The notes under the pieces: generated by a model
Databases searched by the model: none
What the model saw: only the letters and a program-made list of their open reading frames with translations
Told to the model about the DNA's origin: nothing
Position numbers and translations under genes: made by a program
Part shown: in pieces, positions 1-64,000 of the stretch
Layout: every line of letters starts with the position of its first letter
How positions within the stretch are numbered: the first letter of the stretch is position 1
Origin: Zygnema cylindricum
Taxonomy: Eukaryota; Streptophyta; Zygnematophyceae; Zygnematales; Zygnemataceae
Direction of reading: 5' to 3'
Assembly (NCBI GenBank): GCA_037447655.1
Contig: JBBHKE010002882.1
Coordinates: 339,612 to 403,611, forward strand
Length of the DNA: 64,000 bases

Positions 1-714
1 CATCTTCAACTAACAACAATATGAGACCATTACAATATTCTGCCATGCTGCCTCCTGTATACTTGTAATCCTATGTATTTCCTACAGTAATAATATCATG
101 TTGAGCATAAGATCGAAGTTAAGTATCATTTAAAGGTTTCTAGATTTTTGAAGCTTCTTAATCTGAATATGTGACATGTGAAGCTCTTTGTAGATCATAA
201 GTTTTATGAGAGGTAGAGCTTGCTAATTCTTGGTGCCCCAGTTCACATCAGATTCAACCAAAGTGCCATTTAATACATCGAAAAGTTTCACTTGGGTAAA
301 GTATGAATTTACCAAATCCGCCGAATACAAATACTATTGACCATTAAAAACTAGTATTTGTGAGGATGGGCACGTGACTTGTTGTTCTATGCTAACAATA
401 GGAGTGGAAAAAGATGATACAGTAGTCATCAAGAAATAAATAAGTTGAAAGCTCTAATAGAAAACCTATTCAACCACCACTTCAACAAGCAACAAAACAC
501 AAAATAGACACACAATAGGTCAATAAATCTACCACATTGTAGATCTGACAACAAGGAACAAACATGCAAATTTACACAGAAGTATGTTTGAATTGCTTTT
601 TCTTACAGGTGTTGATATTCGCATATAGTACACCATTGAGCATAAAAAATAGTATGGTACAATATTTTTTTGTACAAGGCGAGAACGCTTTTCGTTGTAC
701 CGCCAAAATGTTTC
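1..714. other. AT-rich sequence with no recognisable gene
   Basis: No reading frame here has a recognisable motif. The stretch ends at a run of ten N, so it may not be physically contiguous with what follows. Confidence 0.5.
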
Positions 715-724
715 NNNNNNNNNN
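715..724. other. Assembly gap (10 N)
   Basis: Ten consecutive N mark a scaffold join. Anything spanning it, including the open frame on the minus strand at 529-855, is unreliable. Confidence 0.98.
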
Positions 725-862
725 ATAAGGCCTCGACTTTTTTTTGGAGTAGAGATGAAGGCATAATCTACTATTCCCAAAAAAATGATCGTGATCCCTT
801 CCTCAGAAATGACGATCAAAACTCCTCCTGCAGATAAAGTAACGACTCTTTCCATCGGTACC

Positions 863-1341
863 CTACATCATCTTTTTCATCTCTCTTAACTTGTCTAGAT
901 TCACATGCCCAAGCCTCTTATGCCACATCATAATATCATGAACACCAGCATAATAAAGTTTCTTCTTTTCATTACTTAAAACCAGCATAAACATCCCATG
1001 GCTACCTTTCTCAGCAATGAAATAGACGTCCTCCTCAAAACTAGCAGTAAAGACTCCTTCCCTAGTGCTAGTAAAAAAACCCTTATCATCTAATACGGAA
1101 GTAGAGATGAGGTTTTTTTTCAGCTCCGGAATAAACAATACATCGGAGAATGTTAATATGGATGTCTTTCCTTCTACTAACACTTTCAAATCTATCGATC
1201 CTACAAGAGTAGTGGTGACTATCCTCCCATCCCCGTACTCTATCTCTACGATGGGAATATTTCTTATCTTAGTGAACAGGTGCCTATCCTTACACATGTG
1301 CATGGAGGCACATGAATCTACAATCCAGCCTGCTTCACCTT
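863..1341 (-). pseudogene. copia family 1 protease and pre-integrase segment, truncated
   Basis: The aspartic protease site reads DSCAS where copia proteases have DSGAS, so the catalytic glycine is replaced. It is followed by MHMCKD, a VEIEYGDG strand and the pre-integrase motif MWHKRLGHVNLDKL. Homology to the other family-1 copies ends just after, at about 868, and the integrase core is absent. The catalytic change and the truncation both indicate a dead copy. Confidence 0.8.
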
Positions 1342-2389
1342 TTAATCCACCGTAAGCACATTTCTGCCTTCGTGGTATTTCGACCTCGTTTTCATCTCCA
1401 ACTCCTCATCTAAAAGGAGCTCATCGTCCTCGTCCTCGGATTCCGCCTCATGTACCTGTGTCACAAGGGCCTTTTTCTTTCCTCTCGCGGTACCACCGGT
1501 CTGCCCCTCCTTTAACCGAAGCTCGGTTAGCTTAGTGCACTCTGCCATATAGTGCCGCAGTTTCTTACAAAAATAACATAAACCTTTGAGAGCCCTTGGT
1601 CCGAACTCGTCTGCCTCATTTTTTTGCTCCCTTCCCCCATTGTTTCCGACCTATTTCGGGAATCCTTGTTCCTCTAATCGGTCGAAGTTGCCAAGGCTTG
1701 GCCACTCTTTCCTCCCCTTCGGATCTCTATCGTATTCTCCCAAACGAGAATCATCCCTATCACTGAGTTCCATATCCACCTTGAGTCCTGCAAGTCCTGC
1801 ACACGGTTGACTATGTTCTCGAACTCATCGGGTAACTTCATCAGTAAAATTTTAACCTTTTCTTTTTCACTAAAATCTTTTCCCGCACTCTCTAGCTCCA
1901 TGAAAGTGTAGCAAGCTCATTGCAAAAATCCAACATTTTCCCCCCTTTGTATACATATTCCTTAACTTTCTGATCAGCCAACTGTTGTTGCTGAATCGTA
2001 CCACTCCGGTTCATCTCTATGAGAGCCATCCACAAATCGGATGCTTTTTGTACCTGCAAATGAGGACATGCAAGTCCTTGAGTAAGATGGCGTAGGATGA
2101 ATTGCTTTGCCGCCATATTGTTGAAATCCCAGGTTTGAGTATCATTCTCCTTGTTCCTCGGAATAGGTGACATGAATGTTGAACCTGTTGCTATTGGTGT
2201 GGTCGTCTCCTTCTCCGCTCCTTTGTCCACAACCTCTCCTTCCTTTGTCTCCACCGTTGAAGATGGACCTGCTTTCTTTGTGAATCTGCTTCCTTCAAAC
2301 CCTGGAGGAAATCCAAGACTTGATGGACGCCCCAATCATCCACTCACTATTCCCCAAAATCTTTTTTCGCATAGAGTTTCTATCCTCAT
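1342..2389 (-). pseudogene. copia family 1 gag, broken
   Basis: Gag coats the retrotransposon RNA in virus-like particles. The frame starts at the ATG at 2389 but meets a stop within about 20 codons (TGA near 2338), then continues through a PPGFEG segment (2335-1892), a second frame (1901-1674) and a zinc knuckle at about 1590-1549. The knuckle reads CYFC-x4-H-x4-C, the copia CX2CX4HX4C spacing. Acidic residues (ESEDEDDELLLDEE) follow the knuckle, as in the copy at 45 kb. At least two frame changes make it non-functional. Confidence 0.8.
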
Positions 2390-2438
2390 ACTTTCCTAGT
2401 ATATTAAGTTAGTTCCATTAAAGATTGGTACCCTAGAG

Positions 2439-2453
2439 GGTGGGCCCATAACC
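2439..2453 (-). promoter_or_regulatory. Primer-binding site complementary to the 5' half of initiator tRNA-Met
   Basis: The bases immediately after the LTR read GGTTATGGGCCCACC on the minus strand, the exact reverse complement of GGTGGGCCCATAACC in the anticodon arm of plant initiator tRNA-Met. This is the arrangement known from Drosophila copia, which primes with a cleaved tRNA half rather than with the tRNA 3' end. Confidence 0.8.
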
Positions 2454-3520
2454 TGAAACTCTAAGACCTTTATAAGTCCTCAGAGTGGACAGCTTCCAAG
2501 AAGCCTCTATGATAACCCTGACCCCTTTGTGTTTCAGCAAAAACAACTACCACCCTCGCAAACAAAAACTCTAACCAACTTCACCCTTGTGAAGGCAAGA
2601 CTCCCCTGAGTCGATAGCAAAAAGAATCTCTAAATTTGCTCCCTTGAGCAGTTAGTTATAGAGGCCAAAGTTGACCTTTTGTACACAAGCTCTCTGGGAG
2701 AGAGGGTCCTATCTCCTAATTTTTCTAAGTCCTATCTCTCTCACAGACTCTATCTACTCATGTACGAAGCCAATTAGATTACACTTCCGTACACAAAAGT
2801 ACAGTTGCCGGTGTACTTTCTGTATGAACACTGTTCAACATGGCCTAAATGTCGACACGTGGTATATCCGGATTCGCTCCCTTTATCCTCGTAGATGCCG
2901 CGATCCAATTTCATTCTACCACGTGTCATCCGATGTGGCGATGACCAAAAACCGCCAAAATCCTCTTCCGCCATCTCCGCGTTTAATTCCGGCCGTCCGA
3001 TTAAATTCACATTTAATCGTAGCCGTAATAAATACAAATGCGGTATTCGTTTCGCTAAAGAAATAAATGCGCGGTATTCGTTTCTTATTTGTACTGTAAT
3101 CCGTACTTTTACATTAATGGATCTATGTCTTCCGTAAACAGTTCAGTTAAATGAATAATCCTAGGTGTTAATGTTTAATTAAATATCAAACCCTATAGTA
3201 CGTAACAATAGGTCTAGACTTAACGGATAAGGCTACCGGCTACCGGCAGCTTATCGTCCGGCAGATAACAGGATCAAATCATGGAGGCATCACATATTCT
3301 TTTAGTAAACAAAACCCCTAATGGTAAATAAACTAATATTTATATCCCGTAAACTTCTGGGTAGCTTAGGTAGCCATGGCTGTAGCTTCCTCTCTAATTT
3401 CTCAATGACTCCGACAAGTTTGAGAGTTGGAGAGAGAAGTTAGAGGTAGACTGCCTTGTCTTCTATATATATTTCTATTTAGACCTAGAAAATACTTTAA
3501 ACGGACCATTAATTTCTACA
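2454..3520 (-). repeat. LTR of copia family 1 (1,067 bp)
   Basis: In element orientation it begins TGTAGAAATTAATGG and ends in GAGTTTCA, followed directly by GGTTATGGGCCCACC. A second near-copy lies at 4979-6046, and related LTRs lie at 48408-49440 and 59180-60222. TG and CA termini are present. Confidence 0.88.
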
Positions 3521-4481
3521 CCACGTTATACCATGGGGAAAGGGGACCGTAAGGACCGTACGAGGGAGTCATGAATGCTGTAGTCGCGTGTCCAACGGGA
3601 TTGTACGCGACAGGCGGATCGTGCGGTGCTCTTGGATTTGGAGCGTTGTATTTGTTTTGGCCGTCGCCGCCGCCTGACGCACGTTCACGTTTTCGGGCGA
3701 GGATTGGACTCGCGTCGATTAAGTGATCTTTTTCTTTGCAGTATCTGCCAAAAATAGAAGATCCTGCAGCACTATTATTTTTTTTTGAAGCAAAAGTAGT
3801 TAGTGCCGTAGCGTCAGATGTCATCACATGTTTTTTTAATTTTTGTCTACTTTCTTCATAGACAAGTTGATTGGTTAGATCAGGTAGCGTGACATTTGCA
3901 GGATTTTTGTCAATTGTACCAACAAAAGATTCAAAACTGGGCGGCAATCATCCCAAAATCGCGCTAATGAAATCTTCATGAGTAACAAGATAATTAATGC
4001 ATTTCAAACGACTAGTGTATGATTGTACTTTTTGTATAAAAGACAACATATCTCCGGACTTATCATTTTCAAGAATAATGAATTCGTGTCAAAGGGCCAA
4101 ACAATGAGGCGAGGTGTCGGTTTCATACGCGACGCATAAAAGTCGCCACGCTTCATTTGCGGTTATGGGACTTCGTACAAGATTCGCAATTGTACCATCC
4201 AACGACAAAATGAGACGAGACAAAGCAATGGAGTCCTTTTCTTTCCACCCAATGATTGCAATTTGGGCGGCCGCAAAATCATCTTCATCCTTGTCTGGCA
4301 AAACCAGACTGATGACATCTCCTATGACGTGGTCCCATAATTTTTCAAAACTAAATAAATGCTGGATGAGAAATTTCTAGTTGTAAAAATCATGACCTTT
4401 AAATTTATGTACCGAGTTTGACACGGCCGAAGCCGTGGGCCCATAACCTAATAAATTAGCAGCCATAACAAAGGAAATCAT
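3521..4481 (-). pseudogene. copia family 2 gag, copy A (truncated)
   Basis: Homologous to the gag of the longer family-2 element (12,080-11,100). It carries the same KFKGQDFYNWKFLI start region, but a CGA codon of the longer copy is TGA here, so the frame stops after the segment ending HCLAL. The open frame resumes to the knuckle region (YCKEKDHLIDA, the last Cys position changed) and the basic tail. The 3' end is cut off exactly where the family-1 LTR begins at 3520. Copy B at 6047-7010 shares both the nonsense change and the junction, so A and B descend from one another. Confidence 0.8.
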
Positions 4482-4931
4482 TTAAAGGTACAGAACAAAA
4501 AAAAAAAAGGGTACAAAGTAAAAGAAATAAAAAAAAAGACAGCAAGGACAAAAAAGACTATCGTGAACTTAAGTTCAAAATGATAAAAGAATTGAATAAA
4601 AGACATTGTGAGACGCTTGAGTTTTATAGATGATCTCAAGCGTGTATGACGCACTATTCTAAGTGGAAGTAAAACTAAGGAAGGTAGAACTAATTTAGGT
4701 ACATCTAATAAGTGGAACTATGACTAATCAAGGTACATCTAGAAGTGGAGTTACAGCCAGGTAGAAAGATTCTAAATGTTTTAGTGGGAATCTTTCTACG
4801 CAACATCATTATGTACAAACAAGTACAAGAACACTAAATAAAGTGGTACACTTAAGACTTAGTGTTCTAGGACTTAGAAGTATCGTACGGAAAAGTGATT
4901 CAATAGTATAGTGGAATTACGAATTCCAACA
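4449..4931 (-). repeat. LTR of copia family 2 (about 483 bp), shared by two internal regions
   Basis: In element orientation it starts TGTTGGAATTCG right after a polypurine tract (complement of 4932-4940) and runs to a half-tRNA primer-binding site at 4448-4435. It therefore serves both as the 3' LTR of the long family-2 element (7542-12,531) and as the 5' LTR of gag copy A. The left border is inferred from the primer-binding site. If that site is right, the LTR ends in TTA rather than the usual CA. Confidence 0.65.
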
Positions 4932-4978
4932 CCCCCCCTCAATTGAAGCACGGAGAGTATGTGTTTAGCCAAGTAGAC
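4932..4978 (-). pseudogene. Last codons and polypurine tract of the family-2 pol, split off by an insertion
   Basis: This short piece holds the final codons and stop of the family-2 pol and the tract GAGGGGGGG next to the LTR. It is separated from the rest of the pol (7542 upward) by the insert at 4979-7541. TAGAC occurs on both sides of that insert (4974-4978 and 7542-7546), as expected of a 5-bp target duplication. The pol frame is continuous if one TAGAC copy and the insert are disregarded. Confidence 0.7.
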
Positions 4979-6046
4979 TGAAACTCTGAGACCTCCATAA
5001 GTCCTCAGAGTGGACAGCTTCCAAGAAGCCTCTAGGATAATCCTAACCCCTTTGTGTTTAAGCAAAAATAACTGCCACCCTGGCAGACAAAAACTCTGAC
5101 CACCTTCACCCCTGTGAAGGGAAGACTCTCTTGAGTCGATAGCTAAAAGAATCTCTGAATTTGCTCCCCTGAGCAGTAAGTTATGGAGGGTCAAAGTTGA
5201 CCTTTTGTACAGAAGCTCTCTAGGAGAGGGGGTCCTATCTTCTAATTTTTCTAAGTCCTATCTCTCTCAGAGACTCTATCTACTGATGTACGGAACCAAT
5301 CAGATTTCAGTTCCGTACGCAAAAGTACAGTTGCCGGTGTACTTTATGTACGGACATTGTACGACATGGCCTAAATGTCCACACGTGGAATATCCGGATT
5401 CGCTCCTTTAATCCTCGGAGATGCCGCGCTCCAATGTAACATCGCCACGTGTCATCCGATGTGGCGATGCCCACAAACCTCCAAATTCTTCTTCCGCGAT
5501 CTCGGCGCTAATTACGGCCGTCCGATTAAACTCGCATTTGATCGTAGCCGTTATAAATACATGCGCGGTATTTGTTTCGCTTACGAAATCAATGCGCGGT
5601 ATTGATTTCTTATCCGTACCGCAATTCGTACTTTTACACTACCATATCTATGTATCCCGTTAACAGTTATAGTTAAATGAATAATCCTAGGTGTTAATGT
5701 TTAATTAAATATCAAACCCTATAGTACGTAACAATAGGTCTAGACTTAACGGATAAGGCTACCGGCTACCGGCAGCTTATCGTCCGGCAGATAACAGGAT
5801 CAAATCATGGAGGCATCACATATTCTTTTAGTAAACAAAACCCCTAATGGTAAATAAACTAATATTTATATCCCGTAAACTTCTGGGTAGCTTAGGTAGC
5901 CATGGCTGTAGCTTCCTCTCTAATTTCTCAATGACTCCGACAAGTTTGAGAGTTGGAGAGAGAAGTTAGAGGTAGACTGCCTTGTCTTCTATATATATTT
6001 CTATTTAGACCTAGAAAATACTTTAAACGGACCATTAATTTCTACA
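4979..6046 (-). repeat. LTR of copia family 1, second copy (1,068 bp)
   Basis: Near-identical to 2454-3520 and joined to family-2 gag at the same base (TTTCTACA then CCACGTTATACC on the plus strand). Its left edge is flanked by TAGAC, the same five bases that follow the partial LTR ending at 7541. Confidence 0.85.
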
Positions 6047-7010
6047 CCACGTTATACCATGGGGAAAGGGGACCGTAAGGACCGTACGAGGGAGTTATGA
6101 ATGCTGTAGTCGCGTGTCCAACGGGATTGTACGCGACAGGCGGATTGTGCGGTGCTCTTGGATTTGGAGCGTTGTTTTTGTTTTGGCCGCCGCCGCCACC
6201 TGACGCACGTTCACGTTTTCAGGCGAGGATTGGACACGCGTCGATTAAGTGATCTTTTTCTTTGCAGTATCTGCAAAAAATAGAAGAGCCTACAGCACCT
6301 GGATTATTTTTTTTTGAAGCAAAAGTAGTTAGTGCTGTAGCGTCAGATGTCATCACATGTTTTTTTATTTTTTGTCTACTTTCTTCATAGACAAGTTGAT
6401 TGGTTAGATCAGGTAGCGTGACATTTGCAGGATTTTTGTCAATTGTACCAACAAAAGATTCAAAACTGGGCGGCAATCCTGCCAAAATCACGCTAATGAA
6501 ATCTTCATGAGTAACAGGATAATTAATGCATTTCAAACGACTAGCGTATGATTGTACTTTTTGTATAAAAGACAACATATCTCCGGACTTATCATTTTCA
6601 AGAATAATGAATTCGTGTCAAAGGGCCAAACAATGAGGCCAGGTGTCGGTTTCATACGCGACGCATAAAAGTCGCCACGCTTCATTTGCGGTTGTGGCAC
6701 TTCGTACAAAATTCGCAATTGTACCATCCAACGACAAAATGAGACGAGACAAAGCAATGGAGTCCTTTTCTTTCCACGCAATGATTGCAATTTGGGCGGC
6801 CGCAAAATCATCGTCATCCTCGTCTGGCAAAACTAGACTGATGGCATCTCCTATGACGTGGCCCCATAATTTTTCAAAACTAAATAAATGATGGATGAGA
6901 AATTTCCAGTTGTAAAAATCCTGACCTTTAAATTTATGTACCGAGTTTGACATGGCCAAAGTCGTGGGCCCATAACCTAATAAATTAGCAGCCATAACAA
7001 AGGAAATCAT
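6047..7010 (-). pseudogene. copia family 2 gag, copy B (truncated)
   Basis: A second copy of the 3521-4481 segment with the same CGA-to-TGA stop and the same junction to a family-1 LTR. Unlike A and the long element, it has ATG at the MSNSVHKF position just after the primer-binding site, which may be the true gag start. The zinc knuckle is intact (CRYC-x4-H-x4-C). Confidence 0.8.
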
Positions 7011-7327
7011 TTAAAGGTACAGAACAAAAAAAAAAAGGGTACAAAGTAAAAGAAATAAAAAAAAGACAGCAAGGACAAAAAAGACTATCGTGAACTTAAG
7101 TTCAAAATGATAAAAGAATTGAATAAAAGACATTGTGAGACGCTTGAGTTTTATAGATGATCTCAAGCGTGTATGACGCACTATTCTAATTGGAAGTAAA
7201 ACTAAGGAAGGTACAACTAATTTAGGTACATCTAATAAGTGGAACTATGACTAATCAAGGTACATCTAGAAGTGGAGTTACAGCCAGGTAGAAAGATTCT
7301 AAATGTTTTAGTGGGAATCTTTCTACG
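6978..7327 (-). repeat. Partial family-2 LTR of copy B
   Basis: It matches the family-2 LTR from its primer-binding-site end up to the far arm of the internal hairpin (…AATCTTTCTACG). It breaks off there against a piece of family-1 LTR. Confidence 0.7.
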
Positions 7328-7541
7328 CCGGCACATACCTTTTAGTAATTAATCCCTTGACTAATATAAATTTCCCGTAAACCTCAGGATAGCCTAGGTA
7401 GCCATGGCTCTAGCTTCCTCTCCAATTTCTCAGTGACTGCGACAAGTTTGAGGGTTGGAGAGAGAAGTTAGAGGTAGACTGCCTCGGCTTCTTTATTTCT
7501 ATTCAGACCTAGAAAATACTTAAAAACCATTAATTTCTACA
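7328..7541 (-). repeat. Fragment of family-1 LTR (about 214 bp)
   Basis: It matches the TG-end fifth of the family-1 LTR, including the segment with GTAGCCATGGC and AGACCTAGAAAATAC. It ends at TTTCTACA followed by TAGAC, matching the TAGAC before 4979. It is probably the surviving end of an LTR first inserted in the family-2 pol tail. Confidence 0.75.
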
Positions 7542-7847
7542 TAGACCAGAAGAGAGAACATTTTTGGTGAAAGAAGAAGGAGGAAGAGGTTTGGTAGGGA
7601 AGTCGGCAAGTTGATTAGAGGTAGAGCAATGAGAGAAAGAGATTGTGTTATCCACAATTTTTTCTTGTGTAAAGTGGTACTGTATATCGATATGTTTTGT
7701 TCGAGTATCGTGGATGAGATTTTTCATGAGAGCGAGAGCCCGTTGAGAATCACAAAAGATGGGAGTGGGAGAAGTTTGACGAAAAGACAGGTCTGTGAGA
7801 AGGCGTCGAAGCCAAATGGCAGTTTTTGTTGCAGAGGTGCCCGCCAT
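7542..7847 (-). pseudogene. copia family 2 RNase H, C-terminal part
   Basis: Contains FCDSQRALALM and TRTKHIDIQYHF, typical of copia RNase H, and ends in a stop created by the family-1 LTR: the last three codons before the stop are LTR bases (TGTAGAAATTAA). The natural terminus is at 4978-4932. Confidence 0.82.
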
Positions 7848-7910
7848 ATATTCAGCTTCGGTAGATGAGAGAGCAACAGTTGGTTGTTTTCTAGAGGACC
7901 ATGAGACAAG

Positions 7911-9155
7911 TCAACCACCTAGGGAGAAGCGAACACCAGAAATAGAACGGCGTTCATCAGTTTGATTCCCCCAGTCCGCATCACAAAATCCAACAAGAGA
8001 GGAATCGGGAAGAGAGAGAGAGAAGGAGAGGTAAAAGGAGGAAGAGAGAAGGTGAGGCAAAGATGTTTGGTGCCTTGAAGGTATCTTAAGAAACGTTTCA
8101 TCGCATCGAGATGAGTTTGAGTCGCACAATGAGAGAATTGAGATAAGAGACACAACAATGCAAATGTCCGGACGCGATCCCAACATGGCATACATCAACT
8201 TTCCTACAATAGACCGGTAAAGGGACCCTATTTCTCCTTGGGCATTCCCATCGGAGACTTCTTTTCTAAGTGTGGTATTGGGATCAAGAGGTGTAGAGAC
8301 AGGATTACAATCAGACATTCCAAAGGTCTCTAAAAGATCGACAATATAATGCTCTTGACTCATTTGTAATAAACGTTTAGACCTATTCCTTGTAATGCTA
8401 ATGCCTAAACAATAATCAAGGTCACGTAAATCTGTCATCGGCCAATGAGAAGCTAGCATAAGTTTGCCTTTGTTAATTCCTGTTTTACTAGGACCAGCAA
8501 GTATTAAATCATCGACGTATATAATAATAATGACTAAAATGTCACCTGTATCTTTAATGTAAATACCAAGATCTGCACTAATTTCTTTGAATCCATCTTT
8601 TAATAAAGCAGAGACAAGCGTTTTGTGCCATACACGTGGCGCTTGCTTAAGACCGTAAATGGATTTTTTTAATCGACACACCAAAGATTTTTGTCCAGCT
8701 ACAGCGTATCCAGAAGCCTGCTCCATATAAATATCTTCTTCAAGAGTCCTGTGGAAAAAGGCAGTTTTGACGTCGAGTTGCTGAAGTTCCCAGTCGTGAA
8801 TTGCCGCCAAAGACAAAATTGTACGAATAGATTCAAATTTCGCAACCAGCGCGAAAGTTTCATTGTAGTCAATGCCTTCGGTTTGTGAATACCCTTTTGG
8901 AACAAGACGCGCTTTGTAACGTTCAACAAATCCATCTGCAAATGTTTTAACTTTAAAAACCCACTTTGAACCAATGGTGCATCTGTTAGGTGGCAATTTG
9001 CAAAGCGTCCAAGTTTGATTTGTCATTAAAGATTGATATTCTTCATTAGCCGCCAACTGCCACTTGTCTGCATCTGGACGCTTTAGAGCGGATTTCAATG
9101 TAAGTGGGGGATCTTTTACATCAGCAAGATTGGCGTGGGCAAGATTTATGGTCAC
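7911..9155 (-). pseudogene. copia family 2 reverse transcriptase
   Basis: The RVT_2-type domain is open over 414 codons: IGSKWVFKVK, RYKARLVPKGYSQ, DVKTAFFH, IYGLKQAPR and the catalytic YVDD. Downstream, near 8,150, the conserved stretch runs out of frame: LDAMKRFLRYLQGTK lies in another frame (8191-7919) and the RNase H start GFCDADWG is back in the first frame. These two offsetting frameshifts mark the copy as decaying. Confidence 0.9.
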
Positions 9156-9827
9156 CTTCTAAGTGGGGCGTACAAGTCGAGTACTCTGCCGTACATCTTG
9201 CTGAGTTGGCAAATTGGTCACAAGATTTGTCCTGGACGATTGCGCAAGTGGATTCATCAGATTTATTGGAATAAAAGTTGAAGTAGGCCGTACTTGGTCC
9301 TTCGACATTAATGACGATAATTGTGTTTCGTTCGGCGCGCGTGAGTTTTCGTCTCAAAGCAAAGTTCCAATGTGATTTGTCGGTTCGTCAAAATTGATTT
9401 TGTCAAGATTTGTTGCCGCAGACAACTGGTCACGTGAAGCGGCTGATGCATTGTCGGTCACAACGATTTGCGTTTGGGAAGTGGACGCGGATTTTGCGGC
9501 CGGTTCCACCGTCGAAGATTTTTCCAATCTGTCAAAATAAGTAAAAACTAGGTTTTTTGAATCTGTCATTGTAGTCGTTGGATTGTTAGAAGGGGACAAA
9601 AGAGGAATAAGAGAATCAACGGATGATAAATTCGTAGAAAAATCAATGGTTAGAGGTGTGATAGGTAGATTTGGTACGAGGCGACGAATAAGGGGGTCCT
9701 CGTTAAAAATGACGTCACGTGAAATGATAATAAGATGCATTATAAGACAGTATATGCAGTACACCTTGAGTGGGAAGCGTACCCTACAAATATTCCTTTA
9801 ATGGCCTTTGCACCCTATTTTCCATCA

Positions 9828-10424
9828 CTATTTGTAAGATTGTTGTAATAGGCTTTCTTTTCCAAAAATGCGGAAGTGAGATACATTTGGCCTTTTTTTA
9901 TACCATGCCTCAAAAGGGGTTTTGTTTTTAAAAGCCGATGTGGGTGACCTATTACGGACATAACAAGCCGTTAGTACCGCTTCAGCCCAAAAAGATTGAG
10001 GTAAGGAGGCAAAATGCATCATGGATCGAGCCATATCGGCAAGGGTTCGATTGAGTCTTTCAGCATCCCCATTTTGTTGAGGTGTATGTGGAGCAGTTAA
10101 TTCATGAATTATGCCACATGATGCTAAGAATTCAGAAAATTCATGCGACAAATATTCCCCCCCGTTATCGCTTCTTAACATTTTTATACGGGAGGAGAAT
10201 TGGTTTTCAACGAGGGACTTAAAATGCTTGAAATGAGTAAAAGCTTCAGACTTATTTTTCATGAGATATACATGAGTGAATCGTGAATAATCATCGATAA
10301 AGGTAATGAAATACACAAAACCACTCAAACTCGGTATTCTCATTGGTCCACATATATCACTAGAAATAATACCAAGAAGAGAATTTGATTCAGAATAGCT
10401 TTTTGGAAAAGGTATTCGAGGCAT
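9828..10424 (-). pseudogene. copia family 2 integrase core
   Basis: The integrase inserts the cDNA into the genome. The D-D-E triad is visible: D in SSDICGPM, D in RSDNGGEY, and E in GDAERLNRT (the usual form is GVAER). The segment HTPQQNG precedes the glutamate. A stop separates it from the upstream protease frame near 10,440. A linker frame with SRDVIFNE follows at 9764-9354. Confidence 0.88.
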
Positions 10425-10460
10425 CTTTCCAATAATACATCCATTGCAAAAATCTAAATT

Positions 10461-11168
10461 TTAAGCATCAAAATAATCTAAGCCTGAAACAAGGCCTTTA
10501 CTAAGAGATGTTAAACTTTGTCTATTTAAATGGCCATATCGTAAATGCCATTTATGAAAACAAGAGGAGGAAGAAGAAGTTGCTACATTCGCATGCGCTA
10601 AATCTCTAAAAGATTTTAAAACATAGAGATTACCACATTTAATCCCTTTTCCAAGGGAAGAGTGGTTTGACGAGAAAAAAATGACTTTGTTTTCCGAAAT
10701 GACTCCAAAACTACCATTTCGCAGCGCCGTACCCACGGAGAAAAGGTTTTTTTTGAGTTCGGGTACATAATAAACATTTTCCAGAATGAGTGGTTCGGAG
10801 CTATTCGGATTTATGGCCACCTGTCCAACCATAGTAGATATTAGGACAAAATTATTTTCAAGCAAAATGCGTAAAGGAACATGAAGCATTACAAGATTCG
10901 TCATGATAGATTTTGTACATGACATGTGATGCGACGCACCCGAATCTACCAACCAATCAAAGTTATTACCTGATGCATTAAATGCGTACCCATAGTCCAT
11001 TGGAGGAATGGGAGCAGGTACGGAATTGGTGTGGTTGATAGGTGGCGCTTCTTGATTTACTACGTCAGATTGAAGGAGTGGTGGAGGAACGTTCGGCGCG
11101 TATTGAAAGTGAGGTGCCACGTTATACCACGGGGAAAGGGGACCGTAAGGACCGTACGAGGGAGTCAT
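10461..11168 (-). pseudogene. copia family 2 protease and pre-integrase region
   Basis: Pro-rich linker, then the aspartic protease site in FDWLVDSGASHHMS with an intact D-S-G, the strand LENVYYVPELKKNLFSV, and the pre-integrase motif KWHLRYGHLNRQSL. The protease would cut Gag-Pol during particle maturation. This segment is open over 235 codons, the best preserved part of the element together with integrase and RT. Confidence 0.85.
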
Positions 11169-12080
11169 GAATGCTGTAGTCGCGTGTCCAACGGGATTGT
11201 ACGCGACAGGCGGATTGTGCGGTGCTCTTGGATTTGGAGCGTTGTTTTTGTTTTGGCCGCCGCCGCCACCTGACGCACGTTCACGTTTTCAGGCGAGGAT
11301 TGGACACGCGTCGATTAAGTTATCTTTTTCTTTGCAGTATCTGCAAAAAATAGAAGATCCTACAGCACCTGGAATTTTATTTTTTGAAGCAAAAGTAGTT
11401 AGTGCCGTAGCGTCAGATGTCATCACATGTTTTTTTAATTTTTGTCTACTTTCTTCATAGACAAGTTGATTGGTTAGATCAGGTAGCGTGACATTTACAG
11501 GATTTTTGTCAATTGTACCAACAAAAGATTCAAAACTGGGCGGCAATCCTGCCTAAATCACGCTAATGAAATCTTCATGAGTAACAGGATAATTAATGCA
11601 TTTCAAACGACCAGCGTATGATTGTACTTTTTGTATAAAAGACAACATATCTTCGGACTTATCCTTTTCAAGAAGAATGAATTCGCGTCGAAGGGCCAAA
11701 CGATGTGGCCAGGTGTCGGTTTCATACGCGGCGCATAAAAGTCGCCACTCTTCATTTGCGGTTGTGGCACTTCGTACAAAATTCGCAATTGTACCATCCA
11801 ACGACAAAATGAGACGAGACAAAGCAATGGAGTCCTTTTCTTTCCACGCAATGATTGCAATCTGGGCGGCCGCAAAATCATCGTCATCCTCGTCTGGCAA
11901 AACTGAACTGATGGCATCTCCTATGACGTGGCCCCATAATTTTTCAAAACTAAATAAATGTTGGATGAGAAATTTCCAGTTGTAAAAATCCTGACCTTTA
12001 AATTTATGTACCGAGTTTGACACGGCCGAAGCCGTGGGCCCATAACCTAATAAATTAGCGGCCATAACAAAGGAAATCAT
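11100..12080 (-). pseudogene. copia family 2 gag with zinc knuckle
   Basis: The open frame from 12,080 to 11,553 holds the copia-type gag core (DFYNWKFLI, LSLDGTIANF, EEWRLLCAAYET, MLSFIQKVQSY), then a TAG stop where copy B has a sense codon. The frame continues from 11,546 with the PPSFESFVGTIDKNP motif and the knuckle CRYCKEKDNLIDAC (CX2CX4NX4C; the usual His is Asn here), then another stop and a Gly-rich basic tail. The ATG at 12,080 lies inside the predicted LTR, so the native start is probably nearer 12,029, where GTG is found in this copy. Confidence 0.8.
12034..12047 (-). promoter_or_regulatory. Half-tRNA primer-binding site of family 2, followed by a TTCG hairpin
   Basis: Reads GGTTATGGGCCCAC, a 14-base exact complement of the initiator tRNA-Met anticodon arm. 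The next bases form CACGGC-TTCG-GCCGTG, a six-pair stem with a TTCG loop whose first CAC overlaps the primer-binding site. The same site is present in copies A (4435-4448) and B (6964-6977). Confidence 0.7.
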
Positions 12081-12531
12081 TTAAAGGTACAGAACAAAAA
12101 AAACAAAAAGGTACAAAGTAAAAGAAAAAAAAAAAAAGACAGCAAGGACAAAAAAGACTGTCGTGAACTTAAGTTCAAAATGATAAAAGAATTGAATAAA
12201 AGACATTGTGAGACGCTTGAGTTTTATAGATGAACTCAAGCGTGTACGACGCACTATACTAAGTGGAGGTAAAACTAAGGAAGGTACAACTAATTTAGGT
12301 ACATCTAATAAGTGGAACTATGACTAATCAAGGTACATCTAGAAGTGGAGTTACAGCTAGGTAGAAAGATTCTAAATGTTTTAGTGGGAATCTTTCTACG
12401 CAACATCATTATGTACAAACAAGTACAGGAACACTAAATAAAGTGGTACACTTAAGACTTAGTGTTCTAGGACTTAGAAGTATCGTACGGAAAAGTGATT
12501 CAATAGTATAGTGGAATTACGAATTCCATCA
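12048..12531 (-). repeat. 5' LTR of the long copia family 2 element (about 484 bp)
   Basis: Starts TGATGGAATTCG (minus) and contains three strong inverted repeats: GTAGAAAGATTC at 12361-12372 with its complement at 12388-12399, an ACGCTTGAG / CTCAAGCGT pair, and the palindrome GAACTTAAGTTC. The left edge is set by the primer-binding site at 12034-12047. Confidence 0.7.
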
Positions 12532-14239
12532 GGAGAGGCAAGGAGGGGACGAGAGATGGAGAGGAGATGCCGACACCTCAGCCTTCCCACACAGTGTAGG
12601 GCAAGAAGAAGCCAGGAGCAGTCGAAGTCCACATAGGCTGTTGAATGTTGGGGAAACCACTACTTCTCAAGGAAAAGGACAAACAAGGGAAAGGAGGGTA
12701 GAGGATAGAGAGTGTGAGAGGGGGATTGTGACAATGTGAGGGGAGAGGGAGAGAGAGAGATGAATGGCCGTCGTAAGGGCCGAGAGAGAGAGAGAGCAAG
12801 AGTGACAATGAGGGAGGATGTAAGAGGCACAAGGGTCAAGGAACATAGGGGGATGTCCCTCCATTGTGTTGTGGAGAAAAAAACTTTAACACATATCATT
12901 CACCAATGTAGTTGATGAGTCAAAGAAAGTCGTGGGAGTAGGAAAGGGAAAGAAAACCAAGTTTCTCCGAATTAAAAGAACAGGAGTCAAAAGAGGTAGC
13001 AATGGCAGAAGGTGAGCTCAGATCTCCCTAAATACTTTGATTGATATATAGACAAGCCATAATCCCCAGCCCACTAACCACATTTGGCTCGCGAGAGTTC
13101 TTAGCCTGATGATGACTCCACTGCAAACAGGGGAACGAAAAATGCGGCTTGCGGAATAATTACGAAAAAATCACGAAACGATTACAGAAATAATCATGGA
13201 ACAATTATAGGACAATTACAGAACAATTACAGAACAATTACAGAACAATTACGGAACAATTACGACTGTTGCGAGAGATACTAGACAATGATGTACAAAG
13301 ACAAACCCTAAAATACAAATTTCGACCAAACTTCAAAAAAATAAAACAACTTTCAAACTCTAGTTGCATAAAAAAACATACACGTTGCAAAAAGGTAAAC
13401 CTTAAAAAGCACTGGAACACTCCCTAGATAAAATAAAAATCTTAAAAAACCCTGTTAAAACCCTGAAATCCTAAAAAATATCCTAAAAACTCCCTCGAAG
13501 AAGGTTAAAACAACGCAAGGTAATGGTTTACATCTTATAATATATTATATGTCATTATCTTAGATTTTTTAAGGTTTATATAAAAATGAAAGCACCACAT
13601 AATAAATGATATAACAATTTCTACTTTCAATCCACTGGGAAAAAAAGACAATGAAAACGGTGACGAAAAAGAAAAGCGACAAAAAACTAAAGAAGCAAAA
13701 AGGAAGACTAAATTTGTGAGAAAGAAAAGCAAAATGCACAATTTTTATGTATTTTTTACTTTTGACATAAACCTTTTCTTCGTTTATTCCCACAAAAACG
13801 ACAAAATTGTGACTGTTCAAAAAGTGCAGAAGGAGAGGGAGGGAGTTGGAGGGGGAGCGAGTGGGAGGGAGAGGGAGAGGGATCGCAGGGGGTAGAGGGA
13901 GCGGGAAAGGGGGAAGAGAGGGAGGGAGAAGAAGGTAAAGGGAGAGGGAAAGGGAGAGGGAGAGGAGAGGGAGAAAAAAGAGAGGGAGTATAATATGACT
14001 ATCGATAATACAACGATATTTTTAGCACCATTTACATGTATATAGCCCAAAAATAGCCTTAAAAAAGGAGCCCCAAAAATTAGCTTCCCTTTTCAAATTT
14101 AAAACTAGCAACAATGGGTATAAAAGGGGCATATTACAAATTCACAAATTTTAAAGGGCTATTTTTGGGATTTTGTTTTTTAGGGTTTTTAGAAACACGA
14201 AAAAGTTGAAATATTGAGTGAAAGACAGAGAACATGCCC

Positions 14240-14275
<36 letters not shown>

Positions 14276-15076
14276 GAAAAAAGGAAAAAAAAGGTGAAAA
14301 AAACGAGAAAAAAGAAAAACTGAAATGATTGTTGAACAATTTTTCTAATTTTTGTGATTATTCGACAATTTTAGAAACAACCCATAGCCCTGCAAAAAAG
14401 TATAACAAAAAGAGAGGAGGGGAAGGAGAGGGAGGACGACGAGGAGAAAAAGAAAAACGATGAATAGGTGTAACAAGTGAGAAAAAAACCGTGTTTTTTT
14501 TTTTTTTTTTTCAGGTACTTCTCTGTTATTTTCAAGGTTTTTAAATATAGTTAGGGTGGTTGGTAAGATTTAGGGTTTTTTGTAAAATTTAGGGTTTTAA
14601 GGAAATAATTACGGTTTAGGTAATATTTAAGTTTTCACAAAAGGTAACAAAAAAAGCATACATATCAAAATGATGTTGGGAAACCCCACACAAAAAAAAA
14701 AATCAGCAATTTTTCCACATTTAAAATCTAATTTTGCAATTTTGAAACCGAATTGTCGGAAATTTAAAACAAATTTTCTACCATGTTTTCGAAATTGTAA
14801 GACGAAATTTTCCACACCTATCCACTTTTGAAACCTGAATTTTCACAATTTTAAACCATATTTCCCCCAATTTTTCCAAATTTTGGAAAGGAAATTTTTC
14901 CACAATTTTTAACAATTTTTTCCCAATTTCCACAATTTTTAACCCTCTTTTTCCCAAATTTCACAATTTTAAAGCATACTTTCCCAAATTTGCAAATTTT
15001 AAAACCGAATTTTCCCCAATTCTTCACAATTCTAAACATGTTTTCCCCAATTTCTAATTTTAAAACCAAATTTTCC
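12532..15076. other. Low-complexity region with no gene
   Basis: Purine-rich GGGAGA tracts (12,720-12,810 and 13,820-13,985), an 11-bp tandem repeat ACAATTACAGA (about 13,185-13,265), a run of more than 30 A (14,237-14,272), a T run (14,494-14,512), TTTAGGG telobox-like motifs (14,545-14,600) and degenerate AATTTTCCC repeats (14,790-15,076). Apparent reading frames here are composition artefacts. The last part would be the 3' flank of the F-box gene. Confidence 0.7.
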
Positions 15077-15198
15077 CTAATTCCTCAGAATTTTAAACTT
15101 TATATTCCCAATTCGGGTACAAATAGCAAAACCCCACCTCTGAGCCGCAAGAAGCTCCTCCTCGTCGTCGCAGTTGTACCCCACACAGTACGCCCGCC
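15077..15198 (-). CDS. Exon 10, last exon of the F-box gene; lies outside the duplicated block
   Basis: Acceptor GGCTTAG, then codons starting RAYCVGYNCDDEEELLAAQ and ending at TAG (15077-15079). Phase 1 matches the exon 9 donor. It lies 530 bases below the start of the duplicated block (15,728), so the second gene copy has no equivalent. Confidence 0.85.
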
Positions 15199-17984
15199 CT
15201 AAGCCAAATAAGACAAAAAGACAAAAAAGACAAATAAGACAAAAAAAGAAAAAACAAAAAATATATATAAAAGACAAAAAAAAGATAAAAGACAAAGAAG
15301 ACAAAAAGTCAAAAAAGACAAAAGTGACAAAACAAAAAAGACAAAAGACAAAAAGAAAAAAATAAAAAGATAAAAAGATAAAAAAGACAAAGACAAGAAA
15401 AACAAAAAGACAAAAAAAAGGACATAAAAGACAAAAACTCACATGACACATCAGCAATCAGCAAATCCCCAGAGGAAATTTTTTCAGCAATCATGTCAAA
15501 TGCCACGTCAGCAATATCAGGTGACTTCTCAGCAAATCAGCAAAAGAAGGAACCATATCCTTTGCAATTTCTACACAAAACCAGCAAATCTCTCGAAATT
15601 ACCCTCATTTAAAGAGGAAATGCACAATCTTAAGAGGAATCGTACAATCTTATGCGTAATCGAGCAACCTTATAAGCAACTGCAATCTTATGAATAATCG
15701 TACGATCTTATGAGTAATTATACAATCTTATGAGTAATTGTGCAACCCATGAGTAATTGTACAACCCTACAATTTTATCTAGAGGCAGAAAATCCTAGCC
15801 ATTCAAAGAAACAGATATAAAGGCCTTAAAAAATCCTAAAAAACCCTAAAAAACCCAAACAGTACAGGGAGACTCTAAAACCTCCAAAACATGCAAATAA
15901 TAAAAATGTATTTAAAGAGATCATTTTCTGAATTTTCGACTTGGATTACCCTACAGAAAAAAAAGCAAAAAAAAAGAGCAGAAAATCTCAGAAATTACAA
16001 AACCTAATTGGCCCCGTCCTACATTTTCAAATTTAATTACAAATTTATCCAGAAATACAGAAGGAAAAAAACAAAAGGGAAACAAGAAAAGAAAAAAACA
16101 AACCTAATCGGCCAGGTCCCATAAGAGGCTCAGTTTCTTCTGCGGCCGAGGCAGGCCCTGCCTCCGATCGCACCTTAAAAAAAAAAAACATTTTTTTTTT
16201 TACTAAAAAAGTAACATGCTTTGTAACATTAATACAGCAATATCTAACATTAATTGATATAACATTGATTGAAATTAACGACATAAATTGAGGTAAAAAG
16301 TTAACATTGATCAAAGTTAATGCCATAAATTGAAGTGAAAAGTTCACATTGGTTGAAGCTAATGTTATACACTGAAGAAAAAAGTTCACATAAATTGAAG
16401 TCAATGTTATGAATTGAAATTTATGTTATAAATTGAAGCGAAAAGTTTACCCACTTGTTCCCTGGCGTCTTCCTCAGGAATCAGCAGGTGGTCAAAGCAC
16501 CGCCCAAATGTCAAACACACGAGAAATTGTTTGACAAATAATAACTAATACAATACATGTAAGGTTAATAAGAGTGTTGTGTATCGGGAAAAAACTTATC
16601 GCGATGAATTCGATATTCGATATATCGAATATCGAACGGTCAGAGGGCTCGATATTTCGGCCCGGGACCAACAAAAATTTTCGCGATATATTTGGTGGGA
16701 GGTGGGTGTCCGTACAGATTTAGTACGGAAATATTGTACGGTAAATCGTACGGAAGATTCCCCCCCTCTCCCCCTGCCCCCCGAGGGGGCCTTTGAAAAA
16801 AAAAATTGGGTTCCCCCCCGCCCCCCGAGGGAGCCTTTGAAAAAACAAATTGGAACCCAATGTCGCTTCGATATATCGCGGTACAAATTTATCGGCATAC
16901 CAAGCCAATATATCGGCAAAATATCGCGATATTGAGCTTCTCGATAAATCGAGACGATATATCTATTAACGGAAACCTAAAATTAGGTACATATCGAATA
17001 TCGGCAAGGGGCCCTCGATACACAACACTAATTAAATATGAATTGAGAGGGATTAGTTAATTATACCCACTTGTTCTGCGACATTTTCGTCATCAGCGGA
17101 CACCAGTCAGTAGAAACAAAAGAGAAGTGAAAAGTTAATATTATAAATAGAGGTGAAAAGTCAATTATACCCACTTCTTCCGCAGCGTCTTTTCCTCAAG
17201 GGTCAGCAACCCAGTTAAAGGACAGTACCAATGAACGTGAAAAGTTCAAATTTGAGTATTAATGGAAGTGATTAGATAAAATGTAATACCAACAAAAGTG
17301 AAAAGTTAATTATACCCAGTTGGTCCCTGGCGGCTTCCTCCTCAGGAGTAAGCAAATCAGTTAAAAGTTAGTCCAGATTGAAATGAAAAGTTAAATTTTC
17401 ATACTAATAGTAGTGATTAGGTCAAATGTAATATTAATAAAAGTGAAAAGGGGATAATACCCACTTGGTCCCCAGCGTCTTCCTCCTCAGGAGTCAAAAG
17501 TCGGTCAAAACATCGTCCAGAAATAGAACAAACAAGGAGTTGGTTGTCGGGATCTAAAAAAGTTTCCATACAATTTTCGTCGCAAACTGAACAGAGGAGC
17601 AAAAAAAAACCAAAACAAAGACATATCAGGATATTAAGAATCAATCACAGCAATAATCAGCACCAGAATAATAAGAAGAAAAAGGGTGTTAGGGACTCTT
17701 TAAAGAATATAGGGAGAAAATCCTCATCGTGAGATCATCCTGTCCCTTCACAAAGATAAATGTTTCCGATTTGATTAAAAGCACAAATCGCAAGAATTCT
17801 CTTACATTTATCGTTAACTAACTCTAACAATGTAACAATGTCTAAAAACACTACTGCAAATGAACAGTTTTTACATTTTGTTAAGATCCTCACCATGAGC
17901 TTGTCGGGAGAGTGAGAGAGTGGGAGAGAGGAGAGATAGAAAGAGCGCGAGAACAAGGGAGAGAGAGGGGCGGGAAGAGAGAGG

Positions 17985-18040
<56 letters not shown>

Positions 18041-18405
18041 ATCCTCACCATGGGCTCGTCCTGTCCCTTCACAAAGATAAACATCTCCAATTTGATGAAA
18101 GGCACAAATCGCACCGCTACAACTGTGGTTTCCGAGATAAACATCTGGCATGTTCTGTTTCTTCCTCCATGAAGTTATTTCCTGAGCTAAGTTTGATTCT
18201 ACAACAACAAGGTCATCGTGAACCTGAGAGAGAGAGGGAGAGGGAGAAATGGAGATAAAGGGGGAGAGAGAGAGGGAGAGGGGGAGATAAAAGGGAGAGA
18301 GAGAGGGAGAGAGAGGGAAAGGAAGAGAAGAGAGAGAACAAAACCAACAAAAGTCAGTAAGTTATTTTCTGAGCTAGTTTTATTCTACAGCTACAAGGTC
18401 GTCGT

Positions 18406-18464
<59 letters not shown>

Positions 18465-21400
18465 AAAATTGACTAGAGTAAGTTGGTAGATACCTATCTT
18501 CGTTTCTTCCCTTTCTTTGCTTTCTTGCTTTTAAAAAAAACCCTAAAATCTTAAAATTCCCAAAATTCCTAAAAGAACTCCCTAAAAAACCCTAAAAATA
18601 CCCAAAAAATACCCGAAAGCTTCCTATTTTTCCATTCTCCCTGTTCTCCCTTTTTTCCTTCCTCTCTTTTTGTTTTTTTACCTCGTGGGCCCTCGCGGCT
18701 CGGCTCCTCTTAATCGCCTGCATAAAGATATAGTACTGTTAAACCCCCCCATGAAAAACCCAAAAAACCCCTAAAAAATCCTAAAAAAAACCATAAAAAA
18801 ACCCTAAAAACCCTCTTTTTGTTCTTATTACCTCGTGGGCCCTCGGGGCCTGGCTCCTCTTGGCGGCCTGCATGTGGATGTAGTACTCTCGAAACTCCTC
18901 AGGGGAATTCCGTACAAACTCATGCATGTCCGTACAGTCACGCTGCACCCCCATTGGACCCCCCCAGGACCCACTTTTTTATCGTTAAATTAGAGATGGA
19001 GAGGGAGAGGGAGAGGGAGAGGGAGATGGGGAGGGAGATGGGGAGGGAGAGGGAGTGAGGTGCATGTTTTACATATCTTTGTTTATATATATATATATAT
19101 ATATAAATTTACCTCAAAATAAAGTTGTTTCCAACTGACACCTCGTGGCCGACCTCGCAGGGCTCCCCACCGAAGACAGTATCTGGAAAAGCAGTATTGT
19201 CAAATTATCAAAAAGCCAGTTTTCCAAGTAACAAAAAACAGTAATGTGAAATTATCAAAAACAGTATTGTCAACGTATCAAAAACAGTATCGTCATATCA
19301 TCAGCAAAAAGGTATAGTCAAACTATCAAAAAACTAGCAAGTCTGAAATAATGGCAAAGAATATCCGAAAAAAAGAATGAAAAAAATAGAAAACATATTT
19401 TACATGAAAAATGGAAATAGTTTTATATTTAAAACATATGCATATATGCATATATATATATATACATATGTATATGACTTACAAACGCCTCCATAGATTT
19501 TCCTCTCCACAGGCGAGTTTCAAATAGTGGCAAACCGTCGAACAGGCCGACAAATCCTGAGGCAAAAAAATAAAAATAAAAAAATGGAAATAATAATAAT
19601 GTGGAAATAAACTAAAGTGAGAAAAAAAAAATAATAACAGTGGGGGGGAAACATCGTGGAATAGGGAAAAACATAGAGAGGGATGATGCTTAAATATTCT
19701 TAATATTGACGAGGATTTTTTAGGCTGATCTGTTGTACGTGGGTAGCTCTTCAAAACAAACAGTTGAAAAATTATAGATTCAATCATTTAAATTTGATGT
19801 CATTAACTTTAGCACCGAAAAAAATATATATACATACATAGATGTTTAGGATTTATAATAAATAAACTTTATCGAATGGCTCATAGAAATAATTAGTGTT
19901 GTGTATCGGTAAATTTCCTATCCCGATAAATCCGATAACAGATATTATCGATTATCGAACAGCAAAAAGGGCCCAATATATCCGTAAAAACCCTAAACAA
20001 CCCTAAAAAACAATCTGGGACAATTAAACGTGTTATTGCCGATATATGTAAATATATGGTAGTCCCAAACCCTAATGTATATAGAATGTCATGTCACGTA
20101 TCACAATCCGGTCCGTACTTTGTACTATGAAAGTACAAAACTCCAACCCCGACTGCGCAACACTTACGTACAAAAAAGCCGTACTTTATAAGACCAAAAA
20201 GTACAAGAACGAAATTTTAGCAAGAAAGTACAAAACAATTTTGACTTTTTGAAAGTTACTCTTACGTTAAATTTTGTGCAATCTTCTATATGCATGAAGA
20301 CCTACCTTACTTTGTTACTTAAACATACATTATTTTGGCCTTTTTCTTACGTGAGAATCCTATTTCGTGCATGTAGACATGGCATTGATTTGTTGTTTTC
20401 TTTAGTTTATGTTATCTTTAGTAATCACGTTGACTAAGACAACATTATATTAAAATTAATGAAAAACGAGTATTTACTATTTAATGTGCATATTCGTTGT
20501 AAACAGAGTTTGTATTATTTTAGAGCATTGAATTTGCTTGTCTCTTTCGATCATTAGAAATCTAATTTTTAACCACTAGTTTCTCTCTTTGCAGAATATC
20601 AATTCTAGGCTAAAGACATTCTATGAAGGGGGTAAGGGCATAGAAACAAATGAAACCTTACAAAAATCTCTAAAAGCCAAGTCAAATATCGCGATATTTT
20701 TTTATCGGCATATTGGGCCGATATATTGGTAAAATATCACGATAATTTCTTTATCAGTATATCGAACCGATATATCGATTATTGGTAGGTCAAAAAAAGG
20801 TACAAATTACCGGTAAGAGGCTACCGATACACAACACTAGAATTAATGATATGACGCAAAAAGAAGGAAAAAAAAACATGGCCAAAAAAAAACAAAAAAC
20901 ATAGTAAGAAAAAGAAATACCTCTCGCAATCGACATTTCAATATATATAAAAAGTTCCATGGGAAGTTGAAAAACATAGCAGGAAAAAAAAAAAACACAA
21001 AGCAAAAAGGGAAAAAAAAAGCACAGCAGAAAAGGACAAAACGGTAGAGCAAAACGAAAAGAAAAAAACAGCACTGCTTATAGGTATTTCAAAATATGCA
21101 ACAAGGGTCCCATAGGAAGTTTCCCAAAAAAGATGAAACAACTGTGCAAATAAAGAAAGCAAAATAAATAAATAAGAAAAAAAATAAAAAAAACAAAACC
21201 AAAGCATAACAAAAAAAAAAAAATAGTACCTCTGGTGATAGGTATTTCAATATATACGGAAAAAGTTCTGTGGGAAGTTTCCCGAAAGAACCGGAATAAA
21301 CAGTCCGTTTGGAGACCGAAAGATCAAATTTTGGAGAATTTTGAAGCACACAACTTTCCACTTTTTCTGAATTCTCGTTCTCCTGGACAAAGAAAAAAAA

Positions 21401-23973
21401 GAAGAAGTTATTTTTTCTATTTAAAAAAAAGGAGAACTGTTTTTTGTTTGAAAACAAAGAGATTATTTTATTTTTTAAAATGTTTTTTTTTTTGTTATTT
21501 CGAAATTACATATACATATCTATACATATATATATATACATATAAATATATTTATGTATGTGTGTGTATATGTGGTATATGTGTGTATATACATGTATAT
21601 GTATATATACCTGTCTATACATATACATAATGTATATACATACATATACATACATATATATACATATATATACATATATATACATATAATACATATACAA
21701 ACACATAAATACGTATATATACATATATATACACACACACACACAGACATCTATGAAACAAAAAAACACATAATCAGATGATCTTACATTTCCACAAAAA
21801 CTACTCGTTTCTTTTTCCGAGTCCAGAAGCTCTGTCTCCAGAAAATCCGCCAGCTCTTGATCCTCCCTGCCACCCTCCCTCAAATACACAAAATTATATA
21901 CACATACAAAATTACAATACGGAATAACACAAATTTATACAAAATCAAACAAAATACAACACCGAATTACCCAAAAACATACAAAATTATACAAAATTAT
22001 GCAATATTATACAGAATTATACAAAATTATGCTATTTTATACAACATTTTATACAGAAGTAAGCAAAATTATACTATTTTATACAATTGTAAACAATATT
22101 TATACAAACTTATATAATTACCTTAACAGCTTCAAGGCCTCACTATGACCCACTGCCGCCCTCTCACTGATACACACAATACTTCTCATGTGCCTGTTTA
22201 CATCAACAGCTACACCGTAAATTTCTATTAAAGTCAATGTTTTTTTCGCAACTTCCATCATCTTTTCTCTGTGCACACTTTTCCAATTTATATTTAGACA
22301 CCGCCTATCGAGGGTAAGAACCTTACCATCCCATCGCAACCGTCGGATCAACAATCCGACAAGTGTGCACGGAGAAATAAGACACGTTGCAAAACAGAAT
22401 TTAGTGTAGTTTATTCCAGCAACGTGTTAACGATAACAATTCGTGCACTCTAATAGCGATAAGCGATGTAGTTATATAAACAGATAAACATATCAAAAGC
22501 TAATTCTGTAAACAGTTGTAAACAGACATAAAAAAACAGGTAAATCTATAAACAGATATTTATATCAAAGATTAGTTTGTAAAGAAAGAGATATATATAA
22601 CCAGCTGCAATTATAAACAGCTAGTTAAATAAAAAAATTAAATTATCAGCGGCGAAATGTATAAACAGATATTTATATATGCAGATATATGTGTAAAAAT
22701 TTAGTCACATAAACAGGCTCCTACAAACAAATATTTACATAAAAAGTTAGTTACATAAACAGATACATACATAAACAGCTAATTCTATCAAGAGCAACTT
22801 ATGTAATCTGTAAACAGATATACATTGCGGCCGCAGGTGTATAAAGAGATATTTACATAAATAACCATTTTAACAACTAGTTATTTACCTATTTCTATCA
22901 ACAACTGATTCTATAAACAAATAATCATATCAACGGTTACTTCTAAAAACAGATATTTATACAACCAGAAATTTATATGACAAGTTAGTGACATAAACAG
23001 AAATAAAAGTCAGCATCTAATTCAATAAACAAATATTTATATCTAAAGTGATTCTATAGACATATATTTTTATCAATAGTTAATTTTATAAACAAATACC
23101 TAGATAAACAGATATTTGTTTAAACAGCTAGATATATAAACAACTACACTGCCCATTGCAATTAGCGTTAACAACACTATTTCAGGGAGCAGGCTACAAT
23201 CCGCCACCTCTCCTTACCTTAAATTAGTATTATACTTCTAATTCCGCATTTCGACTAATAATTCCTTGACAGTACTAGCGATGGGCGATGTAGCCATATA
23301 AACAGATATTCATATCAGCATATACATATATAAACAAATGCTTGTTGACCTATTTCTATCAACAACTAATTCTATAAAGAGATTTTTCTAAATAGATAAA
23401 CAGATATTTTAACAATTTGATAGGTGTAAAAAATATAGTTTATAGAAACACCAGCTGCTAATAGACCTATTTAAGCAGCAAATTCTATAAACAGATATGT
23501 CTATAAACAGAATTTATATAAACATATATGCATAGCTTTTTATATTAACAGCTTCATATTTACATGTTAATATCAACAGCTAATTGTATACTTATTTTTG
23601 ATATACGTATCAGCAGCTAATTCTATAAAAATATATATAAACAGCTAGAACAAACATATGTTATCAGTTGTATACAGCATGTTGATATATGATATATGCT
23701 GTACTTCAGCTGCAATTTATAAAGATACAATTAAATATATAAACAGATATTTACAAACAACAGCTCCTCACCTCGCCATATACATATGCTGCAGATATTT
23801 CTATCAACAGGTATTTCTATAAAGAGATGTTTATATGAACAGCTTTTTATACAAATACTTCTTTACCTATTTCTATCAACAACTAATCCTATAAACAGAT
23901 GTTTAGAGACAACAGCTCCTCACCTCTCCTGGTCCTCACTGTGGCACCTGCCTCCCTCTTCGTCGGAGCTCAT
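15077..23973 (-). CDS. F-box protein gene, ten exons, FBP7-like; complete copy
   Basis: Predicted substrate adaptor of an SCF (SKP1-cullin-F-box) ubiquitin ligase. Exons: 23973-23924, 21878-21788, 21382-21230, 19556-19483, 19182-19113, 18942-18832, 18223-18049, 17586-17461, 16157-16104, 15198-15077. Every boundary is GT-AG and in phase; the exons sum to 1,026 bases, i.e. 341 residues plus a TAG stop. The F-box runs from about residue 83 (LPTELFPYILKYLSPE) to 122 (DLSACSTVCHYLKLACGEEN, then LW), split by intron 3. Then come SWKQLYFE (about 139-146) and MQAAKRSQAP (about 170-179). The Cys/His-rich C-terminal part holds CSGAIC, YLCEGTGRAH, CDENC and LLVCSISGRCFDRLL (about 220-276), and GYNCDDEEEL closes it. 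The layout resembles plant F-box protein 7 as I remember it; orthology is unverified. Weak points are the exon 2 acceptor, which has little pyrimidine tract, and the exon 9 acceptor. Confidence 0.85.
16158..17460 (-). pseudogene. Decayed partial copies of exon 8 within intron 8
   Basis: Four short blocks on the minus strand, ending near 16,452, 17,068, 17,167 and 17,308, repeat the 3' part of exon 8 (GRCFD-LL-PEE-DA--QV) and each is followed by a GT at the donor position. The one near 16,452 keeps FGRCFDHLLIPEEDAREQV; the others carry stops or frameshifts. None has a good acceptor, so they are read as remnants of local tandem duplication, not as working exons. Confidence 0.6.
16573..17029. 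mobile_element. MITE-like element E, short copy (intron 8)
   Basis: Terminal inverted repeats AGTGTTGTGTATCG and CGATACACAACACT. The interior is rich in GATATATCG-type palindromes and two CCCCCGAGG-containing tracts. It codes for nothing. No clear target duplication; hAT-type origin is possible but unproven. Its copy in the second block is 27,251-27,708. Confidence 0.65.
17461..18223 (-). CDS. Exons 7 and 8 of the F-box gene (Cys/His-rich domain)
   Basis: Exon 7 (18223-18049) ends in CEGTGRAH plus one base. Exon 8 (17586-17461) completes a Val codon and continues CDENCMETF, so the joined pattern is C-x4-C, then C, H, C-x3-C, C-x5-C spread over about 65 residues, which suggests a metal-binding fold. 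Exon 8 is symmetric (phase 1 in, phase 1 out). The intron between them contains a decayed copy of exon 7 (17,740-17,815) with an in-frame stop, and the intron after exon 8 contains four decayed copies of exon 8. Confidence 0.85.
17900..18040. repeat. GA microsatellite in intron 7
   Basis: (GA)n with GGGAGA variants. The same tract type recurs at 18,224-18,330, 18,413-18,465 and 18,993-19,055. On the gene's strand it is CT-rich, and the 18,224-18,330 tract forms the pyrimidine tract of the exon 7 acceptor. Confidence 0.85.
19895..20838. mobile_element. MITE-like element E, long copy (intron 3)
   Basis: The same termini, AGTGTTGTGTATCGGT and ACCGATACACAACACT, here 944 bp apart. It shares an ATCGGCATA…CCGATATATTGG subterminal block with the short copy, so the two are length variants of one family. 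Its copy in the second block is at about 30,570-31,513. Confidence 0.65.
21230..21382 (-). CDS. Exon 3 of the F-box gene (first half of the F-box)
   Basis: Acceptor TTTGTCCAG and donor GAG|GTACTA bound 51 whole codons (phase 0 in and out). The last 16 residues, LPTELFPYILKYLSPE, are the SKP1-contacting start of an F-box. The F-box continues in exon 4 (19556-19483), which has acceptor TTTGCCTCAG and donor GTAAGT. Splitting a ~40-residue F-box by a 1.7-kb intron explains why no single ORF shows the domain. Confidence 0.9.
21498..21755. repeat. TA/CATA microsatellite in intron 2
   Basis: Alternating ATATACATAC and related units. Several long apparent reading frames here consist only of Tyr, Ile and Cys repeats and are not genes. 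The copy-2 equivalent is 32,190-32,435. Confidence 0.85.
22122..22261 (-). CDS. Possible alternative first exon of the F-box gene
   Basis: From ATG ATG at 22261 the frame runs 46 codons (MMEVAKKTLTLIEIYG…) and ends in TTAAG|GTAATT. This phase-2 donor would join exon 2 in frame exactly as exon 1 does. The frame is also open upstream to about 22,445, with no acceptor AG in it. It is preserved in copy 2 (32,810-32,949). It could be a second promoter product or an unrelated exon trapped in intron 1. No known domain recognised. Confidence 0.4.
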
Positions 23974-24115
23974 CTTTAACTAATATTAGGGTTTCAAAAA
24001 TTTATAAAAGCAGCTGCTTATTCACCTATTTATATCAACAGCCCCTTATATAAACAGGATTTTGTACAAACAGCTAACTATATAAACAGATGCTTATTAT
24101 TGATTTCTTTTGATA
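22470..24115. repeat. Degenerate AT-rich satellite based on TATAAACAGATATTTATA
   Basis: Dozens of imperfect copies of a motif alternating ATAAACAGATATTTA with ATCAACAGCTAATTCT fill intron 1 and part of exon 1's flank. In copy 2 (33,160-34,990) the array contains two added TA runs, at 33,349-33,427 and 34,485-34,560. Confidence 0.75.
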
Positions 24116-24449
24116 CAAACAGCGTTTTAGATGCCTAATAAAATCTCCAGAAAAGTACAAGATCTGCAAAGGTACAATTTCTGCAAGCCAAAGCAGAAAA
24201 AAAAACAGGACAGACCGAAAGATAACAGGAATTTAAATATTCTACTTTAGGTGGAAAGAACTTAGATTTGTGAAAGAAATAATTTCTACAAATTTTCTCA
24301 AATTTAGGATCAAATCCCACGCAGGCTATCAGGAAACAGAGATGAAAATATGGCTTGCTTCAGAATAGGTTCCGATTTCCGATATATAATTTTTGAGATT
24401 GAATATCGTCTCATAAAATTCCATATCGAACAACATCACAGCCTTCTAC

Positions 24450-24884
24450 AGAGGTCGCAATCGGGTACCCGAATCCGTACCCGACCGTTACCCGACCGCC
24501 CGCCTCGGATCCGGAACGGATTCGGGTGGAGAATTTTGGGGGCCGACCGGATTCGGGCGGGTGATTTAAAAAACAAAATCGGGTACGATCGGGTAAGAAA
24601 AATGAAATTAAAGGTTTTGTATTGTCCATGCTATCCAACATTATTGTACTTTGTAATCTTGGTATAAGGGAGATGTACCGCTAATTTTGTACGTATTCGG
24701 GTACAAGTGGGTAGGGTTGTCGCTAGAAATCCAATTTCGGTTAACTTTAATTTCCGTATACGAATATCGGGAAAAGGGTAATAATTTAGGAGCGTGACAT
24801 AACCTGGTCGGGCATCGAGTTTTTAGATTTTGAAAAAAAAATTGTCAGTTTTGGGTATCTAAAATTTTGACTTTTGCGACCTCT
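24450..24884. mobile_element. Possible small inverted-repeat element with TCGGGTA repeats
   Basis: Bounded by AGAGGTCGCAA and TTGCGACCTCT. The left interior is dense in CGGGTA/TACCCG words. The related copy in the second block is at 35,301-35,745. No target duplication is seen, so the mobile-element reading is tentative. Confidence 0.45.
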
Positions 24885-24961
24885 GCCAACAAGTGCACTA
24901 ATGAACCACTTGATTTATGTCACACTGAATAACATTATTTTTGACGCGCTACAAGAACTTA

Positions 24962-25206
24962 GGGTGTGTGCCCATGTTTTCAAGTAAGGGTATTATTTCC
25001 CTCGTCTTCACAAAAAATGGGACATGCAACAAGAAAATCTTGCGCCATACGAAAAAATGGGCAAGAACCAAAGTACATTTTGCGTCATCTTGGAACTTGG
25101 GAAGTACTTCAATTTGGCATTGTTATCATTTCAAGCCACTTCTACGTCACGCCAGCTCATTTTCACACTTGTAATGTTTCTTTTCTCTTAATACAAAATT
25201 TTCTTA
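24962..25206. mobile_element. MITE D, left part
   Basis: Starts GGGTGTGTGCCCATG after TTA. It shares the subterminal block AGTACATTTTGCGTCATC…GGAACTT with the other GGG…CCCATG elements. It is interrupted at TTA (25,204-25,206) by MITE C and its right end is not found. The copy-2 counterpart starts at 36,837. Confidence 0.55.
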
Positions 25207-25930
25207 GGGTACGACCCCATGTGCCTAAGTTAAGGTTTATTTCTGTCACATTCTTTCAAAATGTAGAGCTGTATTGCCTAAGTTGTGACCGTACTAAGAA
25301 GTCGCAAATTTGTACAGTATAATTTGCGTTATTCTTGAACTTACGATCGTATTGTGTTTTTTCGACCCACTGTCACGTCATCTTTGATCTTACCATAAAC
25401 CACATCGGCAATGTGTTTTAAGCTAAGTAAACTATTTACACCAAAAGGAAAACATATTCCCACGTGTGAAGTTTTCAAAAGCTTTTGACGACTGAAAAAA
25501 GTACACGGCTGTTCATTTTTGTCCGCATGCACCTTGTACGGTTTTTATTTGATGGGGTCTTGATGGTGCAGTGTCATTTCACGTAAAGGTGAAAAATCTG
25601 CGAAGGTGAAAAACCCAGATGGGAGAGGTTTAAGCAAAGGCTTGTTTTACATCCACGGGTGCAAGGCTGTACGTCTACGATGTCACGCAATGACATGCGA
25701 CATGCCAACTCGTTTCAAAAATTACGACATGCCTTGCGACGCTTCAAAAAGTTTCGAAAAATACGGTGCGGCATGACAGATAGTACACGATGACAACCGT
25801 CACGGGCATTGTCGAATTATTAAATCGTCACGCCATTAAGTGAAAATTTGAATAAAAACATAAGGACACTTAAAATCCAGTTCCGCCGGATCTGTAAGTT
25901 TGTTAAGTTACAAATACATGGGGCCATACT
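25207..25930. mobile_element. MITE C, complete, 724 bp, TTA target duplication
   Basis: Left end GGGTACGACCCCATGT, right end ACATGGGGCCATACT, imperfect inverted repeats flanked by TTA at 25,204-25,206 and 25,931-25,933. The three-base TTA duplication and the GGG start suggest the PIF/Harbinger superfamily. Non-coding. Partial relatives lie at 37,129-37,540 (left part) and about 52,060-52,265 (right part, with a perfect ACATGGGGACGTACCC end and TTA). Confidence 0.65.
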
Positions 25931-26405
25931 TTAATAAAAAAAAATGACATCATGTAACGCACGCAAAAAATAAAAACCACAAAAACAAATGAACAGACAG
26001 ATGAACAAACACTTGTGTTGTTTAGAATCAATGTTTCGCTGACAGACGGACGCTTAAAATTGACGAGCTTAGCAATTCCTTGCCAACTGAAGATCTTGTC
26101 CGTCAAATGAATGTTTTTTGAAAAGGCATTGCCAAAGAAGATCCTGACTATCCGGTGGATGCTTTTTGTAGTTTCGCCGCTTGATGCTTTTTGTAGTTTC
26201 GGCGCTTGATTGCAGTGCTATACTGTACATCCTAATGTCGACGGGCCATTGGTCCACTTCTAATGTCAATGTTTGGGAAATTTTAACGATTTGGGAGATT
26301 GTGACTGTCACAACCGCTCAAATCAGTCCAATTCTTCCAAAACGGACATGCAAGACGAAAAGTGACTCAACGTGCGAGATCTAAAACAGTAAAAGTGGTA
26401 GGATG
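25931..26405. other. Unique spacer between the duplicated blocks
   Basis: No gene seen. Contains two tandem copies of a ~27-bp unit starting GATGCTTTTTGTAGTTTCG (about 26,158-26,211). No exon resembling exon 10 of the F-box gene is present here. Confidence 0.6.
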
Positions 26406-26722
26406 TTATGAGTAATTGTGCAACCCATGAGTAATTGTACAACCCTACAATTTTATCTAGAGGCAGAAAATCCTAGCCATTCAAAGAAACAGATATAAAG
26501 GCCTTAAAAAATCCTAAAAAACCCTAAAAAACCCAAACAGTACAGGGAGACTCTAAAACCTCCAAAACATGCAAATAATAAAAATGTATTTAAAGAGATC
26601 ATTTTCTGAATTTTCGACTTGGATTACCCTACAGAAAAAAAAGCAAAAAAAAAGAGCAGAAAATCTCAGAAATTACAAAACCTAATTGGCCCCGTCCTAC
26701 ATTTTCAAATTTAATTACAAAT

Positions 26723-28663
26723 TTATCCAGAAATACAGAAGGAAAAAAACAAAAGGGAAACAAGAAAAGAAAAAAACAAACCTAATCGGCCAGGTCCCAT
26801 AAGAGGCTCAGTTTCTTCTGCGGCCGAGGCAGGCCCTGCCTCCGATCGCACCTTAAAAAAAAAAAACATTTTTTTTTTTACTAAAAAAGTAACATGCTTT
26901 GTAACATTAATACAGCAATATCTAACATTAATTGATATAACATTGATTGAAATTAACGACATAAATTGAGGTAAAAAGTTAACATTGATCAAAGTTAATG
27001 CCATAAATTGAAGTGAAAAGTTCACATTGGTTGAAGCTAATGTTATACACTGAAGAAAAAAGTTCACATAAATTGAAGTCAATGTTATGAATTGAAATTT
27101 ATGTTATAAATTGAAGCGAAAAGTTTACCCACTTGTTCCCTGGCGTCTTCCTCAGGAATCAGCAGGTGGTCAAAGCACCGCCCAAATGTCAAACACACGA
27201 GAAATTGTTTGACAAATAATAACTAATACAATACATGTAAGGTTAATAAGAGTGTTGTGTATCGGGAAAAAACTTATCGCGATGAATTCGATATTCGATA
27301 TATCGAATATCGAACGGTCAGAGGGCTCGATATTTCGGCCCGGGACCAACAAAAATTTTCGCGATATATTTGGTGGGAGGTGGGTGTCCGTACAGATTTA
27401 GTACGGAAATATTGTACGGTAAATCGTACGGAAGATTCCCCCCCCTCTCCCCCTGCCCCCCGAGGGGGCCTTTGAAAAAAAAAATTGGGTTCCCCCCCGC
27501 CCCCCGAGGGAGCCTTTGAAAAAACAAATTGGAACCCAATGTCGCTTCGATATATCGCGGTACAAATTTATCGGCATACCAAGCCAATATATCGGCAAAA
27601 TATCGCGATATTGAGCTTCTCGATAAATCGAGACGATATATCTATTAACGGAAACCTAAAATTAGGTACATATCGAATATCGGCAAGGGGCCCTCGATAC
27701 ACAACACTAATTAAATATGAATTGAGAGGGATTAGTTAATTATACCCACTTGTTCTGCGACATTTTCGTCATCAGCGGACACCAGTCAGTAGAAACAAAA
27801 GAGAAGTGAAAAGTTAATATTATAAATAGAGGTGAAAAGTCAATTATACCCACTTCTTCCGCAGCGTCTTTTCCTCAAGGGTCAGCAACCCAGTTAAAGG
27901 ACAGTACCAATGAACGTGAAAAGTTCAAATTTGAGTATTAATGGAAGTGATTAGATAAAATGTAATACCAACAAAAGTGAAAAGTTAATTATACCCAGTT
28001 GGTCCCTGGCGGCTTCCTCCTCAGGAGTAAGCAAATCAGTTAAAAGTTAGTCCAGATTGAAATGAAAAGTTAAATTTTCATACTAATAGTAGTGATTAGG
28101 TCAAATGTAATATTAATAAAAGTGAAAAGGGGATAATACCCACTTGGTCCCCAGCGTCTTCCTCCTCAGGAGTCAAAAGTCGGTCAAAACATCGTCCAGA
28201 AATAGAACAAACAAGGAGTTGGTTGTCGGGATCTAAAAAAGTTTCCATACAATTTTCGTCGCAAACTGAACAGAGGAGCAAAAAAAAACCAAAACAAAGA
28301 CATATCAGGATATTAAGAATCAATCACAGCAATAATCAGCACCAGAATAATAAGAAGAAAAAGGGTGTTAGGGACTCTTTAAAGAATATAGGGAGAAAAT
28401 CCTCATCGTGAGATCATCCTGTCCCTTCACAAAGATAAATGTTTCCGATTTGATTAAAAGCACAAATCGCAAGAATTCTCTTACATTTATCGTTAACTAA
28501 CTCTAACAATGTAACAATGTCTAAAAACACTACTGCAAATGAACAGTTTTTACATTTTGTTAAGATCCTCACCATGAGCTTGTCGGGAGAGTGAGAGAGT
28601 GGGAGAGAGGAGAGAGAGAAAGAGCGCGAGAACAAGGGAGAGAGAGGGGCGGGAAGAGAGAGG

Positions 28664-28717
<54 letters not shown>

Positions 28718-29082
28718 ATCCTCACCATGGGCTCGTCCTGTCCCTTCACAAAGATAAACATCTCCAATTTGATGAAAGGCACAAATCGCACCGCTACAAC
28801 TGTGGTTTCCGAGATAAACATCTGGCATGTTCTGTTTCTTCCTCCATGAAGTTATTTCCTGAGCTAAGTTTGATTCTACAACAACAAGGTCATCGTGAAC
28901 CTGAGAGAGAGAGGGAGAGGGAGAAAGGGAGATAAAGGGGGAGAGAGAGAGGGAGAGGGGGAGATAAAAGGGAGAGAGAGAGGGAGAGAGAGGGAAAGGA
29001 AGAGAAGAGAGAGAACAAAACCAACAAAAGTCAGTAAGTTATTTTCTGAGCTAGTTTTATTCTACAGCTACAAGGTCGTCGT

Positions 29083-29143
<61 letters not shown>

Positions 29144-32100
29144 AAAATTGACTAGAGTAAGTTGGTAGATACCTATCTTCGTTTCTTCCCTTTCTTTGCT
29201 TTCTTGCTTTTAAAAAAAACCCTAAAATCTTAAAATTCCCAAAATTCCTAAAAGAACTCCCTAAAAAACCCTAAAAATACCCAAAAAATACCCGAAAGCT
29301 TCCTATTTTTCCATTCTCCCTGTTCTCCCTTTTTTCCTTCCTCTCTTTTTGTTTTTTTACCTCGTAGGCCCTCGCGGCTCGGCTCCTCTTAATCGCCTGC
29401 ATAAAGATATAGTACTGTTAAACCCCCCCATGAAAAACCCAAAAAACCCCTAAAAAATCCTAAAAAAAACCATAAAAAAACCCTAAAAACCCTCTTTTTG
29501 TTCTTATTACCTCGTGGGCCCTCGGGGCCTGGCTCCTCTTGGCGGCCTGCATGTGGATGTAGTACTCTCGAAACTCCTCAGGGGAATTCCGTACAAACTC
29601 ATGCATGTCCGTACAGTCACGCTGCACCCCCATTGGACCCCCCCAGGACCCACTTTTTTATCGTTAAATTAGAGATGGAGAGGGAGAGGGAGAGGGAGAG
29701 GGAGATGGGGAGGGAGATGGGGAGGGAGAGGGAGTGAGGTGCATGTTTTACATATCTTTGTTTATATATATATATATATATATAAATTTACCTCAAAATA
29801 AAGTTGTTTCCAACTGACACCTCGTGGCCGACCTCGCAGGGCTCCCCACCGAAGACAGTATCTGGAAAAGCAGTATTGTCAAATTATCAAAAAGCCAGTT
29901 TTCCAAGTAACAAAAAACAGTAATGTGAAATTATCAAAAACAGTATTGTCAACGTATCAAAAACAGTATCGTCATATCATCAGCAAAAAGGTATAGTCAA
30001 ACTATCAAAAAACTAGCAAGTCTGAAATAATGGCAAAGAATATCCGAAAAAAAGAATGAAAAAAATAGAAAACATATTTTACATGAAAAATGGAAATAGT
30101 TTTATATTTAAAACATATGCATATATGCATATATATATACATATGTATATGACTTACAAACGCCTCCATAGATTTTCCTCTCCACAGGCGAGTTTCAAAT
30201 AGTGGCAAACCGTCGAACAGGCCGACAAATCCTGAGGCAAAAAAAAAAAAAAAAAAAAATGGAAATAATAATAATGTGGAAATAAACTAAAGTGAGAAAA
30301 AAAAAATAATAACAGTGGGGGGGAAACATCGTGGAATAGGGAAAAACATAGAGAGGGATGATGCTTAAATATTCTTAATATTGACGAGGATTTTTTAGGC
30401 TGATCTGTTGTACGTGGGTAGCTCTTCAAAACAAACAGTTGAAAAATTATAGATTCAATCATTTAAATTTGATGTCATTAACTTTAGCACCGAAAAAAAT
30501 ATATATACATACATAGATGTTTAGGATTTATAATAAATAAACTTTATCGAATGGCTCATAGAAATAATTAGTGTTGTGTATCGGTAAATTTCCTATCCCG
30601 ATAAATCCGATAACAGATATTATCGATTATCGAACAGCAAAAAGGGCCCAATATATCCGTAAAAACCCTAAACAACCCTAAAAAACAATCTGGGACAATT
30701 AAACGTGTTATTGCCGATATATGTAAATATATGGTAGTCCCAAACCCTAATGTATATAGAATGTCATGTCACGTATCACAATCCGGTCCGTACTTTGTAC
30801 TATGAAAGTACAAAACTCCAACCCCGACTGCGCAACACTTACGTACAAAAAAGCCGTACTTTATAAGACCAAAAAGTACAAGAACGAAATTTTAGCAAGA
30901 AAGTACAAAACAATTTTGACTTTTTGAAAGTTACTCTTACGTTAAATTTTGTGCAATCTTCTATATGCATGAAGACCTACCTTACTTTGTTACTTAAACA
31001 TACATTATTTTGGCCTTTTTCTTACGTGAGAATCCTATTTCGTGCATGTAGACATGGCATTGATTTGTTGTTTTCTTTAGTTTATGTTATCTTTAGTAAT
31101 CACGTTGACTAAGACAACATTATATTAAAATTAATGAAAAACGAGTATTTACTATTTAATGTGCATATTCGTTGTAAACAGAGTTTGTATTATTTTAGAG
31201 CATTGAATTTGCTTGTCTCTTTCGATCATTAGAAATCTAATTTTTAACCACTAGTTTCTCTCTTTGCAGAATATCAATTCTAGGCTAAAGACATTCTATG
31301 AAGGGGGTAAGGGCATAGAAACAAATGAAACCTTACAAAAATCTCTAAAAGCCAAGTCAAATATCGCGATATTTTTTTATCGGCATATTGGGCCGATATA
31401 TTGGTAAAATATCACGATAATTTCTTTATCAGTATATCGAACCGATATATCGATTATTGGTAGGTCAAAAAAAGGTACAAATTACCGGTAAGAGGCTACC
31501 GATACACAACACTAGAATTAATGATATGACGCAAAAAGAAGGAAAAAAAAACATGGCCAAAAAAAAACAAAAAACATAGTAAGAAAAAGAAATACCTCTC
31601 GCAATCGACATTTCAATATATATAAAAAGTTCCATGGGAAGTTGAAAAACATAGCAGGAAAAAAAAAAAACACAAAGCAAAAAGGGAAAAAAAAAGCACA
31701 GCAGAAAAGGACAAAACGGTAGAGCAAAACGAAAAGAAAAAAACAGCACTGCTTTTAGGTATTTCAAAATATGCAACAAGGGTCCCATAGGAAGTTTCCC
31801 AAAAAAGCTGAAACAACTGTGCAAATAAAGAAAGCAAAATAAATAAATAAGAAATAATAAAAAAAAAAAAAAAAAAAAAAACAAAACAAAAGCATAACAA
31901 AAAAAAAAATAGTACCTCTGGTGATAGGTATTTCAATATATACGGAAAAAGTTCTGTGGGGAGTTTCCCGAAAGAACCGGAATAAACAGTCCGTTTGGAA
32001 ACCGAAAGATCAAATTTTGGAGAATTTTGAAGCACACAACTTTCAACTTTTTCCGAATTCTCGTTCTCCTGGACAAAGAAAAAAAAGAAGTTATTTTTTC

Positions 32101-33347
32101 TATTTAAAAAAAAGGGAGAATTGTTTTTTGTTTGAAAACAAAGAGATTATTTTATTTTTAAAATGTTTTTTTTTTTGTTATTTCGAAATTACATATACAT
32201 ATCTATACATATATATATATATATACATATAAATATATTTATGTATGTGTGTGTATATGTGTGTATATACATGTATATGTATATATACCTGTCTATGCAT
32301 ATACATAATGTATATACATACATATACATACATATATATACATATATATACATATATATACATATATATACATATAATACATATACAAACACATAAATAC
32401 GTATATATACATATATATACACACACACACACAGACATCTATGAAACAAAAAAACACATAATCAGATGATCTTACATTTCCACAAAAACTACTCGTTTCT
32501 TTTTCCGAGTCCAGAAGCTCTGTCTCCAGAAAATCCGCCAGCTCTTGATCCTCCCTGCCACCCTCCCTCAAATACACAAAATTATATACACATACAAAAT
32601 TACAATACGGAATAACACAAATTTATACAAAATCAAACAAAATACAACACCGAATTACCCAAAAACATACAAAATTATACAAAATTATGCAATATTATAC
32701 AGAATTATACAAAATTATGCTATTTTATACAACATTTTATACAGAAGTAAGCAAAATTATACTATTTTATACAATTGTAAACAATATTTATACAAACTTA
32801 TATAATTACCTTAACAGCTTCAAGGCCTCACTATGACCCACTGCCGCCCTCTCACTGATACACACAATACTTCTCATGTGCCTGTTTACATCAACAGCTA
32901 CACCGTAAATTTCTATTAAAGTCAATGTTTTTTTCGCAACTTCCATCATCTTTTCTCTGTGCACACTTTTCCAATTTATATTTAGACACCGCCTATCGAG
33001 GGTAAGAACCTTACCATCCCATCGCAACCGTCGGATCAACAATCCGACAAGTGTGCACGGAGAAATAAGACACGTTGCAAAACAGAATTTAGTGTAGTTT
33101 ATTCCAGCAACGTGTTAACGATAACAATTCGTGCACTCTAATAGCGATAAGCGATGTAGTTATATAAACAGATAAACATATCAAAAGCTAATTCTGTAAA
33201 CAGTTGTAAACAGACATAAAATAAGTCTAAAAACAGATATTTATATCAAAGATTAGTTTCTAAAGAGAGAGATATATATAACCAGCTGCTCTTATAAACA
33301 GCTAGTTAAATAAAAAAATTAAATTATCAGCGGCAAAATGTATAAAC

Positions 33348-33430
<83 letters not shown>

Positions 33431-34486
33431 GATATATGCGTAAAAATTTAGTCACATAAACAGGCTCCTACAAACAAATATTTACATAAAAAGTTAGTTA
33501 CATAAACAGATACATACATAAACAGCTAATTCTATCAAGAGCAACTTATATAATCTGTAAACAGATATACATTGCGGCCGCAGGTGTATAAAGAGATATT
33601 TACAAAAATAACCTTTTTAACTAGTTATTTACCTATTTCTATCAACAACTGATTCTATAAACAAATAATCATATCAACGGTTACTTCTAAAAACAGATAT
33701 TTATACAACCAGAAATTTATATGACAAGTTAGTGACATAAACAGAAATAAAAGTCAGCATCTAATTCAATAAACAAATATTTATATCTAAAGTGATTCTA
33801 TAGACATATATTTTTATCAATAGTTAATTTTATAAACAAATACCTAGATAAACAGATATTTGTTTAAACAGCTAGATATATAAACAACTACACTGCCCAT
33901 TGCAATTAGTGTTAACAACACTATTTCAGGGAGCAGGCTACAATCCGCCACCTCTCCTTACCTTAAATTAGTATTATACTTCTAATTCCGCATTTCGACT
34001 AATAATTCCTTGACTGTACTAGCGATGGGCGATGTAGCCATATAAACAGATATTCATATCAGCATATACATATATAAACAAATGCTTGTTGACCTATTTC
34101 TATCAACAACTAATTCTATAAAGAGATTTTTCTAAATAGATAAACAGATATTTTAACAATTTGATAGGTGTAAAAAATATAGTTTATAGAAACACCAGCT
34201 GCTAATAGACCTATTTAAGCAGCAAATTCTATAAACAGATATGTCTATAAACAGAATTTATATAAACATATATGCATAGCTTTTTATATTAACAGCTTCA
34301 TATTTACATGTTAATATCAACAGCTAATTGTATACTTATTTTTGATATACGTATCAGCAGCTAATTCTATAAAAATATATATAAACAGCTAGAACAAACA
34401 TATGTTATCAGTTGTATACAGCATGTTGATATATGATATATGCTGTACTTCAAGCTGCAATTTATAAAGAGCTCCTCTCCTGGTAA

Positions 34487-34566
<80 letters not shown>

Positions 34567-34897
34567 TGCAGATACTTATATCAACAGGTAATTCTATATA
34601 GATATTAAAAACATTTTTTTACACAACTGCTGCTTTAACTATTGCTATCAACAATTAAATCTATAAACAGATATTTACAAACAACAGCTCCTCACCTCGC
34701 CATATACATATGTTGGAGATATTTCTATCAACAGGTATTTCTATAACGAGATGTTTATATGAACATCTTTTTATACAAATGCTTCTTTATCTATTTCTAT
34801 CAACAACTAATCCTATAAACAGATGTTTACAGACAACAGCTCCTCACCTCTCCTGGTCCTCACTGTGGCACCTGCCTCCCTCTTCGTCGGAGCTCAT
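26723..34897 (-). pseudogene. F-box gene, second copy, missing the last exon
   Basis: Exons by direct comparison: 34897-34848, 32566-32476, 32068-31916, 30231-30158, 29861-29792, 29621-29511, 28900-28726, 28265-28140, 26835-26782. All nine keep their frames and GT-AG sites. Exon 10, with the GYNC motif, is absent because the duplication starts inside intron 9. Reading through the exon 9 donor gives about 20 non-homologous residues to a stop at 26,723. Four substitutions seen in exon 3 relative to copy 1 are all synonymous. It is either a truncated paralogue that may still make an F-box protein or a young pseudogene. Confidence 0.8.
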
Positions 34898-35823
34898 CTT
34901 AAATAAACAGGATTTTGTACAAACAGCCAACTATATAAACATATGCTTATTATTATTTTTTTTTTATACAAACAGCTTTTTAGATGCCTAATAAAATCTT
35001 CAGAAAAGTACAAGATCTGCAAAGGTACAATTTCTGCAAGCCAAAGCAGAAAAAAAAAAAGGACAGACCGAAAGATAACAGGAATTCAAATATTCTTATT
35101 TAGGTGGAAAGAATCTTAGATTTGTGAAAGAAATAAAGAATACAAATTTTCTCAAATTTAGGATCAAATCCTATGCAGACTCTCAGGAAACAGAGATGAA
35201 AAAATGGCCTGCTTCAGAATAGGTTCCGATTTCCGATATCTAATTATTGACATTGAATATCGTCTCAAAAAATTCCATATCGAACAACATCACAGCCTTC
35301 AGGTCGCAATCGGGTACCGGAATCCGAAACCGACCGTTACCCGAACGCCCGCCTCGGATCCGGAACGGATTCGGGTGCAGAATTTTGGGGGCCGGCCAGA
35401 TTCGGGCGGGTGATTTACAAAAAAAAAAAAAAACGGCTACGGTCGGGTAAGCAAAAAACGAAAGAAATTGAAGGTTTTGTACTGTCCATACTATCCAACA
35501 TTATTGTACTTTGTACTCTTGGTATAAGGGAGATGTACCACTAATTTTGTACTTATTCCGGTACAGGTGGGTACGAATAGTCGAGAGAAATCCAGTTCCA
35601 GTTAGCTTTTATTTTCGTATACGCGTATCGGGTAACGTGGAACAATTTAGTAGTGTGACATAACCAGGTTAGGAATCGGGTGTTCGGATTTTGAAAAAAA
35701 AAATTGTCGATTTCGGGTATCTAAATTTTTGACTTTTGCGACCTCGACCAACCGGCGTACTAATGAACCACTTGATTCATGTCACACTGAACAACATTAC
35801 TTCTGACGCGCTACAAGAACTTA

Positions 35824-36833
35824 GGGCACCTTCCCATGTAACCGAAACTTTAATCTTGTAACTTTGTTTGTAGCGAAGATTATCCATACAGCTTTCAGAG
35901 CATTCCGATGTAAGCGCAAATAACTTGTTACTTCAAAAAGTGACAAGCGTATACATGTAACGAAACATGTGACAAACATAACGGTACAAAAAATGTTGCA
36001 AAACTTCCACTCAATTTCAATTTCAGACGTCCACCCGCACGCTGAACAATTTTTATCACTTCGCTATGTCTCTACGCCACATTGTCAACGTGGAAGCATT
36101 GCAGATGTTTAAGGTTTGTGACATTATGACGTCACGCACGTCACGCTCAACTATGACAACGCCGACGTCACATATTCTAAAACTTTCCACCATGGTTTTC
36201 CGATTGTATTTTTTTGTCTTTTCTCACTCTACTTGCCATCAAAATACGCCCAAAGATTGTCAAAAGAAAATGCTTTCAGAGATTTTCATTTAATACCATT
36301 ATTAACGTTTTTCGTTGCAAAAATTGTGAGGTAGACGTGGTAGTGGAAAAGGGACAGAGAGAGGGGCACTTTCACGAACTTCACTTTTGCGAAATGGCGT
36401 CCGTTGGTCGAGACCCCTCCACGGCCCCTCTACGGAAAAAAACGTACGGAAAGTCACGCTCAGGCTGAAAACGTGCAGTGGGTTTTTTTTTTGTACTCCG
36501 CGCACAGAAATTGTTAAAAAAATTCGACACGTGCGACAACATCTTTCTATTTGCTCACCTCATGGAACTATATTTAAAATCACCTCGCGAGGTGATTTTA
36601 CATAATGTTTGAAGATGAGCTGAAACGACGCGAAAATGGCTCGAAACGCCCTAGACGACAAACTGCATGGCGCTAAACGACAAACTGCAGTAAACATAAA
36701 GTTTTAAGGTAACGCAACTTGTACGGTGGTAATTTCAATTTTTTGGTACGGCTGCAGGTTTTCTCATTTTTTTCCAAGTTATAGAGGAAAACGACATAAA
36801 ATAAGTGTAACTTTAGCACATGGGAAAGTGCCC
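35824..36833. mobile_element. MITE A, complete, 1,010 bp, TTA target duplication with an empty site in copy 1
   Basis: Ends GGGCACCTTCCCATGT and ACATGGGAAAGTGCCC are inverted repeats (one mismatch), flanked by TTA at 35,821-35,823 and 36,834-36,836. Copy 1 of the segment reads straight through at the single TTA 24,959-24,961, which proves insertion. A perfect 26-bp palindrome lies at 36,575-36,600. The interior has no intact gene. PIF/Harbinger-type is inferred from the TTA duplication and terminal GGG. Confidence 0.8.
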
Positions 36834-37128
36834 TTAGGGTGTGTGCCCAAGTGTTCAAGTAAGGGTTTTTTTTCCGTTGTTTTGACAGAAAATAGGACTT
36901 GCAACAAAAAAATATTACGCCATACGAAAAATGGGCAAGAATGAAAGTACATTTTGCGTCATCTTCGAACTTGGAAAGTACTTCAATTTGGTGTTATTAT
37001 CATTTCGACCCACTTCCACGTCACGCCAACTCATTTTCACACTTGTACTGTTTATTTTCTCTTAATACAAAATTTTATAGTACATGTAAGTGTGTTTGTT
37101 TCTTTTCTCTTAATACAAATTTTTCATA

Positions 37129-37541
37129 GGGTACGGCCCCATGTGTCTAAATTCAGGTTTATCTCTGTCGTTTTCCTTAAAAATGTAGCGCTGTTCTGCC
37201 TAAGTTGCGACCATACAAAGGTATCGCAAATTTGTAGAGTACAATTTGCGTCATTCTCGAACTTAGGATATACGAAAATTTGTCGTCTTGTGTTTTATCG
37301 ACCAGTGTCACGTCATCTACCAACTTAGCGTAAACCACATCGGCAATGTGTTTTAAGCTAAGTAAAACCATTTACACCAATAGGAAAACATAATCCGACG
37401 TGTGAAGTTTTCAAAAAAAAATGATGATTGAAAAAAGTACAGGGTTGTTTGTTTTTGTTCGTATGCACCTTGTACGGTTTTTTTTTTTCACGGGTCTCGA
37501 GGCTGCTGTGCCTTTTGACAAAAAGGTGAAAAATTTGTAAG
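37129..37541. mobile_element. MITE C relative, left part only
   Basis: Starts GGGTACGGCCCCATGT, equivalent to the element at 25,207, but the right half is missing and similarity between the duplicated blocks ends here. Confidence 0.5.
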
Positions 37542-37544
37542 GGG

Positions 37545-39020
37545 GCCATTGCTAGTTGCCCTCACTGCCACTATCACCTTTTATCCCATCCACCCAATCA
37601 AACTACACCATTTCGCATTCTGCCACAAGTTGCCTTTAAAGTCAAGGGGAGGGAGCGGGAGAAAATATTTAAAACGACGTTTTTCAACCACCGCGGAAGA
37701 TATAAAAGCATTACTCTGTGCCATCTAAAAATTAGTACAATGTCAAAAAATCATTTTCCACATTAAAAATTAGTCTTCGCAGGAAAATCATTGGTACAAC
37801 ACTTTCCCCTAATCAATGTTTTCTTCTGAGACTCGCAATATGGCCTTAAAATTGTTTATATATTTTTAATGAAAAATAAAACATTTTTCTTCTTTCTTCC
37901 TTAAAGAAAAAAAAAACTTTGTTGCTTGCTTTTTTTTAGCTAACGAAAAAGTTGAGGCCGAGAATTTCTTACGGTTTGTCTGAATGAGTTAGAAGATTTT
38001 TCTTTGGTGATAACTTTTTATATTGACTTCATCTTTTAGTTTTGTACGTGAAATGAAACAGCAGTGTAAATCAAAAATGGAGGCTGAGTTAATGCGTATT
38101 GTGTTAGCTTCTGCTGTATGTGATTTATTAACATAATTGCTTATGGTCAGAGTTCAAAAGAGAGTTTAAAAGAGATTTTAGAAGAGAGTTCAAAAAATAT
38201 TTTAGAAGATATTTAGAAGAAAATTAAAAAAAAAAATAAGAGATTTTTTTTTAATGTGTAGCCTCTGTTTGACCGAGGCATAAAATAAGCCGAAGCTGGG
38301 TTGATATCCATCTCTCTCACCCATACAGATCTTGGTTGTGATATAAACCTTAAAAAATTAGGTTGTAATGATACTCCATCCTCCTTCCCTCACCCAGACA
38401 AGATGAGTTTCTTTAATTCCAAAATGCTAGGTTATTACATCTATGTGATTCGGTGTGAAAGTAGAGATTATGAGGTATGGTTTAACTTGTTATTCATTTT
38501 TGTTTTCGTTTCGGATATTTCTTTGTGTTGATAAATAAGTTAAGCATTTTTAATTCAAATATTTTAACTTGATACATAATAACAGTAAAATAGTAATAAA
38601 ACGATTGAAATTTGCTTTTTTTTTGTCGTTGTGGGCGACAACTTTACGATGGTTGTTCTCCTTATGTTGATACTTTTCTTATGAAAACCGGTTCTCTTAT
38701 TTTTATTTTTTATTTTTCTTGTTTTTGAAAGATTCCATTTCAAGTTCATGTTTTCATTTGCTGCTCACGATTTTTTTTTAGGTTGTTCCTATTGACCTTT
38801 ACGCTTGTATTTGAATTCGAGGTTTTGTAATTTTCTTCTAAAATTTGAGATTGTTTATTGATTACTAAAAAATCCTTCTGTTAATTTTTTCAGCTCGATT
38901 TTCTGCATATTTTCAATGTCAGACCCAAAAAAATGAATTTGCGTAACTCAAAAAAATAATCTTAAACATCAAAGACATGAGCTATTTTTTGAAGGTCATC
39001 TAAAATCCAAATTATCTCAT
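37545..39020. other. Unique AT-rich region with weak exon-like segments
   Basis: No long ORF. Possible exons on the plus strand are described separately (37,940-38,814). Poly-A and poly-T runs, and a TATAAAAG at about 37,700 that could serve as a TATA box. Confidence 0.5.
37940..38814 (+). CDS. Candidate small spliced gene, unidentified
   Basis: An exon at 37940-37973 (acceptor TTTTTTTAG, donor CG|GTTTGT) and one at 38040-38115 (acceptor ATCTTTTAG, donor GCT|GTATGT) join in frame into VEAENFLRFVREMKQQCKSK plus MEAELMRIVLASA. Separately, 38398-38474 (acceptor CTCACCCAG, donor GAG|GTATGG) joins 38782-38814 (acceptor TTTTTTTTTAG) in frame to give SRDYEVVPIDLYACI and a stop. The middle junction (38115 to 38398) is out of phase, so an exon is missing or the two halves are unrelated. 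No family recognised; low confidence. Confidence 0.3.
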
Positions 39021-39029
39021 GAAACCTAT

Positions 39030-39522
39030 TATTTGCCCCACCCATACATCCACTCTAAATACTTTGCATTTGTAAAACAATGTTTTTTGCCATTTTTAAA
39101 CATCCACATTAAATAATGTGCACTTGTCCTAAAACGGTTTTTGCCCTTAAAATACTATACACTAAATGTTGTGCACACTCTTTGACAATGTATTTTGACC
39201 CTCTTTCACACTAAATCTTGTGATATCTGGCAATGTGAATTGCTACTCCACACTTCCTTACGAAATTTTGTGATTTGAAATTTTATTTGCCCTTGTTATT
39301 TATTCAAAATAAATACGACATTTTTTTTTGCCACTGGCATACATCTACGTCAAATGTCGTTTACTCTATCAAACAATGTTTCTGTCATACATCCACTCTA
39401 TGTGTTGAGTACTTGTCTTACTATTATTTGCCCCACACACACCACCGACAATAAGCAATGTGCACTTGTCACACAATGGCTTTTGTCCTAATAATACTTC
39501 CACACTAAATGTTGTGCACACT
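39030..39522. repeat. Degenerate ~60-bp minisatellite
   Basis: Imperfect units containing CCACACTAAATGTTGTGCAC, CAATG and TTTTTGCC. A related array occurs at 50,893-51,220, on the other side of a related LTR. Confidence 0.6.
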
Positions 39523-40696
39523 TGTAACTCTGAGACCTCCATTGGTCCTCAAAGTAGGCAGCTCACAAGAAGCTTATCTAGATAGTGCCGACCCCAAGTT
39601 GATACAAAACCCAAATGACTAACACCTTGACAATCAAAATCCTAATACAGCTTCACCCTGATGATGTGTGCTCTGTTCTACCTTAGAATGCAAAGTTAGA
39701 ATATGAGTTTTAAATAACATTTCCCACTTTAAATTTCCCTTAAAAATGCAGCCAATCTGGCAAGAAAAAACTCTGACCGACTACACCGCTGTGTAGTGCG
39801 GACTCCCTTGAGTACGCAGCAAAAAGAATTAGTGAAAATGGTCCAGTGAGTGGGTTGTAATTAAATGGCAAAGTTTGCCTATTTATGTAGGTGCTTTTTC
39901 GCAGAGAGGCGACTACTTACCAAAATTATTCTAAGTCATAAAACCCCTCTCTAAGCCTTGTAGTACTAAGGTACGCACAAATCGTAAGACTATCGTACAA
40001 GAAAGTACAGTTACCGTCGTACTTTCTGTACGGTCTATGTACGACATCGCCATAATGTGACATTTGTCACATCCAAAATTGTCATCTCGCGTTCCGAAGA
40101 TCGCTTGATCCTTCGGATTTTGCCACGTGTCATCTAGAGTAGCGTGGCCCGAAAAACGCCTAGTCGCCCACTCCAAAATCCTGGCTCGTACCACAGCCGT
40201 TTGATAAAGACCGACATTCAAAATTGGCAGTTTAAGTAATTGCGCGGTATTTGTTTCACATTTGAAACATATGCGCGATATCCGTTTCGAGATAATCCGT
40301 AGTCCGTACAATACAAACTGTATCTATGTCCTACTATCCCGTTAAATGAATTAGTCTAAATGTTCATGTTTATATATATATCGTACTCTATATGTTATAG
40401 CACTAGTCGTAGAATACAAGATAAAGCTAGCGACTACTAGATTCTTGACGGACGGCAGGTACGAGGATCAAGTCCTGGAACCGTCAAGACACTTTTGGTA
40501 AACCTACCAAATACTTCAGCGTGTCTCTCTCTTTGGGTAGCATGGGGAGCCATGGCTCTGGCTTCCTCTCTAATCAAACTTTCAATGACTGCGACAAGTG
40601 TGGGGGTTTGGAGAGTGGTGCGAGAGGCTGGCTGCCTTTGCTGACTTCCTCTAATTAAATTTCCTTTATTCAGACCTAGAAAATTTATAAATTTCA
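39523..40696 (-). repeat. Solo LTR, copia family 1b (1,174 bp)
   Basis: Plus-strand borders TGTAACTCTG and AAATTTCA, flanked by ACACT at 39,518-39,522 and 40,697-40,701, a perfect 5-bp target duplication. No internal region remains, so this is the product of LTR-LTR recombination. It shares GCCATGGCTC and GACTGCGACAAG blocks with family 1 and is most similar to 49,714-50,892. Confidence 0.88.
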
Positions 40697-40854
40697 ACAC
40701 TCCCTTTAATTTTCTAGTCTACTTTCCTTTCAACTCCTACCAAATACATTTTTCTTTTCTTTTTCTTCTTTCTTTTCTTCTCATAAATCTTTAAGAAAAT
40801 AATCTCATATTCTAAAAGGTATGTTAAATGAGCTGAAATAAACACTGCATCTTG

Positions 40855-42430
40855 TTAATTACACATTTTATCAAGCATCCCACTTTTCATAAATCCGAAC
40901 AAAGATTTTATCCACCTCATCTCTTTTCCATCCACACAAAATCCATTTTTCTTCTTGCAATTCAAACAGCCAGCCCCATCTCCAATTTGCAACACACACG
41001 AAGATGCTAACCCTTTTATAGGCACACCTTCATAGATGGCATCACTCCCATTATTGATGTCAAAACCTTTACCCCCCAAATTTATCCTTAAATCAAGAGT
41101 CCTCACTAAATTCTTTATAAAATCAACATCTCCCGAACACATATTTTTATCTATGATAATTCTGCATTTTTTGAACTTTCCTCACTCTCTCCCTTGGAAC
41201 TATTTTCACTATCACTTTCTATTTTTATTCCCAAAATATATTTATCCCCTAAACCTTTAATTAAATATTCCTCTTCTGCCCTATTCTTAAACCCCCTCTA
41301 GATTTACTTCTCCCCATTCATCGAAATCCGTTGAAGTCCCCTTTTCCTACAAGTTTTTTGTTTCCAAAATATCTATAAAATTATCCTCATTATTATTATT
41401 TTTCTCCTTTTCAACTATAGATCTTAGATCTGACTTTCTCATTTCTAAGTCATACTTTTTACTCTCCTTGACATTTTATCATGTCTAACTCCCTCAAGTA
41501 CCTCCCTTCCCTTTACTACTCTTATGCCTCTAAAAGCACACTGTTTCTTTCCTGGAATTTTTTTGTGCCTTTTCTCTCTTCCCCATATTACTGATGTGAA
41601 AAAGCTCCAAAATTTCTCCTCTTCCCCTACTTCCTCCTCATTCACATTCCAACTTCTAATTTCTTCCAAACAAAGACACTCCTCCATATAGTGATCGGGT
41701 TCCCTACAATAGAAGCAAACCCCTTTTTTCAAAGCTCCCCTCTCTTTTCCTCTCCCTCTCTTTCTACCAAAAATGTGATAAGGTTTACCTTTGTCTTTCT
41801 TCCTCTCATCACGCTTCTGCTCGTCACTGTTATTTCTTTCATCACGCTTCCGCTTGTCACCGCCGTTCATCTCATCACGCTTCAGCCAGTCAACAACAGT
41901 TGTTAGTGCATTCACCCTTTCACCTCCCCTACGAAGCTCCAAATTACTTTCTCTCACAAGAATTATCCCTTTGGTAATGCTCCATGTCCATGAAGAGCCA
42001 TCCATTTGTCGAGCGTGCTTGAGTAACGTGAGGGAAGGGCCCAAAGCCCTGAGTCACCGGCATCGTAGTCCTGCAAATAACCCCCAAATGCGAATTCTTC
42101 CGAGAATGATGATCATGCCCAAGGTTGCCCACATCCCTCCCAAAGATATGCATGCAAAATAAGAGAGACGCTCCGGCATGGAATAGGGATGAGTGTAGGG
42201 GAAGGTGAAAATAATCCCCTTTACCTTCCTCCACACCTGGCCGAGAAAAGGGATTTTGGTCTCGGAATTTGGGCTGATATCCCAATTCCCGTGCTTCCTC
42301 TACGGGGAGTCGATTGCACTTGTTCCCTCAAAACCCACTGTCTTGATCTAAGGGGTTTCAGTTTACTCGAGAATGGTCACCCCAAAGCAAAGAGAACTCC
42401 AAATGAAGATATAAATGCACCACCACGTTG
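40855..42430 (-). pseudogene. copia-type gag-protease remnant, third family
   Basis: Frames at 42285-41944, 42044-41445 and 41142-40855 on the minus strand. The middle one has a repetitive KRDERN/EQKRDERK basic stretch and the zinc knuckle CFYCREPDHYMEEC (CX2CX4HX4C). The segment IILVRESNLELRRGGE parallels family-1 gag. The 41142-40855 frame begins near MCSGD and may be the protease region, but no D-S-G is visible. No LTR was delimited around it. Confidence 0.6.
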
Positions 42431-43469
42431 AAATATATATATAGGAAATAGGATTGGCTTTCCAGATTTAACAATATCACCTTGCCCTAGAAAAGGGAAA
42501 AAATGAAAGAGAATGTGAAATATAGTCAAGCAAGCTTAACGTACCCCAGCAATAAACGATGAGAATGAAAGAGAAAGACGACCCCTCTCCCGATAGTATC
42601 GTAAATAGGTATGGTGCTCCTTCAACCTTTGGTGTCTGCAGCTTGGAACCGACCAGACTCTTCTCGGTTTCAAATAACAAAAATTCAAAAAATCACCTAA
42701 AAAGCAGATAGTGCCAACTACCGGCCCGGACTGTGATTCCCACAAAAGACAGATCCAAAACCAAGATGGCAATATAGTCAAAACAAAACAGAGATTCTCC
42801 AAAAGAAGGTTTGTTGGAATTTCTGAGGGTTTTCACAAGAGACAGTACTGAAAAGCAACGTGTCTCGTTTGACCCCAAGTGCCTTATACATCAAAGTTTG
42901 TCAAATTGCAGGTCTAAAAGTGAAAGCTACGTTATTAACCTATGAGAGACAAGCAAATGTAATTCAACTGACATAAGACAAATAAATCCTTACTACACTC
43001 GGGGAAAAAAGTTATACTACGGACAGCGGCTAGATCCGCGGTCAGAAGTTATTATTTGGTCCACTATTATAAGACAAAGTCTTAAAAATGACACTAACTT
43101 GCCAGACTTTGACCTAACGTAATTAATGGACAAAAAATCAGCTAAGCCTCAGCTAAATTCCTACTAACGGCTAACAGCATAATCTAGATGCAAATCCGGA
43201 AATTTACGTGGCAATCCACAATATACCACCCACGAAGGCTGTCGGAAACTGGTCCCATGTGACGAAATTGCAATATTTGAAGCGGTAGAACTTGGTCATT
43301 CGACCTCCGTTAGACGCGAAATAAAATGCATTCCGCTCACTTTAGAAAATTTAAGGATCTCGTCCAGCTTGGTGCACTCACTCCTCCGTACTTTGAAGGC
43401 TGTAAAGGATATAATAGGCCAAGATCTCATTGGTGAAATACAGGTGTGCTTGAAAAGCACACAAGCTTG
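42431..43469. other. No gene recognised
   Basis: AT-rich, no motif in any frame. The right end passes into the truncated LTR of the next copia element, whose first ~440 bases are missing or replaced. Confidence 0.5.
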
Positions 43470-44064
43470 ACATATTGCGCAAGTATTTATGACGACCATG
43501 ATTGTAATCCGACTTAATCGGACGGCCACGAAGCATGCCAAGATCGCGGAATAGGTTTTCAGCGGTTTGCGGTCGACGCCACATCAATTGCCACATGGCA
43601 CAATCACATTGGATTACAGCATCTCCGAGATTTACAGAAACAAATCAAAAAGTGACATGTGTTGACTTGTTGGCCATGTCGTACAATGGCCGTACAAAAA
43701 GTACACCGACACTTGTACCTTTATGTAGAATACAATATTATGATTGGTGTTGTATTTCCGTAGATAGAGTTTTAGAGAGAGATAAGACTTCGAAAAAATT
43801 GATAGATTGGACCCTCTCTCCCAAAGAGCTTTTGTACAAAAGGTCAACTTTGACCCTTCATAACTTACTGCTCAGGGAGCAAATTCAAAGATTCTTTTTG
43901 CTATAGACCTAGGAGAGTCTTGCCTTCAGAGGGGTGAAGGTGGTCAAAGTTTTTGTTTGTCAAGGTGACAATTATAATTGCTAAAACACAAAGGGGTCAG
44001 GGTTATCCTAGAGGCTTCCTATGAACTGCCTACTCTGAGGACCTATGGAGGTCTCAGAGTTACA

Positions 44065-44079
44065 GGTTATTGGCCCACC
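44065..44079 (+). promoter_or_regulatory. Half-tRNA primer-binding site
   Basis: GGTTATTGGCCCACC directly after the LTR end TTACA, one mismatch to the initiator tRNA-Met anticodon arm. It is followed by CCCTCTAGGGTG, so that CACCC and GGGTG form a small hairpin around TCTA. Confidence 0.75.
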
Positions 44080-44128
44080 CTCTAGGGTGCCCATTTTCAA
44101 TGGAACTGGCTTCATATACTAGGAAAGT

Positions 44129-44997
44129 ATGATGACAAGAGCTCTATGTGAGAAACGATTTTTGGGAATAGTGAGTAGACGGGTGAGGAGTCCATCAAGT
44201 CTTGGGATCCCTCCAAGGTTTGGAGGAATCAGATTCACCAAATTGCAGATCCATCTTCAACGGAGGAGACAAAGGAAAGGGAGGTGGTGGACAAAGGAAA
44301 GAAGAAGGAGACGATCACATCTATAGCAACTGGTTCGGTATTCATGTCACCTATTTAGAGAAAAGAGGAGAATGATACACATACCTGGGACTTCTAAAAT
44401 ATGTTGGCAAAGCACTTCATCCTCCGCCATCTTACTCAAGGGCTTCCATCTCCTCATTTGCAGGTAGAGAGGGCATCCGATCTTTAGGTGACTCCCATAG
44501 AGATGTACCGAAGTGGTAAAATTCAGCAACAACAGTTGGCTGATCTGAAAATTAAGTAGTATGTATACAAAGGGGGAAAAATGTTGGATTTTTGCAATGA
44601 GCTTGCTACATTTTTCATGGAACTAGAGAGTGCTAGAAGAATATTTAGTGGAAAGGAAAATGTTAACTGTGTACTGATGAAGTTACTCGATGAGTTCGAG
44701 AACATAGTCCACCGTGTGCAAGACTTGGCGGACTCAAGGTGGATTTGGAATTCACTAGTATAGATGATTTTCGTTCGGGAGAATACGATTAAGATCCGAA
44801 GGGGAGAAAAGAGTGGGCAAGCCTTGGCAGCTGGGACCAATTAGAGGAACAATGATTCCAAGAAACAGGTTGGAAATTATCAAGGGGACGGGCAGAAAAA
44901 TCAGACCGAGGAGTTCGGGCCAAAGAAATCGAAGGGTTTGTTCCATTTTTGTAAAAAACCAAGGCACTGTATGGCTGAGTGCACTAAGTAAACCGAG
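44129..44997 (+). pseudogene. copia family 1 gag
   Basis: Starts MMTRALCEKR, broken into several frames. The segment at 44581-44763 (MLDFCNELATFFMELESARR) corresponds to the gag core. The zinc knuckle region near 44,937-44,990 reads FHFCKKPRHCMAEC: the first knuckle cysteine has become phenylalanine, so zinc binding is probably lost. A stop follows at once. Confidence 0.75.
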
Positions 44998-45462
44998 TTG
45001 CGGTTAAACGAGGGGCAGACCGGTGGACCCTCGAGAGGAAACAAAAAGGCCCTTGTGACACAGGTACATAAGGAGGAATCCGAGGACGAGGACGATGAAC
45101 TTCTATTGGATGGGGAGTTGGAAGCAAAAAACGAGGTTGAAATTCCACGAAAGCAAAAATGTGCTTTTGGTGGATTGAAAGGTGAAGCTGGCTGGATTGT
45201 AGATTCAGGTGCATCCATGCACATGTGTAAAGATAAACACCTGCTCACAAAGATAAAAAAGATTCCCACCGTAGAGATAGAGTACGGGGATGGGAGGATA
45301 GTCACTACAACTCTTGTAGGTTTGGTAGATCTAAAAGTGTTAGTAGAAGGAAAGACATCCATAGTTACATTCCCTGATGTATTGTTTATTCCGGAGCTCA
45401 ACAAAATCCTCATCCTTATGTTTGTATTAGATGATAAGGGTTTTGATACTAGCAATAGGTAA
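44998..45462 (+). pseudogene. copia family 1 protease
   Basis: An acidic linker (EESEDEDDELLLD) precedes WIVDSGASMHMC, where D-S-G is intact. Then VEIEYGDGRIVTT and LVEGKTSIVTFPDVLFIPE, the usual protease strands. The frame stops at 45,462 before the pre-integrase motif, which lies in another frame. Confidence 0.82.
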
Positions 45463-45527
45463 GGAGTCTTTTTACTGCTAGTTTTGGGGAGGAAGTTTAT
45501 TTTACTGTTGAAAAAGGTAGCCAAAGG

Positions 45528-46300
45528 ATGTTTAGGCTGATTTTAAGCAATGAAAAGAAAAAACTTTATTATGATGGTGTTCATGATATAATGTTGTGGC
45601 ATAAGAGGCTTGGGCATGTAAATCTAGATAAGTTAAGAGAGATGAAAAAGAAGGGAGTAGTCGAAGTGATTTTAGTGGATGTACTCAAGGTAAAGCAAAC
45701 TCGTTACCCTTCGCAAAAACTGCCACCTATAAGGGAGAAAAGATTCTAGATTTAGTACACATAGATATTTGGGGGCCAGCCAGAGTGCTATCACCCAAGG
45801 GGAAGAGATTAATGATGACTATCACCGATGATTGGTCTTAGTATTCTAGGGTTTATTTTTTGAAAAATAAGTTAGAGGCTCAGGAATGTTTTAAAAAATA
45901 TAAAGCATGGAGTGAAAAACTCCATGAAACTTCAATCAAGAGAGTAAGGAGTGACAATGGTGGAGAGTATACCTCTAACCTGTTTGAGGATTTTCTGAGA
46001 GAAGATAGAGTGCAACACCAAAAGATAGTTCCTAAATATCTTGAGCACAATGGTGTAGCTGAAAGATTAAATAGAACACTGAATGATAGTGCTAGGAGTA
46101 TGCTGTCAGATAAGAAGATAGGAAAGAAGTTTTGGGCCGAAGCAATGAAGTTTGCAAATTATCTCAAGAATAGAGTTCTTATTTCAACAATAAAAGGCCA
46201 AACACCCTATGAGAGATGGATTGGCCGAAAATCAGATGTTTCACACTTAAAGGTTTTTGGTAGTCAAGTGTTAAGTTTAGACAGAGATCGGTCATACTGA
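45528..46300 (+). pseudogene. copia family 1 pre-integrase motif and integrase core
   Basis: LWHKRLGHVNLDKL at 45,590-45,640 is the zinc-binding pre-integrase motif. The core triad is visible across frames: D in HIDIWGPA (about 45,755), D in RSDNGGEY (about 45,950) and E in GVAERLNRT (about 46,060). A TAG stop falls between the first two (near 45,839) and another after DRSY at 46,300. FWAEAMKFANYLKNR and TPYERW follow as in other copia integrases. Confidence 0.85.
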
Positions 46301-46891
46301 AAATTCGACCCAAAACGAAAACTAGGATATCTACTAGGATATGATGAAGATGTAAAAAGATATAGAGTCTGTGATCTCAAAAGAGAGGATATTATCCTTG
46401 TGAAGCATCTAGTTTTTATGGATGAAGGAAAATCTATAGATCCCTATAAGCATACAAAGACAGTCAGAATCAGATTTGAGTCAAAAAATTCAGATGACTT
46501 TGACCTTCCTAACTATCTAGGATTTTAAGAAGATAATGATATTGCAGGTACAGATGAGATCGAGAAGGGTACAGATGAGATCGAGAAGGATACAAACGTG
46601 AAACCCCTAGTATCAACTCCAACCGAAGCAGAAAACGTGGTAGAAATCGACCCGGAAGCAATGGATAGAGGAGAAGTAGAAACTGTTCAAAAGAATTCAA
46701 GAGAGCCAGCTATTCCGGCAACCGAGTTTGAGGGAGGAAGAAGAAGCAGCAAAAGACTGCAAGAGAGGCTAGTCAACAATAAGGTAACCAAAATGTCTCA
46801 CCTTGATGAACCTCAAACTTACAATGAGGCAATGACTTGTCCAAAGAGAAACTGGTGGAAGACAACCATTAATGAGGAGTAAGCCTCAACT

Positions 46892-47723
46892 ATGGAAGCC
46901 GATACATGGGAATTGGTGGATTGTCCTCGTGACAAGAAGCCAATTGGGTGTAAGTGGGTATTTAAGCTGAAACTCAACCGGGATAACACCGTTGAGCGCT
47001 ACAAGGCTCGGTTAGTAGCAAAGGGATTTACCCAGAAAGTGGGAATTGACTACGAGGAGACTTTTGCTCCGGTCGTCAGGTTTCCTTCGGTTTCGGATAC
47101 TTCTCAGTATAGCGGCATCAAAAGACATGGAAGTGCATCACATGGACATCAAGACGACTTTTCTACATGAAAAGTTGGAAGAGGAAATTTTTATGCACTA
47201 GCCCGAAGGATTTGTGGAGCAAGGGGAGGAAAGCAAGGTATGCTGATTGATCAAATCTTTGTATGGGCTGAAACATGCGCCCCGACAATGGAACAAAAAG
47301 CTCGATGAATTTCTTAGAGGTTTGGGATATATTCGGATCAGCTAATATCACTCAAATCATTTGTTTAAAGATCAGGAAAGAATTATTTTTATTGCAATTT
47401 ATGTTGATGATTTGCTTGTTTTAAGCAAATCTATGTATAAAATAAATAAGTTGAAAAATGATCTAAAAGGAATATTTGAGATGAAAGATATGGGAGAAGC
47501 AAGATATATTTTGAGAATTTCGGTAGAGAGAGACAGAGATAGAAAAATAATAAGATTAACACAAAAAAAGGCCATTGTAAACATGTTAGAAAAATTCCAA
47601 ATGGTTAAGGATAAAAGTTGTACCACTCCTATGGAATTAAAGAAGGGAAGTGAAGGGAGTGTGGAAGAGGGAGTTATAATCATAGATGATGAGGTAGGCG
47701 CGGAAGAGAATTTATATATATAG
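46892..47723 (+). pseudogene. copia family 1 reverse transcriptase
   Basis: [10 protein letters not shown] and [13 protein letters not shown] lie in the first open piece (to 47,170). After a frameshift come [21 protein letters not shown] and two stops, then the catalytic YVDD in IAIYVDDLLVLS (about 47,400). The thumb region ends in LTQKKAIVNMLEKF. At least four disabling changes. Confidence 0.85.
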
Positions 47724-47744
47724 ATCATCCTATATAGATAAGTA

Positions 47745-48383
47745 GTGGGGACCTTAAAATATTTCATGAATTTTACCCGTCCGGACATAGCCGCTGCGGT
47801 AGAAGTATTAAATAGGAGTTTGAATGCTCCCACTAAGAAAGATTGGGAGGCAGCTATGAGAGTGTTTAGATATCTCATAGGGACTAGGGATCTATGGTTG
47901 CATTTGGGTGGGAACAATACTGACATCACTAGTTGGAGTAATTGCAGCTATGGGGATACTTCTATGAGGAGATACACATCTAGATATGTATTGTATCTGG
48001 GTGATGGGGCTTGCTGTTGGAGCAACAAGCAGCAAAAAGTCATTGCTCAGTCCACCATGGAGGCTGAGTACAAAGCTTCTTGCTCTGCTGTCAAAGAATT
48101 AATGTGGGTGAAGTCTTTGCTTGGTGAGCTTGGTCATCTTAAGAGTGGTGTCCAAAAAGTGTTTTGTGTTAATCAGGCTGCCATTGCCATTTTTGCCAAT
48201 AATAAACATCACTTTAAAGCCAAACACATGGACATAAGACTTAGCTTTGTTAGGGAGAAGGTAGAAAACAAGATAATCAGTTTGGAGTATAAACCAGATA
48301 GTGAAATGGTAGCAAATATGATCACCAAACTTGTGCCTTCCCCTAAACTAATTTTCTGCCGGAGAAGTGTTGTCTTAAAATAA
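47745..48383 (+). pseudogene. copia family 1 RNase H with lost catalytic residues
   Basis: The frame is open over 212 codons. The usual copia D-x-D start is replaced by TSWSNCSYGD, STMEAEY keeps its glutamate, and the expected CDNQAAI reads CVNQAAI. Two acidic active-site positions are therefore gone although the frame is intact, which suggests decay after loss of selection. Confidence 0.8.
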
Positions 48384-48407
48384 ATAGTGACTAGAAAAAA
48401 AAGGGAG

Positions 48408-49440
48408 TGTAGAAATTAAAGGTTATTTTAGTATTTTCTAGGTTTTCGAAAATGCGGAAAAGAAGTAGAGGCAGTGTGCCTCTAACACCTCTCTACAGCT
48501 CCCACATTTGTGGAAATCATTGAAAGTTGGAGAGGGAGATATAGCCATGGCCGCCTATACTATCCCAACAGGGACAGACATTAGGTTGGTAGATTTTACC
48601 AAAACAGATTTTGACAGACCGAAGATTTAAACTTGGTACTTGCCGTCCGTCAAGGACGTTGGTAGCTCGTTGACTTAGCCAATTAGTCTGAGATCAAAGT
48701 TAAAGGATATAAGGTTTGGTAGCTATTTAAATGTTAACACATAGGCTACATCATTTAACATGATATTTAGACATAGATATAATTTGTAATGTACGGCGTA
48801 CAGAACATCCAAAACGGATACCGCGCATCTAGTTTCGAAGACGAAACAAATATTGCGCAAGTATTTATGACGGCCACGATCGTAATCCGGCTTAATCAGA
48901 CGGCCACGAAGCATGCCAAGATCGCGGAATAGGTTTTCGGCGTTTTGCGGTCGACGTCACATCAATTGCCACGTTGCACAATCACATTGGATTACGGTAT
49001 CTCCAAGATTTACAGAAACAAATCCAAAAGTGACATGTGTCGACTTGTTGGCCATGTCGTATAATGGCCGTACAAAAAGTATACCGGCACTTGTACCTTT
49101 ATGTACAATACAGTATTATGATTGGTGCCGTACTTCAGTAGATAGTGTTTTAGAGAAAGATAGGACTTAGAAAACTTTGATAGATTGGACCCTCTCTCTT
49201 AGAGAGCTTCAGTACAAAAGGTCAACTTTGACCCTTCATAATTTACTGCTTAGGGAGCAAATTCAGAGATTCTTTTTGCTATAGACCAAGGGGAGTCTTG
49301 CCTTCACAGGGGTGTAGGTGGTCAGAATTTTGGTTTGTCAGGGTTGGAATTATACTTGCTGAAACAAAAAGGGGTCAGGGTTATCATAGATGCTTCGTGT
49401 GAGCTACCTACTCTGAGGACCTATAAAGGTCTTAGATTTG
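48408..49440 (+). repeat. 3' LTR of the family-1 element (about 1,033 bp)
   Basis: Starts TGTAGAAATTAAAGG after the polypurine run and ends near GTCTTAGATTTG. The right border is blurred by mutation and by the adjoining truncated element. Confidence 0.82.
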
Positions 49441-50892
49441 CGTAGGTGTTCCATTTTTTTTCTCCCATTTTCCCCCTTCCATGGCTATGATTTTCCCTTC
49501 ACCTTTTATTATATGTGAAACCCGGTTGGTTTTCTAGGAAGCCCTGGATGAATCCTCGTAGTGAGTTCCACCAAAGCTCGGTGGCAACCACCTCACTTTT
49601 TCTGAAACAATTCCCCGTAAAAGCTTTTCGAAAAGCAATCCCTCCATCGTCATCTCCTAATAAGGAAGCTTATTCCATCAAACATAAGCACCCTAGATGG
49701 TGAGCCCATAACGTATAACTGTGAGACCTCCATTGGTCCTCAGAGTAGGCAACTCACAAGAAACTTATCTAGCTAGTTCCGACTCCAAGTTGATACAAAA
49801 CCAAATGATTGACACCTCAAAGTCAAGTCCCCAATGCAATTTCACCCTTGTGAAATAAGACTTTGTGTGTGCTCAGTTCCACCTCAGAATGCAGAGTTAG
49901 AATATGAGTTTTGGATAACATTTCCCACTTTGAAGTTCCTTTAGAAATGCAGCCACCTTGGAAAGAAAAAACTTTGATTGACTACACGGATGTGTAGCAT
50001 GGACTCCCTTGAGTCCACAGCAAAAAGAATCACTGAGATTGTGTACTGAGTGAGTTATAATTAAATCGCAAAGTTTGCCTATTTATATAGGTGCCCTTTG
50101 GAAGTAAGGGGGCTATCTACTAAAATTATTCTAAGTCCTAAAACCCCTCTCTAAGCCCCCTAGTACTAAGGTACGGACTAATCGTAAGATTGTACGGTAC
50201 AAGAAAGTACATGTAGCGTAGTAATTTCTGTACGGTCCAGGTACGACATTGCTATAATGTGAGATATGTCACTTTCAGAATTGTCATCTTGCGTTCCGTA
50301 GATCCCGCGATCCCTTCGGATCATGCCACGTGTCATCCATAGTAGGATTGTGTGAAAACGCGAATTCGCCCACTCCAGAATCGTGGCTCGTACCACGGTT
50401 GTTTGATGAAGAATGACATTTAAAATTGGCCGTTTTAATAATTACGTGGTATTTGTTTCACATTTGAAACAAATACGCGATATCTGTTTCGAGATAATCC
50501 GTAGTCCGTACAATACAAACTGTATCTATGTCTTACTATCCTGTTTAATGATTTAGTCTAAATGTTCATGTTTATATATTTATCGTACCCTATATATTCT
50601 AGCACTGGTCCTAGAATACAAGATAAAGCTACCGGCTCCCATATTCTTGACGAACGGCAGGTACCAAGATCAAGTCCTGGGTTTGTCAAGACACATTTGG
50701 TAAACCTACGAAATACTACAGCTTGTCTCTCTCTTTGGGTTGCATCCGCAGCCATGGTCTGGCTTCCTCTCTAACCTTTAGTGATTGCGACAAGTGTGGG
50801 GGTATGGAGAGTGGGGCGAGAGGCATGTTGCCTTTCTTGACTTCCTCTTATTATATTTCTTTTATTTAGACCTAAAAAATACATACATTTCA
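49441..50892 (-). mobile_element. copia family 1b fragment (LTR, primer-binding site, gag start)
   Basis: On the minus strand: LTR (50,892-49,714, 1,179 bp, outer end TGAAATG), primer-binding site 49,713-49,699 (two or three mismatches), then a gag start with GIVSEKVRWLPPSFGG near 49,640-49,560. Everything downstream is missing; the fragment abuts the 3' LTR of the preceding element. The LTR is the sister of the solo LTR at 39,523. Confidence 0.72.
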
Positions 50893-51220
50893 ATAACACT
50901 CTCTCATGATGTTATTTGACCATCTCACAACTACATTTTTTGACCATTGACAACGTCATTTGCTGTGAAAGATATCCACATGAACATTGTGTACTGTCTA
51001 ACCATTTAATTCGCTACTCTTTATTATCCACACTAAATACAATAATGTTTGTTAACACTCCATTATATCCACGCCAATGTGTTTTCCTCCTCTTTTGCAT
51101 CCACAGTAATTTGCCGTGCATTCTTTTTTTCCCCTCACACATCCCACTAAATGTTGTTTACGCTGTTTGACAATGGTATTTGCTTCTCTGCTACTTCCGC
51201 ACTAAATACTATGTATGGCT
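50893..51220. repeat. Degenerate minisatellite related to 39,030-39,522
   Basis: Words such as CCACACTAAATAC, CACTAAATGTTG and GACAATGG recur with the same loose ~60-bp spacing. Confidence 0.5.
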
Positions 51221-51347
51221 GTCTTCGTAATTGGACATAACAAAAATTGTAAGTCAGTCAATTTAATGTGGCTTTTCAATTAAAATAGAAATAGAAAAAA
51301 ATAGTTAAGGATAAATGGGTAAAAAATAGAAGGAAAAAAACTAGTCG

Positions 51348-51427
51348 CATTCTCATAATTGTAAGAAAAGTGCAAGTGCAGAGTCAACATTCTCATAATT
51401 GTAAGAAAAGTGCAGGTGCAGAGTCAA
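51348..51427. repeat. 40-bp direct tandem repeat, two copies
   Basis: CATTCTCATAATTGTAAG…CAGAGTCAA occurs twice head to tail with one substitution. Purine-rich GGAGG DNA follows up to 51,550. Confidence 0.9.
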
Positions 51428-51887
51428 CAGAGAAAGATAGAGCGGAAATGGGTGGAAGGAGGAGGAGGGAGAGGAGGGAGATGGAGTGTAAAGGAGTGGG
51501 GGAGGGGGGAGGTCGAAAGAGGCGGGGAGAGGAAAGGAGGGAGAAGAAGCTATAATATACTTTGTATTCCCCTAATATTTAATGTAGAGTAGATGTTATT
51601 TTTAGCTAAATAGAACTAATTAGTAAATTGCAACTAGTTACTTCATAGATTTTTACACCTATTATGTCACCTCCCAATTTAGGGTTAGCAATTAAACTGA
51701 AACTATATATATAGTTATGTAAATAATTATGATTATGTATATATGATATGCACATATGTTAATTTTCAAATTTATAGATGTGTGAATTTTGACAGTTAAC
51801 AAAAAAAAATATATGCCCTTTATAATTGTGGTGATAGGGAGGGAAGATACTTGAAAAAGCACCAGCAACACAACTTTGGCGGCATAA

Positions 51888-52052
51888 ATGGAGGTTGGCA
51901 CAATTCTTCGGGTGACCGCAGGTGCGCGAGCCAAAAGACGTTGGGAAGAATACATCAAATGCGCGAAGAAAAAACAAATATATGCAAGGGCCAAAAGAAA
52001 TATTTTCCATTCATGGCGGCCAAACAAGAAAGGCAAACGCAAAGGCACGTAG
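51888..52052 (+). CDS. Small basic ORF (54 codons), unidentified
   Basis: ATG at 51,888, TAG at 52,050. Starts MEVGTILRVT and ends WRPNKKGKRKGT; a strongly basic KKKQIYARAKR centre. All three plus-strand frames are open here for over 100 bases, so the choice of frame is uncertain. It sits just left of a MITE C right end and could be a captured exon. No known family recognised. Confidence 0.25.
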   Translation: MEVGTILRVTAGARAKRRWEEYIKCAKKKQIYARAKRNIFHSWRPNKKGKRKGT

Positions 52053-52059
52053 TATAGCC

Positions 52060-52265
52060 ATGGCTGTAAAACTGTACGTTTACGATGTCACAAAGATACA
52101 CGAGACATACCAAACTGTCACAAGCATTGTCGAGATATAGAATTGTGACAAACTAAAGTAACAATTTCGAGTGATCACATAAAGACACCTGAATTCCAAT
52201 TCCGCCGGATCCGGGCTAAAAAACAAAGTAAGTTCGCTAAGTTACAAGTACATGGGGACGTACCC
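52060..52265. mobile_element. MITE C, right part
   Basis: Ends ACATGGGGACGTACCC followed by TTA (52,266-52,268). The interior matches the right part of the element at 25,207-25,930 (GTACGTTTACGATGTCAC, TTCCGCCGGATC). The left border was not found. Confidence 0.55.
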
Positions 52266-53018
52266 TTACTCGCGACCTGATTATAATTAAAATAATACCT
52301 TATTGACGAATAAGAAACCAGGATTGCCCGTGTTAAACGTTTTCGATTTTTTTTGCACGAGGGAGCGTAGACGCTTTATTTTTCCTAGCACGTCAAGCGC
52401 ATGTACAAAAAAAATATCGTTGGTGGTCTCCGACCTCCACTTTTATTTCATGGGTCCTTAGCAAAAGTATATGTTGTTCTCGTCTCTCCCCCTCCTTCTC
52501 ACTCGACCGCTCCTCTTTCTCTCTTCTCTAACCCTTGCTTTTGATTTGATAGGCGTCATCTTGAAGGCCATGTTGTACTATAGGCGTACAAAAAGTACAT
52601 CGGCCACTGTACTTTTTTGTACTATACAGTGTTCCTATTGGACTAAGCTTTAGTAGTAGATAGACATGAGTAGATAGAATATGACTTATTGAAATTTAGA
52701 TACCTCTCTTTAAGAGAGCTTATAATTATAAAGGTCAACTTCGACCAGCCATAACTTACTACTCAGGGGAACAAATTCAATGATTATTTTTTGTGTTTAG
52801 CTCAGGTGAGTCGGGTCCTTACTGGGGTGAGGGTGGTCAAGATATTTGTGTGCGTGGGTGGCACTTATTGAGTGGGAAAGTCAAAAGGGCAAATATTATC
52901 CTAGAGGCTTTACAGAGGCTGCTTATTGTGTGGGTCAATAAAGACCACAAAATTTCAGGTTATGGGCCCACCCTCTAGGGTGCCCATATTTGATGGATCG
53001 GAATTTTTTTATTAGGAA

Positions 53019-53976
53019 ATGATGATGGAGGGGGAAATTTTTGAGAATCATCTATGGGGCATAGTGTCTGGACATATCCGTTGTCCACCTCCACCTGGGT
53101 TTGGAGGCACACGCTTCTCTGGCTTCTCCACTACCTCAGCTGCTAGAATCCACCACCTTAGCTGCTAGAACAGCAGCCACCATCACCTATGACGATGACG
53201 AGGAAGGGGAGGATATTGTCATGGAAGGAGAAAAGAGAGGAGTTGCACCTCGAGTGACACTGTTGCCAAAGACGATACCGGTAGCAGCACCACCAGCAAC
53301 GGCGACACTAGGTCATACTGAGCAGTCAGAATATGAAAAGTGGAACTATAACGACAAGGTTACCAAACTCTTAATTCTCAAAAGTTTTGTGAAGTGTATT
53401 GCTATTCCCCTTATGCATGTCACGTCTTCATTTCAGATTTGGATATCACTAGTTAACAAATATAAGAGTGGATCTTTGCAGCAGCAACAGTTGGCAAAAA
53501 ATAAGATTACAGCCTATACTTGTAAGGGAGGAAGCATGAACAATTATTGCAATGATTTAGGAGCATTATTTAAAGAGCTAGAAAGTGCAGGTACTCATGG
53601 TCTGAGAGACTAAGAGTAAACACCATGATGATGAAGTTACTTGAAGAGTTTGAGAATATCATTAACCGGTTGCAGGATACATAAGATAGTAATTGGAACT
53701 AGGATGATACAGTGGGAATGATTTTAGTAAAAGAAAGCACCATAGAACTGAGGAAAGGGAGTCTAAGTGTTCAAGCATTGGGTGCAAGATCTGATTAGCG
53801 GAAGCGTGATGAGGAGAAAGGGAAAGATCCCTATCAAAACTTTGGAGGAAGAGGACAAAGAGGTGGCTGATTTTATCAACAGGGGAGAGGAACCCCTCGA
53901 GGAGGACTATGCCATTTCTTCAAGAAACCAGGACACTATATGGCAAATTGTGTCAAACTTGCAAATCTCCAATTGA
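53019..53976 (+). pseudogene. copia family 1 gag
   Basis: Starts MMMEGEIFENHLWGIVSGH, then FGGTRFSGF before the first stop. The gag core continues in another frame at 53,101-53,613 (KWNYNDKVTKLLILKSFV, QQQQLAKNKI). The knuckle region around 53,910-53,960 is frameshifted and only HYMAN-like residues remain. Confidence 0.7.
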
Positions 53977-54177
53977 AATATGAACAAGGAACCTCAAGGG
54001 TTGGAGGAAAGAAAAATACCTTGTTGACTCAAGTTCATAATGAGGAAAAGAAGGATGCGACCGAACTGGTAAAGAGATTGAGGAGCTTCTTCTTAATCCG
54101 AAAACCACTGAGAAGCATGTCGATATTCCACGGAGACAAAAGTGAGGTTTCGGAGGTAAAAGAGATCCACCAAAAGA

Positions 54178-55335
54178 TGGGTGGATCATAAACGCAGGAT
54201 CCTCAATGCATATGTGTAAGGATAAGAGGTGGTTTACTAAACTAAGGAAGATCCCAACAGTTGAGATAGAGTAGGGAGAAGTTAGAGTAGAAACCACTAG
54301 TCTTGTCGGATCTGTTGACTTAAAGGTTCTAGTTGATGGAAAAGCCTCAATTATAACTTTCTTAGATTTTCTTTACATTCCACAGTTTAGCAAAAACCTA
54401 GTCTCTACAGCTGTCATAAATAAAAAAGAGTTTGAAACACGAGTTAAGAAATGAATTTTCACACTCAGTTTTGATAATGAGGTCTATTTCATAACTGAGA
54501 AGGGTAGTCAAGGAATGTTTAGAATTCTACTTTGTAATGAAAAGATTGTTTTTTTCTCGTGTGCAAGTGATATGATGCTTTGGCACAAAAGGTTGGGGAA
54601 TGTGCATCTAGAGAGATTAAAGAAAATGAAGAAAAAAAGAATAGTGGATGGTATTACCTTTGAGGATGTTGAGACCTCAGATGATTGCGGTGGATGACTC
54701 AAAGGAAGATTCACAGACTTCCATTCCCAAAGGCAACCACTTTTAGGAGAGAGAAAGTATTGGATCTAATTCACACTGATGTTTGGGGACCTGCTAGGTA
54801 TACTTCACACGGAGGGAAGAGATGGATCACGGAGGGAAGAGATGGATGCTAACCATCACATATGATTGGTCTAGATACACTAAGGTATACTTTCTCAGAT
54901 ATAAGTCAGAGGTATTGAGATGTTTCAAATAATACAAAGTACGGAGTGAAAAATTACAGGAAACCTCAATATAAGAGATACGCCGTGATAATGGGAAAGA
55001 ATACACCTTAAGGGAATTTGAGGAATTTTTTAAAGAAGAAGGAATTGAACATGAGAAAACCGTTCATTATAATCCTCAACAAAATGGAGTAGCAGAAAGA
55101 GTTAATAGAACTTTAGGGGATATGTCCAGAAGTATGAAATTTGGATAAGAGGATAGGATTGCAATTTTGGGCCGAATCAATGAATTATGCTAACTTCATC
55201 AAAAATAGAATCCTAACTTCGACAAATAAGGAGGAAACTCCGTACGAAAGGTGGACAAAAAGAAAGCCAGATTTGTCTAGTTTGAGAGTGTTCGGAAGTC
55301 AAGTCTACAGTTTGGATTCCAATAAGACTAAATGA
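54178..55335 (+). pseudogene. copia family 1 protease and integrase, inactivated
   Basis: The protease site reads WIINAGSSMHMC: the catalytic aspartate of D-S-G is asparagine. LWHKRLGNVHLERL (near 54,575) is the pre-integrase motif. The integrase shows HTDVWGPA, DNGKEY and GVAERVNRT, so its triad survives, but a 20-base tandem duplication at about 54,811-54,850 (CGGAGGGAAGAGATGGATCA unit) and several stops break the frame. Confidence 0.78.
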
Positions 55336-55655
55336 AAACTTGAGGGAACAGGGAAACCAAGATATCTTGTAGGATATGATGAGAGCATAAAAGGATTCCG
55401 AGTGAATGACTTGAAAAAGAGAGATATCATTTTGGTAAAACACAGTGTTGATGAATGAAGTAAAGTCTACTGATCCATTCAAATATAATAAGAAAGTAAA
55501 AATCAGATTTGAACCGGATCAGTTTTCTGACCTTGCTTTTGGAAATGAAGAAAAAGAGGGGGAAAAAGAAAAATCTGCAGATCTACTGAAGGAGAAGGAG
55601 GAAAGAACAACAACCAAGGTAACACCACAATATAAAGAGGAAACTGATGAGGAGG

Positions 55656-56040
55656 ATTTTTTTTTCTTTTTTTTGAATATTTTTGGTCAATTTTTGATGG
55701 CATATCGAATGATAAAAGATAAGGAAAAGAAATCGGGAAGCCATGGCGGAAAGTTTACGTACTAGTGACGTCACAAGGTAGCATGACTTCGCTATATCAC
55801 AAAACCCTAAAAATGTACAATGTCACAAAAACCTCTACATCTACAACCATCACCATTTGTCCATTGTTTGTTGGCGTCTAAGAGCGTCGCAAGATATTGG
55901 CGCCGTCTATAACTGTCGCATATTTGAATTAATGAAGGCATAAGTAACGATTAACATAGGAACACTTTGAAAAGTACACCGTAAAATCTGCGCTTAAATC
56001 CAAAGTAACATTTGGAAGTTTCGGTTACATAGGCACACAC
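55656..56040 (-). mobile_element. MITE of the A/D group, truncated
   Basis: On the minus strand it starts GTGTGTGCCTATGTAACCG at 56,040, resembling MITE D termini, and contains GCCATGGCTTCCCGATTTC as in MITE A. Its inner end is joined to the copia integrase tail at about 55,655. Confidence 0.5.
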
Positions 56041-56077
56041 TTTTATTTGTTTTTTTTTTACCTCTTTTGGTCACTTA

Positions 56078-57030
56078 TGGCACTATCTTATGTGATAAAG
56101 TTAGGGTTTTTTCTATCGTTTCCCTCCAAAACTTAGCCGGAAACGAGAAAAACCGCAGCCGCACCAAAAAAAATGAAACTATCAAAGTACAATTTGCGCT
56201 AATTTGAAAACTTAGATGTACTACAAATTGTTGTCTAGCGCATTTCAGCCCACTTTTGCGTCCATTTAGCTCATCTTCAAACTTCTACTCAAATCACCTT
56301 CGGAGGTGATTTTCACTAAATTTTTATGATGTGAACGAATTGGAAGATGTTGTCACACGTTTCCGAAGGTTTTTGAAAACTTTTCCATGCGGAGTACAAA
56401 AACAAAAATCCTTTGCACGTTTACAACCTGTGCGTACTTTTCTCAGTGCTGTTTTTTTTAGTACAAAGGTTGGGAGGGGTCTCGACCAAGGGATGCCATT
56501 TCCTCAAAAGCGAAGTCTGTGAAGGCGCCTCTTTCTCCCTCTATGTCCCATTATCGCGTCTATCTCACAATTTTTGCAATGAAAAACGATAATAATGGTA
56601 TCAAATAAATAACCTTTGAAAAATATTACTTTTGATTGTCTTTGGGCGTATTTTGATGGCAAATAGAGTGAGAAATGACGAATAAAAAATTGGGAAACCA
56701 TGGTGGAAAGTTTTGGAATGAGTGACGTCGACCCTATCATAAGTGAGTGTGATGTCAAAATATCATAAACCTCAAACATCTAGAATGTCACATGAAACCA
56801 CTATACAGTAGACGCCTACAAGCGTCGCTATTTTATAAACGTTATTGATTATCGCAAGTTTTATAGCCATCTACAATCGTCACGAATTACACTCGCGTCT
56901 AAATCCGTAATAATAACATGTCACGATTTTATTATGTTATTTCAAAATACTGTGAAATTAATACGGGAAATCTTCGCTAGAAAAAAAACAAAGTAACAAG
57001 ACTAAGTTTCAGTTACATATGAAAGTGCCC
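56078..57030 (-). mobile_element. MITE A, second complete copy (953 bp), TTA target duplication
   Basis: Ends TGGCACTATCTTATGTG (left) and ACATATGAAAGTGCCC (right), flanked by TTA at 56,075-56,077 and 57,031-57,033. Internal landmarks shared with 35,824-36,833: the ATGGCnTCC…GGTCGAGACCCCTC block and the hairpin AAATCACCT / AGGTGATTT at 56,291-56,312. Orientation is opposite to the first copy. Confidence 0.75.
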
Positions 57031-57344
57031 TTAAAGATAATAATTCCTATATCTTTTGAAATATAAATCCGATTACTATAATTCTTTCATGTAAGATATT
57101 AAGTACGACTGGTGCAAAGAAAAACAACCGCAAAGAACATTATGTGCACTGTCGGATTCGAACAGACGATATTGATTCAAAATATACGAGTTGATGGTCC
57201 ACGTGATGGCAAGCATCCCGTAATCGCTCTTTTGACAACTTATGCCACAAAAGGCGACAAGTTCACACATTGCAAGTCTTCGAGGTCAGCATAGGGAGAC
57301 GAGAAAAATTCACGACGTCAGACATGGAAGGTACATCGATTTCA
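57031..57344. other. No gene recognised
   Basis: Contains a TTCGAATCC-type segment near 57,153 that recalls a tRNA T-arm, but no foldable tRNA. Nothing else supportable. Confidence 0.5.
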
Positions 57345-57750
57345 TTGGTGTCATACAGAAGCCGTACAAAATGTACCGTGGCTAGTTAACATTGTGTTCT
57401 GCACATTGTACGTTATAGTATTTTGATTGGTAGATAGGTCATTAGATAGGGGTTGTGAGTAGGAATTTAGAACTTAGGAATTTTTCTAGTACCTCTCTCT
57501 CTGAGAGCTTGTGTATATATTTGCTGATTTTGATCAACCAGAACATTCAGCTCGCTTGATCGTGTTTATCGATTCTTTTTGCGGCGGACAGAAGGGAGTC
57601 CTCCTTTCACTTAGGTGATGTTGGTTAGAATTATTGATTGCTTGGGTGGAAGCTATTCTTTTTCAAACCAAAGTGGGTCCGGGCAATCCTAGAGGCTTAG
57701 GTTGAGTTTTGCATTTTAGGAGGCTATAGAGCCCCCAGAATTTTAGTGAG
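57345..57750 (+). repeat. Family-1 LTR fragment (3' half)
   Basis: Follows the family-1 LTR order: GCCGTACAAAA, TTGATTGG, TACCTCTCTCT, a TTTTTGC…GGGAGTC block and CCTAGAGGCTTAGG, ending near CCCAGAATTTTA. Diverged more than the other LTRs. No primer-binding site follows. Confidence 0.65.
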
Positions 57751-58390
57751 TTTCAATGAATATCCTCCTTCAAAGATTTTTGCTTAGCCTTTGGTGGATT
57801 TGCATCCACTTTTCTGGAAGCACATTGGCTATGTAGCGTGTAAGGTTATCGTCGCTTGTCTATCGTGGATCACATCATACTTTTTATTGGTGTACAAATT
57901 GTAGCTGTTTAATGTGTGGCTAGTGTTACGAGATTAGCCACAAACTAAATATGTTGACCTATTGCTTTGATGATGCTTAAAAGAAAAATAATGGATAGTC
58001 AATGTTTAAGCCTATAAGCTTGAAGAATCTTGGCAAATCTCAAGTAAACATGTTTCATTCAAGTAATAGAAGAAGTGGGATGGAATGGTTTGGAAATGTC
58101 TGACATTGAATAGACAACCTTTTTTTCTAGGTAATGGAGGCGAGTCATTATTTTAGGAAATTTAGGCCATGGCTTTTCTATTTTGCTTTTTTTTGTTTTT
58201 ACTATCTCGACGTGTTAACAATTTAATTTCGTGCATACTCTGGGTATGTTTACTCGCCAAAATTTTAGGTGTACCCCCCCTCGTGCATTAATGTTCATGT
58301 TTGTGTGAGACGTGCAGAAACATTTTCGTATTCATTAGTGTGGGTTTACTTTTACTACAATTTGTTCTCGTCGCTGTTTACTTTAGAGTT
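57751..58390. other. No gene recognised
   Basis: AT-rich, no conserved motif in any frame. Its right end leads into a MITE A fragment. Confidence 0.5.
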
Positions 58391-59179
58391 TGAAGATGAG
58401 GTGGCAAGACTAAACAGTCGGTTGAAAAGGCGAAGACGTCAAACTCAAGTACTTACTAAAGTTTCAAGATCATTTAAATTGTATTTTGTTTTGGACAATT
58501 TAGAACACTTTCCCATGTAACCGAAATTAGTTTTGAGACTTTGTTTTTTAGCGAAGATTTTATTAATTGCTTTGAAAGCGTTCTACTGTAACAAAATGAA
58601 ATCATTACTTTAAATTGTGACAAATGTAGACGTGGGTATAATTTTTGAAGGTTGTAGCCGACTACATTATTTGCGATAATTGATGAAGTTTACAAAATAA
58701 CGACAGTTGTAGGTAGGTATTACACTTAAGTTTCTAGCGACATGGTAGATGTTTAAGGTTTGTGATATTTTGATGTTACACTCACTAATCATAGTGCCGA
58801 CGTCACTTATTTTTAAGCTTTTTGACATGTTTTCCCGATTTTGTTTTTTCCTTCATTTTCACTCTACTTGCCATTAAAATACATCTAAAGATATTCAAAA
58901 ATAATATTTTTCGGAGATCTTTCATTTGATACTATTATTGCATTTTTTTATTGGTATAATTGTGAGATAAACACGATAATGGGAGAGGGAGAAAGAAAGA
59001 GTCGCCTTCACAGACCTCTATTTTGTGAAATTACATCCATTGCTCAAGGCCCCTGCACAACTCTTACACGGAAAAAAGTGAGCGGAAAAAAGAACATACA
59101 AGTTGGAAACGTGCTCTGGGTTGTTGTTTTGGTACTCCGCGTGGAATTATTTTCAAAAACCTCCAATGCGTGAGACGAA
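58391..59179 (+). mobile_element. Two MITE A fragments, right part then left part
   Basis: 58,391-58,490 matches the right part of MITE A (the GTTTGAAGATGAG block onward). From TTA (58,500-58,502) a left end GAACACTTTCCCATGTAACC starts a new copy at 58,503, which is cut at 59,179 by a copia LTR. Confidence 0.6.
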
Positions 59180-60286
59180 TGTTAAAATTAATGGTTCTTT
59201 TAGTATTTTCTAGGTCTTAACATGTAAAATAAAATGCAGAAAAAAGAAGCTGAGGCATTTTGCCTCTAACTCCTCACTTCAGCTCCCACACTTGTCTTAT
59301 TCACAAAGGTTAAACAAGGAGCTAGAGCCATGGCTGCCTATGTTGCCTAGAGAGAGAGATACAAGTAGTAGATTTTGATTGGTTTATCGAAATGTATTCG
59401 ACGGACCCTAGATTTGATCTTGGTACTTATCGTCTGTTAAGTAAGCAGTAGCCGTTAGCTTTATCTTATAGTCTATGATTAGTACTGAGATATATAAGGT
59501 TTGATAAGTATTTAAAGATGGACGTATACATAAATTTATTTAACAGCATGAATAGACTTCTAACATAGACATAGTTAGAATAAACGTACGGCTTACGGTA
59601 CTTTACGAAATAAATACCTCGCATTTATTTCGACGGCGAAAAAAATATCGCGCATTGATTTTTGACGCCCAGAATTAAAAGCCGGTATAAGTGCCAAGAT
59701 TGCAGAATAAGTGCCGTGGCGGTTGCGGTCTCCGCCATGTCAAGCGCCACGTGGCACGACATCATTGGCTTGTGGCATCTCCGGAAAATATGTGAACTAA
59801 TCCGGATATGGCTAGCGTCAACATTTCAACAATTCCGTAAGATGGCTATACAGAATGCACCTCCACACTTTTACCTTTCTGTCGACATAATCTTTTGATT
59901 AGTGCCGTACTCTAGTAGTTGAGGGTTTAGAGAGGGATATAGGACTTAGAAAATTTGGTAGGTAGCTGCCTCTCTCCAAGAGTGCTTCTATACAAAATGT
60001 CAACTTTGACCCTTCATAACTTATTGCTCAGGTGAGCCAATTCAGAGATTTTTTTTTGCAATTGACTCGAAGGAGTCCTTCTTTCACACGGGTGAAGACG
60101 GTCAAAGTGTTTGTTTTTCAAGGTGGCAGTTAAAATTTTCCAAAAAAAAAGGGGTCAGGGTTATCCTAGTGGCTTCGTGTGAGCTTCCTATTTTTAGAAC
60201 CTATGGAGGTCTTAGAATTTCAAGTTATGGGCCCAACCTCTACAATGCCCATCATCAATGAAACTGACTTCATATACTAGAAGAGT

Positions 60287-61190
60287 ATGATGACAGGATC
60301 TTTATATGAGAAAAGGTTTTGGGGAATAGAGAATGGGCAGGTGAGGAGTCCATCCGGTTTTGGCATTCTTCCTAGGTTTCGATGAAGCAGATTCACCAGA
60401 GATGCAGATCCATCTGTAATGGAGGAGACAAAGGAAAGGGAGGTGGTGGACAAAGAAAACGAGAAGGAGACGATCACACCTAAAGCAATCAGTTCAGCAT
60501 TCATGTCATGTATTCCGAGTAACGAGAAAAATGATACTGATACCTAGGACTACAACAATATGGCGGCAAAGTACTTCACCTTCCACCATCTAACTAAAGG
60601 GCTTGCATCTTTTTATTTTAAAGTAGAGAGGGCATTCGATCTTTGGGTGACTCTTATAGAGATTTACTGAAGTGGTACGATTCAGCAACAGCAGTTGGCT
60701 GATTAAAAAATAAATGCATATATATATAAGAGGAGGACGATATTAGAATTTTTGTAATGAGCTCGCAACACTTTTCATTGAGCTAGAGAGTGCTAGAAAA
60801 ATAGAAACTGAAAAGGAAAAGGTTAACTGCTTGCTCATGAAGTTACAAGATGTGTTCGAGAATATAGTCAAACGTGTGCCGGACTTGCCGGACTTAAGGT
60901 AGATATCGAATTTAGTGGTAGGGATGATTCTCGTTTGGGAGAATATGATTTAGATCCGAAGTGGAGGAAAGAGTGGGCAAGCCATGACAGCTAAGACCAG
61001 TTCGAGGAGTAGAGATTCTAGAAAACTTGTCAGAAACTATGGAGGTGGGGGCCAAAAAATCAGACCGATGAGTTTGGACCCAGGGTTCCCAAGGGATTGT
61101 GTCAATTTTGTAAAAAACTAGGGCACTATATGGCAAATGCACCAAGCTAACCGAACTTTGGTTAAAGGAGGGGCAGATCGGTGAACCTCC
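60287..61190 (+). pseudogene. copia family 1 gag
   Basis: Begins MMTGSLYEKR and is interrupted by several stops. Gag landmarks FCNELATLFIELESARK and the knuckle LCQFCKKLGHYMA are visible, but a one-base loss after ATGGCA shifts the frame just before the last knuckle cysteine. Confidence 0.72.
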
Positions 61191-61211
61191 AAGAGGAATG
61201 AAAATGGCCCT

Positions 61212-61925
61212 GTGACACAAGTACATGAGGAGGAATCCGAGGACGAGCACGATGAGCTTTTGTTGGATGAGGAGTTCGAGGAGAAGACCGAGGTGAAAAT
61301 TCCTCAAAAGCAGAAATGTGATTTCGGAGGATTAAAAGATGAACAAGGTTGGATTATGGATTCAGGTTCCTCCATGCACATGTGTATGGACAAACATCTT
61401 TTCACTAAGATGAGAAAGATCCCCACCATAGAGATAAAGTATGGGGATAGGGGGGTACTCACCACTAGTTTGATAGGATCGGTAGATCTAAAAGTCTTAG
61501 TTGAAGAAAAGAAATCCACTGTGACATTCTCTGACGTGTTGTTTATTCCAGAGTCAAACAAAACCCTCATCTCAACGTCTGTGTTAGATGATAAGTGTTG
61601 TAAGACTAACAGTAGGAAGGGAACCTTCACTTCTAGCTTTGAGGAGGAATTTTATTTCACTGCTGAAAAAGGTAGCCAAGGGATATTTAGGCAGATTTTA
61701 AGCACTCAAAAGAAGAAATTTTACTATGTTGGTGTTCATGATATTATGTTGTGGCATAAGAGGCTTGGACATGTGCATTTAGATAAATTGAAAGAAATGA
61801 AAAAGATGAGAATAGTGGAAGGAATTCACTTTGGAGAAAGTGAAAACCTAAGTGACTGTAATGGTTGTACACAAGGTAAGGCACACAAGATACCTTTCCC
61901 TAAGGAAGCCACTTATAAAGGATGA
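61212..61925 (+). pseudogene. copia family 1 protease and pre-integrase region (open over 237 codons)
   Basis: Acidic stretch ESEDEHDELLLDEE, then GWIMDSGSSMHMC with D-S-G present, VLVEEKKSTVTFSDVLFIPE, and the pre-integrase motif LWHKRLGHVHLDKL followed by CNGCTQGKAH. The longest intact reading frame of this copy; a TGA ends it before the integrase core. Confidence 0.85.
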
Positions 61926-62640
61926 AAAGTTATAGACTTGGTACATATTGATATTTGGGGATCGGCCAAAGTGCTTTCTCCCGAAGGTAAGAGAATTATG
62001 ATGACAATCATTAACTATTGGTCTCGGTATTCTAGAGTGTATTTTTTGAAAAAAAAATCAATTGGTCTTGGTTGTCTAGAGTGTATTTTTTGAAAAATAA
62101 ACCAGAGGGCCCACAGATTATTAAGGAATATAAAGCGAGGAGTGAAAAATTCCATAAAACCGCCATTAAGAGAGGAAAGAGTGATAATAGTAGAGAGTAT
62201 ACCTCCTATCAGTATGAGAATTTTCTTAGACAAGATGGAGTGCAACATCAAAAGACAATCCTTGAAAATCCTGAGCACAATGGTGTAGCAGAGAGGTTAT
62301 ATAAGACACTAAGTGAGAGTGCCAGAAGTATGTTGTCGGAAAAAAGATGGGAAAGAGATTCTAGGCGGAAGCTATCTCAAAAACAGAGTTCTTACTTCGG
62401 TAGTAAAAGGCCAAACACCTTATGAGAGTTGGATCGGCATAAAACCAGATGTTTCACACCTAAAGGTTTTCCGTAGTCAAATGTTCAGTCTAGAGACAGA
62501 TCAGTCAAACTGGATGTTAGATGCGAAAGGAAAACCATGATATCTGCTAGGATATGATAAAGATGTAAAGGGATATAGAGTCTATGATCTTAAAAGCGAA
62601 GATATAATCCTAGTGAAGCATCTATAATAAAAGTGAAGTA
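61926..62640 (+). pseudogene. copia family 1 integrase core, rearranged
   Basis: HIDIWGSAK supplies the first aspartate, KSDNSREY the second (the usual NGGEY is altered) and GVAERLYKT the glutamate. A ~45-base segment encoding the WSR-SRVYFLK stretch is duplicated in tandem at about 62,010-62,100 with a frameshift. The tail DVKGYRVYDLKSEDIILVKHL ends at a stop near 62,627, where similarity to the 46-kb copy ends. Confidence 0.8.
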
Positions 62641-64000
62641 TTACTATAATGTTATGAATCGAATCTTGATCTTGTTCAACATCTCCACCATTTTACCTGT
62701 ATAAGAATAATAATAATAGCTTAAGTTTTGAAAAAATATACAAAATAAAGGGTACTAGTTGCTAAGAAGAAGTGGGAGTTAATGCACCACTTCAAAAATT
62801 CTATTTTATTTAATCAAAATTCTCGAAATTATATTGATGATTTATAAAAATTATAAATAATATCAACTACCCAAAATTACCAAACATTTTCTTGAAATAT
62901 ACCTCTTCATATTTGTTTGAAATCCCTAAAAAAAATTTAAGAACATGATACAATAACCTCGATAAAAATAAAACAAAAAAAACAAAAGGCAACAGGTTAT
63001 TATGCACGAGGAGGCCTTTAATAACCACAAATCTAAAGAAAAGGGTGTTTTCCCCCACCCTTTAATTATGTTGAAGTAAAAATGGGGGTCGACGTTAAAA
63101 AGTTGTAAAAAGAGGACGACGAGGGGGTGGGAATCTAGAGGCGGGGGGGGATTTACAAGGGGGTGGGGATCTAGAGGAGGGAGGAGATCCCAAACGGAGA
63201 GGGGGAGGTCAATTTTGGGGGGTGGGAGAAGTGTGAGGCGAGGGTCCTAACACTGAGAGGAAAAACATTATCAATAGTTAGTAGTTATTTTTATTCATTT
63301 TAAGTTAAAATCTCTGTTTCATAATAAAAACTTTGAATAAAACAAACACAAGACTTGACGCTGATAGGAAAAACATTATTAATAGTTAGTAGTTCTTTTT
63401 ATTCTTTTTTTGTTAAAATCTTTGTTTCATTATAAAAACTTTGAATAAAACAAGCACAAGACTTAACAGAGTAGACGACCTCACAAACTTGACCTGTAAA
63501 AATAATTCTATTTATACCCTTCCATCATATATATATATATATGAATATACTTCAAATATACATTTATATATATAATGAATTGATATCATATATATATATA
63601 AATATATTTATATGTATTTTATATATGCATATATATCTGGTGTATATATATAACTATACATATGTATATAGTGTATATATATCCTTATATATGCATATGC
63701 ACACATATATATGTATGTGTAAATACATATGTAAATACACATATCTACATGTATCTATATATATAAACACGTATATATATATATAGAAATATACATATAC
63801 ATATATATGTATATTCATCATATCATAATCATAGTAATTCGATGATACATACATTACAAAAACAATAAATTGAAACATTTTGCATAAATGTAAGAACCAC
63901 TTCAGGTTTGTAACAAACATCATTAAACAACAAGGTTCCTTTGGAATAAGGCTCACATTTGCAAATGTACTTGTTCTTTGATTTGTTATAGCCTTTTTTG
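62641..64000. other. AT-rich end region without genes
   Basis: G-rich stretch with GGGGGGTGGG words (63,083-63,240), a ~108-bp direct repeat (63,252-63,470) and TA/CATA microsatellite DNA (63,525-63,830). Apparent ORFs in the last part are Tyr/Ile repeats. Confidence 0.65.
63252..63470. repeat. Two tandem ~108-bp repeats
   Basis: AGGAAAAACATTATCAATAG… and AGGAAAAACATTATTAATAG… copies, each ending ACAAGACTTGAC / ACAAGACTTAAC, differ by about ten bases. Confidence 0.85.

What the first reader, a model, noticed from the sequence alone, without database searches (positions are those of the whole stretch)
15077..23973. A complete ten-exon F-box gene with no single-ORF signal
Seen: ten minus-strand segments, each bounded by GT-AG, join without a frame break into 1,026 bases ending in a stop. 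The joined product has an F-box split between exons 3 and 4, a SWKQLYFE segment and a Cys/His-rich C-terminal domain. Agreement of nine phase constraints with the domain order is very unlikely by chance. Known: F-box proteins link substrates to SCF ligases. Inferred: FBP7-type orthology, from memory of the ISGRCFDRLL and GYNC motifs.
Basis: partly seen in the sequence, partly recalled or inferred. Interest (0 to 1): 0.8.

Follow-up and report, generated by a model that had tools for sequence, protein, structure and literature searches.

The report
SKIP31 F-box gene with truncated twin
This is an ordinary plant-type gene for SKIP31, a protein that marks other proteins for destruction; its main oddities are a nearly identical neighbouring copy that lacks the last exon, and introns littered with worn copies of the gene's own exon edges.

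Summary
Ten minus-strand exons with nine GT-AG introns join into 1,026 nt and 341 residues. Nine of ten exons (2-10) match one family profile, in order and in frame; exon 1 and the last ~19 residues lack support. The family is F-box protein SKIP31 by the names of its relatives, not FBP7: an F-box plus a conserved Cys/His domain that Pfam marginally scores as Herpes_UL92. It most likely is the substrate receptor of an SCF ubiquitin ligase. In an unrooted tree it lies apart from the sampled land plants, so the host is probably a streptophyte alga.

The finding does not mention two things. A second copy (26782-34897) encodes the same protein in exons 1-9 (4 of 904 nt differ, all synonymous, all in exon 3) but lacks exon 10. 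Gene bodies are nearly identical while 5' flanks are 88% alike, which suggests gene conversion. The introns also hold at least seven decayed copies of exon edges. Verdict: a new member of a known family with interesting but ordinary gene dynamics.

The parts
23924..23973 (-). Copy A exon 1 (start codon; residues 1-16)
   Evidence: ATG and GT donor; no homology support on its own; identical in copy B
21788..21866 (-). Copy A exon 2 (residues 17-43); alternative in-frame acceptor gives start 21878
   Evidence: profile match positions 11-31, E 0.0012
21230..21382 (-). Copy A exon 3 (first part of F-box)
   Evidence: profile match E 2e-9; F-box-like 77-121
19483..19556 (-). Copy A exon 4 (most of the rest of the F-box)
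   Evidence: profile match E 5e-9
19113..19182 (-). Copy A exon 5 (end of F-box, SWKQLYFE)
   Evidence: profile match E 1e-7
18832..18942 (-). Copy A exon 6
   Evidence: profile match E 1.5e-18
18049..18223 (-). Copy A exon 7 (start of Cys/His domain)
   Evidence: profile match E 4e-26; Herpes_UL92 216-265
17465..17586 (-). Copy A exon 8 (rest of Cys/His domain)
   Evidence: profile match E 1e-18
16104..16173 (-). Copy A exon 9
   Evidence: profile match E 0.001
15077..15198 (-). Copy A exon 10 (RAYCVGYNCDDEEELLAAQR, then an unconserved tail and stop; the tail may not be coding)
   Evidence: profile match E 5e-8 to residue ~322; tail resembles a downstream repeat; one place found in the assembly
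26782..34897 (-). Copy B: exons 1-9 at 34848-34897, 32476-32554, 31916-32068, 30158-30231, 29792-29861, 29511-29621, 28726-28900, 28144-28265, 26782-26851; no exon 10 found
   Evidence: 4 of 904 nt differ from A, all synonymous in exon 3
15725..23983 (.). Gene-body block of copy A shared with B 26403-34906; breakpoint in intron 9
24045..24964 (.). 5' flank of A, collinear with 34898-35826 upstream of B, 88% identical; holds a dispersed ~440-bp repeat (24449-24888)
25203..25929 (.). Dispersed ~727-bp repeat between the copies, about 40 long matches at 76-82% among the 40 candidates scored of 4,613
20906..21129 (-). Intron 3: two decayed copies of the exon-3 tail with donor side (21074-21129 and 20935-20968)
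18682..18737 (-). Intron 6: decayed copy of exon-6 tail (80% over 56 nt, GT donor kept)
18359..18409 (-). Intron 6: decayed copy of exon-7 head, preceded by a pyrimidine tract as the true exon is
17735..17792 (-). Intron 7: decayed copy of exon-7 tail (88% over 58 nt)
17030..17377 (-). Intron 8: three decayed tandem copies of exon-8 tail + donor (17320-17377, 17139-17205, 17030-17111)
16455..16533 (-). Intron 8: fourth decayed copy of exon-8 tail (71% over 82 columns)
19895..20838 (.). Element with 14-nt inverted ends (AGTGTTGTGTATCG) in intron 3
16573..17029 (.). Shorter element with the same inverted ends in intron 8

Best explanation
Copy A is a working SKIP31-type F-box gene. Its F-box would dock on SKP1 in an SCF ubiquitin ligase, and the conserved Cys/His (probably zinc-binding) domain plus the C-terminal GYNC segment would bind the substrate, which is then ubiquitinated and degraded (domains shown here; SCF assembly, zinc and substrate inferred). 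Copy B is a tandem copy that lost or never received exon 10 and is probably a truncated pseudogene, kept nearly identical to A by recent gene conversion (inferred). The long introns grew partly by tandem duplication of stretches that straddle exon-intron boundaries; the copied exon edges then decayed (sequence shown, process inferred).
For: Homology to plant SKIP31: the 120 listed hits (of 284) have E 5e-106 to 8e-83 and cover 59-94% of the query. F-box-like 46.5 bits, cutoff 24.3. Nine of ten exons match collinearly in frame. H212, C214, C219, C230, H237, C239, C243, C257, C263 and C311 are invariant in 19 aligned rows (the window protein and 18 relatives picked from the 120). PMC12647438 (one passage seen): Arabidopsis SKIP31 promotes degradation of JAZ6 and JAZ11. 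A/B exon difference 4 synonymous, 0 non-synonymous (~0.003 by chance under uniform change). Exon 10 found at one place in the assembly. Substitutions are clustered: 30 of 37 lie in 909 of 7,998 bp (islands drawn after seeing the data); of 20,000 random placements 0 reached the observed summed squared gaps and 3 the longest gap. Seven edge copies score 39-74 bits against at most 29.2 in 20 shuffles.
Against: No transcript evidence. Exon 1 and the tail after residue ~322 lack homology support, and the tail resembles a downstream repeat. The clustered A/B differences partly sit in AT-rich low-complexity DNA, a possible mutation hot spot; without 21539-21619 (28 substitutions left) 3 of 20,000 placements reach the squared gaps and 81 the longest gap. 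The clustering count left out the substitution at 15727 and those from 23726 upward, and all gaps. No solved or viral fold matched the Cys/His domain. Working state of A, conversion and intron growth were not tested directly.
Confidence: 0.9

Rival explanations
1. Copy B is an assembly artefact: the second haplotype of the same locus laid in tandem. (Concerns copy B only; not exclusive with A being SKIP31.)
For: Gene bodies ~99.9% identical outside two islands, a level usual for alleles; at least five pairs of F-box hits have equal scores on different contigs, so the assembly may hold uncollapsed haplotypes.
Against: 5' flanks only 88% alike; exon 10 is missing from B; no N run at the joint (the only N run in the window is 715-724); no near-identical third place for the 5' flank and no second place for exon 10 among the candidates scored (40 of 4,041, 40 of 544).
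Confidence: 0.2
2. Copy B is expressed and functional as a truncated SKIP31 without the C-terminal segment, for example as a competitor of A.
For: Protein identical over 301 residues and all four differences synonymous.
Against: Residues of the GYNC segment lost with exon 10 are invariant in 19 aligned rows; reading on past exon 9 meets a stop after about 19 unrelated residues. Recent conversion alone would explain the identity.
Confidence: 0.12
3. The gene is an FBP7 orthologue.
Against: None of 120 listed hits (of 284) is named FBP7; the specifically named ones are mostly SKIP31.
Confidence: 0.03
4. The Cys/His domain is a true relative of herpesvirus UL92 and works in transcription rather than substrate binding.
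For: PF03048 21.9 bits, cutoff 21; 31 of 33 relatives match at E<=0.01.
Against: Only profile positions 8-56 of 191 match; the first of those relatives, P0011, stays under the cutoff (19.1 bits); no fold match in viral models, though the models were poor overall.
Confidence: 0.1

Closest known systems
F-box protein SKIP31 (land plants; Arabidopsis SKIP31)
   Same: Order of F-box, middle region, Cys/His domain and GYNC end; 47-55% identity to 18 relatives, 62% at best in local alignment
   Different: Shorter loop after LRWG than in most relatives, and its own C-terminal tail; apart from the land-plant rows in the tree; boundary copies in the introns; gene structures of the relatives were not compared
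P0018, unnamed EukProt transcript protein
   Same: Groups with the window protein (97/86); shares the short loop, VCDENC and DPDN
   Different: Long N-terminal extension, long branch; 51% identity
Intron gain by tandem duplication across an intron-exon boundary in a potato RdRp gene (PMC4974935; abstract seen)
   Same: Tandem duplication across a splice boundary with splice signals copied
   Different: Here the copies sit inside introns and lengthen them; no new exon or intron is shown
Herpesvirus UL92 family (PF03048)
   Same: Short Cys/His motif over ~50 residues just above Pfam's cutoff
   Different: Most of the UL92 profile is not matched

Membership tests
SKIP31 | F-box near the N-terminal side | tested here: met
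   PF12937 residues 77-121, 46.5 bits vs cutoff 24.3
SKIP31 | Conserved Cys/His domain after the F-box (scored as Herpes_UL92) | tested here: met
   21.9 bits vs 21; keeps the Cys/His columns invariant in 19 aligned rows
SKIP31 | C-terminal RAY..GYNC.DE.EL segment | tested here: met
SKIP31 | Collinear homology over the length | tested here: met
   443 bits, residues 13-322 of 341
SKIP31 | Binds SKP1/ASK and acts in an SCF ligase | not testable with these tools
   needs a binding assay
SKIP31 | Targets JAZ repressors (Arabidopsis) | not testable with these tools
   needs an assay; the one Jas-motif hit in the genome reads like a CCT motif of ZML type (that name is recalled)
FBP7 | Closest full-length homology to FBP7 | not tested
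   FBP7 itself was not compared; none of 120 listed hits (of 284) bears the name
Herpesvirus UL92 | Match over most of the UL92 profile | tested here: not met
   positions 8-56 of 191
Herpesvirus UL92 | Shared fold | tested here: inconclusive
   nothing at E<=0.001, models weak

The most novel reading that the evidence does not exclude
SKIP31 predates its only substrates known to me. If the host is a streptophyte alga without the land-plant COI1/JAZ pair, the SCF-SKIP31 ligase had an older target, and copy B, a version without the C-terminal segment held identical by gene conversion, could be a regulatory partner rather than a pseudogene.
Probability: 0.12. Interest if true: 0.5.

Novelty: new member of a known kind. 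Interest (0 to 1): 0.27.

Why it matters
The gene extends SKIP31 to a lineage that lies apart from the sampled land plants. [quoted passage not shown] SKIP31 would then be older than the COI1-JAZ pathway in which it acts in Arabidopsis (PMC12647438, one passage), and its first target becomes a testable question. The locus is also a clear example of intron growth by duplication across splice boundaries, and of patchy homogenisation between tandem copies.

Full report
Observation. Joined on the minus strand they give 1,026 nt and 341 residues, with GT-AG at all nine introns. Pfam finds F-box-like at residues 77-121 and a marginal Herpes_UL92 match at 216-265. A profile built from 33 relatives (alignment A2, picked from the 120 listed hits; the window protein was not among them) matches the joined product with 443 bits over residues 13-322. 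Split by exon and frame, nine of ten exons match in the correct frame and in order; the best wrong-frame match has E 0.97. Exon 1 has no homology support. The exon-2 acceptor has an in-frame alternative 12 nt upstream.

Identity. A search of about 5.8 billion proteins gave 284 hits, 120 of them listed; those with a specific gene name are mostly 'F-box protein SKIP31', and none of the 120 is named FBP7. Identity is 62% at best, and the match covers most of the protein outside the F-box. The alignment of 19 rows keeps a set of invariant Cys and His residues (H212, C214, C219, C230, H237, C239, C243, C257, C263, C311 in window numbering), as expected for zinc binding, which is inferred. In a 34-row tree (33 of the 120 listed proteins and the window protein; midpoint root for drawing only) the window protein groups with two unnamed proteins, P0018 (97/86) and, next, P0026 (95/86). 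A branch of 98/96 separates 30 rows, which include every row with a land-plant name, from these three and P0036. P0036's locus name looks like Spirogloea muscicola (recalled). The four rows outside have long branches, so the placement is good but not final. The host assembly has 352.8 Mb in 2,689 contigs and is unnamed. A streptophyte alga is the best guess.

Mechanism. SKIP31 is an F-box protein; F-box proteins bring substrates to SCF ubiquitin ligases (established knowledge). [quoted passage not shown] If the host lies outside land plants, its SKIP31 cannot rely on a COI1 orthologue in the strict sense. A Jas-motif search of the genome gave one hit, above the cutoff, whose surroundings read as a CCT motif like that of ZML proteins (name recalled); this does not exclude a JAZ gene.

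The second copy. Exons 1-9 recur at 34897-26782 with every splice site kept; exon 10 does not recur, and a search of the assembly with its DNA found one place (40 of 544 candidates scored). The shared block begins inside intron 9, at 15725 in A and 26403 in B. In exons 1-9, 4 of 904 nt differ; all are third-position synonymous changes in exon 3. Over 7,998 bp of gene body 37 substitutions occur, 30 of them in two islands of 909 bp (drawn after seeing the data); outside these the distance is 0.1%. Left out of that count: the substitution at 15727, those from 23726 upward, and all insertions and deletions. Random placement reached the observed clustering in 0 of 20,000 (squared gaps) and 3 of 20,000 (longest gap); without the AT-rich run 21539-21619, 3 and 81 of 20,000. 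Upstream of the start codon, identity falls to 88% over 0.9 kb, although both copies carry the same dispersed repeat in the same place. An older duplication with later patchy gene conversion explains this best. A haplotype laid in tandem is the main rival; the 88% flank, the missing exon 10 and the lack of other haplotigs among the scored candidates speak against it, while equal-scoring F-box pairs on different contigs speak for uncollapsed haplotypes in general. Read past exon 9, copy B meets a stop after about 19 unrelated residues.

The introns. Seven intronic stretches match exon edges at 39-74 bits: exon 3 twice, exon 6, exon 7 head and tail, exon 8 twice. The best of 20 dinucleotide shuffles scored 29.2, and four other stretches of the window at most 24.7. 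Comparisons that include the flanks add two further exon-8 copies and show that the repeats run across the splice site into the intron, for example 240 columns at 75% around the exon-8 donor. A possible exon-9 copy is weak, and matches at exons 4 and 5 are AT microsatellites. The copy of exon 7's head carries an in-frame stop. Duplication across an intron-exon boundary is known from a potato gene, where it made a new intron (PMC4974935, abstract seen). Here it has lengthened introns. Whether this is common in the genome was not tested, because the search meant for it (PF00118) did not complete.

UL92. The Pfam match is short (positions 8-56 of 191), seen in 31 of 33 relatives at E<=0.01, and some plant records already carry the name; a soybean survey lists Herpes_UL92 among domains of F-box proteins (PMC5412402, one passage seen). 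Fold searches were uninformative. No claim of common origin is made.

Verdict.

Noticed in passing
871-12528 and 43472-61925: Several Copia-type retroelement pieces: 4 of 8 open frames tested have reverse transcriptase, integrase, pre-integrase or gag domains above Pfam's cutoff, one more a weak integrase match; pieces recur within the window at 75-97% identity.
   Followed up: partly
16573-17029, 19895-20838 (and 27251-27708, 30570-31513 in copy B): Two different-sized elements with identical 14-nt inverted ends AGTGTTGTGTATCG, one in intron 8 and one in intron 3; they look like non-autonomous DNA transposons. No clear target-site duplication by eye.
   Followed up: partly
25203-25929 and 24449-24888: Two dispersed repeats of ~727 and ~440 bp, each with about 40 long matches among only 40 scored candidates, so true numbers are probably higher.
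   Followed up: partly
L033:1501-1575: The genome's only Jas-motif hit (contig C1534:23002-23076, minus strand) reads as a CCT motif, like that of ZML proteins (name recalled).
   Followed up: partly
15207-15437: Intron 9 of copy A holds a long TTTTGTCTTT tract related to many places in the genome.
   Followed up: no
   Followed up: no
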